The notes under the pieces: generated by a model
Told to the model about the DNA's origin: nothing
The model's database searches: none
Seen by the model: only the letters and a program-made list of their open reading frames with translations
From: Mesorhizobium sp.
GTDB taxonomy: Bacteria; Pseudomonadota; Alphaproteobacteria; Rhizobiales; Rhizobiaceae
Direction of reading: 5' to 3'
NCBI RefSeq assembly: GCF_017306545.1
Contig: NZ_JAFKID010000024.1
Span: 1 to 64,000, forward strand
DNA length: 64,000 nucleotides
Shown here: one piece after another, positions 1 through 64,000 of the stretch
How positions within the stretch are numbered: position 1 is the stretch's first letter
How the letters are laid out: each line of letters begins with the position of its first letter
Translations under genes and position numbers: made by a program

Positions 1-436
1 CGATGGTCAGCAGTTGCGGGACCGACAGCCTTATGGCGACGCTGCTCACCATCTCGCCGGCCCAGCCGAGCGGAAAGCGCAGCGGATCGGCAGTGTAGAT
101 CGCCGCCAGCGCGTTCTGGATGATGCCCAGGAGGCCCAGCGAGGCGATCAGGTAGACCAGTTCCGCCGCCTTCCTGTCGGCCAGCCTGTCGTAAAGCTCG
201 CGCTGGATGAGGACGCCGGCGGCCGCGCACAGCGCGATCGCCCCGGCGAAGGCCGGCACCGCCGGCACCCCATGGCCGACCAGCGTCCAGGCCAGGTAGC
301 CGCCGAGCGTATAGATGCCGGCATGCGCCACATGCAGGACGTTGGTGGTCGAGTAGATCAGCGAGAAGCTGATCGCCATGATCCCCAGCCCGCAGCCCGA
401 AACGATGCCGTTGACCAGCAACTGAAGAACGATCAT
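1..436 (-). CDS. Branched-chain amino acid ABC transporter permease, LivH type (partial, C-terminus outside window)
   Basis: Reading the minus strand from the ATG at 436 gives an uninterrupted frame to the window edge (145 codons), beginning MIVLQLLVNGIVSG. It then runs GIMAISFSLIYSTTNVLHVA and HAGIYTLGGYLAW, the typical first and second membrane segments of LivH-family inner-membrane permeases. The family forms the channel of high-affinity importers for branched-chain amino acids, amides and related compounds. It starts 11 bases after the stop of the binding-protein gene at 448-1593, so the two form one transcript. LivM and the LivG/LivF ATPases would be expected to the left, outside the window. 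The family call is safe; the substrate is unknown. Confidence 0.9.
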   Translation of the reverse strand, partial: MIVLQLLVNGIVSGCGLGIMAISFSLIYSTTNVLHVAHAGIYTLGGYLAWTLVGHGVPAVPAFAGAIALCAAAGVLIQRELYDRLADRKAAELVYLIASLGLLGIIQNALAAIYTADPLRFPLGWAGEMVSSVAIRLSVPQLLTI

Positions 437-447
437 CGGCGGCTACC

Positions 448-1593
448 CTAGGGTTCCACCGAGGTGACGAGCTCGCTCTTGCCGTCCTGCATCACCTTGA
501 TGTCGAGTTGCGTTTCCGCCGTGTTGCTGTTGAAGATCAGCTTGACGAGGTTCTGGAACGTCTTCTTCTCGAGGATATAGGCGCGCATGGTGTCGCCGGT
601 GATTTCCTTGTTTTCCTTGGCAAGACCTTCCATGACGCTGAAAATCATCTGCGAGGCGTTGTAGTACTGTTTCGCGAACAGCGGCATGTCGGCGCCGAAA
701 CGGGCCTTGTAGGCATCGTTCAGCTCCTTCGGTGCCTCGATGTGGATGGCGCTGTAGATCAGCCCGTTCGACGCCGCCGGATCGGACAGGAGCTTGGTGC
801 TGTAGAGCAGCGTCGTGCCGGCGAGCGGCGCCTTGCCGGCGAGCTGGCGATACTGCTGGGCGAGTTCGAGCTGGTCGACCGTCACCGAGGCGAAGATCAC
901 TTCCGGGTTGGCGGCGGCCAGCTTCAGCAGCGGCGGGCGGAAATCGGCCTGGCCGAACTGCGCCGGCTCCTCGCCGATCACCTTGCCGCCGGCCTGCTCG
1001 AAGGCCTGCGCGAAGCCGTCGCGGCCGGCCTCGCCGGCTGCGGCGTTCTCATAGAGGATGCCGGCCGTCTTCATCCCCTTCTCGACCAGGTATTTCGCCA
1101 GGATGCCGGCCTCGCGGCTCACCGTCGGCAAGGTGTTGAAGAGATAGGGAGAAGCGGTGTTGAGCGCATCCGCCTGGGCGCCGGCGTTGATTTCGAGCAC
1201 CCGCTTGCGCGTCGCCAGCGGCGCGATGGCGAGCGTCGGCCCCGACATGGCCGAGAAGATGACCTGCGCGTCCTCGATGGAGGTCAGCTTGTTGAAGGCG
1301 ATGACCGACAGGTCCGGCCGGGCCTGGTTGTCCTCGAAGGCGAACTTGACGGGATGGCCCGCTATGCCGCCCTTCGCCGCAAGTTCGTCCTGCGCGAGTT
1401 CCAGACCGCGCCGCATCTCGTTGCCGACCGGCGAGGCGGGGCCGGTGAGCGGCAGGATGACGCCGATGGTGATGGGCGAGGCGTCGCCGGCCAATGCAGA
1501 CGAAACCATTCCACCAAGTATTGCGCCAGTCAGCGAAAGACCGAGAGCGAAACGGCGATATCCAGACCTGTGGTCCGCAGAATTGTGACCCAT
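448..1593 (-). CDS. Branched-chain amino acid-type ABC transporter substrate-binding protein (LivJ/LivK family)
   Basis: This 381-residue periplasmic protein captures the substrate for the LivH permease encoded just downstream. Residues 1-35 look like a signal peptide ending near SSALAGD. The mature start ITIGVILPLTGPASPVGNEM is the classical opening of type I periplasmic binding proteins (Peripla_BP_6), and GGIAGHPVKFAFEDNQ follows as in LivK homologues. A strong Shine-Dalgarno (GGGAGGAG) precedes the ATG. The LysR gene at 1754-2710 is encoded immediately upstream in the same direction, and a LysR-type box lies in the gap. Family members bind leucine, amides, urea or aromatic acids, so the ligand cannot be named. 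Confidence 0.92.
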   Translation of the reverse strand: MGHNSADHRSGYRRFALGLSLTGAILGGMVSSALAGDASPITIGVILPLTGPASPVGNEMRRGLELAQDELAAKGGIAGHPVKFAFEDNQARPDLSVIAFNKLTSIEDAQVIFSAMSGPTLAIAPLATRKRVLEINAGAQADALNTASPYLFNTLPTVSREAGILAKYLVEKGMKTAGILYENAAAGEAGRDGFAQAFEQAGGKVIGEEPAQFGQADFRPPLLKLAAANPEVIFASVTVDQLELAQQYRQLAGKAPLAGTTLLYSTKLLSDPAASNGLIYSAIHIEAPKELNDAYKARFGADMPLFAKQYYNASQMIFSVMEGLAKENKEITGDTMRAYILEKKTFQNLVKLIFNSNTAETQLDIKVMQDGKSELVTSVEP

Positions 1594-1641
1594 TGTGCTC
1601 CTCCCGTTATTTGGTGAGGAGAAAGTGTGCGGACGGCCCTC

Positions 1642-1680
1642 ATCACGTCAAATTTGATATTTGCATGCGTGATATCACTG
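1642..1680. promoter_or_regulatory. Candidate LysR-type operator in front of the Liv-type operon
   Basis: Between the LysR gene and the binding-protein gene lies TGATAT (1655-1660), an 11-base spacer, then ATATCA (1672-1677), a perfect dyad with the T-N11-A geometry typical of LysR-type regulators. It overlaps an independent 10-base palindrome, TCAAATTTGA, at 1648-1657, and the pair ATCACG/CGTGAT at 1642-1647 and 1668-1673. The site is AT-rich within GC-rich DNA and about 60-80 bases upstream of the start at 1593. Assignment to the adjacent LysR protein is inference. Confidence 0.5.
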
Positions 1681-1753
1681 TGCTCAATCACGGTCCCCGG
1701 CGGCCATGCTTCCGGCGAATGCCGGCGCAGGCGAAAATTCCCGCTGGCCGCGC

Positions 1754-2710
1754 CTATGCGCCGGCGGTTGCGGAAGGCGGGCCGGGCGGCGCCGGATGGC
1801 CGCCGGCGCAGGTCGCCACGATGGCGTCGCGGACGATCGAGCGGAACCAGATGCGGGCCGCGTCCCTTTCCGTGCGCTCGTGCCAGACCATCTTGTAGAG
1901 GATCTTTTCGTGCTGGAACGGCAGGTCCGCCACTTCGAGGTCCTCGACATCCGGCACCGACAGCACGTAGGAGCGGGGCACCGCGGCGGCGAGATCGGTG
2001 CGCCGCACGATCTTGATGGCGTCTTCCGCCCGGTTGACGACGAGGGTGATTTCCCTGTGCTCGGCCTCGAGGCTCAGCCAGCCGTCGACGATGCCGGCCT
2101 GCCACGTCGCCTGCTTCACCAGGACGTGCCTTGCCGCGACGAAATCCTTCAGCGTCAGCGGATTGTGTAACTCCGGATGGCCGCGCCGGAAGATGCAGAC
2201 ATAGTCGTCGGCCAGCACGCCCTCCATTCTCAAATCGCCGCCGGCGGTCGGGAACATGCCGACCGCGCAGTCGATCGTGCCGCGTTCCAGCCCGCCGGTC
2301 GAATTGGGCGTGGAATGCAGGTGCAGGCAGAGCTTCGCCAGCGGCGCATCTGAGACGAGCCGGAGCGCCAGCGCCGGCAGCACCCGCGAAACCAGCGTGT
2401 CGGTGATGGCGAGATTGAACGTCACCGTCGTCCCGGCCGGCGAGAACGCCTGCGGCAGCGCGATGGCGCGCAACTGATCGACGGCGCTTTGCAGGTCGGG
2501 CCAGATTTCGCTCGCCTTGGCGGTCGGGCGGATGCCGCCCGGCACCCTGACGAAAAGCTCGTCGTTGAACAGGTGCCGAAGCCGCCGCAGCGCGTTGCTG
2601 ACCGCCGGCTGGCTCATGGAAAGCCTCTGCGAAGCCCGCGTGACGCTGCCTTCGGCCATGACGGCATACAATATGTTCAACAGGTTGAGATCGACGCGCC
2701 TGTCAACCAT
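1754..2710 (-). CDS. LysR-family transcriptional regulator
   Basis: The 318-residue protein begins with a winged helix-turn-helix at about residues 8-65 (LNLLNILYAVMAEGSVTRAS, then SMSQPAVSNALRRLR), the diagnostic LysR N-terminus. An effector-binding domain covers about residues 90-300. Family members bind operator DNA as tetramers and change conformation with a pathway metabolite. It lies directly upstream of and codirectional with the Liv-type importer, the most likely target, and a dyad fitting a LysR box sits in the gap. The C-terminal 15 residues are Ala/Pro/Gly-rich and unlikely to be structured. The effector is unknown. Confidence 0.9.
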   Translation of the reverse strand: MVDRRVDLNLLNILYAVMAEGSVTRASQRLSMSQPAVSNALRRLRHLFNDELFVRVPGGIRPTAKASEIWPDLQSAVDQLRAIALPQAFSPAGTTVTFNLAITDTLVSRVLPALALRLVSDAPLAKLCLHLHSTPNSTGGLERGTIDCAVGMFPTAGGDLRMEGVLADDYVCIFRRGHPELHNPLTLKDFVAARHVLVKQATWQAGIVDGWLSLEAEHREITLVVNRAEDAIKIVRRTDLAAAVPRSYVLSVPDVEDLEVADLPFQHEKILYKMVWHERTERDAARIWFRSIVRDAIVATCAGGHPAPPGPPSATAGA

Positions 2711-3116
2711 CGCAGCGCCGCACCGTCTTCGCCGCCGGCGACGAGAGCCGGAGCAGCCCGCCGGCCCACGCTTCCCGTCGCACCCGTCCTTCGCCGCCGA
2801 AAGCCGCCCCTCGCCTCATAACGAAATCCTCGATGAAAACCGCCGCCTCATTTTCCAGACTGATGATCCTGGATGCCGTTCCGGCCCGGTGTCAATATCA
2901 CTTCGGCCCGCTAAGCAGCGGTCGGGACCATCATCCTGGATGATGGCGGCCATTCGAACTGGAAAGTTGACGGAACCAATGCGCGCCAATACGGTCGCCC
3001 TGCTTTCGTGATACAATATAGGCAAGACTATTATTTCATGAGAACTCGATTTTTCTGAAAATTTTATTCCGTAATCATTATCAATAATTCGGAAATACAT
3101 ACGCGAAGGCTATCGG
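2711..3116. promoter_or_regulatory. 406-bp divergent intergenic region between lysR and the RraA-like gene
   Basis: This gap separates the divergently transcribed LysR and RraA-family genes and must hold both promoters. A perfect 9-base inverted repeat with a single central base, CCATCATCC-T-GGATGATGG, lies at 2928-2946. Its core ATCCTGGATG recurs at 2866-2875. The last 110 bases (about 3010-3115) are strikingly AT-rich. No coding frame with a ribosome binding site was found here. Confidence 0.4.
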
Positions 3117-3869
3117 ATGACAGATGAAGACCAATCGATGAAGACCTTGGGAAGACTTCCACCCGAGGCTTTCGGCAAGCTCGTCCTGCCGTCCATCGCC
3201 CCCGACATCGTCGCCGGCTTCAAGGCTTTGCCCGACCTGACGGGCATGACCTCGGACGCCATGGACGAGCTTGGCATCCATTCAGCGGCGATTCCCGGCG
3301 GCGTCCTGAAACCCACCGACCCCGCCGCCCGCATGGTCGGCCGCGCGCTGACGGTGCTGAACGTCGCCCGCGCGGAGGCGCCGGCCGAGGCCGCCGCGTC
3401 CGGCAAATCGCTGATGGCGGACGTGGAGGCGCACAATCTGGCCGAAGACGGCGACGTGCTGGTGCTGCAAGGCATCGACCATATCTCCAACATGGGAAGC
3501 ATCATCGCCAGCATCGCGCGGCGTCAGGGCGAAGTCGGCGCGATCGTCGACGGCGCGGTCCGCGACATCACCCATTCGCGCGCCATCGGCTATCCGATCT
3601 GGTCGCGCAGCGTCAGCCCGATCACCGGCAAGTGGCGCATCCGCACCGCCGCCGTCAACGTCGATGTCGTCATCTGCGGGGTCAAGGTCAGCCCCGGCGA
3701 CCTGATCGTCGCCGACGAGGTCGGCGTCTGCGTGGTGCCGCACCGGCACATGCGCGCCGTGCTCGAACGCGCCGGCCAGATCGCCGCCAGCGAGGAGATA
3801 CGCCAGCGCGAGATTGTCGACGGCGCGCCGATCAACCAGGTCATGCAGCGCCGCCGGCCGCTTGCCTGA
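3117..3869 (+). CDS. RraA-family protein (4-hydroxy-4-methyl-2-oxoglutarate aldolase / oxaloacetate decarboxylase-like)
   Basis: The 250-residue protein belongs to the RraA/HMG-aldolase fold (formerly annotated as demethylmenaquinone methyltransferase). Key features are D145-G-A-V-R-D150, which supplies the substrate arginine and the metal-binding aspartate of catalytic members, and the GDLIVADEVGVCVVP block around residue 200. Keeping the Arg-Asp pair favours an aldolase or decarboxylase acting on a pyruvate-derived 2-keto acid in the cytoplasm, rather than the RNase E inhibitor role. A start at 3138 (MKTLGRLPPE) is an alternative; only a weak GAAGG precedes 3117. It lies near other small-acid enzymes (GlcD, HpcH/HpaI), suggesting a shared carboxylate pathway. 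Confidence 0.82.
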   Translation: MTDEDQSMKTLGRLPPEAFGKLVLPSIAPDIVAGFKALPDLTGMTSDAMDELGIHSAAIPGGVLKPTDPAARMVGRALTVLNVARAEAPAEAAASGKSLMADVEAHNLAEDGDVLVLQGIDHISNMGSIIASIARRQGEVGAIVDGAVRDITHSRAIGYPIWSRSVSPITGKWRIRTAAVNVDVVICGVKVSPGDLIVADEVGVCVVPHRHMRAVLERAGQIAASEEIRQREIVDGAPINQVMQRRRPLA

Positions 3870-3873
3870 CGGA

Positions 3874-3899
3874 CGCCGCCGGTCGATTTCCGGCCGGCG
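3874..3899. terminator. Possible bidirectional hairpin between convergent genes
   Basis: CGCCGCCGG and CCGGCCGGCG pair with one bulged base around a 7-base loop, placed in the 52-base gap between the convergent RraA-like gene and the amidohydrolase. There is no T-tract, so termination activity is uncertain. Confidence 0.3.
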
Positions 3900-3921
3900 C
3901 GAGCAGGAGCGACCTTCGCGG

Positions 3922-4800
3922 TCAGCCGGCGCCGATGGCGTCTCCGAAACCGTAAAGCGCGGCGGGATTTTTCACCAGGATGCGCTGGACGACGGCCTCG
4001 TCGGCTGTCCAGTCGAGGAAGAGGCCGAGCAGCCGTTCCGGCGTCGGCGCCCTGTCGCCCATGCGCACGAAGGGCCAGTCCGTTCCCCACAGCAGCCGGT
4101 GCGGGCATGTCTCGACAAGGGCGGCGTGGAACGGCCTGACGTCCTCATAGCCGGGATGGCGCGCCGAGACGCGATGCGGGATCAGCTTGATCCAGATGTC
4201 CTCGCCGCGCGCCGCCGCCAGCAATTCCTGAAAATCGGCCGCATCCGCGCCGGCTTCCGGTTCGATGCGGCCCATATGGTCGAGAACGAGCGGTATGCCG
4301 AGGCCGAGCAGGTCGGGCAGCCTTTCGACGAGGTGGGCGATTGGCGTCCACAATTGCGCATGAAGGCCGTGCTCGCGCATGCGCGGCGCCAGAGCGAAAA
4401 GAGCGTCGAGGCCGACGCCGCTGACATGCGCGGTGGTCGTGCGGGGGAAGGCCGAAAAGCGAAGGCCGCACACGCCGTCGCGCCGCAGGGCCGCCAGTTC
4501 GGCGTCGCTCGCCGCGGCGCTCGCCCAGGCGATGCCCTTCAGCCGTCCGCCCGATCGCGCCGTCGCATCGACGAGCGCGCTGTTGTCGAGGCCGTAGGGA
4601 GCCGGCTGGACGGCGACGCCGTAGGAAACGCCGAGCCGGTCGAGCATCGCCAGATAGGCTTCCGCCGTGGCCTCCGGCGGCGTATAGGGCGCGTCCGGCG
4701 CCAGCGGGAACCGGTCGCGCGGGCCGACGATATGGGCATGCGCGTCGCAGCTTCCGGGCGGCGGGCGGCGAAGCAAGGTGCGCGGCGTCTCGTCAGCCAT
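3922..4800 (-). CDS. Amidohydrolase family protein, LigI/fuconolactonase-like (COG3618)
   Basis: The 292-residue TIM-barrel hydrolase carries D19-A-H21-A-H23 after the first strand, LVLDHMGRIEP in the middle and LLWGTDWPF with the strand-8 aspartate. This is the pattern of 2-pyrone-4,6-dicarboxylate lactonase and related lactonases, which open cyclic esters in the cytoplasm. Its stop-proximal and start-proximal ends fit neighbours tightly: the start at 4800 overlaps the end of the GlcD-type gene by 8 bases, so both are translated from one message. A lactonase following an FAD-linked 2-hydroxyacid or alditol oxidation is plausible. It is a distant relative of the protein at 12143-12982. Confidence 0.85.
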   Translation of the reverse strand: MADETPRTLLRRPPPGSCDAHAHIVGPRDRFPLAPDAPYTPPEATAEAYLAMLDRLGVSYGVAVQPAPYGLDNSALVDATARSGGRLKGIAWASAAASDAELAALRRDGVCGLRFSAFPRTTTAHVSGVGLDALFALAPRMREHGLHAQLWTPIAHLVERLPDLLGLGIPLVLDHMGRIEPEAGADAADFQELLAAARGEDIWIKLIPHRVSARHPGYEDVRPFHAALVETCPHRLLWGTDWPFVRMGDRAPTPERLLGLFLDWTADEAVVQRILVKNPAALYGFGDAIGAG

Positions 4801-6241
4801 GCGGCGCGTTCTCCCCGTCCGCCGGCGGAAGCAGCTTGCCGGGATTCATGAGCCCTTGCGGGTCGAACGCCGCCTTGAGGCGGCGGAAGAGGTCGAGTTC
4901 CACCTCGGATTTGTAGCGGGCCAGCGAAGCGCGATAGCGCTGGCCGATGCCGTGCTCGGCGGTGAACGTGCCTTCCATCGCCATCGCCAGTTCGTGCACG
5001 CGGGCGGTGATCCTGGCTTGCAGGTCCGCCCGGTCCCCGGCTTCGGCGAGGCGCGCATGCGGTATCGTCACGGTATAGTGGATGTTGCCGTCGCCCAGAT
5101 GGCTGACGGAAAAGACGTCGGCGCCCGGAAACTCCGCCGCGACCATGGCGTCGGCCTGCCTGAAGAACGACGCCGCCCGCGAAACCGGCAAGGCGATATC
5201 GTGGGTGACGTTCAGGCCGTGGGCGCGGTTGGCTTCCGTCACACCGTGCCTCAGGCGCCAGAACGCCTCCTCCTCCCTGCCCGACCGGGCGACGACGGCA
5301 TCGCGGATTTCGCCCGCTTCCATGGCCTCGGCCAGCGTCTCGACAAACCCGGCCTCCAGGGTGGCCGCGTCGGCGCCGCTGGCCAGATGGACGAGTACGG
5401 TCCAGTCGCCGGCCGCCTCGAAAGGCGGGGTCTGGCCGAGCCGGGCGCAGACGAGCCGCAGCAGCGGACCGGACATCAGCTCGAAGGCGGCGAGGTCTTC
5501 GCGGAACCGGCGGCGGCAGCGTTGCAGCAGGGCGATCGCCGCCTCCACGCTGTCCGCCGCGCACCAGGCGAGCCGGCTCGATACCGGGGCCGCAAAGAGC
5601 TTGAGCGCGACCGCCGTGACGACGCCGAGCGTTCCTTCCGCGCCGATGAAGAGGTCCTTGAGACGATAGCCGGCATTGTCCTTGCGCAGGCGCCTCAGGC
5701 CGTCCCAGATGCGGCCGTCCGGCAGCACGACTTCCAGGCCGAGCACGAGGTCGCGCGCGCTGCCGTAGCGAATGGCGGCGATGCCGCCGGCATTGGTCGA
5801 GACGTTGCCGCCGATCTGGCAGCTGCCTTCCGCGCCCAGCGACAGCGGCAGGAGCCGGTCCGCGGCCTCGGCCCGCCGCTTGAGATCGAGCAGGACGCAG
5901 CCGGCTTCGGCGACGAGAACGTCTTCCTCGACGTCGAGCCGGCGGATGGCGTTCAGGCGCGACAGCGACAGGACGATGCCGCGCCCGTCCGCCGAGGGCA
6001 CCGCGCCGCCGCATACGCCGGTGTTGCCGCCTTGCGGCACGACCGGCTCGCCGGCCTCGGCGCACAGGCGCACCACCGCCGCGACTTCCTGTGTCGAGCG
6101 CGGCAGGACCACGCAGCGCGCCCTGCCCTCGGTCCGGCCGAGCCAGTCGCGATAGTAGCCGGCGACGTCGCCGGGTCGCGTCAACACCCTGTCGGCGCCG
6201 ACCGCCTGGCAAATCCGCTCGACCAGGGAAAGCTCGCTCAT
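4793..6241 (-). CDS. FAD-binding oxidoreductase, GlcD / D-lactate dehydrogenase family
   Basis: The 482-residue flavoenzyme oxidises a D-2-hydroxy acid to the 2-keto acid. The PCMH-type FAD-binding domain (about 40-215) contains VVPQGGNTGVCGG, EGSCQIGGNVSTNAGG and GAEGTLGVVTAVALK. The C-terminal cap (about 240-475) contains HLGDGNIHY, EHGIG and FDPQGLMNPGK, all hallmarks of GlcD/LDHD/D2HGDH enzymes. It lacks an iron-sulfur domain and no GlcE or GlcF partner is adjacent, so it is more like the stand-alone D-lactate or D-2-hydroxyglutarate dehydrogenases. It is the first gene of a two-gene operon with the lactonase-like amidohydrolase. Confidence 0.9.
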   Translation of the reverse strand: MSELSLVERICQAVGADRVLTRPGDVAGYYRDWLGRTEGRARCVVLPRSTQEVAAVVRLCAEAGEPVVPQGGNTGVCGGAVPSADGRGIVLSLSRLNAIRRLDVEEDVLVAEAGCVLLDLKRRAEAADRLLPLSLGAEGSCQIGGNVSTNAGGIAAIRYGSARDLVLGLEVVLPDGRIWDGLRRLRKDNAGYRLKDLFIGAEGTLGVVTAVALKLFAAPVSSRLAWCAADSVEAAIALLQRCRRRFREDLAAFELMSGPLLRLVCARLGQTPPFEAAGDWTVLVHLASGADAATLEAGFVETLAEAMEAGEIRDAVVARSGREEEAFWRLRHGVTEANRAHGLNVTHDIALPVSRAASFFRQADAMVAAEFPGADVFSVSHLGDGNIHYTVTIPHARLAEAGDRADLQARITARVHELAMAMEGTFTAEHGIGQRYRASLARYKSEVELDLFRRLKAAFDPQGLMNPGKLLPPADGENAPHG

Positions 6242-6360
6242 CGTCCCGAATCCCGATGGTGCGCCGGCGGCGGTCCGCCGCGCCGTGACGGCGACAGCTA
6301 GGCCTGCCTTCGGGCGGGCGCAAATTTCAAAACGGAATGCGGGCCATACGATCTGTGAAG

Positions 6361-6389
6361 TTGACCGTCAAAGCGGCCCGCCGTCCTAT
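6361..6389 (+). promoter_or_regulatory. Candidate promoter or operator upstream of the HpcH/HpaI gene
   Basis: TTGACCGTCAA at 6361-6371 is both a good -35 hexamer (TTGACC) and a 5-1-5 palindrome. A weak -10 (TCCTAT, 6384-6389) follows after 17 bases. The same TTGACCGTC string recurs at 7251, before the next transcription unit. The assignment is tentative. Confidence 0.3.
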
Positions 6390-6411
6390 CGCCCCGAACC
6401 GGGATCAGGAC

Positions 6412-7230
6412 ATGGCCGTCGAGAATCGCCTGAAGACGAAACTGGCCGCCGGCGAACTGGCGACCTCGATGATCGTGCGCCTGTCGTGCGGCGCCGAAAT
6501 CGCCCATATCGCGCTGAGCGCGGGCTACGACGCGCTCTATGTCGATCTCGAGCACAGCCCGCTGACGCTGACGGCGGCCGGCCACATCTCAATGAGCGCC
6601 GCGGCGCTCGGGGTCACGCCGCTGGTGCGCGTGCCGGGGCTCGACGCGGCGATGATCGCGCGCGCCCTGGACGCCGGCGCGCTGGGCGTCATCGTGCCCG
6701 GCGTCGGCAATGCCGCCGAGGCCCGGCAGGCGGTGGAAAGCGCGCTGTTTCCGCCGGCGGGCCGACGCTCGATCACCACCAGCCTGCCGCAGCTGCATTT
6801 CAGGCCGGCCGGGGCGGCGGAGCTGGAAGACGTCAACGCGGCGACGCTGGTCGGCGTCATGATCGAGACGGCCGGGGCGCTGGAGAATGCCGAGGCGATC
6901 GCGGCCGTGCCCGGCATCGACCTGCTGCATGTCGGCCTGCACGACCTTGCGGCATCGCTGGGCTACCGCGACAGGCCCCCGGACGAAGCGGTGATGGAGG
7001 CGCTCGCGCCCGTCATCGCCGCCGCGCGCCGCCACGGCAAGCATGTCGGCATCGGCGGCGCCGGCACGGCCGGCCCGCTTCTGGCGGCGTTGATCGATGC
7101 CGGGGCCCGGTACGTTTCGGCCGGCACGGACCTGTCCTTCCTGCTCGCGGCCGCCGGCGAGCGGTGCGCCGCCGTGCGTCGGCTGTTCGACGGCGGTATC
7201 CGGCCCGAGGACCATAACGCACGCCAATGA
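6412..7230 (+). CDS. HpcH/HpaI-family class II aldolase
   Basis: The 272-residue protein has YVDLEHSPL, VPGVGNAAEARQAV, VGVMIETAGAL and DLLHVGLHDLAASLG. The Glu of the metal site lies in MIET and the Asp in the DLAASLG segment. Such enzymes reversibly cleave 4-hydroxy-2-keto acids to pyruvate plus an aldehyde or keto acid. I chose the ATG at 6412 because homologues begin near VENRLKTKLAAGE; an upstream in-frame ATG at 6337 would add 25 unconserved residues. It is divergent from the GlcD operon and followed by the AtzG-like/amidase pair. The aldehyde partner is unknown. Confidence 0.85.
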   Translation: MAVENRLKTKLAAGELATSMIVRLSCGAEIAHIALSAGYDALYVDLEHSPLTLTAAGHISMSAAALGVTPLVRVPGLDAAMIARALDAGALGVIVPGVGNAAEARQAVESALFPPAGRRSITTSLPQLHFRPAGAAELEDVNAATLVGVMIETAGALENAEAIAAVPGIDLLHVGLHDLAASLGYRDRPPDEAVMEALAPVIAAARRHGKHVGIGGAGTAGPLLAALIDAGARYVSAGTDLSFLLAAAGERCAAVRRLFDGGIRPEDHNARQ

Positions 7231-7250
7231 CGGACGTTCGTCTTCGGAAT

Positions 7251-7279
7251 TTGACCGTCCCGGCGCCGGCACCTCAAAT
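7251..7279 (+). promoter_or_regulatory. Candidate promoter upstream of the AtzG-like/amidase pair
   Basis: TTGACC (7251-7256) and TCAAAT (7274-7279) are separated by 17 bases. The element starts 83 bases before the small coding frame at 7334 and shares TTGACCGTC with the site at 6361. Confidence 0.3.
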
Positions 7280-7333
7280 CGCCCGGCCGCGCCGGATATC
7301 TCTGGCAGGCCGACAGGAGAGCATCGAAGGCAG

Positions 7334-7549
7334 ATGAACGAAACCGATAGATCCGTCCGGGAAGAATTTCGCCTGCTCATCGAGCGCGCGGGGCTGACCG
7401 TCTCCGAGGCGCAGCGGGACTCGCTCCTCTCGACCTATGCGGACCTCAAGAAGCAGCTCGCGCTGCTGCACCGCCGGCCGGGCGCCGAGCCGTCGCTGGT
7501 CTTTCATGTGCCCGCCCCGCCGTCCACGCCCCCGAGGACAAGATCATGA
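7334..7549 (+). CDS. Small AtzG-like (DUF4089-type) putative amidase partner
   Basis: This 71-residue frame (starting MNETDRSVREEFRLL) is too short for most gene calls but well supported. It ends in an ATGA overlap with the amidase, a sign of translational coupling. Its layout, an N-terminal helical segment followed by a Pro/Val-rich tail (EPSLVFHVPAPP), resembles AtzG and other DUF4089 proteins, the GatC-like chaperone subunits needed for assembly of AtzE-type amidases. The identification is by architecture and context; sequence similarity was judged by eye only. If wrong, it is a leader peptide or an unrelated small protein. Confidence 0.6.
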   Translation: MNETDRSVREEFRLLIERAGLTVSEAQRDSLLSTYADLKKQLALLHRRPGAEPSLVFHVPAPPSTPPRTRS

Positions 7550-8934
7550 GCTTTTTCGACAAGTCGATCCTCGAACTGGGGCGGGATCTGAGGCAGGGCG
7601 CCACCAGTTCCGAGGCGATCACGGCACAAACCCTGGAGCGGATCGCCTCCCTCGACGGCGAAATCCACGCCTTCATCACGGTGACGCCCGAGCGCGCGCT
7701 GGAGGATGCGCGCCGCGCCGACAGCGAGCGCGCCTCCGGCATCGACCGCGGCCCGCTGCACGGCGTCCCTTATGCCCTCAAGGACATCTACGACACCGAC
7801 GGCATCCGCACGACCTGCCATTCCCGGCTGTTGATCGACAATGTTCCGGCTGCCGACAGCGTCGTGGCGCGGCGGTTCCGCGAGGCCGGCGGCGTGCTGC
7901 TCGGCAAGCTGGCGACCAACGAATTCGCCTTCGGCGGCCCCGGCTTCGACCTGCCCTTCCCGCTGGCGCTCAACCCCTGGGACCGGCGGCGTTTCACCGG
8001 CGGCTCGTCGTCCGGCAGCGTCGCGGCGATCGCCGCCCGCTTCCTGCGGCTGGCGCCGGGCAGCGACACCGGCGGCTCCATCCGCGGGCCGGCCTCGTGG
8101 ACCGGGACGGTCGGCCTGAAACCGACCTACGGCCGCGTTTCCCGGCGCGGCGTCTTTCCGCTCGCCTGGTCGCTCGACACCTGCGGCCCGCTTGCCCGTT
8201 CGGTCGAGGACGCGGCGGTCGGCCTTCAGATCATGGCCGGCCACGACCCCGAGGACAGCGGCAGCGTCGATGTTGCGGTGCCGGACTATCTCGCGGCGCT
8301 GGCGCAGGGCGTCGAGGGCCTGCGGATCGGCATGCCGCGCCATTTCTTCGAGCAGGCCGACGCCGAAGTGCTGGCCGGCATCGAGCGGGCGGCGGAGATC
8401 CTGCGCCGGGCCGGCGCAATCGTCGAGGACGTGGTGCTGCCCGACTTCGCGCTGTTTTCCGCCTGCTGCCGGGTGATCCTGATGGCCGAGGGCTGTGCCG
8501 TCCATCGCGACAACGCGCTGGCGCGGCTCGCCGACTACGGCGAAGTCAACCAGGGCCGACTGATCGTCGGCGCGACGCTGAGCGCGGTAGACTATATCGA
8601 CGCCTGCCGCCTGCGGCGTGAACTCGTCGATGCGGTCAACGCCGTCTTCGCCGACCATGACGCGCTGCTGACGGCGACGACGCTGGAAACCGCCCCGCCG
8701 CTCGACGACATCAGCAATCCGATGGGCACGGCGAGCCCGATGCAGACCACGCCCTTCAACGTCACCGGACACCCTGCCCTCAGCCAGCCCGTCGGCCTGT
8801 CCCGGCACGGGTTGCCGCTCGGCGTGCAGATCGTCGGCCCGGCATTCGCCGAGACGACCGTGCTGCGCATCGCGCGGGAAATCGAGCGCGGCACGAACTG
8901 GCTGGAAACGCCGCAGCCCGACATCCGGCCCTAG
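7546..8934 (+). CDS. Amidase signature family hydrolase (AtzE/GatA-like)
   Basis: The 462-residue cytoplasmic amidase has a complete Ser-cisSer-Lys triad: K79 in PYALKDIYDTDG, S154 in TGGSSSGSVA and S178 in GSDTGGSIRGP, spaced as in GatA. It hydrolyses a carboxamide or a biuret/urea-type bond, releasing ammonia. Coupling to the small AtzG-like protein suggests an AtzE-type complex rather than the Glu-tRNA amidotransferase, since no gatB or gatC is present. About 300 bases separate it from the MaoC operon. Confidence 0.9.
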   Translation: MSFFDKSILELGRDLRQGATSSEAITAQTLERIASLDGEIHAFITVTPERALEDARRADSERASGIDRGPLHGVPYALKDIYDTDGIRTTCHSRLLIDNVPAADSVVARRFREAGGVLLGKLATNEFAFGGPGFDLPFPLALNPWDRRRFTGGSSSGSVAAIAARFLRLAPGSDTGGSIRGPASWTGTVGLKPTYGRVSRRGVFPLAWSLDTCGPLARSVEDAAVGLQIMAGHDPEDSGSVDVAVPDYLAALAQGVEGLRIGMPRHFFEQADAEVLAGIERAAEILRRAGAIVEDVVLPDFALFSACCRVILMAEGCAVHRDNALARLADYGEVNQGRLIVGATLSAVDYIDACRLRRELVDAVNAVFADHDALLTATTLETAPPLDDISNPMGTASPMQTTPFNVTGHPALSQPVGLSRHGLPLGVQIVGPAFAETTVLRIAREIERGTNWLETPQPDIRP

Positions 8935-9239
8935 CGCCTCACCTGTTGATCGCAAACCGTGCATGACCGCTTTTCCTGCTTGGCGGGAAGGCGCGTCATT
9001 CTCGCCCGATACCGTCCTCCGAAACCGGCGGCACGTCGGCGTTCCCGGCTTGCTCGCCCATCGCCTCGCCGTTTGTCCATCGACCGCCGGGTTGGGAATC
9101 CCTTCCCGCCGGGCATCCGTTTCCGGCTTGCTTTATAAACTCATATGTGAATATTATTTTCATATAAGAGAAACCGTTGCGAACGGCTCCGTACGGGCGG
9201 CGCGTCCGGCGGCATGCGTTTCCACGGGAGGGGCAGAAC
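8935..9239. promoter_or_regulatory. 305-bp intergenic region with an AT-rich dyad before the MaoC-CaiB operon
   Basis: Most of this gap is GC-rich with no gene. At 9131-9170 it turns abruptly AT-rich, including TATGTGAA (9144-9151), a short spacer and TTTTCATATA (9157-9166), an imperfect inverted repeat. The half-site TTCATATA recurs at 13855 and inverted at 13951, around the IclR gene. It is a good candidate operator/promoter for the operon starting at 9240. Confidence 0.45.
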
Positions 9240-9791
9240 ATGACGAATTTTGCGCCGACGGTCGGCGTCGCCACCACGAATCCCGCCGACATGCCGGCCG
9301 CGCACGCCGAACTGCCGGTGTGGAACGCCGAGAACTGGTTCTACGAGGATTGGCCGGTCGGCCAGAAGATCCGCTCTCTGCGCCGCACCATGGCCGAAGG
9401 CGACAGCCATCTCTTCAACACGCTGGTCCTCGACATCCACCCCTACGTGCAGGACCAGATGTTCGCCGAGCGCGAGGGCATCTTCGGCAAGCGCCTGATC
9501 GCCGGCGCCTTCGTCTTTTCCGCCGGGCTCGGCCTCGTCGCCACCAACTGCGTCAACGCCTTTTCCTACGGCTACGACAGGCTGCGCTTCATCAAGCCGG
9601 TGTTCATCGGCGACACGATCTATTCGATCCGCACCAACATGGACAAGACGCCGCGCTACAAGGACATGGGCCTGATCCGCGCCAGCTACGAGGTGTTCAA
9701 GGGCGAGGGCGAACTGGTGCTCTACTGCGAGCATCTGCAAACCGTGAAGTACAAGAACCCCGCCGCTTTCGCCGGCAAGACGGAGAAGTGA
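9240..9791 (+). CDS. MaoC-like hotdog-fold dehydratase family protein (probable altered active site)
   Basis: The 183-residue hotdog-fold protein is first in an operon with a CaiB-type CoA-transferase. A clear GGGAGGGG ribosome binding site precedes the ATG at 9240. It shares the block [19 protein letters not shown] with the second MaoC protein at 21152-21604. In R-specific enoyl-CoA hydratases the catalytic pair is Asp and His five residues apart; here D65 is present but the aligned His position is V70 (D65-I-H-P-Y-V70). The paralogue keeps D37 and H42. It may therefore bind a CoA ester without normal hydratase chemistry, or use a different acid-base residue such as H67. Confidence 0.82.
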
Positions 9792-9793
9792 CC

Positions 9794-10963
9794 ATGGCCG
9801 CCGACCTGTCCCGTTCTGACCTGCCCCTTTCCGGCCTTGTCGTCGTCGATCTCAGCCAGTTCCTGTCGGGGCCGTATTGCTCGCTGCGCCTGCTCGACCT
9901 CGGCGCCCGCGTCATCAAGATCGAGCGGCCGGACGGCGGCGACCTGTCGCGCCGGCTCTATCTCAGCGATACCGAAATCGGCGGCGATTCCACCATCTTC
10001 CACGCCATCAACCGGGCCAAGGAAAGCTTTGCCGTCGACCTGAAGAACGAGGCCGACCTCGCTGCCCTGCGCGGCCTGCTCGCCAAGGCCGACGTGCTCA
10101 TCCAGAATTTCCGTCCCGGCGTCATCGAGCGGCTGGGGCTCGACTACGAGAGCGTGCGCAAGCTCAATCCGCGTCTGGTCTATGCCTCGATCAGCGGCTA
10201 CGGCGAGGACGGGCCGTGGGTGAAACGGCCGGGTCAGGATCTTTTGGCGCAGGCGCGCTCCGGCGTCATGTGGCTGAACGGCGACGAGGACCAGGGGCCG
10301 GTGCCGTTCGGGCTGGCGGTCGCCGACATGCTGGCGGGCGCCGCCTGCGCGCAAGGCATCCTCGCGGCACTCGTTCGGCGCGGCATCACCGGCCAGGGCG
10401 GCCATGTCGAGACCAGCCTGATGGAAGCGCTGATCGATTTCCAGTTCGAGGTGCTGACCACGCATCTCAACGACGGCCGCCGGCTGCCGCGCCGGTCTTC
10501 CTTCCGCAGCGCCCATGCCTATCTGGCGGCGCCCTACGGCGTCTATCCGGCCAAGGACGGCTTCCTCGCCGTCGCCATGACGCCGATCCCGAAGCTGGCC
10601 GACCTCATGGAGATCGAGGCGCTGGCGCCCTACCGCGACCAGCCGTCGAGCTGGTTCACCGCGCGCGACGAGATCAAGGCGATCATCGCCCGGCGCGTCG
10701 CGGAGAAATCGATCGACGAGTGGCTGGCCATCCTCGAACCGGCCGACATCTGGTGTGCCAAGGTGCTGAACTGGGAAGAGGTGCTGGCGAGCGACGGGTT
10801 CCGGGCGCTCGACCTGTTGCAGACGGTGACGCGCGAGGACGGCGTCTCCATCGCCACCACCCGCTCGCCGCTCAGAGTGGACGGCTTGCGCGCCAAGGTC
10901 GAGCGGGCCGCGCCGCGGGTCGGCGAGCACAGCGAAAAGATCCGCGCGGAGTTCGGCCTGTGA
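9794..10963 (+). CDS. CaiB/BaiF (class III) CoA-transferase family protein
   Basis: The 389-residue protein moves CoA between carboxylic acids. It opens with LSGLVVVDLSQFLSGPYCS and has LGARVIKIERPDGGD, LIQNFRPGVIERLGL and the catalytic aspartate D178 in FGLAVADMLAGA, matching the family. It starts 3 bases after the MaoC stop, and the following gene starts at the overlapping GTGA. The frame stays open upstream to 8963, but the ATG at 9794 is where similarity to the family begins. Together with MaoC it implies activation and hydration of a small dicarboxylic or hydroxy acid as a CoA thioester. Confidence 0.9.
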   Translation: MAADLSRSDLPLSGLVVVDLSQFLSGPYCSLRLLDLGARVIKIERPDGGDLSRRLYLSDTEIGGDSTIFHAINRAKESFAVDLKNEADLAALRGLLAKADVLIQNFRPGVIERLGLDYESVRKLNPRLVYASISGYGEDGPWVKRPGQDLLAQARSGVMWLNGDEDQGPVPFGLAVADMLAGAACAQGILAALVRRGITGQGGHVETSLMEALIDFQFEVLTTHLNDGRRLPRRSSFRSAHAYLAAPYGVYPAKDGFLAVAMTPIPKLADLMEIEALAPYRDQPSSWFTARDEIKAIIARRVAEKSIDEWLAILEPADIWCAKVLNWEEVLASDGFRALDLLQTVTREDGVSIATTRSPLRVDGLRAKVERAAPRVGEHSEKIRAEFGL

Positions 10964-12099
10964 GCGCCACGCTGAAAGGCATGACCTGGAGCCATCCGCG
11001 CGGCTACGACCCGATGGTCGCCTGCTCGGCGCTGTGGCGGCAAAAGACCGGCGTCGAGATCGTCTGGGACAAGCGCTCCTTGCAGGATTTCGAATCCTTC
11101 CCGGTGGAGGAACTGGCGCGCGCCTACGACCTGATCGTCATCGACCATCCGCATGTCGGCCAGATCACCGCCGAGAACTGCCTCGCCCCGCTGGACGTGC
11201 CGAGCCGCGAGGCCGAGCGCGCGGCGCTTTGCGCCGGCAGCGTCGGCCAATCCTATGCGAGCTACCGGTGGCAGGGCCGGCAGTGGGCCTTCCCCGTCGA
11301 CGCGGCGGCGCAGGTGCAGGCCTGGCGGCCCGACCTGATCGGACACGCGCCCGCTACATGGGCCGAGGTGCTGGAATTTGCCCGGCAGGGCTGCGTGCTG
11401 TTGCCGCTGCGGCCGCCGCATTCGCTGATGACGTTCTTCACGCTGGCGGCGAACCTCGGGCATGCCTGCGCCGCCGAGTGGCCGGGCGACCTGATTGGCG
11501 TCGAGGCGGGCGAAGCCGCCTACGAACTGCTCGCCGAAATCGCCGCGCTGGTCGATCCCGGATGCCTGGCGATGGACCCGATCGCGGTGTCGGAGAAAAT
11601 GGCCGAGACGGGTTCGCGGATTGCCTGCGCGCCGCTGATCTACGGCTATGTCTCCTACGCCGTCGCAGGCTTCCGGCCGAACCGGCTGGCCTTCGGCGAC
11701 ATCGCGTCGGCCGGCGGTAACGGACCTGTCGGCTCGGCGCTGGGCGGCACCGGCATTGCCGTGTCGGCTTTTTCCAAGGCGAAAAATGCGGCCGTCGATT
11801 TCGCCTACTGGGTGGCGAGCGGCGCCGTGCAGCGCGGCCCCTATGCCGCCGCCGGCGGCCAGCCCGGCCATGCCGCCGCATGGGAGGACGCTGCCGTCAA
11901 CGCCGCCACCGGTGATTTCTATCGCGCCACCCGCGCGACGCTCGAAGGCGCATGGCTACGCCCGCGCCACGACGGCTACATGGCCTTCCAGCAGGCCGCG
12001 TCCGACCGCATCGACGCCGGCCTCGCGGCGCGGCACACGGCCGCCGCCGTGGTCGCCGACCTCAACCGGCTGTTCCGGGACAGTTTTGGCACCGGGTAG
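10960..12099 (+). CDS. Solute-binding-fold protein (family 1-like) lacking a signal peptide
   Basis: The 379-residue protein starts at a GTG overlapping the CaiB stop. It reads like an ABC sugar-binding protein: TWSHPRGYDPMVACSALWR, then YDLIVIDHPHVGQ, QWAFPVDAAAQVQAWRPDL and SALGGTGIAVSAFSKAKNAA. The N-terminus begins directly in the binding-protein fold with no hydrophobic leader. An upstream start would have to lie inside the CaiB gene. It is therefore predicted to be cytoplasmic, an intracellular ligand-binding protein made with a CoA-transferase and a MaoC protein. A recently lost signal sequence is the alternative. Confidence 0.75.
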   Translation: MSATLKGMTWSHPRGYDPMVACSALWRQKTGVEIVWDKRSLQDFESFPVEELARAYDLIVIDHPHVGQITAENCLAPLDVPSREAERAALCAGSVGQSYASYRWQGRQWAFPVDAAAQVQAWRPDLIGHAPATWAEVLEFARQGCVLLPLRPPHSLMTFFTLAANLGHACAAEWPGDLIGVEAGEAAYELLAEIAALVDPGCLAMDPIAVSEKMAETGSRIACAPLIYGYVSYAVAGFRPNRLAFGDIASAGGNGPVGSALGGTGIAVSAFSKAKNAAVDFAYWVASGAVQRGPYAAAGGQPGHAAAWEDAAVNAATGDFYRATRATLEGAWLRPRHDGYMAFQQAASDRIDAGLAARHTAAAVVADLNRLFRDSFGTG

Positions 12100-12142
12100 G
12101 CGCCGGCATAGCGGGGCGGCGATGCGCTCTATGCGACGCGAC

Positions 12143-12982
12143 TTACTTCAGCCGCCAAAGCCGTTTCGCATTGCCCGACAGCAGCTTCGTCCGCTCCGTC
12201 TCGCTTGTCCCCTCAAGCAGCGCGTGCGTGGCCGCCACCCAGCCGAGCAGGCCGCCGCCGAGCGTGCACACCGGCCAGTCGCTGCCCCAGACGACGCGGT
12301 CCCAGCCAAAACTTTCGATCGTGTGCTCGACATAGGGCCTGAGCGTCTCGACGGTCCATGTGCCGGGGTCGGCATAGGCGACGACGCCCGATATTTTCCC
12401 CGCCACGTTCGGCCGTTTCGCCATCTCGGCGATCTGCTCCTTCCAGGGGTGGCGGGCATCGCCCTTGATGTCGGGCACGCCGCAATGGTCGAGCACGAAC
12501 CGCACGTCCGGCGCGGCGTCGACCAGCGCCATCGCCTGCTTCATCTGGCGCGGCAGCACGCACAGGTCGAAGGTCAGGCCGCTGCCGGCGATACGCCGGA
12601 CGTTTTCGCGAAACAGCGGCCGTTCGCAGACATCGTCGGGCACGACATGTAGGACGCGGCGGAATCCCTTGACGAAGGCGCTTTTCCGTACCGTCTCCAG
12701 CCAGGCCGCGAAGCCCGCCTCCTCCGGCCGGCAGGAGACGATGGCGCCCCTGACCAGGCTGCCGGGCGCCTTGGCGAGCCCTTCGACATAAGCCAGTTCC
12801 GCCGCGATATCGGCGGCATCGACATCGACCTCCATGAACAGCGCCGCCTCGATGCCGGCGCGGCGCGCTTCAAGGGCGTACTCTTCCTGCGAAAAGTCGC
12901 GGTCGAGCGCCGGCACGCCGGCCAGCCACGGATAGCGAAGCGCCGTCTTGTCGATCAGGTGCAGGTGGGTATCGACGATCAT
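12143..12982 (-). CDS. Amidohydrolase family lactonase, L-fucono-1,5-lactonase-like (COG3618)
   Basis: The 279-residue TIM-barrel hydrolase begins MIVDTHLHLID (H6 and H8 form the strand-1 HxH) and continues with RFVLDHCGVPDIKG, VAGKISGVV and RVVWGSDWPVC carrying the strand-8 Asp. This matches L-fuconolactonase and related COG3618 lactonases, which open sugar lactones in the cytoplasm. A strong AGGAGG precedes the start. Its neighbours on the opposite strand encode mutarotase, fuconate dehydratase and the rest of an L-fucose-type pathway, which lacks any other lactonase, so this gene probably fills that step. It is transcribed with or just after the IclR gene. Confidence 0.82.
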   Translation of the reverse strand: MIVDTHLHLIDKTALRYPWLAGVPALDRDFSQEEYALEARRAGIEAALFMEVDVDAADIAAELAYVEGLAKAPGSLVRGAIVSCRPEEAGFAAWLETVRKSAFVKGFRRVLHVVPDDVCERPLFRENVRRIAGSGLTFDLCVLPRQMKQAMALVDAAPDVRFVLDHCGVPDIKGDARHPWKEQIAEMAKRPNVAGKISGVVAYADPGTWTVETLRPYVEHTIESFGWDRVVWGSDWPVCTLGGGLLGWVAATHALLEGTSETERTKLLSGNAKRLWRLK

Positions 12983-13041
12983 GCTGTCCTCCTGAGCATG
13001 GCCAAATCATCTCACAGGAGAAATCGTCATTCAAATAAGAA

Positions 13042-13830
13042 TTAGGCCGAGGGCTTCACGTCCGATCCAGCCAGTTGCGACAGGCGGGCGGTGGCGTCGC
13101 GCAACAGTTCGATCGTCTTGGTAATGTCGGGCGCCGCCGGCATGTTGACCAGCGCGACATAGGGGATGGTGATGGCCGCGATGCCGTGGCCGTCGGGACC
13201 GAGGACGGGCGCGGAGAGGTTGTAGACGCCCGCCGTCTGAAGCGAGGCCATCATCTCGTAGCCGCGGTCGCGCACCTGGTCGAGCCGCTCGAAGAAGTCC
13301 GGCGCCAGCTCGATCTTCTCGTTGCTGCGGCTGTGCTCGGCGATCATCATCTGCCGTTCCTCCGGCGAGCGGAAGGCCAACAGCACATGGCCGGAGCCGG
13401 TGTCGAACAGGCTGATATGGGAGCCGACGCGGATCGAGATGCCCCAGTAGCGCGGCGCTTCCTGCTGGGCGATGACGACGGCGTTGCCGCGATCGAAGAC
13501 GACGAGCTGGTTGGCCTGCCACGAGGTTTCGGCCAGTTCGCGCATGATCGAGGTGGCGTAGGAGACGAGCCGGCGCACCGGCGCGTGCAGTTGCGCCAGG
13601 CCGAACAGTTTCAGGGTCAGCGAATAGCGGTCGCCGTCCGGCCGGGTGACGTAGCCGCGCCGCACCAGCCGGTCGAGCATGCGGTAGAACTCGTTCGGGC
13701 TGCGGTCCAGCCGCTTGGCGATCTCCGCCTGCGTCAGCCCGCCATCGACGCTGGCCAGCAGTTCGAGGATATCCAGCCCCTTGTCGAGCGCCGGCGCGCG
13801 ATAGCGGTCCTCTTCTTCGTCCTGCGCCAT
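13042..13830 (-). CDS. IclR-family transcriptional regulator
   Basis: The 262-residue protein has the IclR layout: N-terminal winged helix (about 13-70; LDKGLDILELLASVDGGLTQ and IAKRLDRSPNEFYRMLDRL) and a C-terminal GAF-like effector domain (about 85-255). It is divergent from the sugar ABC operon at 14018, the usual arrangement for a local regulator. The intergenic region holds inverted half-sites TTCATATAC and GTATATGAA, and TTCATATA recurs before the MaoC operon at 9159. It may therefore control both blocks. The effector is probably a sugar acid or 2-keto acid, by inference. Confidence 0.9.
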   Translation of the reverse strand: MAQDEEEDRYRAPALDKGLDILELLASVDGGLTQAEIAKRLDRSPNEFYRMLDRLVRRGYVTRPDGDRYSLTLKLFGLAQLHAPVRRLVSYATSIMRELAETSWQANQLVVFDRGNAVVIAQQEAPRYWGISIRVGSHISLFDTGSGHVLLAFRSPEERQMMIAEHSRSNEKIELAPDFFERLDQVRDRGYEMMASLQTAGVYNLSAPVLGPDGHGIAAITIPYVALVNMPAAPDITKTIELLRDATARLSQLAGSDVKPSA

Positions 13831-13854
13831 TTTTCCCTCTGGTGAATGCCCGCC

Positions 13855-13960
13855 TTCATATACGCAGCGTCGATTTCATTGGGAAGGTCTTTCGCCGAAG
13901 AAGGCTTGGAAGCGCAATTTAGCGATTGACTGGCTATGAATATCTTGTTTGTATATGAAT
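13855..13960. promoter_or_regulatory. Candidate IclR operator half-sites in the divergent iclR/sugar-SBP region
   Basis: TTCATATAC (13855-13863) and its exact inverse GTATATGAA (13951-13959) flank the divergent promoter region. TATGAAT is also repeated directly at 13935-13941 and 13954-13960. The right-hand pair lies 60-80 bases before the binding-protein start. Assignment to the IclR protein is inference. Confidence 0.4.
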
Positions 13961-14017
13961 GAAGCGACCGGCGCTTCAGGCTACGGGCGGCCGATCGCCG
14001 CCCCAGGGAGGATATTC

Positions 14018-15337
14018 ATGAACAGATTGCTTTCCGGCGTCGCGGCCGGCGCATTGGCTTTGGCATGGGGCGTGGGCGCGGCCGGCGCCGCCGACCTGCC
14101 CGGCAAGTTTCCCGGCGTCACCATCGACGCCAAGCTGATCGGCGGCCAGCAGTACGAGAAGCTCTACGAGCGCATCGGCGACTGGGAAAAGGCCACCGGC
14201 GCCAAGGTCAACGTCATCTCCAAGAAGAACCACTTCGATCTCGACAAGGAGATCAAGTCCGACATCGCCTCCAATTCGATTACCTGGTGCGTCGGCTCCA
14301 ACCACACTTCTTTCGCCCCGCAATATCCGGGCATCTATGTCGACCTGAACACGCTGCTGCCGAAGGAGGAGATCGCCGCCTTCGTGCCGGCCAACATCGC
14401 CGCCTCGACCCTGGACGGCAAGCTGGTGATGCTGCCGCGCGCGCAGTTCGACGTCTCGGCGCTCTACTACCAGAAGAGTCTTTACCAGGACGAAGCCAAG
14501 AAGAAGGCCTACAAGGACAAGTACGGCGTCGAGCTGACGCCGCCGGACACGTTCGACGAAATGGCCCGCCAGGCCGAGTTCTTCGCCAACCCGCCGGATT
14601 TCTACGGCACCCAGTTCGCCGGCAAGGAAGAGGCCATCAACGGCCGCTTCTACGAGATGCTGGTGGCCGACGGCGGCGAATATCTCGACAAGGACGGCAA
14701 GCCCGCCTTCAATTCCGAGGCCGGCGTCCAGGCGCTCGACTGGTTCGTCAATCTCTACAAGGCCAAGGCCGTGCCGGCCGGCACCACCAACTACCTGTGG
14801 GACGATCTCGGCCAGGGCTTCGCCTCCGGCACCGTCGCGCTCAACCTCGACTGGCCGGGCTGGGCCGGCTTCTTCAACGACCCGAAGTCGTCCAAGGTCG
14901 CCGGCAATGTCGGCGTCAAGGTTCAGCCCAAGGGCTCGTCGGGCAAGCGCTCCGGCTGGTCGGGCGCGCACGGCTTCTCCGTCACCGAGAACTGCGCCAA
15001 CAAGAAGGCCGCCGCCTCGCTGGTGTGGTGGCTGACCAACGAGGACAGCCAGAAGCTGGAAGCCGCCGCCGGCCCGCTGCCGACCCGCACCGCGGTCTGG
15101 GAATGGGACATCGAGCAGGCCAAGGGCGACGCCTACAAGACCGAGGTGTTGCAGGCTTTCCAGGAAGCGGCCAAGAACGCCTTCCCGGTGCCGCAGACGG
15201 CCGAATGGATCGAGATTTCCAACGCCGTCTATCCGCAGTTGCAGGCCGCCATCCTGGGCGACAAGACCTCCAAGCAGGCGCTTGACGACGCCGCCGCCAA
15301 GGCGACGCAGATCCTCGAGGACGCCGGCAAGCTGTAG
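14018..15337 (+). CDS. Sugar ABC transporter substrate-binding protein (family 1)
   Basis: The 439-residue periplasmic protein has a signal peptide at residues 1-25 (MNRLLSGVAAGALALAWGVG, then AAGAADL) and a mature part typical of family 1 binding proteins: ERIGDWEKATGAKVNVISKK, LYYQKSLYQDEAKKKAYKDK and SGAHGFSVTENCANKKAAA. The ATG at 14018 has CAGGGAGGAT in front; the in-frame ATG at 13949 would extend past the signal peptide without a ribosome site. It feeds the two permeases and MalK-type ATPase downstream. Context suggests L-fucose or a related 6-deoxy- or aldonate sugar. Confidence 0.92.
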   Translation: MNRLLSGVAAGALALAWGVGAAGAADLPGKFPGVTIDAKLIGGQQYEKLYERIGDWEKATGAKVNVISKKNHFDLDKEIKSDIASNSITWCVGSNHTSFAPQYPGIYVDLNTLLPKEEIAAFVPANIAASTLDGKLVMLPRAQFDVSALYYQKSLYQDEAKKKAYKDKYGVELTPPDTFDEMARQAEFFANPPDFYGTQFAGKEEAINGRFYEMLVADGGEYLDKDGKPAFNSEAGVQALDWFVNLYKAKAVPAGTTNYLWDDLGQGFASGTVALNLDWPGWAGFFNDPKSSKVAGNVGVKVQPKGSSGKRSGWSGAHGFSVTENCANKKAAASLVWWLTNEDSQKLEAAAGPLPTRTAVWEWDIEQAKGDAYKTEVLQAFQEAAKNAFPVPQTAEWIEISNAVYPQLQAAILGDKTSKQALDDAAAKATQILEDAGKL

Positions 15338-15363
15338 GCAGATGTGGGCGGCTGGTGGCGAAC

Positions 15364-15543
15364 GCCGGCGCCGCCCCTCATCCGCCTTCCGGCACCTTCT
15401 CCCCATAAACGGGGAGAAGGGAAGGCTCCGCCGCCTTGCCTCTCCTTCACGTCGCCGGCGATTGGCAAAACCGCTGGCGAAGGCTTTCTTCTCCCCGTCT
15501 GCGGGGAGAAGGTGCCGGCAGGCGGATGAGGGGCGGCGCCGGC
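15364..15543. repeat. RIME-like palindromic intergenic element inside the sugar ABC operon
   Basis: The element has 41-base terminal inverted arms (15364-15404 and 15503-15543) differing at one base. Inner hairpins are built from TTCTCCCC...GGGGAGAA (15397-15418 and 15489-15510). It fills the gap between the binding protein and the first permease. Elements of this general type are common between genes in Rhizobium and Mesorhizobium. The large structure could attenuate transcription or stabilise the upstream mRNA, giving more binding protein than permease. Confidence 0.75.
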
Positions 15544-15594
15544 GTTCGATCTTGGACGGCCAGCCAAACGAAGAGCATATCAGACCGGACCGCA

Positions 15595-16491
15595 ATGAAA
15601 GCCTCGCGCCTCTCACCGCCATTCCTGCTCCTGTTGCCGGCGATCGTCGTGCTGGCGGCGGTGGTGGTCGTGCCGCTGGCGCTGTCGCTCTATTCGAGCT
15701 TCACGCCGTTTAGGCTGACGCGGCCGGAAACCTTCTTCACCTTCATCGGCCTGCGCAACTACCAGCGCATCCTTTCCGACTGGAATTTCTGGATCGCCTT
15801 CGGTCGCACCGTGCTTTTGCTGACGGTGGCGCTCAACCTCGAAATGCTGTTCGGCCTCGGCCTCGCGCTGCTGGTGGAAAAAGCCTCGCGCGGCCAGCGC
15901 CTGCTCAGAACCATCATGATGTTTCCGATGATGTTCTCGCCGATCCTCGTCGGCTTCCAGTTCAAGTTCATGTTCAACGACAATATCGGCCTGGTGAACA
16001 ACACCCTGCAATCGCTCGGGCTGACCGACCGCGCGATCCCCTGGCTGATCGACGGCAAGCTCGCCTTCATCGCCATTTCGATCGCCGAGATCTGGTCCTC
16101 GACCTCGATCTTCGCCATCCTCATCCTCGCCGGCCTGCTCGCCATGCCGAAGGAGCCGGTGGAGGCGGCGCGCGTCGACGGCTGCACGCCCTGGCAGACC
16201 TTCCGCTATGTCACATGGCCGTTCGTCATGCCGTTCGCCTTCATCGCCATGACGATCCGCTCGCTCGACGTGGCGCGCGCCTACGACATCGTGAAGATCA
16301 TGACGGACGGCGGCCCGGCCGGCCGCACCGAGCTTTTGTGGACGCTGATCGCGCGCACCGCCTACTCCGACGCGCGCATGGGGCCGGCCAACGCCATGGC
16401 CTACGTCTCGATCGTGCTGTCGATCGTCTTCACCGTCTATTTCTTCAAGAAGCTCGCCGCGGCGCGCGCGCAGATCGGCGCGGAGTGGTGA
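15595..16491 (+). CDS. Sugar ABC transporter permease (MalF/UgpA type)
   Basis: The 298-residue inner-membrane protein starts with a hydrophobic helix (PPFLLLLPAIVVLAAVVVVP) and has about six membrane segments. The EAA loop contacting the ATPase is EPVEAARVDGCTPWQTFRYV. It pairs with the permease at 16494 to form the translocation channel. The ATG at 15595 is chosen because the upstream in-frame region is the repeat element, not protein-like. The next gene follows after 2 bases. Confidence 0.92.
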   Translation: MKASRLSPPFLLLLPAIVVLAAVVVVPLALSLYSSFTPFRLTRPETFFTFIGLRNYQRILSDWNFWIAFGRTVLLLTVALNLEMLFGLGLALLVEKASRGQRLLRTIMMFPMMFSPILVGFQFKFMFNDNIGLVNNTLQSLGLTDRAIPWLIDGKLAFIAISIAEIWSSTSIFAILILAGLLAMPKEPVEAARVDGCTPWQTFRYVTWPFVMPFAFIAMTIRSLDVARAYDIVKIMTDGGPAGRTELLWTLIARTAYSDARMGPANAMAYVSIVLSIVFTVYFFKKLAAARAQIGAEW

Positions 16492-16493
16492 CA

Positions 16494-17360
16494 ATGGACG
16501 CCAACACATCCGCCCGCATCAAGCGCCGCGCCGCCAGGGTCGCCCATGGCGTCGGCCTGTTCCTCGCCATGCTGGTGATCTGCCTGCCCGGCCTGTGGAT
16601 CGTGCTCTCCTCGCTGCGCCCCACCGTCGAGATCATGGCCAAGCCGCCGGTCTGGATTCCGCAGCAGATTTCGCTGGACGCCTATGTCGCCATGTTCTCG
16701 GGCGTCGGCAAGGGCGGCATTCCGGTGTTCGACTATTTCCGCAATTCGCTCATCATTTCCGTCACCTCGACGGTGATCGCCATCGCCATCGGCATGGCCG
16801 GCGGCTACGCTTTCGCGCGCTACCGCTTCCGCGGCAAGTCGGGGCTGTTCCTCGGCCTGATGCTGACGCGCACGGTGCCCGGCATCGCGCTGTCGCTGCC
16901 GCTGTTCTTCGTCTATGCCAAGCTCGACATCATCGACACGCATTTCGGCCTGATCCTGGCCTATGTCGCGCTCAACGTGCCGTTCACCATCTGGCTGATC
17001 GACGGCTTCTTCCGGCAGGTGCCGCGCGATCTCGCAGAGGCCGCCCAGATCGACGGCTGCACCCGCTGGCAGGCCTTCTGGCAGGTCGAGTTTCCGCTTG
17101 CCGGGCCGGGCATCGCCTCCTCGGGCATCTTCGCCTTCCTCACCTCGTGGAACGAGTTCGCGCTCGCTTCGCAGCTGACGCGCTCGATCAATTCCAAGAC
17201 GCTGCCCGTCGGCCTGCTCGACTACACGGCCGAGTTCACAATCGACTGGCGCGGCATGTGCGCGCTGGCGGTGGTGATGATCGTGCCGGCGCTGGTCCTT
17301 ACCTTCATCGTCCAGAAACATCTCGTCGGCGGCCTCACCTCCGGCGCGGTGAAAGGCTGA
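16494..17360 (+). CDS. Sugar ABC transporter permease (MalG/UgpE type)
   Basis: The 288-residue inner-membrane protein has a first helix at VGLFLAMLVICLPGLWIVLS, the family motif YAFARYRFRGKSG, and an EAA loop RDLAEAAQIDGCTRWQAFWQ. It is the second channel half of the importer. It sits 2 bases after the first permease and 3 bases before the ATPase gene, so all are one operon. Confidence 0.93.
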   Translation: MDANTSARIKRRAARVAHGVGLFLAMLVICLPGLWIVLSSLRPTVEIMAKPPVWIPQQISLDAYVAMFSGVGKGGIPVFDYFRNSLIISVTSTVIAIAIGMAGGYAFARYRFRGKSGLFLGLMLTRTVPGIALSLPLFFVYAKLDIIDTHFGLILAYVALNVPFTIWLIDGFFRQVPRDLAEAAQIDGCTRWQAFWQVEFPLAGPGIASSGIFAFLTSWNEFALASQLTRSINSKTLPVGLLDYTAEFTIDWRGMCALAVVMIVPALVLTFIVQKHLVGGLTSGAVKG

Positions 17361-17363
17361 ACC

Positions 17364-18461
<1,098 letters not shown>

Positions 18462-18463
18462 CC

Positions 18464-19585
18464 ATGGCGAGGATCGAAAAGGTCGAACTGGCCATGGTCG
18501 ATCTGGTGCCGAAGGTGAAACGCACCGACGCCATCCAGAGTTTCGTCAGCCAGGAAACGCCGATCGTCACGATCACCGATGCCGACGGCGCGGTCGGCAT
18601 GGGCTACAGCTACACCATCGGCACCGGCGGTTCCTCGGTCATGCGGCTTCTGGCCGACCACCTGGCGCCGCGCCTGATCGGCCGCGACGCGGATAGGATC
18701 GAGGCGATCTGGCACGAGTTGGAATTCGCTACCCACGCCACCACCATCGGCGCCATCACGGCCATCGCGCTGGCGGCGATTGACACGGCACTGTGGGATC
18801 TCAGGGCGAAGAAGCAAAACCTGCCGCTGTGGAAGCTGGCCGGCGGCGCCAAGGAAAGCTGCCCGCTCTACACCACCGAGGGCGGTTGGCTGCACATCGA
18901 GACGCAGGCGCTGGTGGAAGACGCGCTGGCGGCGAAGGCCAAAGGTTTCAACGGTTCCAAGGTCAAGATCGGCAAGCCGCACGGCTCGGAGGATGTCGCC
19001 CGGCTCGCGGCGGTGCGCAAGGCGGTCGGCGACGGCTACGAGATCATGACCGACTGCAACCAGGGCTTTGCCGTGGACGAGGCGATCCGCCGCGCCGAGC
19101 GCCTGCGCGACCTCGACCTCGCCTGGATCGAGGAGCCGCTGCCGGCCGACGACATCGACGGCCATGTGCGCCTCAACCGCTCGACGGCGACGCCGGTGGC
19201 GGTCGGCGAATCGCTCTATTCGATCCGCCATTTTCGCGAGTACATGCAGAAGGGCGGCTGCTCCATCGTGCAGGTCGATGTCGGCCGCATCGGCGGCATC
19301 ACGCCATGGCTGAAGGTGGCGCACATGGCGGAAGCCTTCGATATGCCGGTCTGCCCGCATTTCCTCATGGAACTGCATGTCAGCCTGGTCTGTGCCATCC
19401 AGAACGGCAAATATGTCGAGTACATTCCCCAGTTGGACGAGCTGACGGGAAAGAAGATGCGCATCGAGAACGGCCGCGCCTTTGCGCCGGCCGAACCTGG
19501 CCTCGGCATCGACTGGGATTTCGACGCGCTGAAGGCACGCAGCCTCGCCGAATTCAGCGTCGCCGTCACCGAACGGAGGGACTGA
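18464..19585 (+). CDS. Mandelate racemase/muconate lactonizing (enolase superfamily) enzyme, probable sugar-acid dehydratase
   Basis: The 373-residue protein has the enolase-superfamily catalytic set: SKVKIGKPHG (Lys pair), EIMTDCNQGF, LAWIEEPLPADD and PVAVGESLYS (three metal ligands), and CPHFLMELHVSL (general-base His region). Such enzymes abstract a proton next to a carboxylate; in sugar operons they dehydrate aldonates to 2-keto-3-deoxy acids. It differs clearly from the fuconate dehydratase at 23305, so the locus has two dehydratases, perhaps for two related sugars. It is cotranscribed with the importer and the mutarotase. Confidence 0.88.
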   Translation: MARIEKVELAMVDLVPKVKRTDAIQSFVSQETPIVTITDADGAVGMGYSYTIGTGGSSVMRLLADHLAPRLIGRDADRIEAIWHELEFATHATTIGAITAIALAAIDTALWDLRAKKQNLPLWKLAGGAKESCPLYTTEGGWLHIETQALVEDALAAKAKGFNGSKVKIGKPHGSEDVARLAAVRKAVGDGYEIMTDCNQGFAVDEAIRRAERLRDLDLAWIEEPLPADDIDGHVRLNRSTATPVAVGESLYSIRHFREYMQKGGCSIVQVDVGRIGGITPWLKVAHMAEAFDMPVCPHFLMELHVSLVCAIQNGKYVEYIPQLDELTGKKMRIENGRAFAPAEPGLGIDWDFDALKARSLAEFSVAVTERRD

Positions 19586-19586
19586 T

Positions 19587-19916
19587 ATGCAGCGCATGGG
19601 CATGGTGCTCGGCCTCAAGCCGGAAAAGGTGGAAGAATACGTGCGCCTGCACGCCGCCGTCTGGCCGGACGTGCTCGCCATGATCTCGGCCTGCAACATC
19701 CAGAATTATTCGATCTACCTGAAACGGCCGGAAAACCTGCTGTTCTCCTATTTCGAATACCACGGCACCGATTTCGCCGCCGACATGGCGAAGATGGCCG
19801 CCGACCCGAAGACGCAGGAATGGTGGGCCGTCTGCATGCCCTGCCAGCAGCCGCTCGAAACGCGCAAGGACGGCGAATGGTGGGCCTCGATGGACGAGGT
19901 GTTCCATCATGGGTGA
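19587..19916 (+). CDS. L-rhamnose/L-fucose mutarotase family protein (RhaM/RhaU fold)
   Basis: The 109-residue protein interconverts sugar anomers so the beta form can enter the pathway. Diagnostic features are the start QRMGMVLGLKPEKVEEYVRL, the active-site segment LHAAVWPDV, IQNYSIYL, LFSYFEYHG and the tail EWWASMDEVFHHG. Length is normal for RhaM. It begins one base after the stop of the enolase-superfamily gene. Its presence points to a 6-deoxyhexose such as L-fucose or L-rhamnose. Confidence 0.9.
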   Translation: MQRMGMVLGLKPEKVEEYVRLHAAVWPDVLAMISACNIQNYSIYLKRPENLLFSYFEYHGTDFAADMAKMAADPKTQEWWAVCMPCQQPLETRKDGEWWASMDEVFHHG

Positions 19917-19929
19917 GGTTCAGCGCCTA

Positions 19930-20075
19930 CCCCTCCCCCTTGAGGGGAGGGTGGCCGCGAAGCGGTCGGGAGGGGTCGGCCAAGGCAGCGCGCGATGTTC
20001 CTTTCCGTCCCTCGCGCGGCGGCACCGACCCCCTCTGACCGCTTCGCGGCCATCTCCCCCTCAAGGGGGGAGAGG
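19930..20075. repeat. Second palindromic intergenic element (different sequence family)
   Basis: Imperfect inverted arms of about 50 bases (19930-19979 and 20025-20075) share the exact core GGCCGCGAAGCGGTC and pair the segments CTCCCCCTTGAGGGG and CCCCCTCAAGGGGGGA. The element fills the space between the mutarotase and oxidoreductase genes. Its right end reads GAGAGGAGG, which is also the ribosome binding site of the next gene. Confidence 0.7.
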
Positions 20076-20084
20076 AGGCAGCGT

Positions 20085-21152
20085 ATGACCTTCAACCCCT
20101 CTGCCCTTTCCCAGTCCTGGCCGATGCCGTCGCAGCCGCGGCCCATCGTCACCTTCGGCGCCGGTTCCATCGTCGGCGACGCGCATTTCCCGGCTTACAA
20201 GAAGGCGGGCTTTCCGGTTGCCGGCCTTTATGATCCGGACCGCGCCAAGGCCGGAAAGCTGGCGGCGCAATGGGGCGTGCGGGCCTTCGCTTCCGTGGCC
20301 GAGGCGGCGGCGGTGGAAGGCGCGATCTTCGATCTCGCCACGCCGCCGGCGCGCCATGCCGAGGTGCTGAAAGCCTTACCCGACGGCGCCGTCGTGCTGA
20401 TCCAGAAGCCGATGGGCAACACGCTCGACGAAGCGACGGAAATCCTTTCCATTTGCCGGCAAAAGAAGCTGAAGGCGGCGGTCAATTTCAAGCTTCGCTT
20501 CGCGCCGATGATGCTGGCGCTGAAGGACGCTGTTCGCAAAGGCTGGCTCGGCGAGGTGGTGGATTTCGACGCCTGGCTGGCGCTCGACACGCCATGGCGG
20601 CTGTGGGAATTCGTGCTGACATCGCCGCGCGTCGAGCTTGCCTTGCACTCCATCCACTATCTCGACGTCATCCGGCAGCTTCTCGGCGATCCGGCGGGCG
20701 TGCATGCCAGGTCGCTCGGCCATCCGAACCATACGGTCGCGCAGACCCGCACCAGCGCCATCCTCGCTTACGGCGAGGCCGTGCGCTGCTCGCTGTCGAT
20801 CAACCACGACCACAAGTTCGGCCGCCGCCATCAGGCCTGCGAGTTCCGCATCTCGGGCACCGAGGGCGCGGCCTACCTGCAACTCGGCGTCAATCTCGAC
20901 TATCCGCGCGGCGAGCCGGATATCCTGGAGATTTATCCGAAGGGCGGCGACGATTGGGTGACGGTGCCGCTTTCCGGCGCCTGGTTCCCGGACGCCTTCG
21001 TCGGCCGCATGGCCAACGTCCAGCGCTTCGCCGCCGGCGAGGATGCCGAACTGGTCAGCTCCGTCGAGGATGCGTGGAACACCATGGCGCTGGTCGAGGC
21101 CGCCTATCGATCGAGCGCCGTCCCGGCGACGCCGCTGGCGAGGAAGCCCTGA
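20085..21152 (+). CDS. Gfo/Idh/MocA-family NAD(P)-dependent oxidoreductase
   Basis: The 355-residue protein has an N-terminal Rossmann fold with [20 protein letters not shown], the Gfo/Idh/MocA EKP-type motif as VLIQKPMG, and the catalytic segment [15 protein letters not shown] (His and Asp). It probably oxidises a sugar or sugar acid in the cytoplasm and is the best local candidate for the missing L-fucose dehydrogenase step, though that role is usually filled by an SDR or AKR enzyme. The ATG at 20085 has GAGGAGG in front, donated by the end of the repeat element. Its stop overlaps the next start (TGATG). Confidence 0.87.
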
Positions 21153-21604
21153 TGGAACAGATCACCTATTTCGAGGACTACGCCATCGGCGCGGCGCGCA
21201 AGACCAGCGGGCGCACCATCACCGAAACGGATTTCGTCGTCCATGCCGGCCATACCGGCGATTTCTTTCCGCATCACATGGACGCCGAGTTCATGAAGGA
21301 AACGCCGTTCGGCCAGCGCATCGCCCACGGCACGCTGGTGTTTTCCATCGGCGTCGGGTTGACGGCGAGCGTCATCAACCCGGTCGCCTTTTCCTACGGC
21401 TACGACCGGCTGCGCTTCATCAAGCCGGTCTTCATCGGCGACACCATCCACAGCCGCACGACGATCGCCGCCAAGGAGGACGACCCGAAGCGGGCCGGCT
21501 CCGGGCGCGTCATCGAGCGCCTCGAAGTCGTCAACCAGCACGGCGAGGTCGTGCTCGCGGCCGATCACATCTATATCGTCGAGCGGCGCGGCAAGCCGGC
21601 TTGA
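21152..21604 (+). CDS. MaoC-like hotdog-fold dehydratase
   Basis: The 150-residue protein keeps the R-hydratase dyad D37 and H42 in [14 protein letters not shown], followed by [17 protein letters not shown]. It shares [19 protein letters not shown] with the protein at 9240. Its start overlaps the oxidoreductase stop. A hydratase is not part of the textbook L-fucose route, so it may act on an analogous non-CoA or CoA intermediate of a second substrate. The fold call is safe; the role is open. Confidence 0.88.
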
Positions 21605-21622
21605 GAAGAACGGAGACAGGAC

Positions 21623-22357
21623 ATGACAGGCAAACTGCACGGCAAGACGGTCGTCATCACGGCTGCGGCGCAAGGCATCGGCCGCGCCTCGGCGCTGGCC
21701 TTCGCTGCGGCCGGCGCCAAAGTGGTGGCAACCGACATCAACGAGAAGATGCTCGGCGAACTGAACGGCACCTCGGGCATCGCCACACACAAGCTCGACG
21801 TGCTGAACGACGCGGCGGTGAAGACCGCCTTCGCCGAAATCGGCCGGGTGGACGTGCTGTTCAACTGTGCCGGCTTCGTCCACGGCGGCTCCATCCTGGA
21901 GATGAAGGACGAGGACTTCGACTTCGCCATCGACCTCAACGTGCGCGCCATGGTGCGCACCATCCGCGCCGTGCTGCCCGGCATGCTGGAACGCGGCGAC
22001 GGCGCCATCATCAACATGTCGTCGCTGGCCAGTTCGCAAAAGGGCGTGCCGAACCGCTTCGTCTACGGGCTGACCAAGGCGGCGGTGATCGGGTTGACCA
22101 AGGCGGTCGCCGCCGATTACGTGACCAAGGGCATCCGCTGCAACGCCATCTGCCCCGGCACGGTGGAAAGCCCCTCGCTGGAAGGCCGCATGCGGGCCGG
22201 CGGAGACTACGAGGCGTCGCGCGCGGCCTTCATCGCCCGCCAGCCGATGGGTCGCCTCGGCACGGCGGAGGAAATCGCCGACCTCGCCGTGCACCTCGCC
22301 GGCGCCACCTACACGACCGGGCAGGCGTACAACATCGACGGCGGCTGGTCTATTTGA
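21623..22357 (+). CDS. SDR dehydrogenase, probable 2-keto-3-deoxy-L-fuconate dehydrogenase
   Basis: The 244-residue short-chain dehydrogenase has TAAAQGIGRASALAFAAAG for NAD binding, FNCAGFVHGG, and the catalytic Ser133/Ser134, Tyr148 and Lys152 (YGLTK). The TAAAQGIG start and overall pattern resemble the DHRS6/BDH2-like dehydrogenases that oxidise L-2-keto-3-deoxyfuconate at C4. It lies between the MaoC gene and the FAH-family hydrolase, which would act on its diketo product. Role confidence comes mainly from the flanking fuconate dehydratase and hydrolase. Confidence 0.88.
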   Translation: MTGKLHGKTVVITAAAQGIGRASALAFAAAGAKVVATDINEKMLGELNGTSGIATHKLDVLNDAAVKTAFAEIGRVDVLFNCAGFVHGGSILEMKDEDFDFAIDLNVRAMVRTIRAVLPGMLERGDGAIINMSSLASSQKGVPNRFVYGLTKAAVIGLTKAVAADYVTKGIRCNAICPGTVESPSLEGRMRAGGDYEASRAAFIARQPMGRLGTAEEIADLAVHLAGATYTTGQAYNIDGGWSI

Positions 22358-22439
22358 CAGCCGGGGCTCGCGGCGTCCATTTGGCGGCGCGAACCTTGAA
22401 CCTGGCCTCACCGCCGCACGAACACAGGGAGACAAATCG

Positions 22440-23285
22440 ATGAAACTGCTGCGCTACGGCGAACCGAGAGCGGAAAAGCCCGGCCTTCTCGACGCGGACG
22501 GCGTGATCCGCGACCTGTCCGGCCATGTGGCCGACATCGGCGGCGGCGCGCTCGATCCGGCGGCGCTGGCTTCGCTCGGCAAGATCGACGCGAAGACGCT
22601 GCCGGCCGTTTCCGGCAAACCGCGCCTCGGCGCCTGCGTGGCCGGCGTCGGCAAGTTCATCTGCATCGGCCTCAACTATTCCGATCACGCCGCCGAGACG
22701 GGCGCCACCGTGCCGTCCGAGCCGATCATCTTCATGAAGGCGAGTTCGGCCGTTTCCGGTCCCAACGACGACGTGCTGATCCCGCGCGGCTCGGAAAAGA
22801 CCGACTGGGAGGTCGAGCTTGCCGTCGTCATCGGCAAGAAGGCCAAGTATGTCTCCGAGGCGGACGCGCTGGACTACGTCGCCGGCTACTGCCTCACCAA
22901 CGACGTCTCGGAACGCGCCTTCCAGATCGAGCGGCAGGGCCAGTGGACCAAGGGCAAGAGCTGCGACACCTTCGGCCCGATCGGCCCCTGGCTGGTGACG
23001 AAGGACGAGATCGCCGACCCGCAGAACCTGAAGATGTGGCTGACGGTGAACGGCGAGATGGTGCAGAACGGCTCGTCCAAGACCATGGTCTACGGCGTCG
23101 CCTTCCTCGTCTCCTATCTCAGCCAGTTCATGAGCCTGATGCCCGGCGACGTCATCTCCACCGGCACGCCGCCCGGCGTCGGGCTGGGCATGAAGCCGCC
23201 GCGCTACCTCAAGGCCGGCGACGTCGTCGAACTCGGCATCGAGGGGCTCGGCACGCAGAAGCAGACGTTCCGGGCGGATCGCTGA
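22440..23285 (+). CDS. Fumarylacetoacetate hydrolase family protein, probable 2,4-diketo-3-deoxy-L-fuconate hydrolase
   Basis: The 281-residue protein has the FAH fold signatures: [45 protein letters not shown] with the metal-binding Glu pair, and [18 protein letters not shown]. In non-phosphorylating L-fucose or L-rhamnose pathways this enzyme splits the 2,4-diketo acid into pyruvate and L-lactate. It follows the SDR by 82 bases and precedes the fuconate dehydratase by 19. Ureidoglycolate lyase is a common misannotation for this group. Confidence 0.88.
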
Positions 23286-23304
23286 GCGTAACGAGGCAGC
23301 CGAC

Positions 23305-24582
23305 ATGACCACCATCACCGATCTTCGCGTCTTCGACCTGCGCTTCCCGACCTCGCAGAGCCTCGACGGCTCCGACGCGATGAACCCGGACCCGGACTAT
23401 TCGGCCGCCTATGTCATCCTCGACACGGACAGGCCGGACCTCAAGGGGCACGGCCTGACCTTCACCATCGGCCGCGGCAACGAGATCTGCTGCGCGGCGA
23501 TCGAAGCGCTGCGGCATCTGGTGGTGGGACTGGACCTCGATGACGTGAAGGCCGATCCGGGCCGCTTCTGGCATCGCCTCACCGGCGACAGCCAGTTGCG
23601 CTGGATCGGCCCCGACAAGGGCGCCATGCATCTGGCCGTCGGCGCGGCGGTCAACGCGGTATGGGACCTGTGGGCGAAGGAAGCGGGCAAGCCGGTGTGG
23701 CGGCTGGTGGCGGAGATGAGCCCGGAGGAGATCGTGAAAATCGTCGATTTCCGCTACCTCACCGACGCCATCACGCCCGACGAGGCGCTGGAAATCCTGA
23801 AGCGGGCGGAGCCCGGCAAGGCCGACCGCATCGCCACGCTCGAGCGCGAAGGCTACGCCTGCTACACCACTTCGGCCGGCTGGCTCGGCTATTCCGACGA
23901 AAAGCTGCGGCGGCTGTGCCGCGAGGCGGTCGAGCAGGGTTTCAACCACGTCAAGCTCAAGGTCGGCGCCAACCGCGCCGACGACATCCGCCGGCTGACC
24001 ATCGCCCGCGAGGTCATCGGCCCCGACCGGGTGCTGATGATCGACGCCAACCAGGTGTGGGAGGTCGGCCAGGCGATCGACTGGCTGAAGGACCTCGCCT
24101 TCGCAAAACCCTTCTTCATCGAGGAGCCGACCAGCCCCGACGATGTCGCCGGCCATGCGAAAATCCGCAAGGCTGTGGCGCCGATGAAGGTGGCGACCGG
24201 CGAGATGTGCCAGAACCGCATCCTGTTCAAGCAGTTCATCGCCGGCGGCGCCATCGACGTGGTGCAGATCGATTCCTGCCGCATGGGCGGGTTGAACGAG
24301 GTGCTGGCGGTGCTGCTGATGGCGGCCAAGTACGGCCTGCCGGTATGGCCGCACGCCGGCGGCGTCGGCCTGTGCGAATACGTCCAGCACCTGTCGATGA
24401 TCGACTACGTTGCCGTTTGCGGCACCAAGGAAGGGCGGGTGATCGAATATGTCGACCACCTGCACGAGCATTTCCTCGATCCCTGCGTGATCGAGAACGC
24501 CGCCTATATGCCGCCTGCCCTGCCGGGCTTCTCCATCGAGATGAAGGCCGAAACGCTCGACGCATTCCAGTTCAGGGGTTGA
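23305..24582 (+). CDS. fucD: L-fuconate dehydratase (enolase superfamily)
   Basis: The 425-residue enzyme converts L-fuconate to 2-keto-3-deoxy-L-fuconate. It matches bacterial FucD and human ENOSF1 strongly from memory: [64 protein letters not shown] (Lys), [43 protein letters not shown] (His) and YVDHLHEHF. This is the most specific identification in the cluster and anchors the fucose-type pathway. It is the last gene of the operon. Confidence 0.9.
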
Positions 24583-24962
24583 GCGGTCGGAGGCCGGCCT
24601 GCGCCGTCACAGCGGATGCTTGGCCTCGGCACCCGTTCGTCGCCGCGCCGCGCGCTTTCTGCGGACGCGGCCGGGGGCTTTGTTTTCGTTCGAAACCACA
24701 GCGGCCCGCTCCAGGCCCGGCCGCGCCGGCGTGGGAGCGACCGCGCCCAGAAACTCCGGACGGAGCCCGTCGCCGCGCCGCGCGGCTATCGAATGCAAGG
24801 CATACAAGAAGGTCGTCATCGTCCTATCCTCCAAAATCGGTGCCGCGATCCCTCAATGGCCGTCGCACACCTCAGACCGTCGATTTTGCCCATCCGGGCC
24901 GGGCCTTTCGGAAGACACGCCTCCGGCAGTCATGCACTGGCCTCGCCCGGCGGCGCGGCAAC
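24583..24962. other. Gene-poor stretch after the fucose operon
   Basis: Following the fuconate dehydratase stop, this GC-rich stretch shows no recognisable protein family on either strand. It contains only the small minus-strand frame at 24607-24819 listed separately. It borders a zone of gene fragments. Confidence 0.5.
24607..24819 (-). CDS. Small hypothetical ORF (possible gene remnant)
   Basis: The minus-strand ATG at 24819 is preceded by a strong GGAGG with suitable spacing. It opens a 70-codon frame starting MTTFLYALHSIAARRGD and ending in a basic, low-complexity tail (RVRRKRAARRRTG). The tail looks unlike a folded protein. It could be the ribosome site and first codons of a deleted gene running into unrelated DNA. 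No family was recognised. Confidence 0.25.
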   Translation of the reverse strand: MTTFLYALHSIAARRGDGLRPEFLGAVAPTPARPGLERAAVVSNENKAPGRVRRKRAARRRTGAEAKHPL

Positions 24963-25328
24963 CTACCGCCCCCAGCTCCGACGGGCCGGCGGTTCGCCGA
25001 GCGGATCGGCAAGCGTGTCGATCGCCGGGAAAAGGTCGCGCTCGCGCAGCAAGGCACCGAGCCGCTCGGGCCGGAGATCGGCCTCCAGCCCGTTCAGTTC
25101 GGCTTTCGCCCAATCGAGCATGGGGCATAGTTCGGGGCGAACGCCCGCCTTGCCGGGCCTGTCGTAAGCCCCGATCAGCCGGCGCAGGGCGTCGGCGCGC
25201 GCGGTCTTGCGGGTGAAGCGTTCCAAAAGCGCCTCGCGCTCGCTCTCGCGCCGGTGGCGGGCCTGCGACAGCCCGCGCCGTTCCACAAGCTGGCCGAGAT
25301 CGATCTCAAGCATTTCGAGGGAATTCAT
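24963..25328 (-). CDS. Hypothetical protein, Arg/Leu-rich, predicted helical
   Basis: A 121-residue frame starts at 25328 behind a good AAGGAG ribosome binding site. It reads MNSLEMLEIDLGQLVERRGL, then heavily charged helical stretches (RRESEREALLERF, KTARADALRRLIG, LDWAKAELNGLEADL). The composition looks like a small helical or coiled-coil cytoplasmic protein. I recognise no family. It lies directly downstream of the mosaic pseudogene in the same orientation. Confidence 0.5.
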   Translation of the reverse strand: MNSLEMLEIDLGQLVERRGLSQARHRRESEREALLERFTRKTARADALRRLIGAYDRPGKAGVRPELCPMLDWAKAELNGLEADLRPERLGALLRERDLFPAIDTLADPLGEPPARRSWGR

Positions 25329-25434
25329 CTCGCGCTCCTTTCTTCACGCCATGACGCGATCTTCGGAGCAAAGAGAGGATGCAACCACCCGATTGTTGCC
25401 TTCCTGGCCAGACCTTCGGGCGCTGGGAGCCCGG

Positions 25435-25988
25435 TCAGACGGCCGGGGCGGAGCGCAGAGACAGCGGCGCGAGTTCCGACAAGGGCCGGCCGCGCGGATC
25501 GTTGGCGACGATGCGGCCGGTCGCGTATTTCAGCACGTCCTTGAGCACCTTCACGGCGGCGTCGTAATCGAGGTTTTGCGGCTTGCCGTTTCGAGAAATG
25601 CAGCGCCCGTCGACGTAAACGGATTCGACCGCCCGCTCGGCTGCACAGGACAGCAGGCTGCGCAGCGGATCGTAGACCGGCTGCATGGCCGGATGCGTCA
25701 GGTCGACAACGGAGAAATCGGCCTTCGCGCCGACGGCGATGCGGGCGATGTCGGCGCGGCCGAGCGCCCGCGCGCCGGCGAGCGTCGCCATGTCCGGCAC
25801 GTCGGCAGGGGCGAGATAGAACACCGTCTTGCCGGCGATGCGGGCGCAGATCAGCGCCTGCCGCATCTCCTCCAGCATGTTGAAGGGGTAGGTGTTGGTC
25901 AAAGGCGGCACCATCAGCCGCATCGCTTGCGGCAGTACGACGAGCCGCATGGTGCGGCCGCGCGGCAGGCCGAGCGCGCTCGACGCCT
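25435..25988 (-). pseudogene. Mosaic pseudogene, 3' part: aapQ C-terminal fragment fused to an amidohydrolase C-terminus
   Basis: The frame reads EASSALGLPRGRTMRLVVLP and then MVPPLTNTY, the late cytoplasmic loop of an AapQ/BztB-type amino-acid permease. At about 25890 it switches without a stop to PFNMLEEMRQALICARIAG, LAGARALGRADIARIAVGAK and VYVDGRCISRNGKP, the C-terminal third of a TrzA/AtzA-type amidohydrolase. Neither half can function: the hydrolase lacks its barrel and metal sites. The joint falls at TNTY, where short similarity between the two parents may have helped recombination. The open frame from the internal ATG at 25950 could still be translated as a 171-residue chimera. Confidence 0.85.
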
Positions 25989-26225
25989 CCCAATGCCGAC
26001 CAGCAGCGCGCGGCCGACGCTGTCGGTCGGCTTATCGGGAATGGCCGCCTCGCTGATGACGAAGCCGGCCTGCCGCGACAGATAGCCGAACCCGGTGGCG
26101 ATGTCCTGTTTGGCGAGGTTGGCGCTGGCTGTCGCAAACATCGACCAGGCGAGCGCGGCAACCGCCGCGATCGCCAGCACCTGATAGAAAACCGCGCGAT
26201 AGCGCGCGTCGTTGATCCATGCCAT
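25989..26225 (-). pseudogene. Mosaic pseudogene, 5' part: aapQ N-terminal fragment
   Basis: From the ATG at 26225 the frame reads MAWINDARYRAVFYQVLAIA, FATASANLAKQDIATGFGYL and DSVGRALLVGIG. This is the first 78 or so residues of a general L-amino-acid ABC permease (AapQ/BztB), including its first membrane helix. At about 25990 it jumps out of frame to the late-loop fragment described in the adjoining entry. Roughly 200 central codons are missing. It lies just downstream of the aapJ remnant, the normal aapJ-aapQ order; aapM and aapP are absent. Confidence 0.85.
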
Positions 26226-26293
26226 CGCGACACCGCCGCCGGAAGGATTTGACGAGGGCGGCCTGCGCGCGAGGCGAGCGCAGGCCGGTGTCC

Positions 26294-27318
26294 TCAGCGG
26301 AACGGCGGAGCGTAGAGCAGGCCGCCCTGGTTCCACTCGGTGTTGGGGCCGCGCGTCATGCCGAGCTTGGTCTTTTCGCCAAGATTGCGCTCGAACACCT
26401 CGCCGTAGTTGCCCACCGCCTTGATGACGTTATAGCCCCACGCCTTGTCGAGCTTGAGCATCGGGCCGAGGTCGTCGGTGACGCCCAGCATGCGCTGCAC
26501 CTCGGCGTCGTCGCTCTTCAGCTTCTCGTCGACATTGGCCTGTGTGATGCCCTTTTCTTCCGCCGCCATCAGCATCCAGGCCGACCACGAAACGATGTCG
26601 CGCCAGTTGGAATCGTTCTGCCGAACGGCCGGCGCCAGCGGTTCCTTCGAGATCGTTTCGGGCAGCACCACATAGTCGTCGGGATTGTTGGCGACGGCGC
26701 GGATCGAGGCAAGGTCGGAACGGTCGGACGAGATTGCCTGGCAGCGGCCGCTGAAGAAGGCGGCGCGGTTCTCGTCCGGGCTTTCGAACACCACCATCTC
26801 GAACTTGGCGCCCTGCGCGCCGAAGAAGTCGGTGAGGTTCTGCGCCGTCGTCGTGCCGGGCAGCGTGCAGATCGCCGCGTCCTTCAGTTCCTTGGCGCTG
26901 GAAACGCCGAGTTCCTTCGGCACCATCAGGCCCTGGCCGTCGTAGAAGACGGTCGGACCGAAATCGAGGCCGAGCGAGGCGTCGCGCGAGAAAGTCATCG
27001 TCGTCTGGCGCGACAGCACGTCGATTTCGCCCGACTGCAACGCCTGGAAGCGCGTGTTGATGTTGGTGGGCACGAAATCGACCTTGTCGCCGTCGCCGAA
27101 CCCGGCGGCCGCGGCGGCGTGGCAGATGTCGGCGTCGAAGCCGCCCATGCGGCCCTTGTCGTCCGGCGCGGCGAAGCCCGGCGTCGCCAGCGAGACGCCG
27201 CAGATCAGCTTGCCGCGCTGCTTGACCGTAAGCGTATCGGCGTGGGAAACGGCCGGCGCCAGCGCGCCGAACAGGCCCAGCGCGCACACCGCGCCTGCCG
27301 ACAATAGGCTCTTTTCAT
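26294..27318 (-). pseudogene. aapJ-type general L-amino acid ABC transporter binding protein, start codon out of frame
   Basis: The body is an intact AapJ/BztA-family periplasmic binding protein: LTVKQRGKLICGVSLATPGF, GGFDADICHAAAAA, LSRQTTMTFSRDASLGLDFG, and the family-specific tail AVGNYGEVFERNLG and EWNQGGLLYAPPFR. The ATG at 27318 has an ideal GGGAGGAA ribosome site, but ATGAAAAGAGCC puts it one base out of frame with the signal peptide SLLSAGAVCALGLFGALAP. Restoring one A in the run gives MKKSLLSAGAV, a standard leader. The open frame can be extended upstream to 27391 without a ribosome site. With aapQ destroyed downstream, pseudogene is likely; a sequencing error is possible. Confidence 0.75.
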
Positions 27319-27392
27319 GAAGTTCCTCCCGATTGAACCGTTGCGTGTGCCTCGCCCGTTCGCTTTTTTTGGCTGTCACTAATGCACACATC

Positions 27393-27406
27393 TATTGTGG
27401 ACAATA
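27393..27406. promoter_or_regulatory. GntR/FCD-type operator, site 1
   Basis: TATTGT-GG-ACAATA is a perfect 6-base inverted repeat with a 2-base centre, of the TTGTNNACAA type bound by FadR/FCD-subfamily GntR regulators. It lies between the aapJ remnant and the gntR gene at 27491. Near-identical sites occur at 29688, 38930 and 40513. Confidence 0.6.
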
Positions 27407-27490
27407 ATGGTGCGCAACCGGCAACAACGCCTTTTGAAATTTGTCTGCTAATGTGATTACGAATAGGCGGCCTAGCCGATTCTCCGTCCC

Positions 27491-28228
27491 ATGGGCCAAG
27501 CAGCCGGAGCCGATGCCGTGGAGCCAAAGCAGAGCCGCGCCGACCTCGTCTACAGCGCCCTGCGCGAAGCGATCCTCGAACAGGCGCTCCGGCCCGGAAC
27601 CAAGCTTTCGGAAGACGTGATCGCCGAGCAGTTCGCCGTCAGCCGCACCAGCGTGCGCGCCGCCCTTCAGCAGTTGCGCGGCGAGGGGCTGGTCGACTTG
27701 CAGGCCAACAAGGGCGCGTCCGTGTCCGAGCCGACGGCCGAGGACGCACGCGACGTCTTCGCGCTGAGGCACATGCTCGAAGCGGAAGTAGTGCGCCGGC
27801 TGGCCGGCCAGCTCGGCGAGCGCGATCGCGGCCGGCTGCGCGCCCATGTGCAGCAGGAGAAGCAGGCGCAGTCCGTCGGCGGCCCGGCGTCGATCCGGCT
27901 GGCCGGCGAGTTCCACATCCTGCTTGCCGAACTGACCGGTTCGCCCTCGCTGACGCGCTTCGTGCGCGAAATCGTTTCGCGCGGCTCGCTGATCCTCGCC
28001 CGCTTCGCCCGCGACCATTCCTCCGAATGCGCCGTCGACGAACACGAGCGCATCATCGCGGCCTTGCAGGCCGGCGACGCCGGCGCGGCGGAGGAACTGA
28101 TGCTGCGGCATCTGGAATCCGTTGCCGTCAGGGCGGACCTCCAGGCGCCGCCGACACGCGGCGACACCGCCGACATCCTCAAGCGCTACGCCGAGCGGCG
28201 CGGACTTTTGGCGGGTGCCGGGCGCTGA
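27491..28228 (+). CDS. GntR-family transcriptional regulator, FCD subfamily (first of two)
   Basis: The 245-residue protein has a winged helix (about 15-75: SRADLVYSALREAILEQALR, FAVSRTSVRAALQQLRGEG) and a C-terminal all-helical FCD domain (about 95-230). FCD metal-ligand-type residues occur in GEFHILLAELTG and VDEHERIIAALQAGD. These regulators usually repress until a carboxylate ligand binds. It is divergent from the aapJ remnant with operator site 1 in between. It and the GntR at 29779 are both candidates for the shared operator in this block. Confidence 0.92.
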   Translation: MGQAAGADAVEPKQSRADLVYSALREAILEQALRPGTKLSEDVIAEQFAVSRTSVRAALQQLRGEGLVDLQANKGASVSEPTAEDARDVFALRHMLEAEVVRRLAGQLGERDRGRLRAHVQQEKQAQSVGGPASIRLAGEFHILLAELTGSPSLTRFVREIVSRGSLILARFARDHSSECAVDEHERIIAALQAGDAGAAEELMLRHLESVAVRADLQAPPTRGDTADILKRYAERRGLLAGAGR

Positions 28229-28248
28229 CCCGAGGCGCCAGCCATCCG

Positions 28249-28989
28249 TTATGCCGAATCGCGGACCATGTCCTTGTGGATCGCGACTGGCGTCTTCACG
28301 GTGGGGAAATCGTAGCCGCCGACCTTGGAGGTCGCGTAACCCGCACCGACCAGCGCCTCGGCGAACTTCACCGCCGCCGTCACGCCGTCGATGACCGGGA
28401 TGCCTGTCGCCAGCGTGAGGCGCTCGCACAGCGCCGACATGCCGGCGCAGCCGAGCACGATCGCTTCCGCGCGGTCTTCCTTCTTCGCCTTGCCGATCTC
28501 GGCCATCAGCAGGCGTTCCGAGCGCTCCGGATCTTCCTCCAGGCCGAGAACCGGCAGGTCGATGGCGCGCACGTTGCGGCAATGCCGCTCGGCGCCGTAG
28601 GCGCTCACCAGCTCCTCGATGATGGGGATGGAGCGGGGCAAGGTGGTGACGACCGAAAACCGCCGGCTGACGGTCATGGCGACCTGGATGCCGGCCTGGC
28701 AGATGCCGATCACCGGTCCGCGCGCGATTTCGCGCGCCGCGTGCAGGCCCGGATCGTCGAAGCAGGCGATCACATAGGCGTCCACGCCGTCGCGCTCGCC
28801 CTTGCGGATTTCGGCCAGCATGCCCGGAACCGACAGCGCCTCGTCGGCGGCGCCCTCGATGCTGACGGGCGTTTCCTGCGGGTTGACGGCGCTGACGCGC
28901 GTCGTCGGCTGCACCACGCGCAGCGCGCTTTCATGCGCCAGCGAGGTCATGGAGGCGGTGGAATTGGGATTGATGAGAAGAATATGCAC
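28249..28989 (-). CDS. Asp/Glu/hydantoin racemase family protein
   Basis: The 246-residue protein starts with GTG at 28989 (HILLINPNSTASMT is the conserved family opening). It carries the two catalytic cysteines in YVIACFDDPGLHAAR and AIVLGCAGMSALCERL. Members racemise hydantoins, aspartate/glutamate or related compounds without cofactor. It follows the flavin-reductase gene by 11 bases, one operon. With several amidohydrolases of the dihydropyrimidinase/cytosine deaminase superfamily nearby, a 5-substituted hydantoin or similar ureido compound is a reasonable guess. Confidence 0.87.
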   Translation of the reverse strand: MHILLINPNSTASMTSLAHESALRVVQPTTRVSAVNPQETPVSIEGAADEALSVPGMLAEIRKGERDGVDAYVIACFDDPGLHAAREIARGPVIGICQAGIQVAMTVSRRFSVVTTLPRSIPIIEELVSAYGAERHCRNVRAIDLPVLGLEEDPERSERLLMAEIGKAKKEDRAEAIVLGCAGMSALCERLTLATGIPVIDGVTAAVKFAEALVGAGYATSKVGGYDFPTVKTPVAIHKDMVRDSA

Positions 28990-29000
28990 GGGCAAATCTT

Positions 29001-29639
29001 TCAACGCCGCCGGTCGGCGGGGGGATTGGCGAAATCGCTGATCGGCGGAGCCTTCAGGACGAGCTGACGATCGGAGGTGATGTAGTTGTCGGCGTGCAGG
29101 CGGGCGATCGGCTGGTAGACGTCGGGATTGACGTAGCGGCCTTCGGCGTCGAGGCAGTCGCGCCGGACGTGCATGTTCACCACTTCGCCGAGCACCAGCA
29201 CGCGGCGCGGATAATCGATCAGTCGTTCCACCCGGCACTCCATCGAGCAGGGCGCGTCGGCGACGTAACTGACGTCGATCTTGCTGCACGCCCCGGCTCG
29301 CAACCCGGCCATCTTCAACTCGTCGATCTCGCTACCGAAGCCGAGCCCGCAAATGAGCATCTGCCGCGACAGCGCCATGTCCACCATGTTGACGACGAAC
29401 TCGCCTGTGCGCCGGATGTTGGCGACGGTGTCCTTTTCGTCGCCGTTCAGGCGCGGCTGGATGCCCAGCACCACGATCGGCGGATCGTGCGAGAAAACGT
29501 TGAAGAAGCTCATCGGCGCCGCATTGTCGTGGCCGGAGGCCGAGCGCGTCGTCACCAGCGCGATCGGGCGCGGGCCGACGAAGTTCGTCAGCAGCCGATA
29601 CCGGCCTTCCGGCTCCAGCGCGGTGAAATCGAACTCCAT
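29001..29639 (-). CDS. Flavin reductase-like, FMN-binding split-barrel protein
   Basis: The 212-residue protein begins MEFDFTALEPEGRYRLLTNF and contains VGPRPIALVTTRSASGHDNA, APMSFFNVFSHDPPIVVLGI and TGEFVVNMVD, typical of the flavin reductase-like domain that binds FMN. It could supply reduced flavin to a monooxygenase or act as an FMN oxidoreductase itself; no monooxygenase is adjacent. The ATG at 29639 follows GGGAGCC; longer in-frame starts would run into the operator. It is divergent from gntR at 29779 and cotranscribed with the racemase. Confidence 0.85.
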   Translation of the reverse strand: MEFDFTALEPEGRYRLLTNFVGPRPIALVTTRSASGHDNAAPMSFFNVFSHDPPIVVLGIQPRLNGDEKDTVANIRRTGEFVVNMVDMALSRQMLICGLGFGSEIDELKMAGLRAGACSKIDVSYVADAPCSMECRVERLIDYPRRVLVLGEVVNMHVRRDCLDAEGRYVNPDVYQPIARLHADNYITSDRQLVLKAPPISDFANPPADRRR

Positions 29640-29664
29640 ATGGCGGCTCCCGATGTGATTTGAT

Positions 29665-29699
29665 TTTATGTACAATGAACCCATATAATTGTCTACAAT
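29665..29699. promoter_or_regulatory. GntR/FCD-type operators, sites 2a and 2b
   Basis: ATTGT-CT-ACAAT (29688-29699) is a perfect 5-2-5 dyad. A second copy with two mismatches, TTTATGTACAAT, lies at 29665-29676, with centres 23 bases apart. They sit between the divergent flavin-reductase and second gntR genes, placed to repress both. Confidence 0.6.
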
Positions 29700-29778
29700 A
29701 ATGCTCTCAAAATTGCGAGCGCTGCCGATTGACATTTATTTTCCCATGACGCTTTTCTGCATCACGGTGGAGACGAAA

Positions 29779-30459
29779 ATGACCGAGCGAATCGAAATAT
29801 CGACACAGCAGATCGTCGAGCGCGTCTGGCTCTCCATCGCCGAGCGGCGCCTGCGCCCCGGCGTCCAGCTCAAGGAAGAGCAGCTCGCCTCTATCTTCGA
29901 CGTCAGCCGCGCGCGCGTGCGGCAGGCGCTGGTCGCCCTCGAGCGCGACGGGCTGGTGACGATCATCCCCAATCGCGGCGCCTTCGTGTGCCAGCCCTCG
30001 GTCGACGACGCCAAGGACGTCTTTCATGTCCGCCGCTGCGTCGAGCGGCGCGTCGTCGAGCGGCTTTGCGAGGCCAACAGCAAGGCCGACCTCACCCGGC
30101 TGCGCAACCATGTCGCCAAGGAAAGGCTCGCCAACGAGAAGGACATGACGACCGACATCATCAAGCTGTCGGGCGGCTTCCATCTGTTGCTCGCCGAGAT
30201 CGTCGGCTCCGACTTCCTGTTCGGCACCATGCGCGACCTGATCGCGCGCACATCGCTGATTACCGCCGTCTACCGCAACAACAACCGCTTCAACTGCGGG
30301 CCGGACGAGCACGCCGAGATCGTCGAGGCGATCGCCAAAGGCGACGCCGAAAAGGCGATCCGGCTGATGGAGCATCACTTGGAGCATGTGGAGTCCGAAC
30401 TCGACCTCAACGAGATTCGCCGCCCCTCCAACGACCTCAGGGCGGCCTTGGCCTTTTGA
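29779..30459 (+). CDS. GntR-family transcriptional regulator, FCD subfamily (second)
   Basis: The 226-residue protein has a winged helix (about 8-70: IVERVWLSIAERRLRPGVQL, FDVSRARVRQALVALERDG) and an FCD ligand domain with GGFHLLLAEIVGSD and DEHAEIVEAIAKGDAEKA. I chose the ATG at 29779 because GGTGGAGA precedes it; upstream in-frame ATGs at 29689 and 29746 lie in or near the operator. It is convergent with the dipeptide-type ABC operon and divergent from the flavin reductase. It is the leading candidate for binding the ATTGT-N2-ACAAT sites. Confidence 0.92.
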   Translation: MTERIEISTQQIVERVWLSIAERRLRPGVQLKEEQLASIFDVSRARVRQALVALERDGLVTIIPNRGAFVCQPSVDDAKDVFHVRRCVERRVVERLCEANSKADLTRLRNHVAKERLANEKDMTTDIIKLSGGFHLLLAEIVGSDFLFGTMRDLIARTSLITAVYRNNNRFNCGPDEHAEIVEAIAKGDAEKAIRLMEHHLEHVESELDLNEIRRPSNDLRAALAF

Positions 30460-30474
30460 GCCTGAGGATCAGGC
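30460..30474. terminator. Possible hairpin between convergent gntR and dppF-like genes
   Basis: GCCTGA-GGA-TCAGGC forms a perfect 6-base stem in the 9-base gap and first codons shared by the two convergent genes. There is no T-tract, so activity is doubtful. Confidence 0.25.
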
Positions 30475-31455
30475 CGGCACCGGCACGTCTTCCACCAAGT
30501 GACAGGCGACACGCGTGTTGCTGGAAAGCGTGCGCACCGCCGGCACCTCGGCCGAGCAGCGCGCCGTCGCCAGCGGGCAGCGCGGATGGAAGGTGCAGCC
30601 GGACGGCGGCTTGAGCGGGCTCGGCACTTCGCCTGGCACGATGACGCGGTCGCGGTTCGGCTCCTCGATATTCGGAATCGTCTGCAACAGCAGCTGCGTG
30701 TAGGGATGGCGCGGATCGGCGAAGATCGTCTCGGTGTCGCCTTCCTCGACGATGCGGCCGAGATACATGACCGCGATGCGGTCGGACATGTGGCGCACGA
30801 CGCTCATATCGTGGCTGATGAACAGGTAGGTGAGGCCGAATTCGTCCTGCAACCGGCGCATCAGGTTGAGCACCTGCGCCTGCACCGAGACGTCGAGCGC
30901 CGAGGTCGGCTCGTCGCAGACGAGGAATTCCGGCTCGCTGGCGAGCGCCCGCGCGATGGAGATGCGCTGGCGCTGGCCGCCGGAAAACTCGTGCGGGAAT
31001 TTCTCGCCGTCGGACGGCGACAGGCCGACCGTCAAGAGCAGTTCCTCCACCCGGTCGCCGATTTCGGCGGCGGTCTTGCGCAGCTTCAGTTCGCGCAGCG
31101 GCTCGGCGATGATGTTCTTCACCCGCCAGCGCGGATTGAGCGAGGCGTAGGGGTCCTGGAAGATCATCTGCGCCGAGAGCGGCGCGCCGTCGCGGCCGGG
31201 CGCGAAGCGGATCTCGCCGCCGTTCGGCCTGTGCAGTCCCGTCACCAGTCGCGCCACGGTCGACTTGCCGCAGCCGCTTTCGCCGACGAGGCTCAGGCAG
31301 CCGCCGGCCGGGACAGCGAAGCTGATGTCGTTGACCGCCTGCAAAAGCTGGCGCGGCTTGCCCTCCATCACCCGGTTGAGCCAGGGCGCCGAGACGTCGA
31401 AGGTCTTGACGAGATGCTCGACGGTCAGCGCGGGTTTCGCTTCGGCACGGGTCAT
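30469..31455 (-). CDS. Dipeptide/oligopeptide-type ABC transporter ATP-binding protein (DppF type)
   Basis: The 328-residue ATPase has Walker A VGESGCGKST, signature EFSGGQRQRIS, Walker B FLVCDEPTSALDVSVQAQ and switch His in LFISHDMSVV. The C-terminal oligopeptide-transporter extension contains GCTFHPRCPLATARC. The ATG at 31455 follows GGAGGG and overlaps the stop of the previous ATPase gene. It is the last gene of a seven-gene operon running from 38685 and powers import of the ligand caught by the binding protein at its head. Confidence 0.93.
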   Translation of the reverse strand: MTRAEAKPALTVEHLVKTFDVSAPWLNRVMEGKPRQLLQAVNDISFAVPAGGCLSLVGESGCGKSTVARLVTGLHRPNGGEIRFAPGRDGAPLSAQMIFQDPYASLNPRWRVKNIIAEPLRELKLRKTAAEIGDRVEELLLTVGLSPSDGEKFPHEFSGGQRQRISIARALASEPEFLVCDEPTSALDVSVQAQVLNLMRRLQDEFGLTYLFISHDMSVVRHMSDRIAVMYLGRIVEEGDTETIFADPRHPYTQLLLQTIPNIEEPNRDRVIVPGEVPSPLKPPSGCTFHPRCPLATARCSAEVPAVRTLSSNTRVACHLVEDVPVPA

Positions 31456-32441
31456 CAGGCGGTCCCTCCGCAATTGAGCCAGCATGCGCTCATGCCGTCG
31501 CCGACCGGCGCGAGTTCGGGCCGCTCGCGCAGGCAGCGCGGCCCGGCCGACGTGCAGCGCGGATTGAAGGCGCAGCCCGGCGGAATGGCGTCCAGCCGCG
31601 GCATCGAGCCGTCGATCTGGTTGAGCCGCTCGACGCGCGCGCCGAGCGTCGGGATCGAGGCCATCAGGCCGCGCGTATAGGGGTGGGCCGGCGCGCGCAG
31701 CACCTGCTCGACCGGTCCGATCTCGATCAGCCGGCCGGCATACATCACCGCCACGCGGTCCGCCGCCTCGGCGATGACGCCCATGTCGTGCGTCACCAGC
31801 ATGACGGCGGTCTGCTTTTCCTTGCACAGCTTGCGCAGCAACGAAATGATCTGCGCCTGGATCGACACGTCGAGCGCCGTCGTCGGCTCGTCGGCAATGA
31901 CGAGCTTGGGCGACGCCGCCAGCGCCAGCGCGATCACCACGCGCTGCCGCATGCCGCCGGAAAACTGGTGCGGATACTGGTCGACGCGCTCGCGCGGCGA
32001 AGGGATGCCGACATCATGCAGCAAGGCGACCGCCCGCTCCCTCGCCTCGGCTTTGCCGAGCCCGAGATGCTGGCGGATCGTCTCCTCCAGCTGCGCGCCG
32101 ACGGTGAAGAGCGGATTGAGCGAGGTCAGCGGGTCCTGGAAGATGGCGCCGATCTCGCGGCCGCGGATCTTTTCCAGCGCGCGGTCGTCGAGATTGTCGA
32201 TGCGCCGCCCGCCGAGGCGGATTTCGCCCTCGGCGATACGGCCCGGATATTCGAGCAGGCCCTGGATCGCCAGCCCGGTCATCGACTTGCCGGCGCCCGA
32301 TTCGCCGACGACGCCGAGGATTTCCCCCGGCCGGATATCCAGCGCGACGTCCGACAGCGCCGTCACCACGCCGCGTCGGCCGGGAAACTCGACCCTCAGG
32401 TTGCGGACCTGAAGGATCGGCTCGCTGGCTGTCTCACCCAT
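31455..32441 (-). CDS. Dipeptide/oligopeptide-type ABC transporter ATP-binding protein (DppD type)
   Basis: The 328-residue ATPase has Walker A VGESGAGKSM, signature QFSGGMRQRVV, Walker B LVIADEPTTALDVSIQ and switch His in MLVTHDMGVIAEAAD. The C-terminal GCAFNPRCTSAGPRC segment is typical of this subfamily. It overlaps the downstream ATPase (TGATGA) and the upstream amidohydrolase by 8 bases, so expression is tightly coupled to that enzyme. Confidence 0.93.
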   Translation of the reverse strand: MGETASEPILQVRNLRVEFPGRRGVVTALSDVALDIRPGEILGVVGESGAGKSMTGLAIQGLLEYPGRIAEGEIRLGGRRIDNLDDRALEKIRGREIGAIFQDPLTSLNPLFTVGAQLEETIRQHLGLGKAEARERAVALLHDVGIPSPRERVDQYPHQFSGGMRQRVVIALALAASPKLVIADEPTTALDVSIQAQIISLLRKLCKEKQTAVMLVTHDMGVIAEAADRVAVMYAGRLIEIGPVEQVLRAPAHPYTRGLMASIPTLGARVERLNQIDGSMPRLDAIPPGCAFNPRCTSAGPRCLRERPELAPVGDGMSACWLNCGGTA

Positions 32442-33930
32442 GTGCGTCGTCCTCTATCGGATAGCTCGGCGGGAAGATTTCGGCCACCGGGGGGTTGCCC
32501 CAGCTTCGCTCGGGATATTTGGCGATGAGGCGGTCGTACTGCGCCTGCGCCTGCCTGCGGGCGGCGGCCATGTCGATGCCGGCGACCTTGCCGAACAGCA
32601 TGGCGACGCGGCCGTCGACGAAGGTGGCGCGCGTCACCTTGCCGGAACCGCCGGCCACCAGCGTGGTGATCGGGTCGATGGAGGGCGCCATCGCCACGTC
32701 GTCCAGCCCGAACACGGCGATGTCGGCGCAGGCGCCGGGCGCAAGCCGGCCGAGGTCGTCGCGGCCGAGCGCCCTCGCCCCGCCCAGCGTCGCCGCGTCG
32801 AACAGATCGGCGGTGCGCACCTTGTCCGGCGCGCGGTCGTTGACGCGGCAGGCGATCAAGCCGACCAGCAGGTTCATCAGCATGTCGGGCGGCGTGGTGT
32901 CCGTGCCCATGGCGATGTTGATGCCGCGCTTGCGGCAGGCCGAGAAGGAATTGAGCGTGCTGCCGCCGCGCGCCGAAACCAGCGGGCAATGGACGATGGA
33001 GACGCCGTGCCGGGCGTAGAGCCCGAGATCTTCCTCGGTGGCGTTGGTGGCATGCGGCGCGATCAGCCGATCGCTCAACAGCCCGGCGCGCGCCAGCCAC
33101 ACGGGTGCCGTGGAGCCATGCAGCTTGCGTACGGTTTCGACTTCCATGCCGCCCTGCGCCATATGCAGGCGGATCTTGCAGCCGAGGTCACGGGCGGCGG
33201 CGTCCGTGCGCTCAAGCAGGCCGAGCGTCGAGGTTTCCACCCGGTCGGGAACGAGCATGCCCCGCACCAGCCCGCCATGTCGGCCGTCCTGCCGTTCGAT
33301 GAAGGCGACGGCGTCGGCAAGGCCGGCAAGGCCGCGCGCCTCGTCGAACACCGGCTCCATGCGGCCGGGTTCCTCCAGCACCATGCCGCCGGAGCGGTAG
33401 GCGGGGCTGAGATAGACCCTGAGCCCCAGTTCGCCGGCGGCGTCGGCGGCAGCGTCGAATTCGGCGACCGTCTCGCCCCATTCGCGGTAGAACAGCGAGG
33501 CGATGGGGGCGGCCGTGGTGATGCCGTTGAGCAGAAGCTGGCCGAAGGCGAAGCGCTTCTGGAAGGCCAGTTCGTCGGGCGAATACATTTCATACGGCCC
33601 GCGCTCGACATAGGAGCGCGGCCACACGCGGCCCTTGGCCCAGCCGGGATGATGGTCGATGCCGAGGATGGTGGTGTCGAGGTCGGACAGCGCGTCGAGG
33701 TCGATCAGGCCGGGACTGACGAGCGCCTCGCCGAAGTCGATGCGGCGCGCCACCTCGCCCGAAAAGCCGTGGCCGACGAACAGGATTTCGCCGTTTTCGA
33801 ACACCACCTCGCCGTTGCGCAGCAGCCGGTGGGCGCCGTCCCTGTGGCCGAGCACCCAGCTTGCGGTGAGAAGCGTTCGCCCCTCGGGCCGGCGGCCGAG
33901 CGGCAGCGTGTCGAGGCCGGTCGCGCTCAT
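32434..33930 (-). CDS. Amidohydrolase-superfamily protein lacking the strand-1 HxH motif (copy A)
   Basis: The 498-residue protein is an AtzA/TrzN-like barrel: SYVERGPYEMYSPDELAFQK, RLHMAQGGMEVETVRKLHG, LIAPHATNATEEDL, MGTDTTPPDMLMNLL and ARALGRDDLGRLAPGACADI. It keeps the strand-5 and strand-6 histidines and the strand-8 Asp. The usual PGLIDAHTH, however, is replaced at residues 73-81 by PGLIDLDAL, so both metal-ligand histidines are missing. It has a close paralogue at 42325-43809 with the same change, so this is a subfamily trait, not an error. It lies within the importer operon. Confidence 0.87.
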   Translation of the reverse strand: MSATGLDTLPLGRRPEGRTLLTASWVLGHRDGAHRLLRNGEVVFENGEILFVGHGFSGEVARRIDFGEALVSPGLIDLDALSDLDTTILGIDHHPGWAKGRVWPRSYVERGPYEMYSPDELAFQKRFAFGQLLLNGITTAAPIASLFYREWGETVAEFDAAADAAGELGLRVYLSPAYRSGGMVLEEPGRMEPVFDEARGLAGLADAVAFIERQDGRHGGLVRGMLVPDRVETSTLGLLERTDAAARDLGCKIRLHMAQGGMEVETVRKLHGSTAPVWLARAGLLSDRLIAPHATNATEEDLGLYARHGVSIVHCPLVSARGGSTLNSFSACRKRGINIAMGTDTTPPDMLMNLLVGLIACRVNDRAPDKVRTADLFDAATLGGARALGRDDLGRLAPGACADIAVFGLDDVAMAPSIDPITTLVAGGSGKVTRATFVDGRVAMLFGKVAGIDMAAARRQAQAQYDRLIAKYPERSWGNPPVAEIFPPSYPIEDDAHG

Positions 33931-35120
33931 GGCATGTCCACCACGGCCTTGCCCTGGCGGGCGACGACACGCCCGCCCTTGACCACCAGCGGGCGCGGCG
34001 CCACGTCGACGACCGCATGGGCCAGCGTCTCGCCGGTCAGAAGGGTCAGGTCGGCGTTGCAACCTTCCGCGATGCCGTAGCCGTCGATGCGCATGACGTC
34101 GGCGCCGCCTTGCGAGACGACCGACAGCAGATGCGCCAGGTCGTTGTCGCTGCGCAGGCCGTTCTTCATGCCGATCACCTTGGCGCGGTCGAGCATGTCG
34201 GGCTGACCCCACGGTCCCCAGGTGTCGCGGATGCCGTCGCAGCCGCCGCCGACGCGGATGCCGGCTTCCTTGAGCCGCATGATCGACGGCACCGTGGCCG
34301 ACGGCGCGCCGGTGGTGAGAATGGCGACGTCGAGCGCGGCAAGCTCCTCGATCAGCCGGCCGACCCTGAGATAGTCGTTCATGCCGAGCGCGAAGGCGTG
34401 GCTGATGGCGACCTTGCCCTGCATGCCGTTGGCGCGGATGCGCTCGAACATCAGCTCCATGGTGAAGGCGCCGAGATCGCCGACCTCGTGCAGATGGATA
34501 TCGATCGGCCGGCCGTGCTTCACCGCCAGCGCAAAGAGCGCGTCGAGCTGGCCCTTCGGGTCGCGGTCGATGCCGCAGGGGTCGATGCCGCCCAGCACTT
34601 CGCAGCCCTGCCGCAGCGCCTCGTCGAGCAGTTCGACGGTGCCCGGCATGACCATGACGCCCGACTGCGGGAAGGCGACGATCTCGATGTCGATGATGCC
34701 CTTGAGCTTTTCGCGCGTCATCCACACGCCTTCGACGATGGAGAGGCCGTGCGTGGTGTCGATGTCGACATGGCTGCGGATATGGCTGGCGCCGTGCGCC
34801 GCCAGGCCGATGGCGTGGCGCATCGACTGCCGGTGCGGATCGATGCCGATCTCGGTGCGGTGCTCGCGCTCGAAATCGATGCGCCCGCGCAGCACCGCCG
34901 CCCGGTTGTTGACGTGCCAGGGCATGCCCCACGTCGTCTTGTCGAGATGGGTATGCGCGTCGATCAGGCCGGGGATGGCGATGGCACCGCCGCCGTCTTC
35001 CACCGCCATGCCGGGTTCCGGCTCGAAGCGGCCGAGGCCGGCGATCTTGCCGTTCCTGACGAGGATGTCGCAGGGCGCGCCGGCCATCGGCCGGACGTTG
35101 CGGAGCAAAAGGCTGGTCAC
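33927..35120 (-). CDS. Cytosine deaminase-like amidohydrolase
   Basis: The 397-residue protein has a complete mononuclear metal site: PGLIDAHTHLDKTTWG (HxH), DIHLHEVGD, VAISHAFALG and GGGCDGIRDTWGPWGQPDM (Asp followed by the family's W-x-P-x-G loop). This pattern is that of cytosine deaminase and related N-heterocycle deaminases, which release ammonia from an amidine-type ring carbon. It overlaps the HxH-less amidohydrolase by 4 bases and lies 7 bases after the DppC-type permease gene, so transport and hydrolysis are one unit. The actual ring substrate is not determined. Confidence 0.88.
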   Translation of the reverse strand: MTSLLLRNVRPMAGAPCDILVRNGKIAGLGRFEPEPGMAVEDGGGAIAIPGLIDAHTHLDKTTWGMPWHVNNRAAVLRGRIDFEREHRTEIGIDPHRQSMRHAIGLAAHGASHIRSHVDIDTTHGLSIVEGVWMTREKLKGIIDIEIVAFPQSGVMVMPGTVELLDEALRQGCEVLGGIDPCGIDRDPKGQLDALFALAVKHGRPIDIHLHEVGDLGAFTMELMFERIRANGMQGKVAISHAFALGMNDYLRVGRLIEELAALDVAILTTGAPSATVPSIMRLKEAGIRVGGGCDGIRDTWGPWGQPDMLDRAKVIGMKNGLRSDNDLAHLLSVVSQGGADVMRIDGYGIAEGCNADLTLLTGETLAHAVVDVAPRPLVVKGGRVVARQGKAVVDMP

Positions 35121-35127
35121 GCTTGTT

Positions 35128-36087
35128 CTACCTCAGTTTCGGATTCAGGGCGTCGCGCAGCCAGTCGCCGAGCATGTTGACCGCGACGACGAGCAGGCAG
35201 AGCTGGATGACCGGGAACAGCACGATCCACCACGAACCGGAGAACAGGAACTGGTTGCCGATGCGGATCAGCGTTCCGAGCGAAGGCTGGCTGGGCGGCA
35301 TGCCGATGCCCAGGAAGGACAGCGTCGCTTCCGTCAGGATGGCCATGCCGAAATTGAGCGTGGCGGCGACGAGGATCGGCGTCAGCGTATTGGGCAGGAT
35401 GTGCTTGCCCATGATGCGGCGGGCCGGCACATGGATGAGCCGCGCGGCTTGAACGTAGTCCTTGCCGGCCTCGACGATGGTCTGAGCGCGCACGATGCGC
35501 GCATATTGCACCCAGGCCGACAAGGCGATCGCCAGCACCAGCACCGCCGAGGCGCCGATCTCGCGCAGTTCCGGCGGCAGCATCTGCCGCACCACGGTGG
35601 AGACGAGGATGGCGACCAGAATGGTCGGGATCGACAAGGTGACGTCGCCGATGCGCATCAAAAGATTGTCGATGAAGCCGCCGAAATAACCCGACACCAG
35701 GCCGGCGCTCATGCCGATAACGAGCGACAGCGCGACGGAGGCGATGCCGATGACGATGGAGATGCGCGTGCCGTAGAGGATGGCCGACAGCATGTCGCGC
35801 CCTTGCGTGTCGGTGCCGAGCAGGAACGGCCATTCGCCGTCGGCCTGCCACAGCGGCGGCAGCTCCGCCTTCCACATGTCGAGCTGCGCCCCGTCATACG
35901 GGTTCTGCGGGGCGATCAGCGGCGCCAGCGCCGCCGTCAGGATCAAGAGCGCCAGCAGCGCGGCGCTCACCATCGCCGTCTTGCTGTGCGTGAACGACCA
36001 CCACAGGTCGCTGGCACGGATGCGCCTGAACAGCGACGGGCGCGCGGGGCGGATTTTCTGCGGGGTTTCGGAGACTTCGGCGGTCAT
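35128..36087 (-). CDS. Dipeptide-type ABC transporter permease (DppC type)
   Basis: The 319-residue inner-membrane protein has the DppC N-terminus with SALLALLILTAALAPLIAPQ and the conserved LLGTDTQGRDMLSAILYGTR. The EAA-like loop is YVQAARLIHVPARRIMGKHI, followed by a late helix ATLSFLGIGMPPSQPSLGTL. It forms the channel with the DppB-type protein encoded 15 bases upstream. Confidence 0.93.
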   Translation of the reverse strand: MTAEVSETPQKIRPARPSLFRRIRASDLWWSFTHSKTAMVSAALLALLILTAALAPLIAPQNPYDGAQLDMWKAELPPLWQADGEWPFLLGTDTQGRDMLSAILYGTRISIVIGIASVALSLVIGMSAGLVSGYFGGFIDNLLMRIGDVTLSIPTILVAILVSTVVRQMLPPELREIGASAVLVLAIALSAWVQYARIVRAQTIVEAGKDYVQAARLIHVPARRIMGKHILPNTLTPILVAATLNFGMAILTEATLSFLGIGMPPSQPSLGTLIRIGNQFLFSGSWWIVLFPVIQLCLLVVAVNMLGDWLRDALNPKLR

Positions 36088-36102
36088 TGGCCTACCATCC
36101 TG

Positions 36103-37068
36103 TTAAGCGGCGCGCAGCCTGGGATCGATCACCGCATAGGCGATGTCGACCAGCATGTTCAGCACGACGAACATGAAGGAGATGATGCACAGATACGCCG
36201 CCATCACCGGGATATCGATGAAGGTGACGGCCTGGATGAACAGCATGCCCATGCCCGGCCACTGGAACACCGTTTCGGTGATGATGGCGAAGGCAATCAG
36301 CGCGCCGACGTTCATGGCCGTCATCGTCACCACCGGCATCAGGCAGTTGCGCAGCGCGTGGCGGAAGTAGATGCGGGCGCGGGTGATGCCCCTCGCCCGC
36401 GCGAACTTCACGTAGTCGGAGCGCAGCACTTCCAGCATCTCGGCCCGCACCAGCCGCATGATGAGCGTGATCTGGTAGAGCGACAGCGAGACGGCGGGCA
36501 GGATCAGCGCCTGCCGGCCGGACGGCGTCAAAAGGCCCGTCGACCACCAGCCGATCTTGACCACGTCGCCGCGCCCGAAGGCCGGAAGCCAGCCGAGGAT
36601 GACCGAAAACACCAGGATCAGCAGGATGCCGACGACGAAACTCGGCAGCGAGACGCCGACGATGGACACGAACTGCAATCCCTCGGCATACCATCGCCCG
36701 CGCTGGATCGCCGTAAGCACGCCGAGCGGAATGCCCGCCACCAGCGAAATCAGCGTCGCCACCATGACCAGCTCGAAGGTCGCCGGGAAACGCTGCCCGA
36801 TCAGGTGCAGCACGTCCTGGCCGTTGCGGTAGGAGATGCCGAAATCACCCCTGGCGGCATTGGCGACGAAGCGCACATACTGCGTCGGCAGGCTGTCGTT
36901 GAGGCCGAGGCGCTCGCGCATGGCGGCGCGGTCGGCCTGCGAGGTCTGCTCGTTCGCCATCATCTCGACGGGGTCGCCCGCCATCTGGAAGATCAGGAAG
37001 GCCAGCATCGCGACGGCGAGCATCACGAAGACCGAGTTGATCAGGCGCCTGACGATGAAGACCAGCAT
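36103..37068 (-). CDS. Dipeptide-type ABC transporter permease (DppB type)
   Basis: The 321-residue inner-membrane protein starts MLVFIVRRLINSVFVMLAVA, followed by LNDSLPTQYVRFVANAARGD, the standard DppB opening. The EAA loop is YVKFARARGITRARIYFRHA. The ATG at 37068 is preceded by GGGAG; an in-frame GTG-type extension to 37101 lacks a ribosome site. The gene is 57 bases after the binding-protein stop. Confidence 0.92.
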   Translation of the reverse strand: MLVFIVRRLINSVFVMLAVAMLAFLIFQMAGDPVEMMANEQTSQADRAAMRERLGLNDSLPTQYVRFVANAARGDFGISYRNGQDVLHLIGQRFPATFELVMVATLISLVAGIPLGVLTAIQRGRWYAEGLQFVSIVGVSLPSFVVGILLILVFSVILGWLPAFGRGDVVKIGWWSTGLLTPSGRQALILPAVSLSLYQITLIMRLVRAEMLEVLRSDYVKFARARGITRARIYFRHALRNCLMPVVTMTAMNVGALIAFAIITETVFQWPGMGMLFIQAVTFIDIPVMAAYLCIISFMFVVLNMLVDIAYAVIDPRLRAA

Positions 37069-37125
37069 GGGATGCTCCCAATTCCCGGCGGGTCCGGGCA
37101 CCGTGGCCCGGCCCCGCCGTCGTTG

Positions 37126-38685
37126 CTACTCGGAAATATGCGTCAGCCAGCTGCGAACCTTATTGTCCGGCAGTTGCGCGATCTTGTCGATCTTGTCCGA
37201 CATCACCCAGGCCATCGGCTGCTGGTGCAGCGGCAGCATGATGATCTGGTCCTTGACCATGCCGAGCGCCTTGGTTTCCAGTGCCAGCCGCTTCGTCCGG
37301 TCCATCTCGGTCGAAGCCGCGACGATCAGCTTGTCGATGTCTGGATAACTCCAGCCGCCCCAGTTGAAGACGCCGGCATTGGCCGACCGCGTCTCGATCA
37401 TCTGCACCAGGATGGAATAGGCGTCGAGCATCGGCTCGGTCGCCCAGCCGATCAGGTAGACGTCGGCCTTGCCGCCGGTGCGCTTGGGCGCCTGCAAGGC
37501 GACCGGCGCGATGTCGAGCTGCGGCTTGAAACCGGCGCGGCTCAGCATGTTGACGATGCCCTGGCACAGTTCCTCTTCGTTCACGTAGGCGTCGGTCGTG
37601 CACACCATGGTGAACGGCATGTCGGTGGCGCCGGCTTCCGCCAGCAGCTTCTTCGACAGGTCCGGATCGTAGGACAGCGGCGTGTCGAGATCGGCCGAAT
37701 AACCCGGGATCTCGGGCGCCACGATCTCGCCGGCGGTGCGCGACTTGCCGCGCATGATGCGTTGCTGGATCAGCTTGTGATCGAGCGCATGGGCGAAGGC
37801 CTGGCGCACGCGCAGGTCGTTGAACTTGTTGTCGTCGCCGTTGTCGAGCTTCGGCTTGCGGTTGAAGCCGATCATGATGGTGCGCAGGTCGGTGCGCTCC
37901 ATCACCTTGAGGCCGGGCTGCGCGGACAGCCGCGGCAGGTCCTGCGAGGGCGCGTTGTCGGTGAAGTTGACCTCGCCCGACAGCAGCGCCGAGACGCGGG
38001 TGGCGGCCGAAACGATGGGCGTGAACTCGATGCGGTCGATGTTGGACTGCGACTTGTCCCACCAGTTCGGGTTCTTCACCAGAACGGTCTTGGAGTCGGG
38101 CACGCGGCTTTCCAGCATGAACGGGCCGGTGCCGTTGGTGTGGTAGGTGGCGTAGCCCTCGATCTTGGCGCCGACGTCGGTCGGCTTTTCGCTGTCGTTG
38201 TCCTTCAGCCAGGTCGCGTCGAAGATATGGATGTTGGTGAGGTCGTTGAGCAGCAGCGGATAAGGACCGGTCAGTTCGATATCGACGGTGTAGTCGTCGA
38301 CCTTGGTGGACGACTTGTAGGCCGGCAGGTTGCCGCGCAGCGGCGAAACCGGATCGCTCACCCGCTTCAGCGAGGCGAGCACGTCGTCGGCGTTGAAGTC
38401 GGCGCCGTTGTGGAATTTGACGCCCTTGCGCAGATGGAAGCGCCAGACCGTATCCGACACCGTCTCCCAGGAGGTCGCCAGCGCCGGCTCGATCTTGAGA
38501 TTGGCGTCGTAGCGGACCAGGCCTTCATAGACATGGTTCAGGAAGGCGAGCGTGAAACTGTCCCCGTAGGAATAGGGGTCGAGCGAGAAGATGTCGTGCG
38601 AGGCGCCCCATTTGAGGGTCGCCGCATGACCGGGAAGAACCAGGCTCAATGCCAGTGTGGCCGCCAGGCCGAGTTGTTTCAGCAT
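37126..38685 (-). CDS. Dipeptide-type ABC transporter substrate-binding protein (SBP family 5), copy A
   Basis: The 519-residue periplasmic protein has a signal peptide at residues 1-21 (MLKQLGLAATLALSLVLPGH). The mature part is typical SBP_bac_5: LKWGASHDIFSLDPYSYGDS, FLNHVYEGLVRYDANLKIEP, WRFHLRKGVKFHNGADFNAD and NGTGPFMLESRVPDS. It heads the importer operon. It is closely related to the orphan binding protein at 40613, and its promoter contains operator site 3. The amidohydrolases in the operon suggest a small N-containing ligand rather than a true dipeptide. Confidence 0.93.
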   Translation of the reverse strand: MLKQLGLAATLALSLVLPGHAATLKWGASHDIFSLDPYSYGDSFTLAFLNHVYEGLVRYDANLKIEPALATSWETVSDTVWRFHLRKGVKFHNGADFNADDVLASLKRVSDPVSPLRGNLPAYKSSTKVDDYTVDIELTGPYPLLLNDLTNIHIFDATWLKDNDSEKPTDVGAKIEGYATYHTNGTGPFMLESRVPDSKTVLVKNPNWWDKSQSNIDRIEFTPIVSAATRVSALLSGEVNFTDNAPSQDLPRLSAQPGLKVMERTDLRTIMIGFNRKPKLDNGDDNKFNDLRVRQAFAHALDHKLIQQRIMRGKSRTAGEIVAPEIPGYSADLDTPLSYDPDLSKKLLAEAGATDMPFTMVCTTDAYVNEEELCQGIVNMLSRAGFKPQLDIAPVALQAPKRTGGKADVYLIGWATEPMLDAYSILVQMIETRSANAGVFNWGGWSYPDIDKLIVAASTEMDRTKRLALETKALGMVKDQIIMLPLHQQPMAWVMSDKIDKIAQLPDNKVRSWLTHISE

Positions 38686-38929
38686 TCGGTTTGCTCCGCT
38701 TCTGGAAGGTTCGCCTCCTTGCACGGAGGTCTCTTTCGGTTGCCTGTATAGGATCGTCGACCGGCGACGGCTTTCCGCCGCCGCGTTCGCAACTCTCCCC
38801 GGGCCGAGGCGCAATCATCTGCCTGGTTCAAAGCGCCCTCGGTTCTCCTCCGGGAAAGCGCCGCTCGTGGACCAATGCCTCCGTCCAACTGCGCCGACGA
38901 TAAGTCTCGCCGAAAACAATGTCAACTAA
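38686..38929. other. Intergenic region before the importer operon
   Basis: About 240 bases upstream of the binding-protein start hold no convincing gene. With the operator at 38930-38941 it must contain the operon promoter. A short GC-rich frame on the minus strand is continuous with the signal peptide but has no ribosome site. Confidence 0.4.
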
Positions 38930-38941
38930 ATCGTAGACAAT
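38930..38941. promoter_or_regulatory. GntR/FCD-type operator, site 3
   Basis: ATCGT-AG-ACAAT matches the ATTGT-N2-ACAAT consensus at 9 of 10 positions. It lies about 250 bases upstream of the importer operon start and 37 bases downstream of the amidohydrolase stop at 38978, in an AT-rich patch. Confidence 0.5.
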
Positions 38942-38977
38942 TTTTCCGCTGTTTTGGCGGCAAAATCGAGGCGCCCG

Positions 38978-40453
38978 TCAAACGGCGGGCGGCGCCGGCG
39001 GAACCACCTTCTCGCTGAAGGTCCGGTACAGTTGACCCCAGCCCGGATCGTGCATGTGCGCCTGCAAGCCGGCCCGCTCGGCCAGCGCCAGCGCCTCGGC
39101 CTGCCCGAGTTCCAGCGCCGCGCCCATGTCGGCGGTCAGCACCGTGCCCGCCTCCATGAGAACGCGGCCGTCGACGATGACGGTATCGACGTCGCTGCCC
39201 AGCACCTGGTGGACAAGCCGATGCACCGGCATCCAGTTCGGCATGAGATGCGGCTTGCGCATGTCGACGATGGCGATGTCGGCCTTCTTGCCGACCTCCA
39301 GCGAACCGATCTCGTGATCCATGCCGATGGCGCGGGCGGCGTCGATGGTGATCATCTCGAACACCTTGCCGGGCGGCAGGTGGTAGCGGTCGTGGTTGTG
39401 CAGCAGGTGCTGCGTCGCCTGCGCCGTCCGGGCGATCTGGAACATGTCGAAATGCCGGCTGGGCGCCGCGCCGTCCGAGGTGATGGCGACCGGAACGCCC
39501 CTCGCCATCATTTGCAGGATCGGCGTCGAGCGGCCGGGCGGCGCATGGGTGACGTAGGTCCCCGTCTCGGCCAGGATGTCGATCTCCTCGTGCGAGATGC
39601 CCCAGCAATGCTGGAGGTGCACGTCGGGGCCGAGCAGCGCGTTTTCCTTGTCCTGGAAAGCCATGCGGATCTGGCCGGCAAAGGCGTCGGAATGGATGCG
39701 GACGCCCCATTTGCGCGCGGTTTCGCGCACGCGGCGGGCCTGCATGCGGTCGTCCGCCGTCAGGTTGACGGCGCAGTCCGGCGTCGAGGCGTTGGACGGC
39801 TCGACCGACGGCACGATGGTGAACGGCGTCAGGAAAACCTTGATGCGTCCGTCGGCGTTGCCGTTCACCGTCTCGATCACCGCCTCCGCGCCTTCGATCA
39901 TCTCCTCGAAGGAAACCGAATGCCGCTCGGGGCGGCCGCTGTCCCAGCGCGTCACCGACTGCGGCCACGGCAGGCCGGCGGGACCGACGCAGACGATTTC
40001 GCGCAAGCCCAGTTCGGCATAGGCGCGGGCATGGTTGATGGCGAAGACGGGGTCGTCGCTGCGCGGCATGGAGGTGATGATGGAGGCCGCCGTCGTCACC
40101 CCGGCGCGCAACCGTTCCAGGCCGGAGACGAGGCCGTCCGCATACCAGAACTCCCGCGTCACGTAATGGTAGTACATCGGCGTGACGATACGCATCCACA
40201 GCGCGTTGGTGTCGGCGGCGATGCTGCGGATCAGCGAATGGCCGGCATGGCCGTGCGCGTCGATCAGGCCCGGAATGACGAGCCTGCCACGGCAGTCGAC
40301 GACCTTCTTGCCGGCATGGCGGGGCGCCAGCTCGGCCGCCGTGCCGATATCGACGATCCGGTCGCCGGCGGTCGCCAGCGCGCCATCCTCGATGATGCGG
40401 CGCGTCCCGTCGACGGTGACGATCGTCCCGTGAAGCAGGAGAAGTCCATCCAT
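38978..40453 (-). CDS. Amidohydrolase family protein (TrzA/AtzB/methylthioadenosine-deaminase-like)
   Basis: The 491-residue metal-dependent hydrolase has a full active site: PGLIDAHGHAGHS (HxH), IHSDAFAGQ, HLQHCWGISHEEIDILAE and VAITSDGAAPSRHFDMF (strand-8 Asp). The C-terminus has IGSLEVGKKADIAIVDMRKP. Related enzymes deaminate or dechlorinate triazines and deaminate purine derivatives. It is divergent from the binding protein at 40613, with two operator copies between them. The frame is open far upstream, but the ATG at 40453 is where family similarity begins. Confidence 0.88.
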   Translation of the reverse strand: MDGLLLLHGTIVTVDGTRRIIEDGALATAGDRIVDIGTAAELAPRHAGKKVVDCRGRLVIPGLIDAHGHAGHSLIRSIAADTNALWMRIVTPMYYHYVTREFWYADGLVSGLERLRAGVTTAASIITSMPRSDDPVFAINHARAYAELGLREIVCVGPAGLPWPQSVTRWDSGRPERHSVSFEEMIEGAEAVIETVNGNADGRIKVFLTPFTIVPSVEPSNASTPDCAVNLTADDRMQARRVRETARKWGVRIHSDAFAGQIRMAFQDKENALLGPDVHLQHCWGISHEEIDILAETGTYVTHAPPGRSTPILQMMARGVPVAITSDGAAPSRHFDMFQIARTAQATQHLLHNHDRYHLPPGKVFEMITIDAARAIGMDHEIGSLEVGKKADIAIVDMRKPHLMPNWMPVHRLVHQVLGSDVDTVIVDGRVLMEAGTVLTADMGAALELGQAEALALAERAGLQAHMHDPGWGQLYRTFSEKVVPPAPPAV

Positions 40454-40512
40454 GACTGATACCCTCGGTTGTGCGGCGGCAAGCAAATTCGATGTCGATG
40501 TTCGGCACCTTA

Positions 40513-40536
40513 AATGTCGACAATGTCGTTGACAAT
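40513..40536. promoter_or_regulatory. GntR/FCD-type operators, sites 4a and 4b
   Basis: AATGT-CG-ACAAT (40513-40524; 9 of 10) and GTCGT-TG-ACAAT (40525-40536; 8 of 10) are adjacent, 12 bases apart. They lie midway between the divergent amidohydrolase (start 40453) and binding-protein (start 40613) genes. Confidence 0.5.
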
Positions 40537-40612
40537 AGAAATGACGGCCACCATAATCCCGCCGGAAAATGCACATCGGTCGCGCAGCGACATACGACAT
40601 GAGGGAGAGAGC

Positions 40613-42190
40613 ATGTCCCGCCTGACGAAATTCATCACCTCGGCGCTGTTGGCGGCCGCCATTGCGGTCCCTGCGTTCGGCTCGGCCAACGCGGTCACTT
40701 TGAAGTGGGGCAGCCGCGCCGACATCTATTCGCTCGACCCGGACTCGGTGGCGTCGACCTCGAACCTCGCCTTCCTCAACCACATCTACGAAGCGCTCGT
40801 GCGCTACGACAAGGATTTCAAGATCGAGCCCGCTTTGGCGACCAAGTGGGAGCTGATCGACGGCAAACGCTGGCGCTTCACGCTGCGCAAGGGCGTCAAG
40901 TTCCATGACGGCAGCGACTTCACCGCCGACGACGTGGTCGCCTCGATGAAGCGCGTCACCGACCCGACCTCGCCGCTGCGCGGCAACATCCCGCTCTTCG
41001 TCGATTGCCAGAAGGTCGACGACTACACGGTCGATATCGGCGTTTCGGCACCGACGGCGCTGTTCCTCAACGACATGACCAACATCTTCATGTTCAGCGG
41101 CAAGTGGCTGAAGGACCACGACAGCGAAAAGCCGACCGACGTCGCCACCAAGACCGAGGGCTACGCCACCTTGCACACCAACGGCACCGGCCCCTTCAAG
41201 CTGGAAAGCCGCGTGCCGGACTCCAAGACCGTGCTGGTTGTCAACGACCAGTGGTGGGACACCAAGAAGCACAATCTCGACCGCATCGAATTCCTGCCGA
41301 TCACCTCGGCGGCGACGCGCGTCGCGGCCTTGTTGTCGGGCGAAATCGACCTGATCGATTCCGCGCCGATCCAGGATCTTCCGCGCCTGCAATCTTCGCC
41401 CGGCATCGTCGTCAAGAACCGCACCGAGCTGCGCACCGTCTTCATCGGCTTCAACCGCCGCGACAAGCTGGAAGACGGCCGTCCCAACCCGTTCAACGAC
41501 ATTCGCGTGCGCCAGGCCTTCCGCGACACGATCGACCGCGACCTCATCAACAAGAAGGTGATGCGCGGGCTGGCCCGGCCCTCCGGCTCGCTGATCGCGC
41601 CGGAAATCTCGGGCTACGCCAAGGAGCTCGACACCTACGACAAGCCCAATCCGGAAGAGGCCAAGAAGCTGCTCGCCGAGGCCGGTCAGGAAAACCTCGC
41701 CTTTACCTACCTGTGCATGAACGACGAGAGCATCAACGAGGAAGACATCTGCTCGGGCATCGCCAACATGCTCAAGCGCGGCGGCTTCCAGCCGACCATC
41801 GACATCGGCCCGCGCGCCGTGCAGCAGCCGAAGCGCACCACCGGCAAGGCCGACGTCTTCAATCTTAGCTGGGCCAACGAGCCGACGCTCGACGCCTATT
41901 CGCTGCTGTCGCAGGTTCTGTCGACCCGCAACGGCGCCATGGGCGTCTCCAATTACGGCGGCTGGTCGGAGCCCGAACTGGACAAGCTGGTCCAGCAGGC
42001 GGCGCAGGAGCCCGACACCGAAAAGCGCCTGGCGCTGGAAGCGGCGGCCCTGAAGATCGCCAAGGACAAGGTCATGCTGGTGCCGCTGCACCAGCAGCCG
42101 ATCGCCTGGGCGATGCTCGACAAGATCAAGAGCGTCGACTTCCGCGCCGACAACAAGCCGCGTCACTGGCTGACGCAGATGGCCGAATAA
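40613..42190 (+). CDS. Dipeptide-type ABC transporter substrate-binding protein (SBP family 5), copy B, orphan
   Basis: The 525-residue periplasmic protein has a signal peptide at residues 1-24 (MSRLTKFITSALLAAAIAVP, then cleavage near SANA). It continues LKWGSRADIYSLDPDSVAST and FLNHIYEALVRYDKDFKIEP, closely similar to the copy at 37126. No permease or ATPase genes are attached, so it may share the importer of the 30469-38685 operon and widen its ligand range. GAGGGAGAGAGC precedes the ATG at 40613. A perfect terminator hairpin follows the gene. Confidence 0.92.
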   Translation: MSRLTKFITSALLAAAIAVPAFGSANAVTLKWGSRADIYSLDPDSVASTSNLAFLNHIYEALVRYDKDFKIEPALATKWELIDGKRWRFTLRKGVKFHDGSDFTADDVVASMKRVTDPTSPLRGNIPLFVDCQKVDDYTVDIGVSAPTALFLNDMTNIFMFSGKWLKDHDSEKPTDVATKTEGYATLHTNGTGPFKLESRVPDSKTVLVVNDQWWDTKKHNLDRIEFLPITSAATRVAALLSGEIDLIDSAPIQDLPRLQSSPGIVVKNRTELRTVFIGFNRRDKLEDGRPNPFNDIRVRQAFRDTIDRDLINKKVMRGLARPSGSLIAPEISGYAKELDTYDKPNPEEAKKLLAEAGQENLAFTYLCMNDESINEEDICSGIANMLKRGGFQPTIDIGPRAVQQPKRTTGKADVFNLSWANEPTLDAYSLLSQVLSTRNGAMGVSNYGGWSEPELDKLVQQAAQEPDTEKRLALEAAALKIAKDKVMLVPLHQQPIAWAMLDKIKSVDFRADNKPRHWLTQMAE

Positions 42191-42216
42191 TCCCGGCATT
42201 TCTCCCGAGCCTGGCG

Positions 42217-42251
42217 AAAGAGCGTTTCAGCGACCCTTGAAACGCTCTTTT
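42217..42251 (+). terminator. Rho-independent terminator after orphan binding protein gene
   Basis: AAAGAGCGTTTCA (42217-42229) and TGAAACGCTCTTT (42238-42250) form a perfect 13-base stem with an 8-base loop, ending in TTTT. It lies 26 bases after the stop at 42190. It separates the binding protein from the following amidohydrolase, which may depend on read-through or its own promoter. Confidence 0.8.
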
Positions 42252-42324
42252 GTCATGTGCCGGCCGGCCGATGCCGAGATCCATGGCGGCGTCGGCCGGC
42301 TCTCCTTTTCCATCCGGATGCGCC

Positions 42325-43809
42325 ATGACCTCTGATCCTTCCCGCCACCTCGTCCTCGGAGAACGGCCGAAAGGGCCGACGCTGCTCACCGCCGCATGGC
42401 TGCTCGCCCATCGCGACGGCACGCACCATCTGGTGCCGAACGGCGAACTGGTCATCGACGGCGGCGCGGTCGTCTATGCCGGCCCGCGCTTCGAGGGCGA
42501 AGCGGCGCGCCGCATCGACTTCGGCACGGCGCTGATCAGCCCCGGCCTGATCGACCTCGACGCGCTGTCCGATCTCGACACCTATCTTCTGGTGACGGAC
42601 AACCAGCCGGGCTGGGCAAGGGGCCGCATCTGGCCACGCTCCTATGTCGAGCGCGGGCCGTACGAAATGTATTCGCCGGACGAGCTCGCCTTCCAGAAGC
42701 GCTTCGCCTTCGGCCTGCTGCTGCTCAACGGCATCACCACGGCAGCACCCATCGCCTCGCTCTATTATCGCCAATGGGCCGAAACGGTCGCCGAGTTCGA
42801 CGCCGCCGCCGATGCGGCCGGCGATCTCGGCCTGCGCGTTTTCCTGAGCCCCGCCTACCGCTCCGGCGGCATGGTGCTGGAAGGGCCCGGCCGCATGGAG
42901 CCGGTGTTCGACGAAGAAAGGGGTCTTGGCGGCCTCGCCGACGCCATCGCCTTCATCGAGCGCCGGCACGGAAGCCATGGCGGTCTCGTCAACGGCTTGC
43001 TGGCGCCCGATCGCATCGAGACCTGCACGCTCACCCTGCTCCAGAGGACCACGGCCGCCGCCCGCGATCTCGACTGCCGGGCGCGGCTGCACATGGCGCA
43101 GGGCGCGATGGAACTCGAAGTCATGCGCAAGCTGCACGGCGCGACCGGACCCCGATGGATGGCCGACCACGGCTTGTTGAGCGAAAGGCTGATCGCGCCG
43201 CACGGCACCTATGCGACGGCGGAGGATTTGCAGCTTTACGCCGACAACGGCGTGTCGCTGGCGCATTCGCCGCTCGTCTCGGCGCGCATGGGCAGCGTGC
43301 TCAACTCCTTCGCTTCTTACCGAAAGCTCGGCATCAACATCGGCATGGCCACCGACACCGCCCCGCCCGACATGCTGATGAACCTGCTGGCGGGCCTGAT
43401 CGCCTGCCGCATCAGCGAGAAGAAATCGGACGCGGTGCGCTCGGCCGAACTGTTCGACGCCGCGACGCTCGGCGGCGCCAGGGCGCTCGGCCGGACCGAC
43501 ATCGGCCGGCTCGCCACCGGCGCCCGCGCCGACGTCGCCGTCTTCCGCCTCGACGATCCCTATCTGACGCCGAGCGTCGATCCGATCACCACGCTGGTGG
43601 TCGGCGGCTCGGGCAAGGTCACGCAGGCGACCTTCGTCGACGGGCGGCTCTCCATGCTGGAGGGCAAGCTCGCCGGCCTCGATATCGTCAAGGCGCGCGA
43701 ACAGGCGCAGGCCCAGTTCGAAGGCCTTGTGGCGAAATACCCGGACCGCAGCTGGCAACACCCGCCGGTCGCCGAGCTTTTTTCGCCGAGCTACCCGCTC
43801 TGGAAATAG
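42325..43809 (+). CDS. Amidohydrolase-superfamily protein lacking the strand-1 HxH motif (copy B)
   Basis: The 494-residue protein is a close paralogue of 32434-33930, including SYVERGPYEMYSPDELAFQK, RLHMAQGAMELEVMRKLHG, LIAPHGTYATAEDL and MATDTAPPDMLMNLLAGLIA. It has the same replacement of HxH: PGLIDLDALSDLD at residues 73-85. Each copy is associated with one of the two similar binding proteins, so a binding-protein-plus-hydrolase unit has been duplicated and diverged. Whether it still binds metal is an open question; the later His and Asp ligands remain. The ATG at 42325 begins the region conserved between copies. Confidence 0.87.
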   Translation: MTSDPSRHLVLGERPKGPTLLTAAWLLAHRDGTHHLVPNGELVIDGGAVVYAGPRFEGEAARRIDFGTALISPGLIDLDALSDLDTYLLVTDNQPGWARGRIWPRSYVERGPYEMYSPDELAFQKRFAFGLLLLNGITTAAPIASLYYRQWAETVAEFDAAADAAGDLGLRVFLSPAYRSGGMVLEGPGRMEPVFDEERGLGGLADAIAFIERRHGSHGGLVNGLLAPDRIETCTLTLLQRTTAAARDLDCRARLHMAQGAMELEVMRKLHGATGPRWMADHGLLSERLIAPHGTYATAEDLQLYADNGVSLAHSPLVSARMGSVLNSFASYRKLGINIGMATDTAPPDMLMNLLAGLIACRISEKKSDAVRSAELFDAATLGGARALGRTDIGRLATGARADVAVFRLDDPYLTPSVDPITTLVVGGSGKVTQATFVDGRLSMLEGKLAGLDIVKAREQAQAQFEGLVAKYPDRSWQHPPVAELFSPSYPLWK

Positions 43810-43824
43810 GCTGTCGGTGACAGC
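43810..43824. terminator. Short hairpin between convergent amidohydrolase and recQ genes
   Basis: GCTGTC-GGT-GACAGC is a perfect 6-base stem directly after the amidohydrolase stop. No T-tract follows, so it is a weak candidate. Confidence 0.3.
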
Positions 43825-43865
43825 GGCTCCCCTTCGCCGCCGGCAAGAACTGCCCTCCGCCGCAG

Positions 43866-45665
43866 TCAGGCGTGCTCGGCGATGACCATGAGGAAGGCCG
43901 GGCCGTAGCGGGTGAGCTTGGCTTCGCCGACGCCGGGAACGCCCGCCATTTCCGTGCGTGACGTCGGTCTTGCCGCTGCAAGCTCGACCAGCGTCCTGTC
44001 GTGGAAGATCACATAGGGCGGCACGTTCTGCGCCCGCGCGATCTCCAGCCGTTTTTGCCGCAGCGCTTCGAACAAGGCACGGTCGCCCTCGCCGACCGCA
44101 GCTTTTGCGGCGGCGCGCGCGACCTTGCCGCGCCGGGCGCGCGGTGCCGGCGGCACGCGCAGCATCAGGGTCGGCTTGTCGCGCAGGAAGGCGGCGCCGG
44201 CCTCGGCGATCGACAGGCCGCCATGGCCGGCCAGATCGACGTCGATGAGCCGCAGCGCGATCAGCTGGCGCAGGATCGCCCGCCATGTGCGGTTATCGTG
44301 CTCCGTGCCGATGCCGTAGGTGGAGATGCGGTCGTGGCCGAAGCCGGCGATGCGCTCGTTTTCGACGCCCAGCAACACATCGACGATATAGGCCTGCCCG
44401 AAACGTTCGCCGGTACGGTAGATGCACGACAGCGCCTTTTGCGCGGCGACGGTGCCGTCGAACAGTTTTGGCGGCGCGGCACAGGTGTCGCAATTGCCGC
44501 ACGGCTCGCAATGGTCGCCGAAATAGGAAAGCAGAACCTGGCGTCGGCAGCCGGCCGTCTCGGCCAGGCCCAGCAGCGCGTCGAGCTTGTGGCGCTCCAT
44601 GCGCTTGCGCTGATCGGGCGCGTCCGATTCCTCGATGAAGCGGCTGCGCAGCGCGATATCCTCGGACCCGTAGAGCATCAGCGTGTCCGACGGCAGGCCG
44701 TCGCGCCCGGCACGGCCCGTTTCCTGGTAGTAGGCTTCGATGCTGCCCGGCAGGTCGATATGGGCGACGAAGCGCACGTCCGGCTTGTCGATACCCATGC
44801 CGAAGGCGATGGTGGCGACCATGACCACCGCCTCGTCGAGCCGGAAGCGCGTCTGGTTCGCCTCGCGCTCCGCCTTGTCCATGCCGGCGTGATAGGCGAG
44901 CGCGTCGTAACCGAGGTCCCGCAGCCAGGCAGCCGTCTCCTCGGTCCGGCGCTTGGAGAGGCAATAGACGATGCCGCTCTCGCCCTCGTGCCGGCTGAGG
45001 AATTCCTTCAATTGGGCGCGCGGATTGTCCTTTTCCTCGATGGCGTAGCGGATGTTGGGCCGGTCGAAGCCGGCGATGAAGGCGTCGCTCCCGGCGATGG
45101 CGAGATGGGAGAGGATTTCCGCCCGCGTCGGCTCGTCGGCGGTCGCCGTCAGAGCCATGCGCGGCGTGCCGGCGAAGCGCGCCACCACAGCGTCGAGCTG
45201 CCGGTAGGAGGGGCGGAAATCGTGGCCCCATTGGGACAGGCAATGCGCCTCGTCGATGGCGATCAGGGAAAGCTTTGTTCCGTCCAGCCGCTCCAGCACG
45301 TCCGGGCGCAGCAGCGTTTCCGGCGCGACATAGAGAAGGTCGAGATTGCCGGCATGAACGTCGCGCCACAGAATGCGGCGCTCGTCGGGCGACAGGTCGG
45401 AGTTGAGCGCGGCCGCCCGCACGCCGGCCTGCCTGAGCGCCGCCACCTGGTCGGCCATCAGCGCCAAGAGCGGCGAGACGACGAGGCCCATGCCGGGCCG
45501 CACGATGGCCGGGATCTGGTAGCAGAGCGACTTGCCGCCGCCCGTCGGCATCAGCACGAAGGCGTTTTCGCCGGCAATGACATGATCGACGATTGCCGCC
45601 TGCGCACCCCGGAACGCTTCATAGCCGTAGACGGCCTTGAGGATTTCGAGGGGGCGGGCGTTCAT
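43866..45665 (-). CDS. recQ: ATP-dependent DNA helicase RecQ
   Basis: The 599-residue 3'-5' helicase acts in recombination and replication-fork repair. It has Walker A LMPTGGGKSLCYQIP, the DEAH box with the RecQ aromatic loop (DEAHCLSQWGHDFRPSY), motif IV-VI segments (YCLSKRRTEETAAWL, ATIAFGMGIDKPDVR, QETGRAGRDGLPS), zinc cysteines around CEPCGNCDTC, and a C-terminal HRDC domain (FHDRTLVELAAARPTS, GVGEAKLTRYG). Length and domains are normal. It is a housekeeping gene in an otherwise catabolic region and marks a boundary between two accessory blocks. Confidence 0.97.
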   Translation of the reverse strand: MNARPLEILKAVYGYEAFRGAQAAIVDHVIAGENAFVLMPTGGGKSLCYQIPAIVRPGMGLVVSPLLALMADQVAALRQAGVRAAALNSDLSPDERRILWRDVHAGNLDLLYVAPETLLRPDVLERLDGTKLSLIAIDEAHCLSQWGHDFRPSYRQLDAVVARFAGTPRMALTATADEPTRAEILSHLAIAGSDAFIAGFDRPNIRYAIEEKDNPRAQLKEFLSRHEGESGIVYCLSKRRTEETAAWLRDLGYDALAYHAGMDKAEREANQTRFRLDEAVVMVATIAFGMGIDKPDVRFVAHIDLPGSIEAYYQETGRAGRDGLPSDTLMLYGSEDIALRSRFIEESDAPDQRKRMERHKLDALLGLAETAGCRRQVLLSYFGDHCEPCGNCDTCAAPPKLFDGTVAAQKALSCIYRTGERFGQAYIVDVLLGVENERIAGFGHDRISTYGIGTEHDNRTWRAILRQLIALRLIDVDLAGHGGLSIAEAGAAFLRDKPTLMLRVPPAPRARRGKVARAAAKAAVGEGDRALFEALRQKRLEIARAQNVPPYVIFHDRTLVELAAARPTSRTEMAGVPGVGEAKLTRYGPAFLMVIAEHA

Positions 45666-45750
45666 GGGCGGCGGTATCCGGAATCACTGATCCCGTGCAT
45701 AGCAGCTTCTCCGCCATGGCGGTCGTCCAATGTCTTCCGGCGCGTGCGCC

Positions 45751-46542
45751 CTACCAGCGCACCGACGGGTCGGGTATCGGAATGGCGTCCAGCAGTTCGC
45801 GCGTATAGGCATGCCGCGGCCGCTCGAACAGGTCGGCGGTCGCCGCGTCCTCGACGATTTCGCCCGCGCGCAGCACGATGACGCGGCTGCACAGCCGGCG
45901 GATGACCGACAGGTCGTGGCTGATGAACACCAGCGTCAGGCCGAGGTCGGCCACCAACTGCTCCAGCAGCATCAGCACCTGCGCCTGCGACGACACGTCG
46001 AGGCCCGAGACGATCTCGTCGGCGAGGATGAAATCCGGCCGCATGGCGATGGCGCGGGCGATGCCGACGCGCTGGCGCTGGCCGCCGGAGAGTTCATGCG
46101 GGTAGCGGCCGGCAAAATCGGCCGGCAGGCCGACCTGCTCCAGCGCGGCCTTGACGCGCGCATCGCTCACCTTTGCCCCGAGCGGGGCCGCGATGGTGCG
46201 GCCGACCGTCAGGCGCGGATTGAGCGACGACATCGGGTCCTGGAAGATCATCTGGATGCGCGGCCTGAGCGGCCGCATGCCGGCGTCGGACAGGTGCGCG
46301 ATGTCGCGTCCATCGAACAGCAGCCGGCCGGCGTTCGGTTCGACGAGCCGCACGAGCGTGCGCCCGAGCGTAGTCTTGCCCGAACCGGAACCGCCGACGA
46401 TGCCGAGCACGGCGCCGCGCGGAATCTCGAAAGAAATGCCCTTCAGGATTTCCAGCCGGGGTGCCGCGCCGAACAGCGGCTTGCGCGTCATGTCGGGCAC
46501 ATCGACGCGCAGGTCCGACACCTGGAAGATGCTGTCAGCCAT
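45751..46542 (-). CDS. Dipeptide-type ABC transporter ATP-binding protein (DppF type, second system)
   Basis: The 263-residue ATPase has Walker A VGGSGSGKTT, signature ELSGGQRQRVG, Walker B FILADEIVSGLDVSSQ and switch His in FISHDLSVIRRL. Its Walker B region reads DEIVSGLD rather than the common DEPTSALD; Asp and Glu are kept, so it should be active. It overlaps the upstream ATPase gene by 8 bases. It is last in a five-gene importer operon starting at 50847. Confidence 0.92.
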   Translation of the reverse strand: MADSIFQVSDLRVDVPDMTRKPLFGAAPRLEILKGISFEIPRGAVLGIVGGSGSGKTTLGRTLVRLVEPNAGRLLFDGRDIAHLSDAGMRPLRPRIQMIFQDPMSSLNPRLTVGRTIAAPLGAKVSDARVKAALEQVGLPADFAGRYPHELSGGQRQRVGIARAIAMRPDFILADEIVSGLDVSSQAQVLMLLEQLVADLGLTLVFISHDLSVIRRLCSRVIVLRAGEIVEDAATADLFERPRHAYTRELLDAIPIPDPSVRW

Positions 46543-47413
46543 GCGCGCTCCATGCGGCGTCGGCGGCCGCGATCTCGGCCATCGCCGCGTCGATCACCGC
46601 CTGCGGCACCGGTTGAAGCGAGGCCGCCGGATCGGTATGGCGCGGCGTGGCGGCCAGCAGGGCCCGGCTGTAGGGGTGCTGCGGCGCGGCGAAAAAGCGC
46701 TCGACGGTGGTGTCCTCCACCACCTTGCCGGCATAGAGCACCGACAGCGTGTCGCAGACCTTGGAGACGACGCCGAGATCATGGGTGACGAACAGGAGCG
46801 CCGTGCCGTGGCGCGCCTGCAAGGCGGAGATCAGCTTGAGGATCTGCTTCTGTACGGTGACGTCGAGCGCCGTCGTCGGCTCGTCGGCGACGATCAGCTT
46901 CGGCTCGGCGGCGAAGGCCGAGGCGATCAGGATGCGCTGGCGCATGCCGCCCGACAGTTCGTGCGGATAGAGCCGCATGACGCGCTCCGGCTCGGGAATG
47001 CTCACTTCGGCCAGAACTTCGAGCGCCCGGCTCGCCGCGCGCGCCTTCTCCCAGCCGAGGATGTCGACCAGCCGGTCGGTGATCTGCGGGCCGATGCGCC
47101 GCGACGGGTTGAGCGCCGTCAGCGGGTCCTGCGGGATCAGCGCCGCCTTGGCGCCGATCAGCCGCCGCCGCTCGGCCGGCGGCACTTTCAAAAGGTCCTG
47201 CCCGTCGAGCAGGATCTCGCCCTCGACGATCTCGACCGCCTTCGGCAGCACGCCGAGCACGGCCTTGCCGATCATGCTTTTGCCGGCGCCGCTTTCGCCG
47301 ACGAGGCCTCGCACGGAGCCGGCGGGCAGCGAAATGTCGACCGCGCGCAGAAGCCGCTGGCCGGTGCCGGCAAGCCGCGCCGACAGGCCGCGGATTTCGA
47401 GAAAGCCGCTCAC
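46535..47413 (-). CDS. Dipeptide-type ABC transporter ATP-binding protein (DppD type, second system)
   Basis: The 292-residue ATPase starts at a GTG overlapping the permease stop (GTGA). It has Walker A VGESGAGKSM, signature ELSGGMRQRIL, Walker B LIVADEPTTALDVTVQ and switch His in LFVTHDLGVVS. The C-terminus, with HPYSRALLAATPR, is slightly shorter than usual and lacks the Cys-rich segment seen in the first system. It works with the ATPase encoded next. Confidence 0.92.
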   Translation of the reverse strand: MSGFLEIRGLSARLAGTGQRLLRAVDISLPAGSVRGLVGESGAGKSMIGKAVLGVLPKAVEIVEGEILLDGQDLLKVPPAERRRLIGAKAALIPQDPLTALNPSRRIGPQITDRLVDILGWEKARAASRALEVLAEVSIPEPERVMRLYPHELSGGMRQRILIASAFAAEPKLIVADEPTTALDVTVQKQILKLISALQARHGTALLFVTHDLGVVSKVCDTLSVLYAGKVVEDTTVERFFAAPQHPYSRALLAATPRHTDPAASLQPVPQAVIDAAMAEIAAADAAWSAHG

Positions 47414-48261
47414 CGCAGCACCGGGTCGAAGCGCTCGCGCAGGCCTTCGCCGAACTGCGCGAAGGACAGCACCGTGAAGAACAGCGCGATCAGCGGGAAC
47501 ACCAGCACCCACCACGCCTGGTGGATGGAGGTGCGTCCCTCGGCGATCATGCCGCCCCAGGTCGGCTGGTCGGTGGAGATCGACAGGTTGACGAAGGACA
47601 GGATCGCCTCGACGATGACGGCGATGCCCATTTCCAGCGTCAGCAGCGCGACGATCACCGGCAGCACGTTGGGCAGGATTTCGGAAAGCAGCGTGCGCAG
47701 GCGGGTGAAGCCGGCGACCTTGGCGCTGTGGACGTAATCCATCTTCGACTGGTTCAGCGTCTCGGCCCGCACCACCCGGCAGAACCGCGTCCAGTCGATG
47801 ATGACGATGGCGAGGATGACGGAGGTGAGGCCGGTGCCGAGCACCGCGATCAACAGGATGGCGAACAGCACCGGCGGGAAAGCCATCCAGATATCGACGA
47901 TGCGCGAGATGATGCGGTCGGCCCAGCCGCGATAGAAGCCGGCGACCAACCCCAGCGCCGAGCCGATCAGGCAGGTGGCAAGGCCGGCGACCAGCGCCAC
48001 GGCAAGCGCCACCTGCGCCCCATAGATGATGCGCGAAAGAACGTCGCGGCCGAGGCTGTCGGTGCCCAGCCAATAGCCGGGTTCCGAGCCGGCCACCCAG
48101 GCCGGCGGCAGCCGCTCCAGCATCAGGTCCTGCGCCAGCGGGTCCTGCGGGCTGATGAGCGGCGCAAGGACCGCGGCCAGCACGAACACGGTGAGCCACA
48201 GGCCGGAGAGCCAGAGCCGCGCGCCGGCGCGCCGGCGGATCAGGCCGCGCCCGTCAAGCAT
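47410..48261 (-). CDS. Dipeptide-type ABC transporter permease (DppC type, second system)
   Basis: The 283-residue inner-membrane protein has LTVFVLAAVLAPLISPQDPL, YWLGTDSLGRDVLSRIIYGA and EAA loop YVHSAKVAGFTRLRTLLSEI, all DppC features. It overlaps the DppB-type gene by 8 bases and the ATPase by 4. Confidence 0.93.
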   Translation of the reverse strand: MLDGRGLIRRRAGARLWLSGLWLTVFVLAAVLAPLISPQDPLAQDLMLERLPPAWVAGSEPGYWLGTDSLGRDVLSRIIYGAQVALAVALVAGLATCLIGSALGLVAGFYRGWADRIISRIVDIWMAFPPVLFAILLIAVLGTGLTSVILAIVIIDWTRFCRVVRAETLNQSKMDYVHSAKVAGFTRLRTLLSEILPNVLPVIVALLTLEMGIAVIVEAILSFVNLSISTDQPTWGGMIAEGRTSIHQAWWVLVFPLIALFFTVLSFAQFGEGLRERFDPVLR

Positions 48262-49264
48262 GACGCAGCTTCGGGTTGAGGACGGCGTAGGTCATGTCGA
48301 CGGTCAGGTTGACGAAGGTGAAGAGGATGGCGAACAGGATGACGATGCCCTGGATCAGCGGCAGGTCGCGGTTGACGACGGCGTCGATCGCCATGTTGCC
48401 GAGCCCTTCGTAGGAGAACAGCCGCTCGACGATGATGGTGCCGCCGATCAGGAAGGTGAATTGCACGCCGACCAGCGTCAGCGTCGGCAGGATCGAGTTC
48501 GGCAGCGCTTCGGAGAGGATTACCCTGGTTTCCGAATAGCCTTTGGTGCGGGCAAGCACGGAATAGTCGAGGTTGACCGTTTCCTTCAGCGACTGCTTGA
48601 GCAGTTGCGAGATGATCGCCGCCAAGGGCAGAGCCAACGCCAGCGCCGGCATGAACATATGGCTGAGCAGGTCGGCGGTGAGGTCGAAGCGGAGCCGCAG
48701 GATACTCTCGAACAGGTAGAACTGGCTGGTGAAGGGCAGCTCCAGGCGCGGCGAGACGCGGCCCGAAATCTGGAACACCGGCCAGATGACGCCGAACAAG
48801 AGGATCAGCGCCAACCCCCACAGGAAATCCGGCACGGAGAGGCCGATGCCGTTGGCGACGTCGATGCCGGCTTCCGCCCTGTGGCCGCGCAGGCGCGTGC
48901 CGAGGATGGCCAACGTCACGCCGATGACGACGGCGATGACGAGTGCCATGACGGAAAGTTCCAGCGTCGCCGGCAGCCGGTCCAGCACCAGCGACAGCAC
49001 CGGCTGGCGCGTCGTGATCGACGTGCCGAAATCGCCGTGCAGCACATTGCCGAACCAGATGAGGAACTGCTGGGCGATCGACTTGTCGAGCCCGTAGAGC
49101 GCCTTCAGCCGGTCGATGTCGGCATCGGTCGCGCCGGGCGGCAGCATCATGGCGATGGGATTGCCGGGCACCACGCGGATGACGACGAACACGATGACGG
49201 CCACGCCGAACAAAGTGATCAGCGTGGTCAAAAGCCGTTCGAGGATGAGGCGAAGAAGCGTCAT
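48254..49264 (-). CDS. Dipeptide-type ABC transporter permease (DppB type, second system)
   Basis: The 336-residue inner-membrane protein begins MTLLRLILERLLTTLITLFG and VVPGNPIAMMLPPGATDADI, a typical DppB start. The EAA loop is YSVLARTKGYSETRVILSEA and the last helices include IVILFAILFTFVNLTVDMTY. It starts 50 bases after the binding-protein stop. Confidence 0.93.
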   Translation of the reverse strand: MTLLRLILERLLTTLITLFGVAVIVFVVIRVVPGNPIAMMLPPGATDADIDRLKALYGLDKSIAQQFLIWFGNVLHGDFGTSITTRQPVLSLVLDRLPATLELSVMALVIAVVIGVTLAILGTRLRGHRAEAGIDVANGIGLSVPDFLWGLALILLFGVIWPVFQISGRVSPRLELPFTSQFYLFESILRLRFDLTADLLSHMFMPALALALPLAAIISQLLKQSLKETVNLDYSVLARTKGYSETRVILSEALPNSILPTLTLVGVQFTFLIGGTIIVERLFSYEGLGNMAIDAVVNRDLPLIQGIVILFAILFTFVNLTVDMTYAVLNPKLRHA

Positions 49265-49314
49265 GGCTTGATGGCCCCCGGCCCGGCGCGCGCCGGACCG
49301 GAGGCTGTCCGCAA

Positions 49315-50847
49315 TCAGGCGGGCGACATCAGTGCCGGCAACAGCGCGCCGGACTTGTGCGGCACCACCTTGACGCCCTTGGCGTGCACGATCGGCTGCG
49401 CATATTGCAGCAGCGGCAGCACATAGGCGTTTTCGGCGATCAGTTTGTCGACCGCTTTCCAGCCGGCGATGCGCTTGGCCTCGTCCGCCTCGCCCCACAG
49501 CGGCCCGATCGCATCGTCGACGTCCTTGCTGGACCAGGCCGAGTGCGGGCTCGGGCTGAACATGGCGAAGCCTGTCGAGGTGGTCGGGTCGCCGATGGCG
49601 TCGCCCCAGTTGTAGAAGGCGGCCGGCGCCAGTTTCTTGGCGGCGCGCAGTTCGAAATGCTTGGCGATCTCGTAGACCTCGATGGTCGCCTCGATGCCGA
49701 CCTTGCGCCACATGCCGACGATCGCCTGGATCATCTCGTAGTCCTTGGGCTTGAAACCCTTGGTCGTCTGGATGGTGAACTTGGCCGGCTTTTCCGGCGA
49801 ATAGCCGGAAGCGGCCAGCAGTTCCTTGGCCTTTTGCGGATTGTGCTCGACCTTGATGGACGGATCGTAGGCGGCGTATTCCGGCGTTTCCAGCGTATCG
49901 ATGGGCAGGCCGTAGCCGCGCAGCAGCCGGTCGACGAGCAGCTTCTTGTCGACCGCCATCACCGCCGCTTCGCGCACGTTCTTGTCGGTCATGACGTCCT
50001 TCGGGCTCAGGAAGATCATGCCGATGTCGGACACCGTCTCGCAGGAGCCGGCCAGCCCGTCCTTGGCGACCAGCCGGTCGTATTCCTCGTAGGGAATTTC
50101 CAGCGTCACCTGCGAGTTGCCGGATTCGATCTCGGCGACGCGGCTGGCCGCATCGGTGACGAACTTGATGGTGACGTGCTCGAACGCCGGCTTGCCGCCC
50201 CAGTAGTTCGGGTTGGCCTTGAGCCGCATGAAGGCGTTCTGCTCGAATTTCTCCACCATGTAGGGGCCGGTGCCGATCGGCGCCTTCTCAAAACCTTCCG
50301 GACCGACCTTCTCGTAATAGGCCTTCGGCAACACGTAGCCGGTGAGGAAAGACATCCACTTGAACAGCGTCGGCTCGAATTGCAGCACATCGGCGGTCAC
50401 GCGGTTGCCGTCGGCCTTGATGTTGCCGATCTTGGCCCAGACGAACTGGATCGGGTTGCCGGTTTCGGCCTTGCCGGCGCGCTCCAGCGACCAGGCGATG
50501 TCCTCGGCGGTAAACGGGCTGCCGTCATGCCAGGTCACGCCGTCGCGCACCGTCATGTGGATCTGCTTGCGGTCGTCGCTCCAGCCCCATTCGGTGAGCA
50601 GGCCCGGCGCGAAGGACAGATCCGGCTTTTGCAGGATGAACTGGTCGAACACCGACTGGTAGAGCCCCTGGATGGTCGGGTTGACCGCCGACGGTCCGGT
50701 GGTCGGGTCCCAGGAAGGCAGGTTGACGTTGTAGGCGATGGTGAGTTCGTCCTTGCTCTGGGCGACTGCGAGGCGCGGCAGGGCCGCCGCGACGGCGCCG
50801 GCGCCGGCAAGTTTGAGAAGCGTTCGTCTGTCTGGATGCGGTTTCAT
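49315..50847 (-). CDS. Dipeptide-type ABC transporter substrate-binding protein (SBP family 5), Tat-type signal
   Basis: The 510-residue binding protein has an N-terminus with a twin arginine (DRRTLLKLAGAGAVAAALPR), suggesting Tat export rather than the Sec signals of the two other family 5 proteins here. The mature part has YNVNLPSWDPTTGPSAVNPT, VRDGVTWHDGSPFTAED and APIGTGPYMVEKFEQN. It heads the second importer operon. The RidA gene lies 52 bases upstream and may be cotranscribed. The ligand is probably the substrate of the flavoenzyme/cyclase cluster to the right. Confidence 0.92.
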   Translation of the reverse strand: MKPHPDRRTLLKLAGAGAVAAALPRLAVAQSKDELTIAYNVNLPSWDPTTGPSAVNPTIQGLYQSVFDQFILQKPDLSFAPGLLTEWGWSDDRKQIHMTVRDGVTWHDGSPFTAEDIAWSLERAGKAETGNPIQFVWAKIGNIKADGNRVTADVLQFEPTLFKWMSFLTGYVLPKAYYEKVGPEGFEKAPIGTGPYMVEKFEQNAFMRLKANPNYWGGKPAFEHVTIKFVTDAASRVAEIESGNSQVTLEIPYEEYDRLVAKDGLAGSCETVSDIGMIFLSPKDVMTDKNVREAAVMAVDKKLLVDRLLRGYGLPIDTLETPEYAAYDPSIKVEHNPQKAKELLAASGYSPEKPAKFTIQTTKGFKPKDYEMIQAIVGMWRKVGIEATIEVYEIAKHFELRAAKKLAPAAFYNWGDAIGDPTTSTGFAMFSPSPHSAWSSKDVDDAIGPLWGEADEAKRIAGWKAVDKLIAENAYVLPLLQYAQPIVHAKGVKVVPHKSGALLPALMSPA

Positions 50848-50899
50848 GCTGTTGTTCCCCTTGCATTGACCTGTTGACGATGAGACGGCCGGCTCTTCC

Positions 50900-51301
50900 T
50901 CAGAGAGCCGCGATGGCCTCGATTTCCACCAGGAAGTCCGGCAGAGCGAGAGCCTGGACGCCGATGAAGGTGTTGGCGGCCGGAAGCGCGTCGCCGTAGA
51001 AAGCGGCGATCTCGGCCGTGACCGGCCCGAGTTTTTCGGGCGAATGATTGACGACATAGGTCCTGAGCCGCACGACATCGGCCGGCGTCGCGCCGACTTC
51101 GGCCAGCACGACCTTCAGGTTGGCCAGCGCCTGCCGCGTCTGGGCGACGAGGTCGCCCGCGCCGACCAGTTTGCCCTCGCCGTCCCAGGCGACCTGGCCG
51201 GAAAGGTGCAGCGTGCGGCCGCCGTTCTGCTCGACCGCATGGGAAAAGCCGAAGGGAACCGACTGGTAGAGGCTCTTGGGATTGATCGCCTTGCGTTTCA
51301 T
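50900..51301 (-). CDS. RidA-family (YjgF/YER057c/UK114) protein
   Basis: The 133-residue protein resembles RidA-family imine deaminases: YQSVPFGFSHAVEQNGG, LHLSGQVAWDGEGKLVG, QTRQALANLKVVLAEVGATP and VEIEAIAAL. The substrate-binding arginine of active RidA is probably in VVRLRTYVVN. It may hydrolyse reactive enamine/imine intermediates released by the flavin-dependent oxidoreductases next door. The ATG at 51301 has AAGGA upstream. Confidence 0.88.
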   Translation of the reverse strand: MKRKAINPKSLYQSVPFGFSHAVEQNGGRTLHLSGQVAWDGEGKLVGAGDLVAQTRQALANLKVVLAEVGATPADVVRLRTYVVNHSPEKLGPVTAEIAAFYGDALPAANTFIGVQALALPDFLVEIEAIAAL

Positions 51302-51350
51302 TGCCAATTCCTTGCTGATCCGGGATGCGAAAATCGAGCGGCGTTGACGA

Positions 51351-52919
51351 TCAGCCGCCGGCGAGTTGTCTTGCGAGCATGAAACCCGATCCGGCACCGA
51401 CGCCGGCGCCCGGCCAGGTGGCGGCGCCGGCGAGATGAAAGTTCTTCACCGACGTGCTCCAGTCGGCGAAACCCGGCGCCGGGCGGAACAGGAAGTTCTG
51501 CGCCAGATGGTGACTGCCGCAGATCTGGTCGCCGCCGACGAGGTTGGCGTTGCCGCGTTCGAGGTCGAGCGGGCTCATCACCGTGCGCCTGATGATTTTC
51601 GCCGAAAGGCCCGGCGCGTAACGCTCGATGATGGCGATGGCGCGGTCGGCATAGGCCTCGCGCACGGTTTCCCAGTCGCGCCCGGTGATGACCCCTGCCG
51701 CGTCGCCCTTGATCTCGGCCGGCACGACGCGCGTTTGCAGCCACAATATATGCTTGCCGTCCGGCGCACGACCCGGATCGATGGCGGTCGGCTGGCCGAC
51801 GACGATCACCGGCTCGACCGGCAGCAGGCCCGCCTGCGCCTCCTGATAGGCCCGCGCCATGACGTCGAGCGACGGCGCCACATGGACATAGGCGAAGCGC
51901 TTGAGCTCGGGATCGAACCAGTCCGGCAGCGAGTCCACCGCCAGATGGATCATCATCGTGCCCGGCGCGTGGCGGAAGGCGCGCATCTTGCCGTCGAAAC
52001 CGGCCTCGCCCGAACCCTGCGGCAACAGTCCGCCCAGCGCGCGCGGGGAAACGGTGGCGATGACGGCGCGGCCGGCCTCGATGCGGCGCCCATCGGCCAG
52101 CATCACGCCCGTCGCGCGGCCGCCCTCGGTCAGCACGCGCTCGACGCGGGCGTTGCATTCGATCGTGCCGCCGCCGGCTTCCACCATGGCGGCCAGCGCC
52201 TTGACCATCGTGTCGGCGCCGCCCTTGCCCAGCACCATGCCGAAGCTCTGGTTGGCCATGCCTTCGAGATAGGGAAAGACGGCGCCACCGGCGATGTCGG
52301 GGGCGAAATCGAGATGCAGGCCCCAGGCACCGAGCAGCGCCTTGACCTCGGCGCTCTCGAACGTCTCGTCCAGCCAGGCGCGCGGCGAGGACAGCAGGAA
52401 GCGGCCGAGTTCCAGCACGCCGGACAGGCCGACCTTTCGCCACAGCGAAAACAGGATACGTGCAAGTGCACGCTTTTTCATCGGCCCGCCGAGGATCGAA
52501 AAGATGAGTTCGGCGCGCCCCGGGAACGCCTTGACCAAGCTTTCCCAGGTCCGCGCGTCACGCTCCGAAATGGCGCGGATGCGCGCCACAGTAGTGGCGA
52601 GATCGGTTGAAACGCCGACCCAGCGACCGCCCGGAAACACGGAAGCGAAACAGTCCTGCACAGGGGAGAACTCCAGCCCGTGTTTCGCCAGATCCGTGCC
52701 GTAAACCCTGTTGAAAGCCGAGCCCGCGAACAGGCTGAGGTTCATGGCCGCGAGATCGTGGCGGAAGCCCGGCTCGGTGAGTTCCAGCGTCTTGACGGCG
52801 CCGCCCGGCCGGTCGGCAGCCTCGAACAGCCCGACCTTCCAGCCGCGCCTGGTCAGATGCGCGGCGCCGGCGAGCGCGTTGTGTCCCGCGCCAATGAAAA
52901 CGGCATCGAACTGGGCCAT
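51351..52919 (-). CDS. Phytoene dehydrogenase-like FAD-dependent oxidoreductase (COG1233), copy A
   Basis: The 522-residue flavoenzyme has an N-terminal dinucleotide-binding fold (FIGAGHNALAGAAHLTRRGW, then EAADRPGGAVKTLE) and the C-terminal FAD segment (NFHLAGAATWPGAGVGAGSG) of the amine oxidase/phytoene desaturase superfamily. It oxidises C-C or C-N bonds in a cytoplasmic substrate. A paralogue at 53870 lies across a divergent promoter, with the cyclase gene in between. It is probably cotranscribed with RidA and the importer. Confidence 0.88.
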   Translation of the reverse strand: MAQFDAVFIGAGHNALAGAAHLTRRGWKVGLFEAADRPGGAVKTLELTEPGFRHDLAAMNLSLFAGSAFNRVYGTDLAKHGLEFSPVQDCFASVFPGGRWVGVSTDLATTVARIRAISERDARTWESLVKAFPGRAELIFSILGGPMKKRALARILFSLWRKVGLSGVLELGRFLLSSPRAWLDETFESAEVKALLGAWGLHLDFAPDIAGGAVFPYLEGMANQSFGMVLGKGGADTMVKALAAMVEAGGGTIECNARVERVLTEGGRATGVMLADGRRIEAGRAVIATVSPRALGGLLPQGSGEAGFDGKMRAFRHAPGTMMIHLAVDSLPDWFDPELKRFAYVHVAPSLDVMARAYQEAQAGLLPVEPVIVVGQPTAIDPGRAPDGKHILWLQTRVVPAEIKGDAAGVITGRDWETVREAYADRAIAIIERYAPGLSAKIIRRTVMSPLDLERGNANLVGGDQICGSHHLAQNFLFRPAPGFADWSTSVKNFHLAGAATWPGAGVGAGSGFMLARQLAGG

Positions 52920-52940
52920 GGAATTACTTTACCCCTAAAA

Positions 52941-52957
52941 TGATATTTGCATATGCA
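52941..52957. promoter_or_regulatory. Candidate operator in the divergent FAD-oxidoreductase/cyclase region
   Basis: TGATATTTGCAT (52941-52952) is identical to 12 bases of the LysR-type box at 1655-1666. It overlaps TGCATATGCA (52948-52957), a perfect 10-base palindrome of a type MarR regulators often bind. The MarR gene at 55432 is the natural local candidate. Confidence 0.4.
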
Positions 52958-53061
52958 TCTAAACTCGTCTAGCCTTCTCGTGGAGGAAAACCGGTGCGTG
53001 CGGCGTCAGCCGAGCGGCCCGGTGAACGGTTTTGCACGACACGCAACCAGGAGGAAAATCC

Positions 53062-53853
53062 ATGACCGCAGCAAGCGCGCTCGCCAGCCTGGCGGAGCTT
53101 TTGATGAGTGGAAAGGTCGAGGTCGTCGACCTGTCGGCGCCGCTCGGCCCGGACACGCCGCTTCTGAAGCTGCCGCCGGAACTGGCCAAGGACACGCCGA
53201 AGATCGAGATTCATTCGATCTCGGAATACGACAAGGACGGACCGTTCTGGGCATGGAACTGGCTGAAGATCGGCGAGCATTCCGGCACGCATTTCGACGC
53301 GCCGCACCATTGGATCACCGGCAAGGACTATGCCGACGGCTACACCGACAGCATTCCGGTGCGCAATTTCGTGGCGCCGGTCAACGTCATCGACTGTTCG
53401 GCGGAATCGGCCAAGAACCACGACTATCTGCTCACCGCGGACGCGGTGAAGGCATGGGAAGCCAAGCATGGCGCCATCGGCAAGGGCGAGTGGGTGGTCA
53501 TGCGCACCGACTGGGACAAGCGCAACGGCTCGGAGGAAACCTATCTCAACGCCGACGCCAACGGCCCGCATTCGCCGGGCCCGACCGTGGACTGCATCGA
53601 GTACGTCATTTCGCGCGGCGCCATCGGCTGGGGCACCCAGTGCATCGGCACCGACGCGGGCGCCGCCGGCGGCATGACGCCGCCTTTCCCGGCCCACAAC
53701 ATGATGCACAAGGCCAACCGCTACGGCCTCGCCAGCCTGTGCAACCTCGACAAGCTGCCGGCCAAGGGCGCGATCCTGATCGCGGCGCCCTTGAAGATCG
53801 TTCACGGCACCGGCAGCCCGATCCGCGCGCTGGCTCTGGTGCCGCGGGCCTGA
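53062..53853 (+). CDS. Cyclase family protein (kynurenine formamidase / isatin hydrolase-like)
   Basis: The 263-residue metal-dependent hydrolase has the family motif HxGTHxDxPxH as H73-S-G-T-H77-F-D79-A-P-H82, supplying the Mn/Zn ligands, and MTPPFPAHNMMHKANRYGLA near the C-terminus. Members include kynurenine formamidase and isatin hydrolase, which open amide or lactam bonds of aromatic compounds. AGGAGG precedes the ATG at 53062. It is first in a five-gene plus-strand operon with a flavoenzyme, MarR and indolepyruvate oxidoreductase genes. Confidence 0.88.
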   Translation: MTAASALASLAELLMSGKVEVVDLSAPLGPDTPLLKLPPELAKDTPKIEIHSISEYDKDGPFWAWNWLKIGEHSGTHFDAPHHWITGKDYADGYTDSIPVRNFVAPVNVIDCSAESAKNHDYLLTADAVKAWEAKHGAIGKGEWVVMRTDWDKRNGSEETYLNADANGPHSPGPTVDCIEYVISRGAIGWGTQCIGTDAGAAGGMTPPFPAHNMMHKANRYGLASLCNLDKLPAKGAILIAAPLKIVHGTGSPIRALALVPRA

Positions 53854-53869
53854 TCGCGGGCCGACGACC

Positions 53870-55435
53870 GTGGCCCACGATCACGTCATCATCGGCAGCG
53901 GCATCAACGGGCTGGTGGCGGCAGCGATGCTGGCCAGGCAGGGCGCGTCGGTGCTGCTCCTGGAGCGCGAGGAGCGTCTCGGCGGCTGCATGATGAGCAG
54001 CGCCGCCATGCTTCCCGGCTTCACGCATGACGTGATGGCGGCCACCTTCGTTTTGTTCCTGACCGGCCCGGCGCATGCCGCGCTCGGTCAGGACCTTACC
54101 CGCCACGGGCTCGAATTCTGCCATACGCCGCATCCGACGGCGGTGTTGCGACCGGACGGCTCCAGCGCCGTGCTGACGATGGACCGCGCCGCCAATGTGG
54201 CGGCCTTCAACACGCTTTCGGCCGGTGACGGCGACCGCCACGCCGCCGACGTCGGCTCGATCGAGGCGAACGCGCCGCTGCTGTTCGGCCTGCTCGGCGG
54301 TCAGTTGTGGAGTTTCGCCACCGCGAAGCTTCTGGCGCGCGAGGCCTGGCGGCGCGGCCTGCGCGGGCTGGTCGATTATTTCGGCACGGCTCTGAGGCCG
54401 GCGCGCGGCTGGCTGGAGGCAGGCTACGCCTCGCCGCAGATCCAGGCGCTCTACGCGCCCTGGACGCTGCATTGCGGCCTTTCGCCGGAAGACACCTATT
54501 CGGCCGAGATGGGCAAGGTCGTCGCCTTCGCGCTGGAGGCGGCGGGCGCGCCGATCGTCAAGGGCGGCGCCGACAAGGCGGCCGACGCTTTTCGCGGTCT
54601 CATCGAAGAGCACGGCGGCGAGATCAGGACCGGCGCCGATGTCGAGCGCATCCTCGTCCGCGGCGGCAAGGCGGTCGGCGTGCGGCTTGCCGGCGGGCAG
54701 GAGATCGAAGCGAAAAAATCCGTCATCGCCTCGGTGCCGCCGAGCCAGCTTTACGGCCGGCTGCTCGGCTCAGACGCACCGCCGACCATGCGCGAGGCGA
54801 CGCGCGCCTATCGTCACGGTCGCGGCGACTTCCAGCTCCACTATGCGCTCGACCGCGCGCCGCATTGGAAGACGCAGGGGCTCGAAAAAGTCGCGCTCAC
54901 CCATCTGACCGACGGCATCGACGCCGTTTCCAAGTCGCACAACGAGGCGACGCGCGGCATGCTGCCGGCGACGCCGACGCTGTGCGTCGGCCAGCCCGCG
55001 GCGCTCGATCCGTCGCGGTGCCCCGAAGGCAAGGCGATCCTGTGGATTCAGGTGCCGGACGCGCCGCGCACCATCAAGGGCGATGCGGCGGGCACCATTC
55101 CCACGCAAGGAACATGGGATGAGCCCACCCGCGAGGCTTTCGCCGACCGCATCGAGACGATCCTCGCCAACCACATCGACGGCTTTCGCGAGACGGTGCT
55201 GGCGCGGCGCGCTTATTCGCCGGCCGATCTCGAGGCAATGAACGTCAACCTCGTCGGCGGCGACCCTTACGGCGGCGCCTGCACCATCGACCAGTTCTTC
55301 GTCTGGCGTCCCCTCGCCGGTTCGGTCAACCACCGCACCGCGATCCGCTCCCTTTATCACATCGGGGCTTCCACCCATCCGGGGCCGGGCCTCGGCGGCG
55401 GCTCGGGCTTCCTCGTTGCCAAGGAGTTCGGATGA
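53870..55435 (+). CDS. Phytoene dehydrogenase-like FAD-dependent oxidoreductase (COG1233), copy B
   Basis: The 521-residue flavoenzyme starts with GTG at 53870 and contains IIGSGINGLVAAAMLARQGA, EREERLGGCMMS, and the C-terminal IGASTHPGPGLGGGSGFLV. It shares architecture and many segments with copy A (for example AFRHAPG/AYRHGRG and VVGQPTAIDPGRAPDGK/CVGQPAALDPSRCPEGK). The two may form a heteromer or act on successive intermediates. Its stop overlaps the MarR start (ATGA). Confidence 0.88.
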   Translation: MAHDHVIIGSGINGLVAAAMLARQGASVLLLEREERLGGCMMSSAAMLPGFTHDVMAATFVLFLTGPAHAALGQDLTRHGLEFCHTPHPTAVLRPDGSSAVLTMDRAANVAAFNTLSAGDGDRHAADVGSIEANAPLLFGLLGGQLWSFATAKLLAREAWRRGLRGLVDYFGTALRPARGWLEAGYASPQIQALYAPWTLHCGLSPEDTYSAEMGKVVAFALEAAGAPIVKGGADKAADAFRGLIEEHGGEIRTGADVERILVRGGKAVGVRLAGGQEIEAKKSVIASVPPSQLYGRLLGSDAPPTMREATRAYRHGRGDFQLHYALDRAPHWKTQGLEKVALTHLTDGIDAVSKSHNEATRGMLPATPTLCVGQPAALDPSRCPEGKAILWIQVPDAPRTIKGDAAGTIPTQGTWDEPTREAFADRIETILANHIDGFRETVLARRAYSPADLEAMNVNLVGGDPYGGACTIDQFFVWRPLAGSVNHRTAIRSLYHIGASTHPGPGLGGGSGFLVAKEFG

Positions 55436-55917
55436 ACGACCGCGCAACCATCGGCGAACAGGCGGAAGGCCCGCGCCTCGGCGAGATCGGCCTGCAACAG
55501 TTCGCGCCCTACCTGATGAACCGCATCATGGGGCGCTACAACGCCTCGCTGCGCCACGACCTCGCGGCACTCGGCCTGACGACGCCGAAGATGCGCGCGC
55601 TGGCGGTGCTGTCGGTCATCGAGGGGCCGACGATCTCGCAGCTGGCCGTCTATGCGGTGGCGGAAAAATCGACGCTGAGCCGCGCGCTGGATTCGCTGGA
55701 GGCCGACGGGCTGGTGCGCCGCCTCGCCGACCAGGCCGACAACCGCGCCACCCGCGTCTTCGTCACCGAGACGGGCCGCGCCGCCTTCGAGACGCTGTGG
55801 CCGACGATGCGCAAGAGTTATGCGCGCATGTTCAAGGGCATCGACGCCGGGGAACGTGCCGCTTTCGTAGCGACGTTGCAGAAGATGCTGCGCAACATCC
55901 GCAAGCACGACTTCTGA
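55432..55917 (+). CDS. MarR-family transcriptional regulator
   Basis: The 161-residue protein has the MarR winged helix: MRALAVLSVIEGPTISQLAV, AEKSTLSRALDSLEADGLVR and the wing with DQADNRATRVFVTETGR. Such regulators are usually repressors released by aromatic ligands. It is embedded in the operon, overlapping the flavoenzyme gene by 4 bases and 30 bases before the oxidoreductase genes, so it likely controls the operon from the divergent promoter near 52950. Confidence 0.92.
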   Translation: MNDRATIGEQAEGPRLGEIGLQQFAPYLMNRIMGRYNASLRHDLAALGLTTPKMRALAVLSVIEGPTISQLAVYAVAEKSTLSRALDSLEADGLVRRLADQADNRATRVFVTETGRAAFETLWPTMRKSYARMFKGIDAGERAAFVATLQKMLRNIRKHDF

Positions 55918-55947
55918 GGCGCCGCGCAGATTTGAGGAGATGACCCG

Positions 55948-58101
55948 ATGGCCGAGAGATCGTTCGCCAAAGAGGTGAAGAAGCTGAAGCTTGGCGCCGG
56001 CGAGGAGTTCACCGGCGAAGGCATTCTCGCCATCACCAAGGCGCTGCTGCAATGCGGCGTCGGCTATGTCGGCGGCTACCAGGGCGCGCCGATCAGCCAC
56101 CTGATGGACGTGCTGGCCGACGCGCAGGAAATTCTCGGCGAACTCGGCGTGCATTTCGAGGCGAGCGCCTCGGAAGCCACCGCCACCGCCATGCTGGCGG
56201 CGTCCGTCCACTATCCGATCCGGGGTGCGGCCACCTTCAAGTCCACCGTCGGCACCAACGTCGCCTCCGACGCTCTCGCCAACCTTTCTTCCGGCGGCGT
56301 CACCGGCGGCGCGCTCATCATCGTCGGCGAGGACTACGGCGAAGGCTCCTCCATCATGCAGGAGCGCAGCCACGCCTTCGCCATGAAGAGCCAGGTGTGG
56401 CTGCTCGATCCGCGGCCGAACCTGCCCTCCATCGTCGCCGCCGTCGAGCACGGCTTCGAGATGTCGGAAGCCTCGAACACGCCGGTCATGTTGCAGGTGC
56501 GCATCCGCTGCTGCCACGTGCACGGCTCCTTCACCGCCAAGGACAACAAGCGCCCGACCATGACGGTGGCCGAAGCGCTGGAAAACCCGCGCCGCGACAC
56601 GCAGCGCATCGTCCTGCCGCCCGCTTCCTTCCTGCACGAGAAGGAGAAGATCACCAAGCGGCGGCCGGCGGCGATCGACTATATCCGCCGCCACAAGCTC
56701 AACGAGACGTTCGGCGGCAACGGCCCGGTCGGCATCGTCATGCAGGGCGGCATGTACAACGGCGTCATCCGCGCCTTGCAGCGGCTCGGCCTCGCCGACG
56801 CCTATGGCGACACCGAGGTGCCGCTGCATGTGCTCAACGTCACCTATCCGCTGGTCGAGGACGAACTGGTCGGCTTCTGCGCCGACAAGGAAGCGGTGCT
56901 GGTGGTCGAGGAAGGCCATCCCGACTATCTGGAGCAGGAGCTTGGCTCCATGCTCTACAAGGCCGGCGCTTCCGTGAAGCTGGAAGGCAAGGGCCTGTTG
57001 CCGATGGCCGGCGAATACACCGGCCAGGTCATGCTCGACGGCATCGGCGCCTTCATGCGCAAATATGACGCCGACATGCTGGCGCCGGAAATCCGCGCCC
57101 CCAACGTGCCGGCCCCGCCGATCTACGACGACCTCGCAAAGACCGTGCCGGCGCGGCCGCCGGGCTTCTGCGTCGGCTGCCCGGAGCGACCGATCTTCGC
57201 CGCCACCAAGCTCGCCGAACAGGAACTCGGCCAGCACCACATCGCTTCCGACATCGGCTGCCACCTGTTCTCGATCATGCCGCCCTTCGAACTGGGCGCC
57301 ACGACGATGGGCTACGGTCTCGGCCCGGCCTCGGCTTCGGCCTTCAATTCGCCCGACGCCAAGCGCCGTTCCATCTCCTTCGTCGGCGACGGCGGCTTCT
57401 GGCACAACGGCCTGACCTCCTCCATCGGCAACGCCGTCTTCAACAAGAACGACGGCGTCATCGTGGTGGTCGACAACTACTATTCGGCCGCCACCGGCGG
57501 GCAGGACATCCTGTCCTCGCGCGCCAACAACCGGACGAAATCGACCAAGCATCCGATCACCGAGGCGATCAAGGGCATGGGCGTCAACTGGGTGCGTCAT
57601 ATCGAGCGCACCTACGACGTCGGCGCCATGCGCGACGCGCTGAAGGAGGCGCTGACCACCGAGGAGAAGGGGCCGAAGGTCATCGTCGCCTCCTCCGAAT
57701 GCATGCTGAACCGGCAGCGCCGCGAGGCGCCGCTGAAGAAGAAGATGGCCGCCGAAGGCAAGCGCATGGTCAAGACCAAGTTCGGCGTCGACGAGGACGT
57801 GTGCACCGGCGACCACGCCTGCATGCGGCTCTCCGGCTGTCCGTCGCTGACGGTGAAGCATCTCGACGACCCGCTGCGCGACGATCCCGTCGCCTCCATC
57901 GACGAGAACTGCGTCGGCTGCGGCAATTGCGGCGAGGTGGCGGACGCCGCCGTGCTCTGCCCGTCCTTCTACCAGGCCGACGTGGTGTCCAATCCGACCG
58001 GCTGGGACCGCTTCCTGTTCGGGTTCAGGCAGCGGGTGATTTCGGCCTTGCAGCGGCGGCGCGAGCGCGGCCGGCCGGTCTTCGGGGAGCAGGCGGCATG
58101 A
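55948..58101 (+). CDS. Indolepyruvate:ferredoxin oxidoreductase alpha-type subunit (IorA-like)
   Basis: The 717-residue protein holds the pyrimidine-binding and thiamine-pyrophosphate domains of a 2-ketoacid:ferredoxin oxidoreductase. The TPP motif is SFVGDGGFWHNGLTSSIGNA through to KNDGVIVVVDN. A C-terminal ferredoxin-like segment has one canonical cluster site (CVGCGNCGEVADAAVLCP) and one atypical site (CTGDHACMRLSGCP). It decarboxylates an aryl pyruvate to the acyl-CoA. Its stop overlaps the beta-subunit start. Confidence 0.92.
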   Translation: MAERSFAKEVKKLKLGAGEEFTGEGILAITKALLQCGVGYVGGYQGAPISHLMDVLADAQEILGELGVHFEASASEATATAMLAASVHYPIRGAATFKSTVGTNVASDALANLSSGGVTGGALIIVGEDYGEGSSIMQERSHAFAMKSQVWLLDPRPNLPSIVAAVEHGFEMSEASNTPVMLQVRIRCCHVHGSFTAKDNKRPTMTVAEALENPRRDTQRIVLPPASFLHEKEKITKRRPAAIDYIRRHKLNETFGGNGPVGIVMQGGMYNGVIRALQRLGLADAYGDTEVPLHVLNVTYPLVEDELVGFCADKEAVLVVEEGHPDYLEQELGSMLYKAGASVKLEGKGLLPMAGEYTGQVMLDGIGAFMRKYDADMLAPEIRAPNVPAPPIYDDLAKTVPARPPGFCVGCPERPIFAATKLAEQELGQHHIASDIGCHLFSIMPPFELGATTMGYGLGPASASAFNSPDAKRRSISFVGDGGFWHNGLTSSIGNAVFNKNDGVIVVVDNYYSAATGGQDILSSRANNRTKSTKHPITEAIKGMGVNWVRHIERTYDVGAMRDALKEALTTEEKGPKVIVASSECMLNRQRREAPLKKKMAAEGKRMVKTKFGVDEDVCTGDHACMRLSGCPSLTVKHLDDPLRDDPVASIDENCVGCGNCGEVADAAVLCPSFYQADVVSNPTGWDRFLFGFRQRVISALQRRRERGRPVFGEQAA

Positions 58102-59666
58102 AACTCGGTCTGCCTGAAGGACCGGACACGACCGGCCGCATCATCAAGATCTGCATCCTCGCCGTCGGCGGCCAGGGCGGCGGCGTGCTGTCGGGCTGGG
58201 TGACGGCGGTCGCCCAGCGCGCCGGCTGGCATGTGCAGTCCACCTCGGTCGCCGGCGTCGCGCAGCGCACCGGCGCCACCATCTACTATGTCGAGATGAT
58301 GCCGCGCGATCCGGCGCGGCCGCACGACGAGCCGGTTCTGTCGCTCAGCCCCTCGCCGGGCGACGTCGATATCCTCATCGCCGCCGAACTGGCGGAAGCC
58401 GGCCGGGCGGTGCTGCGCGGCTTCGTGACGCCCGAGCGCACCACGCTGATCGCCTCGAGCCACCGCATGCTGGCGGTGTCTGAAAAGATCGTGCCGGGCG
58501 ACGGCCGCGCCGATTCCGACACGGTGATCCGCCGTTCCGGCGACGCCGCCAAACGCTTCATCCATTTCGACATGGAGACGATGGCGAAAAAGGCCGGCAG
58601 CGTCGTCTCGGCCAGCCTGTTCGGCGCGCTCGCCGGCTCGGGCGAACTGCCCTTTTCTCGCGAGGCGTTCGAGGCGACGATCGGCGCCGGCGGCAAGGGC
58701 GCGCAGGCGAGCCTCGCCGCCTTCGCGCTCGCCTATGACCGGGCGGCCGGCACGACCGGCGACGGCGAAGCCGCAGCCAAGCCTGCGGAACCGCGCGCGA
58801 CCGTCATTCCGCAACGGCTGGCGCAGGGCTGGCAGGCGCTTCTGGGCCGCACCGGCGCCCTGCCCCAGCCGGTCCGCGAGATGGCGGAGCCGGGCCTGCG
58901 CAAGACGGTGGACTTCCTCGACCTCGCCTACGGCAAGGAATATCTCGAACTGATCGAGCGCCTCGTCGCCACAGACAGCGCCGAGCACGACTTCGCCTTT
59001 TCTCGCGAGGCGGCGAAGTACGTCGCCAACGCCATGGTCTATGACGACATCGTGCGCGTCGCCGACCTGAAGACCCGTGCGGGCCGCGCCGACCGCGTGC
59101 GCGCCGAGGTGAAGCTGGCCGACAGCCAGACGCTCGCCACCACCGAATATTTCCATCCGCGCATGGAAGAGATCGTCGGCTTGATGCCAGCCGGTTTGGG
59201 CGCGGCCATCGAGGCGCGGCCGGGCCTGATGAAGACGCTCAACCGCTTCGTCGACCGCGGCCGGCGCATCCGCACCGACACCATCCACGGCTTCGGCATG
59301 CTGTGGATCATCGGCGGCCTGCGCCGTTTCCGCCGCAGCCTCTTGCGCCACAGGATAGAGGCCGCGCACACGAAGGCATGGCTGGCGCTGGCCGAGGCCG
59401 AGCGCGCGCGGGACTATGCTCTAGGCGTCGAGGTACTGAAGTGCCGCCGGCTCATCAAGGGCTATTCCGACACCCATGCGCGCGGCCAGTCCAAATTCGA
59501 CAAGGTGCTGGCCTGCCTGCCGTTGCTCCGCGGCCGTCAGGACGCCGCCGACTGGCTGCGCCGGTTGCGCGAGGCCGCCCTTGCCGACGCCGAGGGCAAG
59601 ATGCTCGACGGCGCCGTCAGGACGGTCCATTCCTTCACCGACGGCGCGGCGCAGAACGCCGGCTGA
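58098..59666 (+). CDS. Indolepyruvate oxidoreductase beta-type subunit (IorB-like) with long C-terminal extension
   Basis: The 522-residue protein has the gamma/beta-type domain at residues 15-215: ICILAVGGQGGGVLSGWVT, QSTSVAGVAQRTGATIYYVE and DVDILIAAELAEAGRAV. Archaeal IorB ends at about 200 residues. Here a further 300 follow (TVDFLDLAYGKEYLELIERL, YFHPRMEEIVGLMPAGLG), a helical extension of the kind seen in proteobacterial fused IorB proteins (DUF6537). It completes the enzyme with the preceding gene via an ATGA overlap. Confidence 0.9.
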   Translation: MKLGLPEGPDTTGRIIKICILAVGGQGGGVLSGWVTAVAQRAGWHVQSTSVAGVAQRTGATIYYVEMMPRDPARPHDEPVLSLSPSPGDVDILIAAELAEAGRAVLRGFVTPERTTLIASSHRMLAVSEKIVPGDGRADSDTVIRRSGDAAKRFIHFDMETMAKKAGSVVSASLFGALAGSGELPFSREAFEATIGAGGKGAQASLAAFALAYDRAAGTTGDGEAAAKPAEPRATVIPQRLAQGWQALLGRTGALPQPVREMAEPGLRKTVDFLDLAYGKEYLELIERLVATDSAEHDFAFSREAAKYVANAMVYDDIVRVADLKTRAGRADRVRAEVKLADSQTLATTEYFHPRMEEIVGLMPAGLGAAIEARPGLMKTLNRFVDRGRRIRTDTIHGFGMLWIIGGLRRFRRSLLRHRIEAAHTKAWLALAEAERARDYALGVEVLKCRRLIKGYSDTHARGQSKFDKVLACLPLLRGRQDAADWLRRLREAALADAEGKMLDGAVRTVHSFTDGAAQNAG

Positions 59667-59668
59667 GC

Positions 59669-59687
59669 CGGGCGGCTGGGCCGCCCG
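59669..59687. terminator. GC-rich hairpin between convergent iorB-like and araC-like genes
   Basis: CGGGCGGC-TGG-GCCGCCCG is a perfect 8-base stem with a 3-base loop in the 33-base gap between the two convergent genes, followed by TCT. It is a plausible bidirectional terminator. Confidence 0.5.
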
Positions 59688-59699
59688 TCTCGGGAGCCG

Positions 59700-60554
59700 T
59701 CACCGCTGGAACGAGGCGCGGTAGGCGCGCGGCGTCATGCCGCGCAGACGCAGAAACTGGCGGTTGAAGTTCGCCAGCGAGGCGTAGCCGACATCGCCCG
59801 CGATGTGCCGGATCGGCTGCGCGGTGCCGGAGAGCCGGGCGCAGGCTTCGCCGATCCGCAAGCCGGCAAGATAATCACCGACGCCAGCCTGCGTATGCCG
59901 CTTGAACAGCCGGTGCAGGCCGGATTCGCTGAGCGCCGCGATTTCGGCGATCTGCGCCATGCGGACGGGCTCGTGATAGTGCCGGTGCAAGTGGGTGAGC
60001 ACCCGGTCGATGCGCGAGCGGTCGCCCTCGACGTCCTGCGGAACGACGCTCGAAAGCGGTTGGCACCTGTCAACTCCGGCGAGCCGCACCAGTATGTCCA
60101 GAAGGCCGAGCAGCCGCCGCGCCGGAGGATGCGAGAACATCGCCTCGAAATCCGTCGCCATCGAGCGGCCGAGCGCGGCGTCGAAGGCCAGCCCGGTCGC
60201 GGCGTCGCGGACCAGGCGCAGGACCGGCGCCAGTTCCACCGAGCCGGCGGCCAGCGCCTCGATCCAGTCGCGCCGGAACCAGAACACTAAAGCGACATGC
60301 GGCCCGCTCGCGTCGATCTTTTCGCGCGAGGCCCAGGTATGCGGCAGGTTCGGACCGATCAGCACGAGGTCGCCGTGGCCGTAGCCGGCGACATGGTTGC
60401 CGATGAAGCGCTGGCCGCGCGAATTGAGCGTCAGCGTCAGCTCGAATTCGGGATGGTGATGCCACTCGAACGGAATGGCGTCGTCCAGCCTCCGGTTGAG
60501 CATGCTCCAGGAAGAATCCGGCGAGGCCGGCAAGTGTTCGAGAAGCGGCCTCAT
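59700..60554 (-). CDS. AraC-family transcriptional regulator with cupin sensor domain
   Basis: The protein (284 residues from the ATG at 60554) has an N-terminal cupin-like region (IPFEWHHHPEFELTLTLNSR, GHGDLVLIGPNLPHTW) and a C-terminal AraC double helix-turn-helix (IAEIAALSESGLHRLFKRHT, IRHIAGDVGYASLANFNRQF, RGMTPRAYR). A GAGG site precedes 60554; the longer in-frame start at 60593 lacks one. It is divergent from the phytanoyl-CoA-dioxygenase-like gene, its likely target. The WHHHPEFE cluster may bind metal or a sugar-like effector. Confidence 0.9.
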   Translation of the reverse strand: MRPLLEHLPASPDSSWSMLNRRLDDAIPFEWHHHPEFELTLTLNSRGQRFIGNHVAGYGHGDLVLIGPNLPHTWASREKIDASGPHVALVFWFRRDWIEALAAGSVELAPVLRLVRDAATGLAFDAALGRSMATDFEAMFSHPPARRLLGLLDILVRLAGVDRCQPLSSVVPQDVEGDRSRIDRVLTHLHRHYHEPVRMAQIAEIAALSESGLHRLFKRHTQAGVGDYLAGLRIGEACARLSGTAQPIRHIAGDVGYASLANFNRQFLRLRGMTPRAYRASFQR

Positions 60555-60683
60555 CACGCCTCGCCAGCATCGACAACGCCGGAATAGTATCATTATCGGC
60601 CGGGTGCGGACAACATGGCAGCTCCCGCACGGCCTACGCTCCCCTTCACCTGATCGTCAGGAAGACCAAGATGGGAGAACGAC

Positions 60684-61622
60684 ATGCAAGCGACCGCAGC
60701 GCCGAAGCGCGACAGCCATCCGACCACGTCGGCGACGACGCAGCTCAAGGATATCCGCAAGACCTTGCCGCTGCGCGTTCTGTCGGAAGCCGACTGGCGG
60801 CACTGGACGACGAAGGGCTACGCCATTGTCCGTCAGGCGGTGCCTGCGGCCAATGTGGAACGCCTTGCGGACCTGCTCTGGCGCTTTGACGAGAAGGACC
60901 CCGGCGACCCGTCCACCTGGTACGCGCCGCAACGGCGCGAGCACAAGATGAAGGAGTTGAACAACACCGGCATGCTGGAGATCTACAATCACCAGTACCT
61001 GTGGGACAACCGCATGGAGCAGCGCGTCTACGACACCTTCGTCGATATCTGGGACCGCGAGGACCTGTGGGTGACGATCGACCGCGCCAACCTGAACCCG
61101 CCGAAGAAGGTGAAGGGCAACCCGAACGGCTTCGTTCACTGGGACGTCGACACCTCCATCCGGCCGCTGCCGATCGGCGTGCAGGGCGTTCTCAGCCTGA
61201 AGAAGCAGGACGGCGACGTCGGCGGCTTCCAGTGCGTGCCCTACCTGTTCGAGCATTTCGAGGAGTGGGTGAGGACCCAGCCGGCCGACCGCGACCCGAT
61301 GCACCCCGACATGGCCGGCCTCTCGGTCGTCAACATCGACATGGAGCCGGGCGACCTGATGATCTTCAACTCGCTGCTGGCGCACGGCGTGCGGCCGAAC
61401 CATTCGGACAACCGGGTGCGCATGGCGCAATATGTTTCCATGCACCCGGCCGACTTCGACGACGAGGCGGAGCGGCAAGAGCGCATCCGGCTGTGGCGCG
61501 AACGCGACCATCCCCGGCGCGATGCCTTTCCCGGCGACCCGCGCGCCTGGGAAAAGCACAATGCCGAAACCGCCAGGCTGACGCCGCTCGGCGAAAAGCT
61601 GCTCGGCCTCGCCCGCTGGTGA
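60684..61622 (+). CDS. Phytanoyl-CoA dioxygenase (PhyH) family Fe(II)/2-oxoglutarate oxygenase
   Basis: The 312-residue enzyme has the iron triad H152-W-D154 (GFVHWDVDTS) and H234 (LLAHGVRPNHSDNRVRMAQY), with the downstream arginine for 2-oxoglutarate. It hydroxylates an unactivated carbon of a small substrate using oxygen. Length is normal for bacterial PhyH proteins. It stands alone, controlled presumably by the divergent AraC protein. No CoA ligase is adjacent, so the substrate need not be a CoA ester. Confidence 0.88.
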   Translation: MQATAAPKRDSHPTTSATTQLKDIRKTLPLRVLSEADWRHWTTKGYAIVRQAVPAANVERLADLLWRFDEKDPGDPSTWYAPQRREHKMKELNNTGMLEIYNHQYLWDNRMEQRVYDTFVDIWDREDLWVTIDRANLNPPKKVKGNPNGFVHWDVDTSIRPLPIGVQGVLSLKKQDGDVGGFQCVPYLFEHFEEWVRTQPADRDPMHPDMAGLSVVNIDMEPGDLMIFNSLLAHGVRPNHSDNRVRMAQYVSMHPADFDDEAERQERIRLWRERDHPRRDAFPGDPRAWEKHNAETARLTPLGEKLLGLARW

Positions 61623-61783
61623 GCGTCCGCCGCCGGGGTTGTTTTGCACGCCACCCCGGCACGGCCTGCCAGGCGCCATCCGGTGCCGTTTCGCAGGACG
61701 CGGCCGGTGTGTCGCAGCCTGGCCGCTTCAACCGTCGAAATGCGCGCCGGGCGCGCGCCGCGCTTGCCTCACGGCGCCGGACT
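61623..61783. other. Non-coding stretch after the PhyH gene
   Basis: About 160 GC-rich bases with no recognisable gene or strong structure precede the double-hairpin element. Confidence 0.4.
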
Positions 61784-61886
61784 GCTCTAGATCGTTTCAC
61801 GGAAACGGTGAAACGATCTATCTCTTCGTTCTAGCCGCATTTGTGCGACGCCAGACGATTCCGTCTGGCTGCAAAATGCTCTAGAC
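61783..61886. repeat. Double-hairpin intergenic element flanked by TGCTCTAGA direct repeats
   Basis: TGCTCTAGA occurs at 61783-61791 and 61878-61886. Inside are two perfect hairpins: TAGATCGTTTCAC/GTGAAACGATCTA (13-base stem, 61788-61820) and CCAGACG/CGTCTGG (7-base stem, 61851-61868). The first hairpin is followed by a T-rich stretch and may terminate PhyH transcription. The layout looks like a small mobile or REP-type intergenic unit. Confidence 0.65.
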
Positions 61887-61937
61887 TCCAGCCGCCGGGC
61901 AGGCTCGCCGGGCGGGAGCGGAACGGAGATCGTGGGG

Positions 61938-62618
61938 ATGCGGCTCTTCATCGTTGAAGACGATCCGTACTGGCAGCAGGCGATCCAGGCCATCGTCCAG
62001 CATCAGCCCGAGTTCCGGATCGTCGCCTGTTGCGGCAATCTCGCGCAGGCGCTGCGGACCGTGCAGACCGAGGCCTTCGACCTGATGATCGTCGATCTCG
62101 GCCTGCCGGACGGGTCGGGCATCGACGTCATCCGCGCCGCGCGCCGGCACCAGCCGGAGGCCGACATTCTGGTGGCGACGGTTTTCGCCGACGAGGGAAA
62201 CGTCGTCGCAGCCATCTATGCAGGCGCGACGGGCTATCTGCTGAAGGAAAGCACGCCGGCCCAATGGGGCGCCGCCATCGAGGAATTGCGGGCCGGACAT
62301 TCGCCGATCGACCCGAAAATCGCTCGCCACATTCTCGGCGCCGTCCAGCAGGGGCGCGCGGCAGGCCCCTTCAGGGACCGGAGCCAGGGGCCGGACGCCC
62401 GCGCCGGCGCTGCCGGTCCGAACGACCCCAAGCTGACGCCGCGCGAGATGGAAGTGCTCCAGCTCGTCGCCAAGGGGTTCACGCTCGTCGAGGTCGCCCG
62501 CTTCCTCAACCTGTCGCCGAACACGGCCCGCGTCCATGCGAAAGCCATCTACCGCAAGCTCGAGGTCAGTTCGCGCGGCGAGGCGGTCTTCGAGGCGTCC
62601 GCCCTGGGGCTCATCTGA
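61938..62618 (+). CDS. LuxR/NarL-type response regulator
   Basis: The 226-residue protein has a receiver domain (MRLFIVEDDPYWQQAIQAIV with acidic D8/D9, phospho-acceptor D53 in LMIVDLGLPDGSG, and Lys in TGYLLKESTPA) and a C-terminal LuxR-type helix-turn-helix (LTPREMEVLQLVAKGFTLVE, NLSPNTARVHAKAIYRKL). A roughly 30-residue Gly/Ala/Asp linker separates them. The ATG at 61938 is 9 bases after GGAG; a GTG at 61932 is possible but too close. Its partner is the histidine kinase starting 11 bases downstream. Confidence 0.93.
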   Translation: MRLFIVEDDPYWQQAIQAIVQHQPEFRIVACCGNLAQALRTVQTEAFDLMIVDLGLPDGSGIDVIRAARRHQPEADILVATVFADEGNVVAAIYAGATGYLLKESTPAQWGAAIEELRAGHSPIDPKIARHILGAVQQGRAAGPFRDRSQGPDARAGAAGPNDPKLTPREMEVLQLVAKGFTLVEVARFLNLSPNTARVHAKAIYRKLEVSSRGEAVFEASALGLI

Positions 62619-62628
62619 GCCGGCCGCA

Positions 62629-64000
62629 ATGGAAGCCGCCACGCCCCTGCCCGCCCGCCGCCTTGTCCTGGCGGCCGGCATCGTTCTCGCCTTGGCGATC
62701 ATACCGCTGGCGATCAGTTGGACGATGCCGTTCGCGGCGCTGCTGCAATGGCAACTCGGCGAAGCCAGGCTGACGCTGCTTGCCGGCGACGGCAAAACCG
62801 CGAACTCCGGCCCGCTTGCCGGCGCCACATCGCCGGAAGCGCCGGTTTCCCTGCCCGACGCCTGGAACAAGACGCATCCCGGCTTCGGCGGCACCGGGCG
62901 CTACCGCTTCACCGTGCATGTGGAGCCCGGCGCGGTTGCCGACCGCGCCCTTTATATTCCACGCCTCAGCAACGACGGCGCCCTCGAGATCAACGGCCAG
63001 GCGCTCACCGAACCGGACGACCCCGACAAGGCGGCCTGGCGCTGGAACCGCCCGTTCTATCTCGCCGTTCCCGCCGAGATGCTCCACGCCGGCGACAACA
63101 GCCTTGTCGTCTCCGTCACCGGCGTGGCCAACAGCAGGGCCGGGCTTTCCGCGAGTTACTTCGGGCCTCGCGCCCTGCTCTCGCGCGCCTACGGCCTGCG
63201 CTGGTTCCTCCAGATCGATCTCCTGTGGATCGCCAACCTCACCGTCGTCGTCCTTGCCATACCGCTGTTGTTCAGCTGGCTGCGCGATCCGGCCGGCTCG
63301 GTCAATTACGGCCTGTTCGGCGCCGGCTCGATGCTGTTCGGGCTGCGCAATTTCCACGGCCTGTTCGGCTCTCTTCCGATGCCGGTCGCCTGGTGGTGGC
63401 CGCTCGTCAGTTCCAGCCTTGGCTGGTCGCTCTGCTTCATCTTCGTCTTTCTCCTGCGCGTGTGCGACTATCGCTGGCGCCGGTTCGAAGCGGCGCTGGC
63501 AGCGTTCGCCATCGCCGGCACGATCGCGCTGTTCACCGTCCCGACCGCCCGCTTCATGGCGCTGTCGCCCTGGATCTGGTACATTCCGCTGTTCCTGACC
63601 GGCCTGTTCTGCGTCGGCGCCTTCACCCATCGCACGATCACCAAACCGACGCTGCATCGCGTCGTCCTTCTCGTCGGCGTGCTCGGCCAGCTCGGGCCGG
63701 CGCTCCACGACATCCTGTGGATTCAGGGTTCCGGCTCGTTTTCGAGCGTCCTGTGGATGGCGTTGAGCTTCCCGATGATGCTCATCATGACCAGCGTGCT
63801 CCTGGCCGACGACATGGCCAGGACCAGGGCCGCGCTCGGCAGCATGAACAAGCTCCTCGAAGCGCGTGTCGCCGCCGCCCGCCAGGATATTGAAGCGCTC
63901 TACGAGAGCCGGCGCGCGCGCGAGCACGAGGCGATCGGTTCGGAAGAGCGGCTGCGGCTGATGCGCGACATGCACGACGGCGTGGGCACGCGGCTTTCCC
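62629..64000 (+). CDS. Membrane sensor histidine kinase, NarX/DesK class (partial, cut by window end)
   Basis: From the ATG at 62629 the frame is open to the window edge (457 codons). A first helix (LVLAAGIVLALAIIPLAISW) precedes an extracytoplasmic domain (about 35-190; DAWNKTHPGFGGTGRYRFTV, IPRLSNDGALEINGQALTEP) that looks like a beta-sandwich sensor. About six or seven further membrane segments follow (7TMR-DISM-like). A coiled region then leads to the phospho-acceptor H449 in RLMRDMHDGVGTRL, a HisKA_3 box matching LuxR-type regulators. The ATPase domain lies outside. It pairs with the response regulator just upstream. Confidence 0.88.
   Translation, partial: MEAATPLPARRLVLAAGIVLALAIIPLAISWTMPFAALLQWQLGEARLTLLAGDGKTANSGPLAGATSPEAPVSLPDAWNKTHPGFGGTGRYRFTVHVEPGAVADRALYIPRLSNDGALEINGQALTEPDDPDKAAWRWNRPFYLAVPAEMLHAGDNSLVVSVTGVANSRAGLSASYFGPRALLSRAYGLRWFLQIDLLWIANLTVVVLAIPLLFSWLRDPAGSVNYGLFGAGSMLFGLRNFHGLFGSLPMPVAWWWPLVSSSLGWSLCFIFVFLLRVCDYRWRRFEAALAAFAIAGTIALFTVPTARFMALSPWIWYIPLFLTGLFCVGAFTHRTITKPTLHRVVLLVGVLGQLGPALHDILWIQGSGSFSSVLWMALSFPMMLIMTSVLLADDMARTRAALGSMNKLLEARVAAARQDIEALYESRRAREHEAIGSEERLRLMRDMHDGVGTRLS

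Follow-up and report, generated by a model that had tools for sequence, protein, structure and literature searches.

The locus raises the question of whether one operator, the dyad ATTGT-N2-ACAAT, ties four promoter regions of a 13-kb block into a single regulon and, if so, which of the two GntR-type regulators encoded there owns it. Our analysis of the window (the whole 64,000-nucleotide stretch of DNA) leads us to regard it as likely that GntR2 is an autoregulated repressor which binds this dyad and controls an Opp-type importer together with N-heterocycle enzymes. The genes concerned, in window coordinates, are as follows.

25456..26273, minus strand: remains of permease genes, scarred by deletions, plus a PRK06151-like C-terminus, behind aapJ
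26294..27318, minus strand: aapJ remnant (SBP_bac_3), with an ATG and ribosome site at 27318 that are out of frame with the gene body
27491..28228, plus strand: gntR1, FCD-type GntR paralogue (Pfam GntR + FCD; 42% to gntR2)
28249..28989, minus strand: race, member of the Asp/Glu/hydantoin racemase family, closest among solved structures to hydantoin/allantoin racemases, with Cys76 and Cys181
29001..29639, minus strand: flavR, flavin reductase family (nearest solved structure 2-nitrobenzoate nitroreductase)
29779..30459, plus strand: gntR2, FCD-type GntR regulator (Pfam GntR + FCD; start codon chosen by eye), best candidate for operator owner
30469..31455, minus strand: oppF-type ATPase
31455..32441, minus strand: oppD-type ATPase
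32434..33927, minus strand: AH1, PRK06151 family (DLDALSDLD in place of the HxH region; start uncertain)
33927..35120, minus strand: AH2, PRK05985 family, AtzC/cytosine-deaminase-like, active-site motifs complete
35128..36087, minus strand: oppC-type permease
36103..37101, minus strand: oppB-type permease
37126..38685, minus strand: sbpA, SBP_bac_5 binding protein
38978..40453, minus strand: AH3, ATZ/TRZ-like amidohydrolase (HxH present, HxxE absent)
40613..42190, plus strand: sbpB, second SBP_bac_5 binding protein (59% to sbpA)
42325..43809, plus strand: AH4, 73% paralogue of AH1, without a dyad of its own and presumably cotranscribed with sbpB

Both regulators exceed the Pfam cut-offs for the GntR HTH and FCD domains. 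The description of aapJ as a remnant in the earlier note proved correct, the operon behind it being deletion-scarred and its well-placed start codon out of frame. The same note had counted four amidohydrolases in the regulon; this stands for AH2, with complete motifs, and for AH3, which keeps HxH, but not for AH1 and AH4 as working hydrolases, both of which have lost the metal motif HxH and the usual catalytic Glu. Their altered site is nearly invariant in 75 and 19-20 aligned orthologues, respectively, with D-x-L at the HxH positions in 75/75 orthologues of AH1 and 19/19 of AH4. By sequence comparison, race matched the solved structures 3qvj (8.9e-62) and 5lfd (6e-42), and both cysteines are present. 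The D-hydantoinase model TIGR02033 reached 23.9 bits for AH2 against a cut-off of 393.25 and was absent for AH1, AH3 and AH4 among the matches listed, and the allantoinase model TIGR03178 reached 25.4 bits (AH2) and 41 bits (AH3) against 357.85 and was absent for AH1 and AH4 among the matches listed. A hydantoinase, allantoinase or classical triazine pathway was rejected on these scores, which lie far below the cut-offs, and on the loss of HxH in AH1 and AH4. A hydantoin, ureido or N-heterocyclic compound is a reasonable guess at the substrate from the sequence, and we would favor an N-heterocycle that is purine-, hydantoin- or pterin-like. An undescribed catabolic pathway for some natural N-heterocycle, with AH1 and AH4 carrying out a non-hydrolytic or differently metalled step, together with capture by GntR2 of a decaying GntR1-aapJ promoter, is a tentative possibility.

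All six dyads were found exactly where they had been reported.

27394..27405, unstranded: perfect dyad ATTGTGGACAAT, centre GG/CC, between the aapJ remnant and gntR1
29665..29676, unstranded: weaker partner dyad TTTATGTACAAT, two mismatches, 23 bp from the main copy, covering the -35/-10 spacer of the predicted gntR2 promoter
29688..29699, unstranded: perfect dyad ATTGTCTACAAT in the flavR/gntR2 intergenic region, overlapping the end of the predicted gntR2 -10
38930..38941, unstranded: dyad ATCGTAGACAAT, one mismatch, upstream of the sbpA/importer operon
40513..40524, unstranded: dyad AATGTCGACAAT, one mismatch, AH3/sbpB intergenic region
40525..40536, unstranded: abutting partner dyad GTCGTTGACAAT, two mismatches, including the TTGACA -35 of the predicted sbpB promoter

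The four main sites (centres GG, CT, AG and CG, none of them AT) are the only dyads with zero or one mismatch in the window. Five additional copies with two mismatches lie elsewhere in the window. Allowing up to two mismatches, the window has 11 matches, more than any of 100 shuffles (mean 4.8, largest 9). Dyads overlap predicted promoters at gntR2 and sbpB, while the promoter scan found none at aapJ/gntR1 or at AH3.

The system could work as follows. Every dyad would be bound by a GntR2 dimer, and at those with a tandem partner at a distance of 22-23 bp or 12 bp, dimers would probably cooperate or form a tetramer. GntR2 would thereby control its own gene with flavR-race, sbpB with AH3, and the sbpA-oppBC-AH2-AH1-oppDF operon, and probably also gntR1 and the aapJ remnant. 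An intermediate of the imported compound may release GntR2. The genes induced together would then encode an importer of the Opp type and its two binding proteins, one enzyme resembling AtzC/cytosine deaminase and one resembling AtzA, two amidohydrolase homologues with altered metal sites, a racemase of the allantoin/hydantoin type and a flavin reductase. A role for GntR2 as an activator or as a dual regulator, instead of simple repression, is unlikely: the sbpA site lies directly upstream of the predicted -35, a position that fits activation as well, but the gntR2 and sbpB sites cover predicted promoter elements, and divergent autoregulation is typical of repressors in GntR2's family.

Across the 4.82-Mb genome, a scan found two perfect copies of ATTGTNNACAAT, both inside the block. 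Sites with at most one mismatch number 29 (13 for the reversed control pattern), and four of these fall in the block, where 0.068 would be expected in 13,144 bp with the other 25 as background (P(>=4)=8.6e-7), an enrichment with some circularity, since these very sites served to define the motif. According to a crude gene caller, the other 25 sites are intragenic in 13 cases and intergenic in 12; two of the 12 have no called gene nearby, and the genes beside five (DegP-like, PpsR-like, aldehyde dehydrogenase, outer membrane protein and GGDEF) are not obviously related.

Non-circular evidence for the operator comes from its footprint in relatives. A dyad with at most one mismatch is present in 44 of 52 non-redundant gntR2 upstream regions and is perfect in 35, compared with 1.0% and 0.02%, respectively, of shuffled regions and 0-1 of the 52 for each of seven control palindromes. 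The main site lies mostly 81-114 bp before gntR2 residue 12 (window numbering), and of the 44 regions, 28 have an extra partner with up to three mismatches at -22 and 4 have one at -23. Counting window rows and keeping redundancy, sites with at most one mismatch precede sbpB in 33/38 rows, AH3 in 31/31, sbpA in 17/28 (the remaining 11 have none) and aapJ in 5/5; the aapJ orthologues of named loci have an upstream dyad in 4/4. Tandem dyads 12 bp apart occur in 15/38 sbpB rows, and AH4 has an upstream dyad in 0/16. The operator is thus conserved alongside the orthologous regulator, the exceptions being the 8/52 regions that lack a good dyad. The best dyad has two mismatches in Aminobacter and Mesorhizobium soli rows (L120, L124, L131, L143, L153), and two (L192) or three (L193, L195) in Pseudochrobactrum-type rows. 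Nine core genes are syntenic in 64 of 83 loci, and the gene set is common to rhizobia, Brucella/Ochrobactrum-group bacteria and some Rhodobacterales. The claim of one operator shared by four promoter regions, with an adjoining FCD-type GntR gene, is accordingly supported, and the arrangement recurs in many relatives.

The earlier note gave both GntR proteins equal standing; both are indeed FCD-type, but equal ownership of the operator did not hold. Among regulators having a dyad with at most one mismatch, AT centres stand beside 6 of 8 GntR1-type proteins (Thr after VSR) and 1 of 51 GntR2-type proteins (Ala; Fisher 4e-6, kinship ignored), and since no window site has an AT centre, the role of GntR1 is doubtful. 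The sites also persist without GntR1, which is absent at E<=1e-50 from 26 of 33 family genomes with GntR2 and has no match in any of the 83 gntR2 loci fetched (some Ensifer-type genomes carry gntR1 elsewhere). The centres thus weaken the case for GntR1 as main owner, although the data on the GntR1 side are thin: among 29 relatives of GntR1 (48-65% identity), the upstream region has a dyad with at most one mismatch in 7, only a two-mismatch copy in 8 and none in 14. GntR1 is nonetheless an FCD GntR encoded in the block; a perfect dyad precedes its start by 86 bp, and a perfect dyad adjoins its orthologues in L108-L110. Neither regulator type commonly has a GG centre like that at 27394 beside it, so that only three of the four window centres are clearly GntR2-like and GntR1 could still own 27394; the odds for GntR2 are unaffected, because that reading rests on the footprint. 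Ownership of all four sites by GntR1, alone or equally with GntR2, is in our view improbable. The operator centre at the GntR1-aapJ promoter, now GG, may have moved away from the AT that accompanies close orthologues of GntR1.

The same dyad adjoins other FCD GntR genes outside this locus (L207-L209), and therefore the motif alone does not identify its owner. Among the matches listed for relatives, 13 of the 22 perfect sites fetched from outside the locus have no block-gene homologue beside them. Dyads also lie beside a second sbpA-race (L211), beside aapJ (L215), about 1.1 kb from a guanine deaminase gene (L209) and before an EAL/GGDEF gene without a clear link (L199-L201). In L216, ATTGTATACAAT precedes an NCS1 allantoin-permease-like gene by 113 bp and has an AraC-type gene on the other side, which is a hint only.

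Binding of the dyads by an unrelated regulator, or their origin as chance or AT-rich promoter sequence, is very improbable: part of the conservation could be promoter, as TTGACA lies inside the 40525 copy, but the shuffles and control palindromes rule out a chance or promoter-only origin, and the near-perfect symmetry, the variety of centres and the conservation of tandem spacing at 22 and 12 bp also argue against it.

Most likely, then, one repressor, GntR2, switches on uptake and breakdown of a ring-shaped nitrogen compound. On this reading, genes so far annotated only loosely as ABC transporter, amidohydrolase, racemase and flavin reductase genes would become one co-regulated unit with a defined operator, so the substrate can be sought as any compound that induces an operator reporter. 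The locus also draws attention to a subfamily of amidohydrolases whose metal site is altered in a conserved way, and may be an instance in nature where paralogous FCD regulators separate their operators through the two central bases.

Among known systems, enzymes of the atrazine pathway (AtzA, AtzB and AtzC) are among the nearest solved structures of AH3, AH1/AH4 and AH2; in contrast to that s-triazine pathway, HxH is missing from AH1 and AH4, the Asp of 2qt3 is replaced by Glu in AH2, and an importer is built in. HpxS-hpxAB is the allantoin regulon of Klebsiella. By description it resembles our locus in its FCD GntR with a 2-nt spaced site, and the racemase here is nearest to hydantoin/allantoin racemases; here, however, no allantoinase was recognised, and an Opp-type importer, AtzC-like and atypical amidohydrolases and a flavin reductase are present. 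The available text of PMC4494728 reports the 2-nt site of HpxS and 2-nt GT-AC spacing for some FadR-subfamily groups, and the palindrome in the gntR2 divergon, with its GT-N(2-3)-AC core, fits the consensus given there. Atu1419 of Agrobacterium fabrum is likewise an FCD GntR; its one regulon contains several palindromes with 2-nt spacing (ATGTATACAT), and its tetramer is able to bridge two sites, but it serves a hydroxycinnamate pathway and its sites lie 109-190 bp apart, as opposed to 12-23 bp here (PMC7797058, available text). Judged by titles and abstract starts, neither this gene set nor this operator was found in the literature searched. The kind of system, an FCD-type GntR regulon, is already known: those in the available text of PMC4494728 share the GT-N2-AC palindrome, the FCD domain and a site in the regulator divergon, whereas our locus differs from them in its gene content, its tandem 22/12-bp operator pairs and its two regulator types with different operator centres.

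The ATTGT-N2-ACAAT dyads of the earlier note, with main copies at 27394, 29688, 38930 and 40513 and partners at 29665 and 40525, were recovered at exactly these positions when the window was scanned. Across the searched genome (4,818,058 bases in 66 contigs), the perfect form ATTGTNNACAAT occurs only twice, at window positions 27394 and 29688, while 29 sites match it with at most one mismatch, versus 13 for a reversed control pattern. Four of the 29 lie within the 13-kb block (27393..40536) against 0.068 expected (P(≥4) = 8.6e-7, the other 25 genome sites serving as background), a P value that is flattering because the same sites supplied the motif definition, the real test being the relatives. 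Not far from the block, on the other side of recQ, another Opp-type ABC operon (45751-49264) carries no dyad with up to two mismatches.

Relatives of GntR2, the FCD-type regulator encoded at 29779..30459 (+), were found at E ≤ 1e-50 in 33 of 297 family genomes, and in none of the four other same-genus genomes listed. A scan of a named collection, of which the best 80 of 133 loci were kept, added Phyllobacterium, Aminobacter, Mesorhizobium, Rhizobium, Agrobacterium, Sinorhizobium/Ensifer, the Brucella/Ochrobactrum group, Nitratireductor, Inquilinus, Gemmobacter, Cypionkella, Pseudochrobactrum and others. Together with three plasmid loci and the window, these gave 84 gntR2 upstream regions, in which the best dyad had 0, 1, 2 or 3 mismatches in 63, 11, 7 and 3 cases, respectively (35, 9, 6 and 2 of the 52 left after removal of similar regions). 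Shuffled regions reached a perfect dyad in 0.02% and at most one mismatch in 1.0%, and seven other palindromes reached the latter in 0 to 1 of the 52. The eight of 52 regions without a good dyad come from Aminobacter/Mesorhizobium soli (L120, L124, L131, L143, L153; best dyad with two mismatches, TTGGTACACAAT in three) and Pseudochrobactrum (L192, L193, L195). One Pseudochrobactrum-like locus (L196) stands under the record title Bacillus subtilis SK6B4, in an assembly that is probably contaminated or mislabelled. In four Brucella/Ochrobactrum-group loci (L160, L167, L171, L178) the left neighbour of the racemase gene is a further GntR2-like gene (64-73%), which has a perfect dyad of its own.

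The sites are also arranged in a recurrent manner. Among the 44 non-redundant gntR2 regions whose main site has at most one mismatch (8 of 52 being excluded), a partner dyad (≤3 mismatches) lies towards the flavin reductase gene, 22 bp off in 28 and 23 bp off, as in the window, in 4; because of this recurrence, the weak copy reported at 29665 counts as a conserved partner. In the gap between AH3 (an amidohydrolase-family gene) and sbpB (a binding protein gene), an abutting partner at 12 bp, like 40513/40525, is present in 15 of 38 sbpB rows. Counting the window and retaining redundant rows, sites with at most one mismatch precede AH3 in 31/31, aapJ in 5/5, sbpB in 33/38, sbpA in 17/28 and the importer gene oppB in 32/73 rows, and AH4, which comes after sbpB in the window, in 0/16. 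A consensus scan for sigma-70-like promoters predicted the following:

29660-29689, predicted gntR2 promoter, TTGATT-18-TATAAT
40529-40557, predicted sbpB promoter, TTGACA-17-CATAAT
38925-38897, minus strand, predicted sbpA promoter, TTGACA-17-TATCGT

It found none at aapJ/gntR1 or AH3; two promoter scans yielded one and two hits, compared with 0.3 and 0.4 in shuffles. In the predicted gntR2 promoter the spacer lies under the partner dyad and the -10 end under the main dyad, and the second operator before sbpB contains the predicted -35, an overlap that would fit repression by occlusion at both genes. The sbpA operator sits immediately upstream of its predicted promoter.

Both GntR1 (27491..28228, +) and GntR2 proved to be of the FCD type, as the earlier note had stated, and share 42% identity. 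Upstream of 29 GntR1 relatives, a dyad with at most one mismatch was found in 7, and none even with two in 14; its centre (the two middle bases) is mostly AT (ATTGTATACAAT in L047-L049, also ATTGTATACGAT and ATTGCATACAAT). Of the 74 gntR2 upstream sites that have no more than one mismatch, 72 are centred on CT, TG, AG, CG or CA, and CC and AT occur once each. Among 60 non-redundant of 116 regulator/site pairs, uncorrected for kinship and leaving out regulators without such a dyad, the centre is AT in 6 of 8 with Thr after the VSR motif vs 1 of 51 with Ala; one pair has Gly. The GntR1 of the window is one of the two Thr exceptions, adjoining a GG centre that is rare in both groups. In a published survey of the subfamily, helix position 39, on our reading the residue after VSR, correlates with the central operator bases, Thr there showing a non-significant trend to A/T (PMC4494728). 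In L145, L172 and L235 the aapJ site is CT/AG-centred and no gntR1 occurs within the fetched stretch, and of the 33 genomes with gntR2, 26 have no GntR1 at E ≤ 1e-50. Most simply, GntR2 would control the window promoters, and GntR1 would be either a passenger or an additional binder at 27394. GntR1-like proteins (50-56%) precede a homologous sbpA-opp-AH operon in L111-L113 and L115, so that the operons served by the two regulators are related.

The gene before gntR1 was rightly called an aapJ remnant: the ATG at 27318, which has a ribosome site, does not share the reading frame of the gene body, and the operon behind it is reduced to fragments. A decayed aapJ-permease-amidohydrolase operon spans 25456-27318, where 25456-26273 retains only the start of a first permease-like frame, a permease C-terminal scrap and the last third of a PRK06151-like amidohydrolase. 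Elsewhere a permease gene follows aapJ (L215), or a PRK06151-like gene lies further along (L108-L110; HxH intact in the L108 copy).

Of the four amidohydrolases proposed for the regulon, AH2 and AH3 keep the HxH motif and AH1 and AH4 have D-x-L instead. AH2 is nearest to the solved proteins 6nbo (N-isopropylammelide isopropylaminohydrolase) and then 2qt3, which we take to be AtzC; its HTH, HLHE, SH and CDG motifs are invariant (75/75 rows). Cytosine deaminase has its catalytic Glu at the HLHE position, where 2qt3 has HIHD, and our guess is therefore that AH2 may be a deaminase. AH3 keeps HxH, His, His and Asp, with HSDAF replacing HxxE in 30/30 rows. AH1 (32434-33927) and AH4 (42325-43809), both NCBIfam PRK06151 and 73% alike, carry D-x-L at the HxH positions, located by alignment to solved relatives, in 75/75 and 19/19 rows with letters (DLDALSDLD in AH1, with the final L replaced by F in one row; D[LI]DALSD[LI]D in AH4), and the HxxE Glu is Gln in 75/75 and 19/20 (Arg in the remaining AH4 row). 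Both proteins are conserved, yet neither can be an ordinary hydrolase of the HxH type.

Solved hydantoin/allantoin racemases are the closest matches to the racemase, which has Cys76 and Cys181, presumably its catalytic pair. For the flavin reductase the closest match is 2-nitrobenzoate nitroreductase; the three loci that come with annotation list no monooxygenase. As the binding proteins sbpA and sbpB are 59% alike, it is plausible that sbpB delivers to the same importer. Hints of purine-like substrates may come from L209, where a GntR with the same dyad lies near a guanine deaminase gene, and L216, where an AT-centred dyad precedes an allantoin-permease-like gene. Three genomes of one genus (L199-L201) share a conserved perfect dyad, ATTGTCTACAAT on either strand, near 3030; a domain scan of L200 assigned the adjoining gene to GGDEF/EAL.

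Most likely, GntR2 would repress its own and the other promoters by occupying tandem operators there, until an intermediate bound to its FCD domain released it; that it binds, that it represses and what releases it are all inferred. Among the papers listed by searches of open-licence PubMed Central text, none dealt with the present gene set or operator. A precedent is Atu1419, as described in PMC7797058, which makes the present system one of an already known kind.
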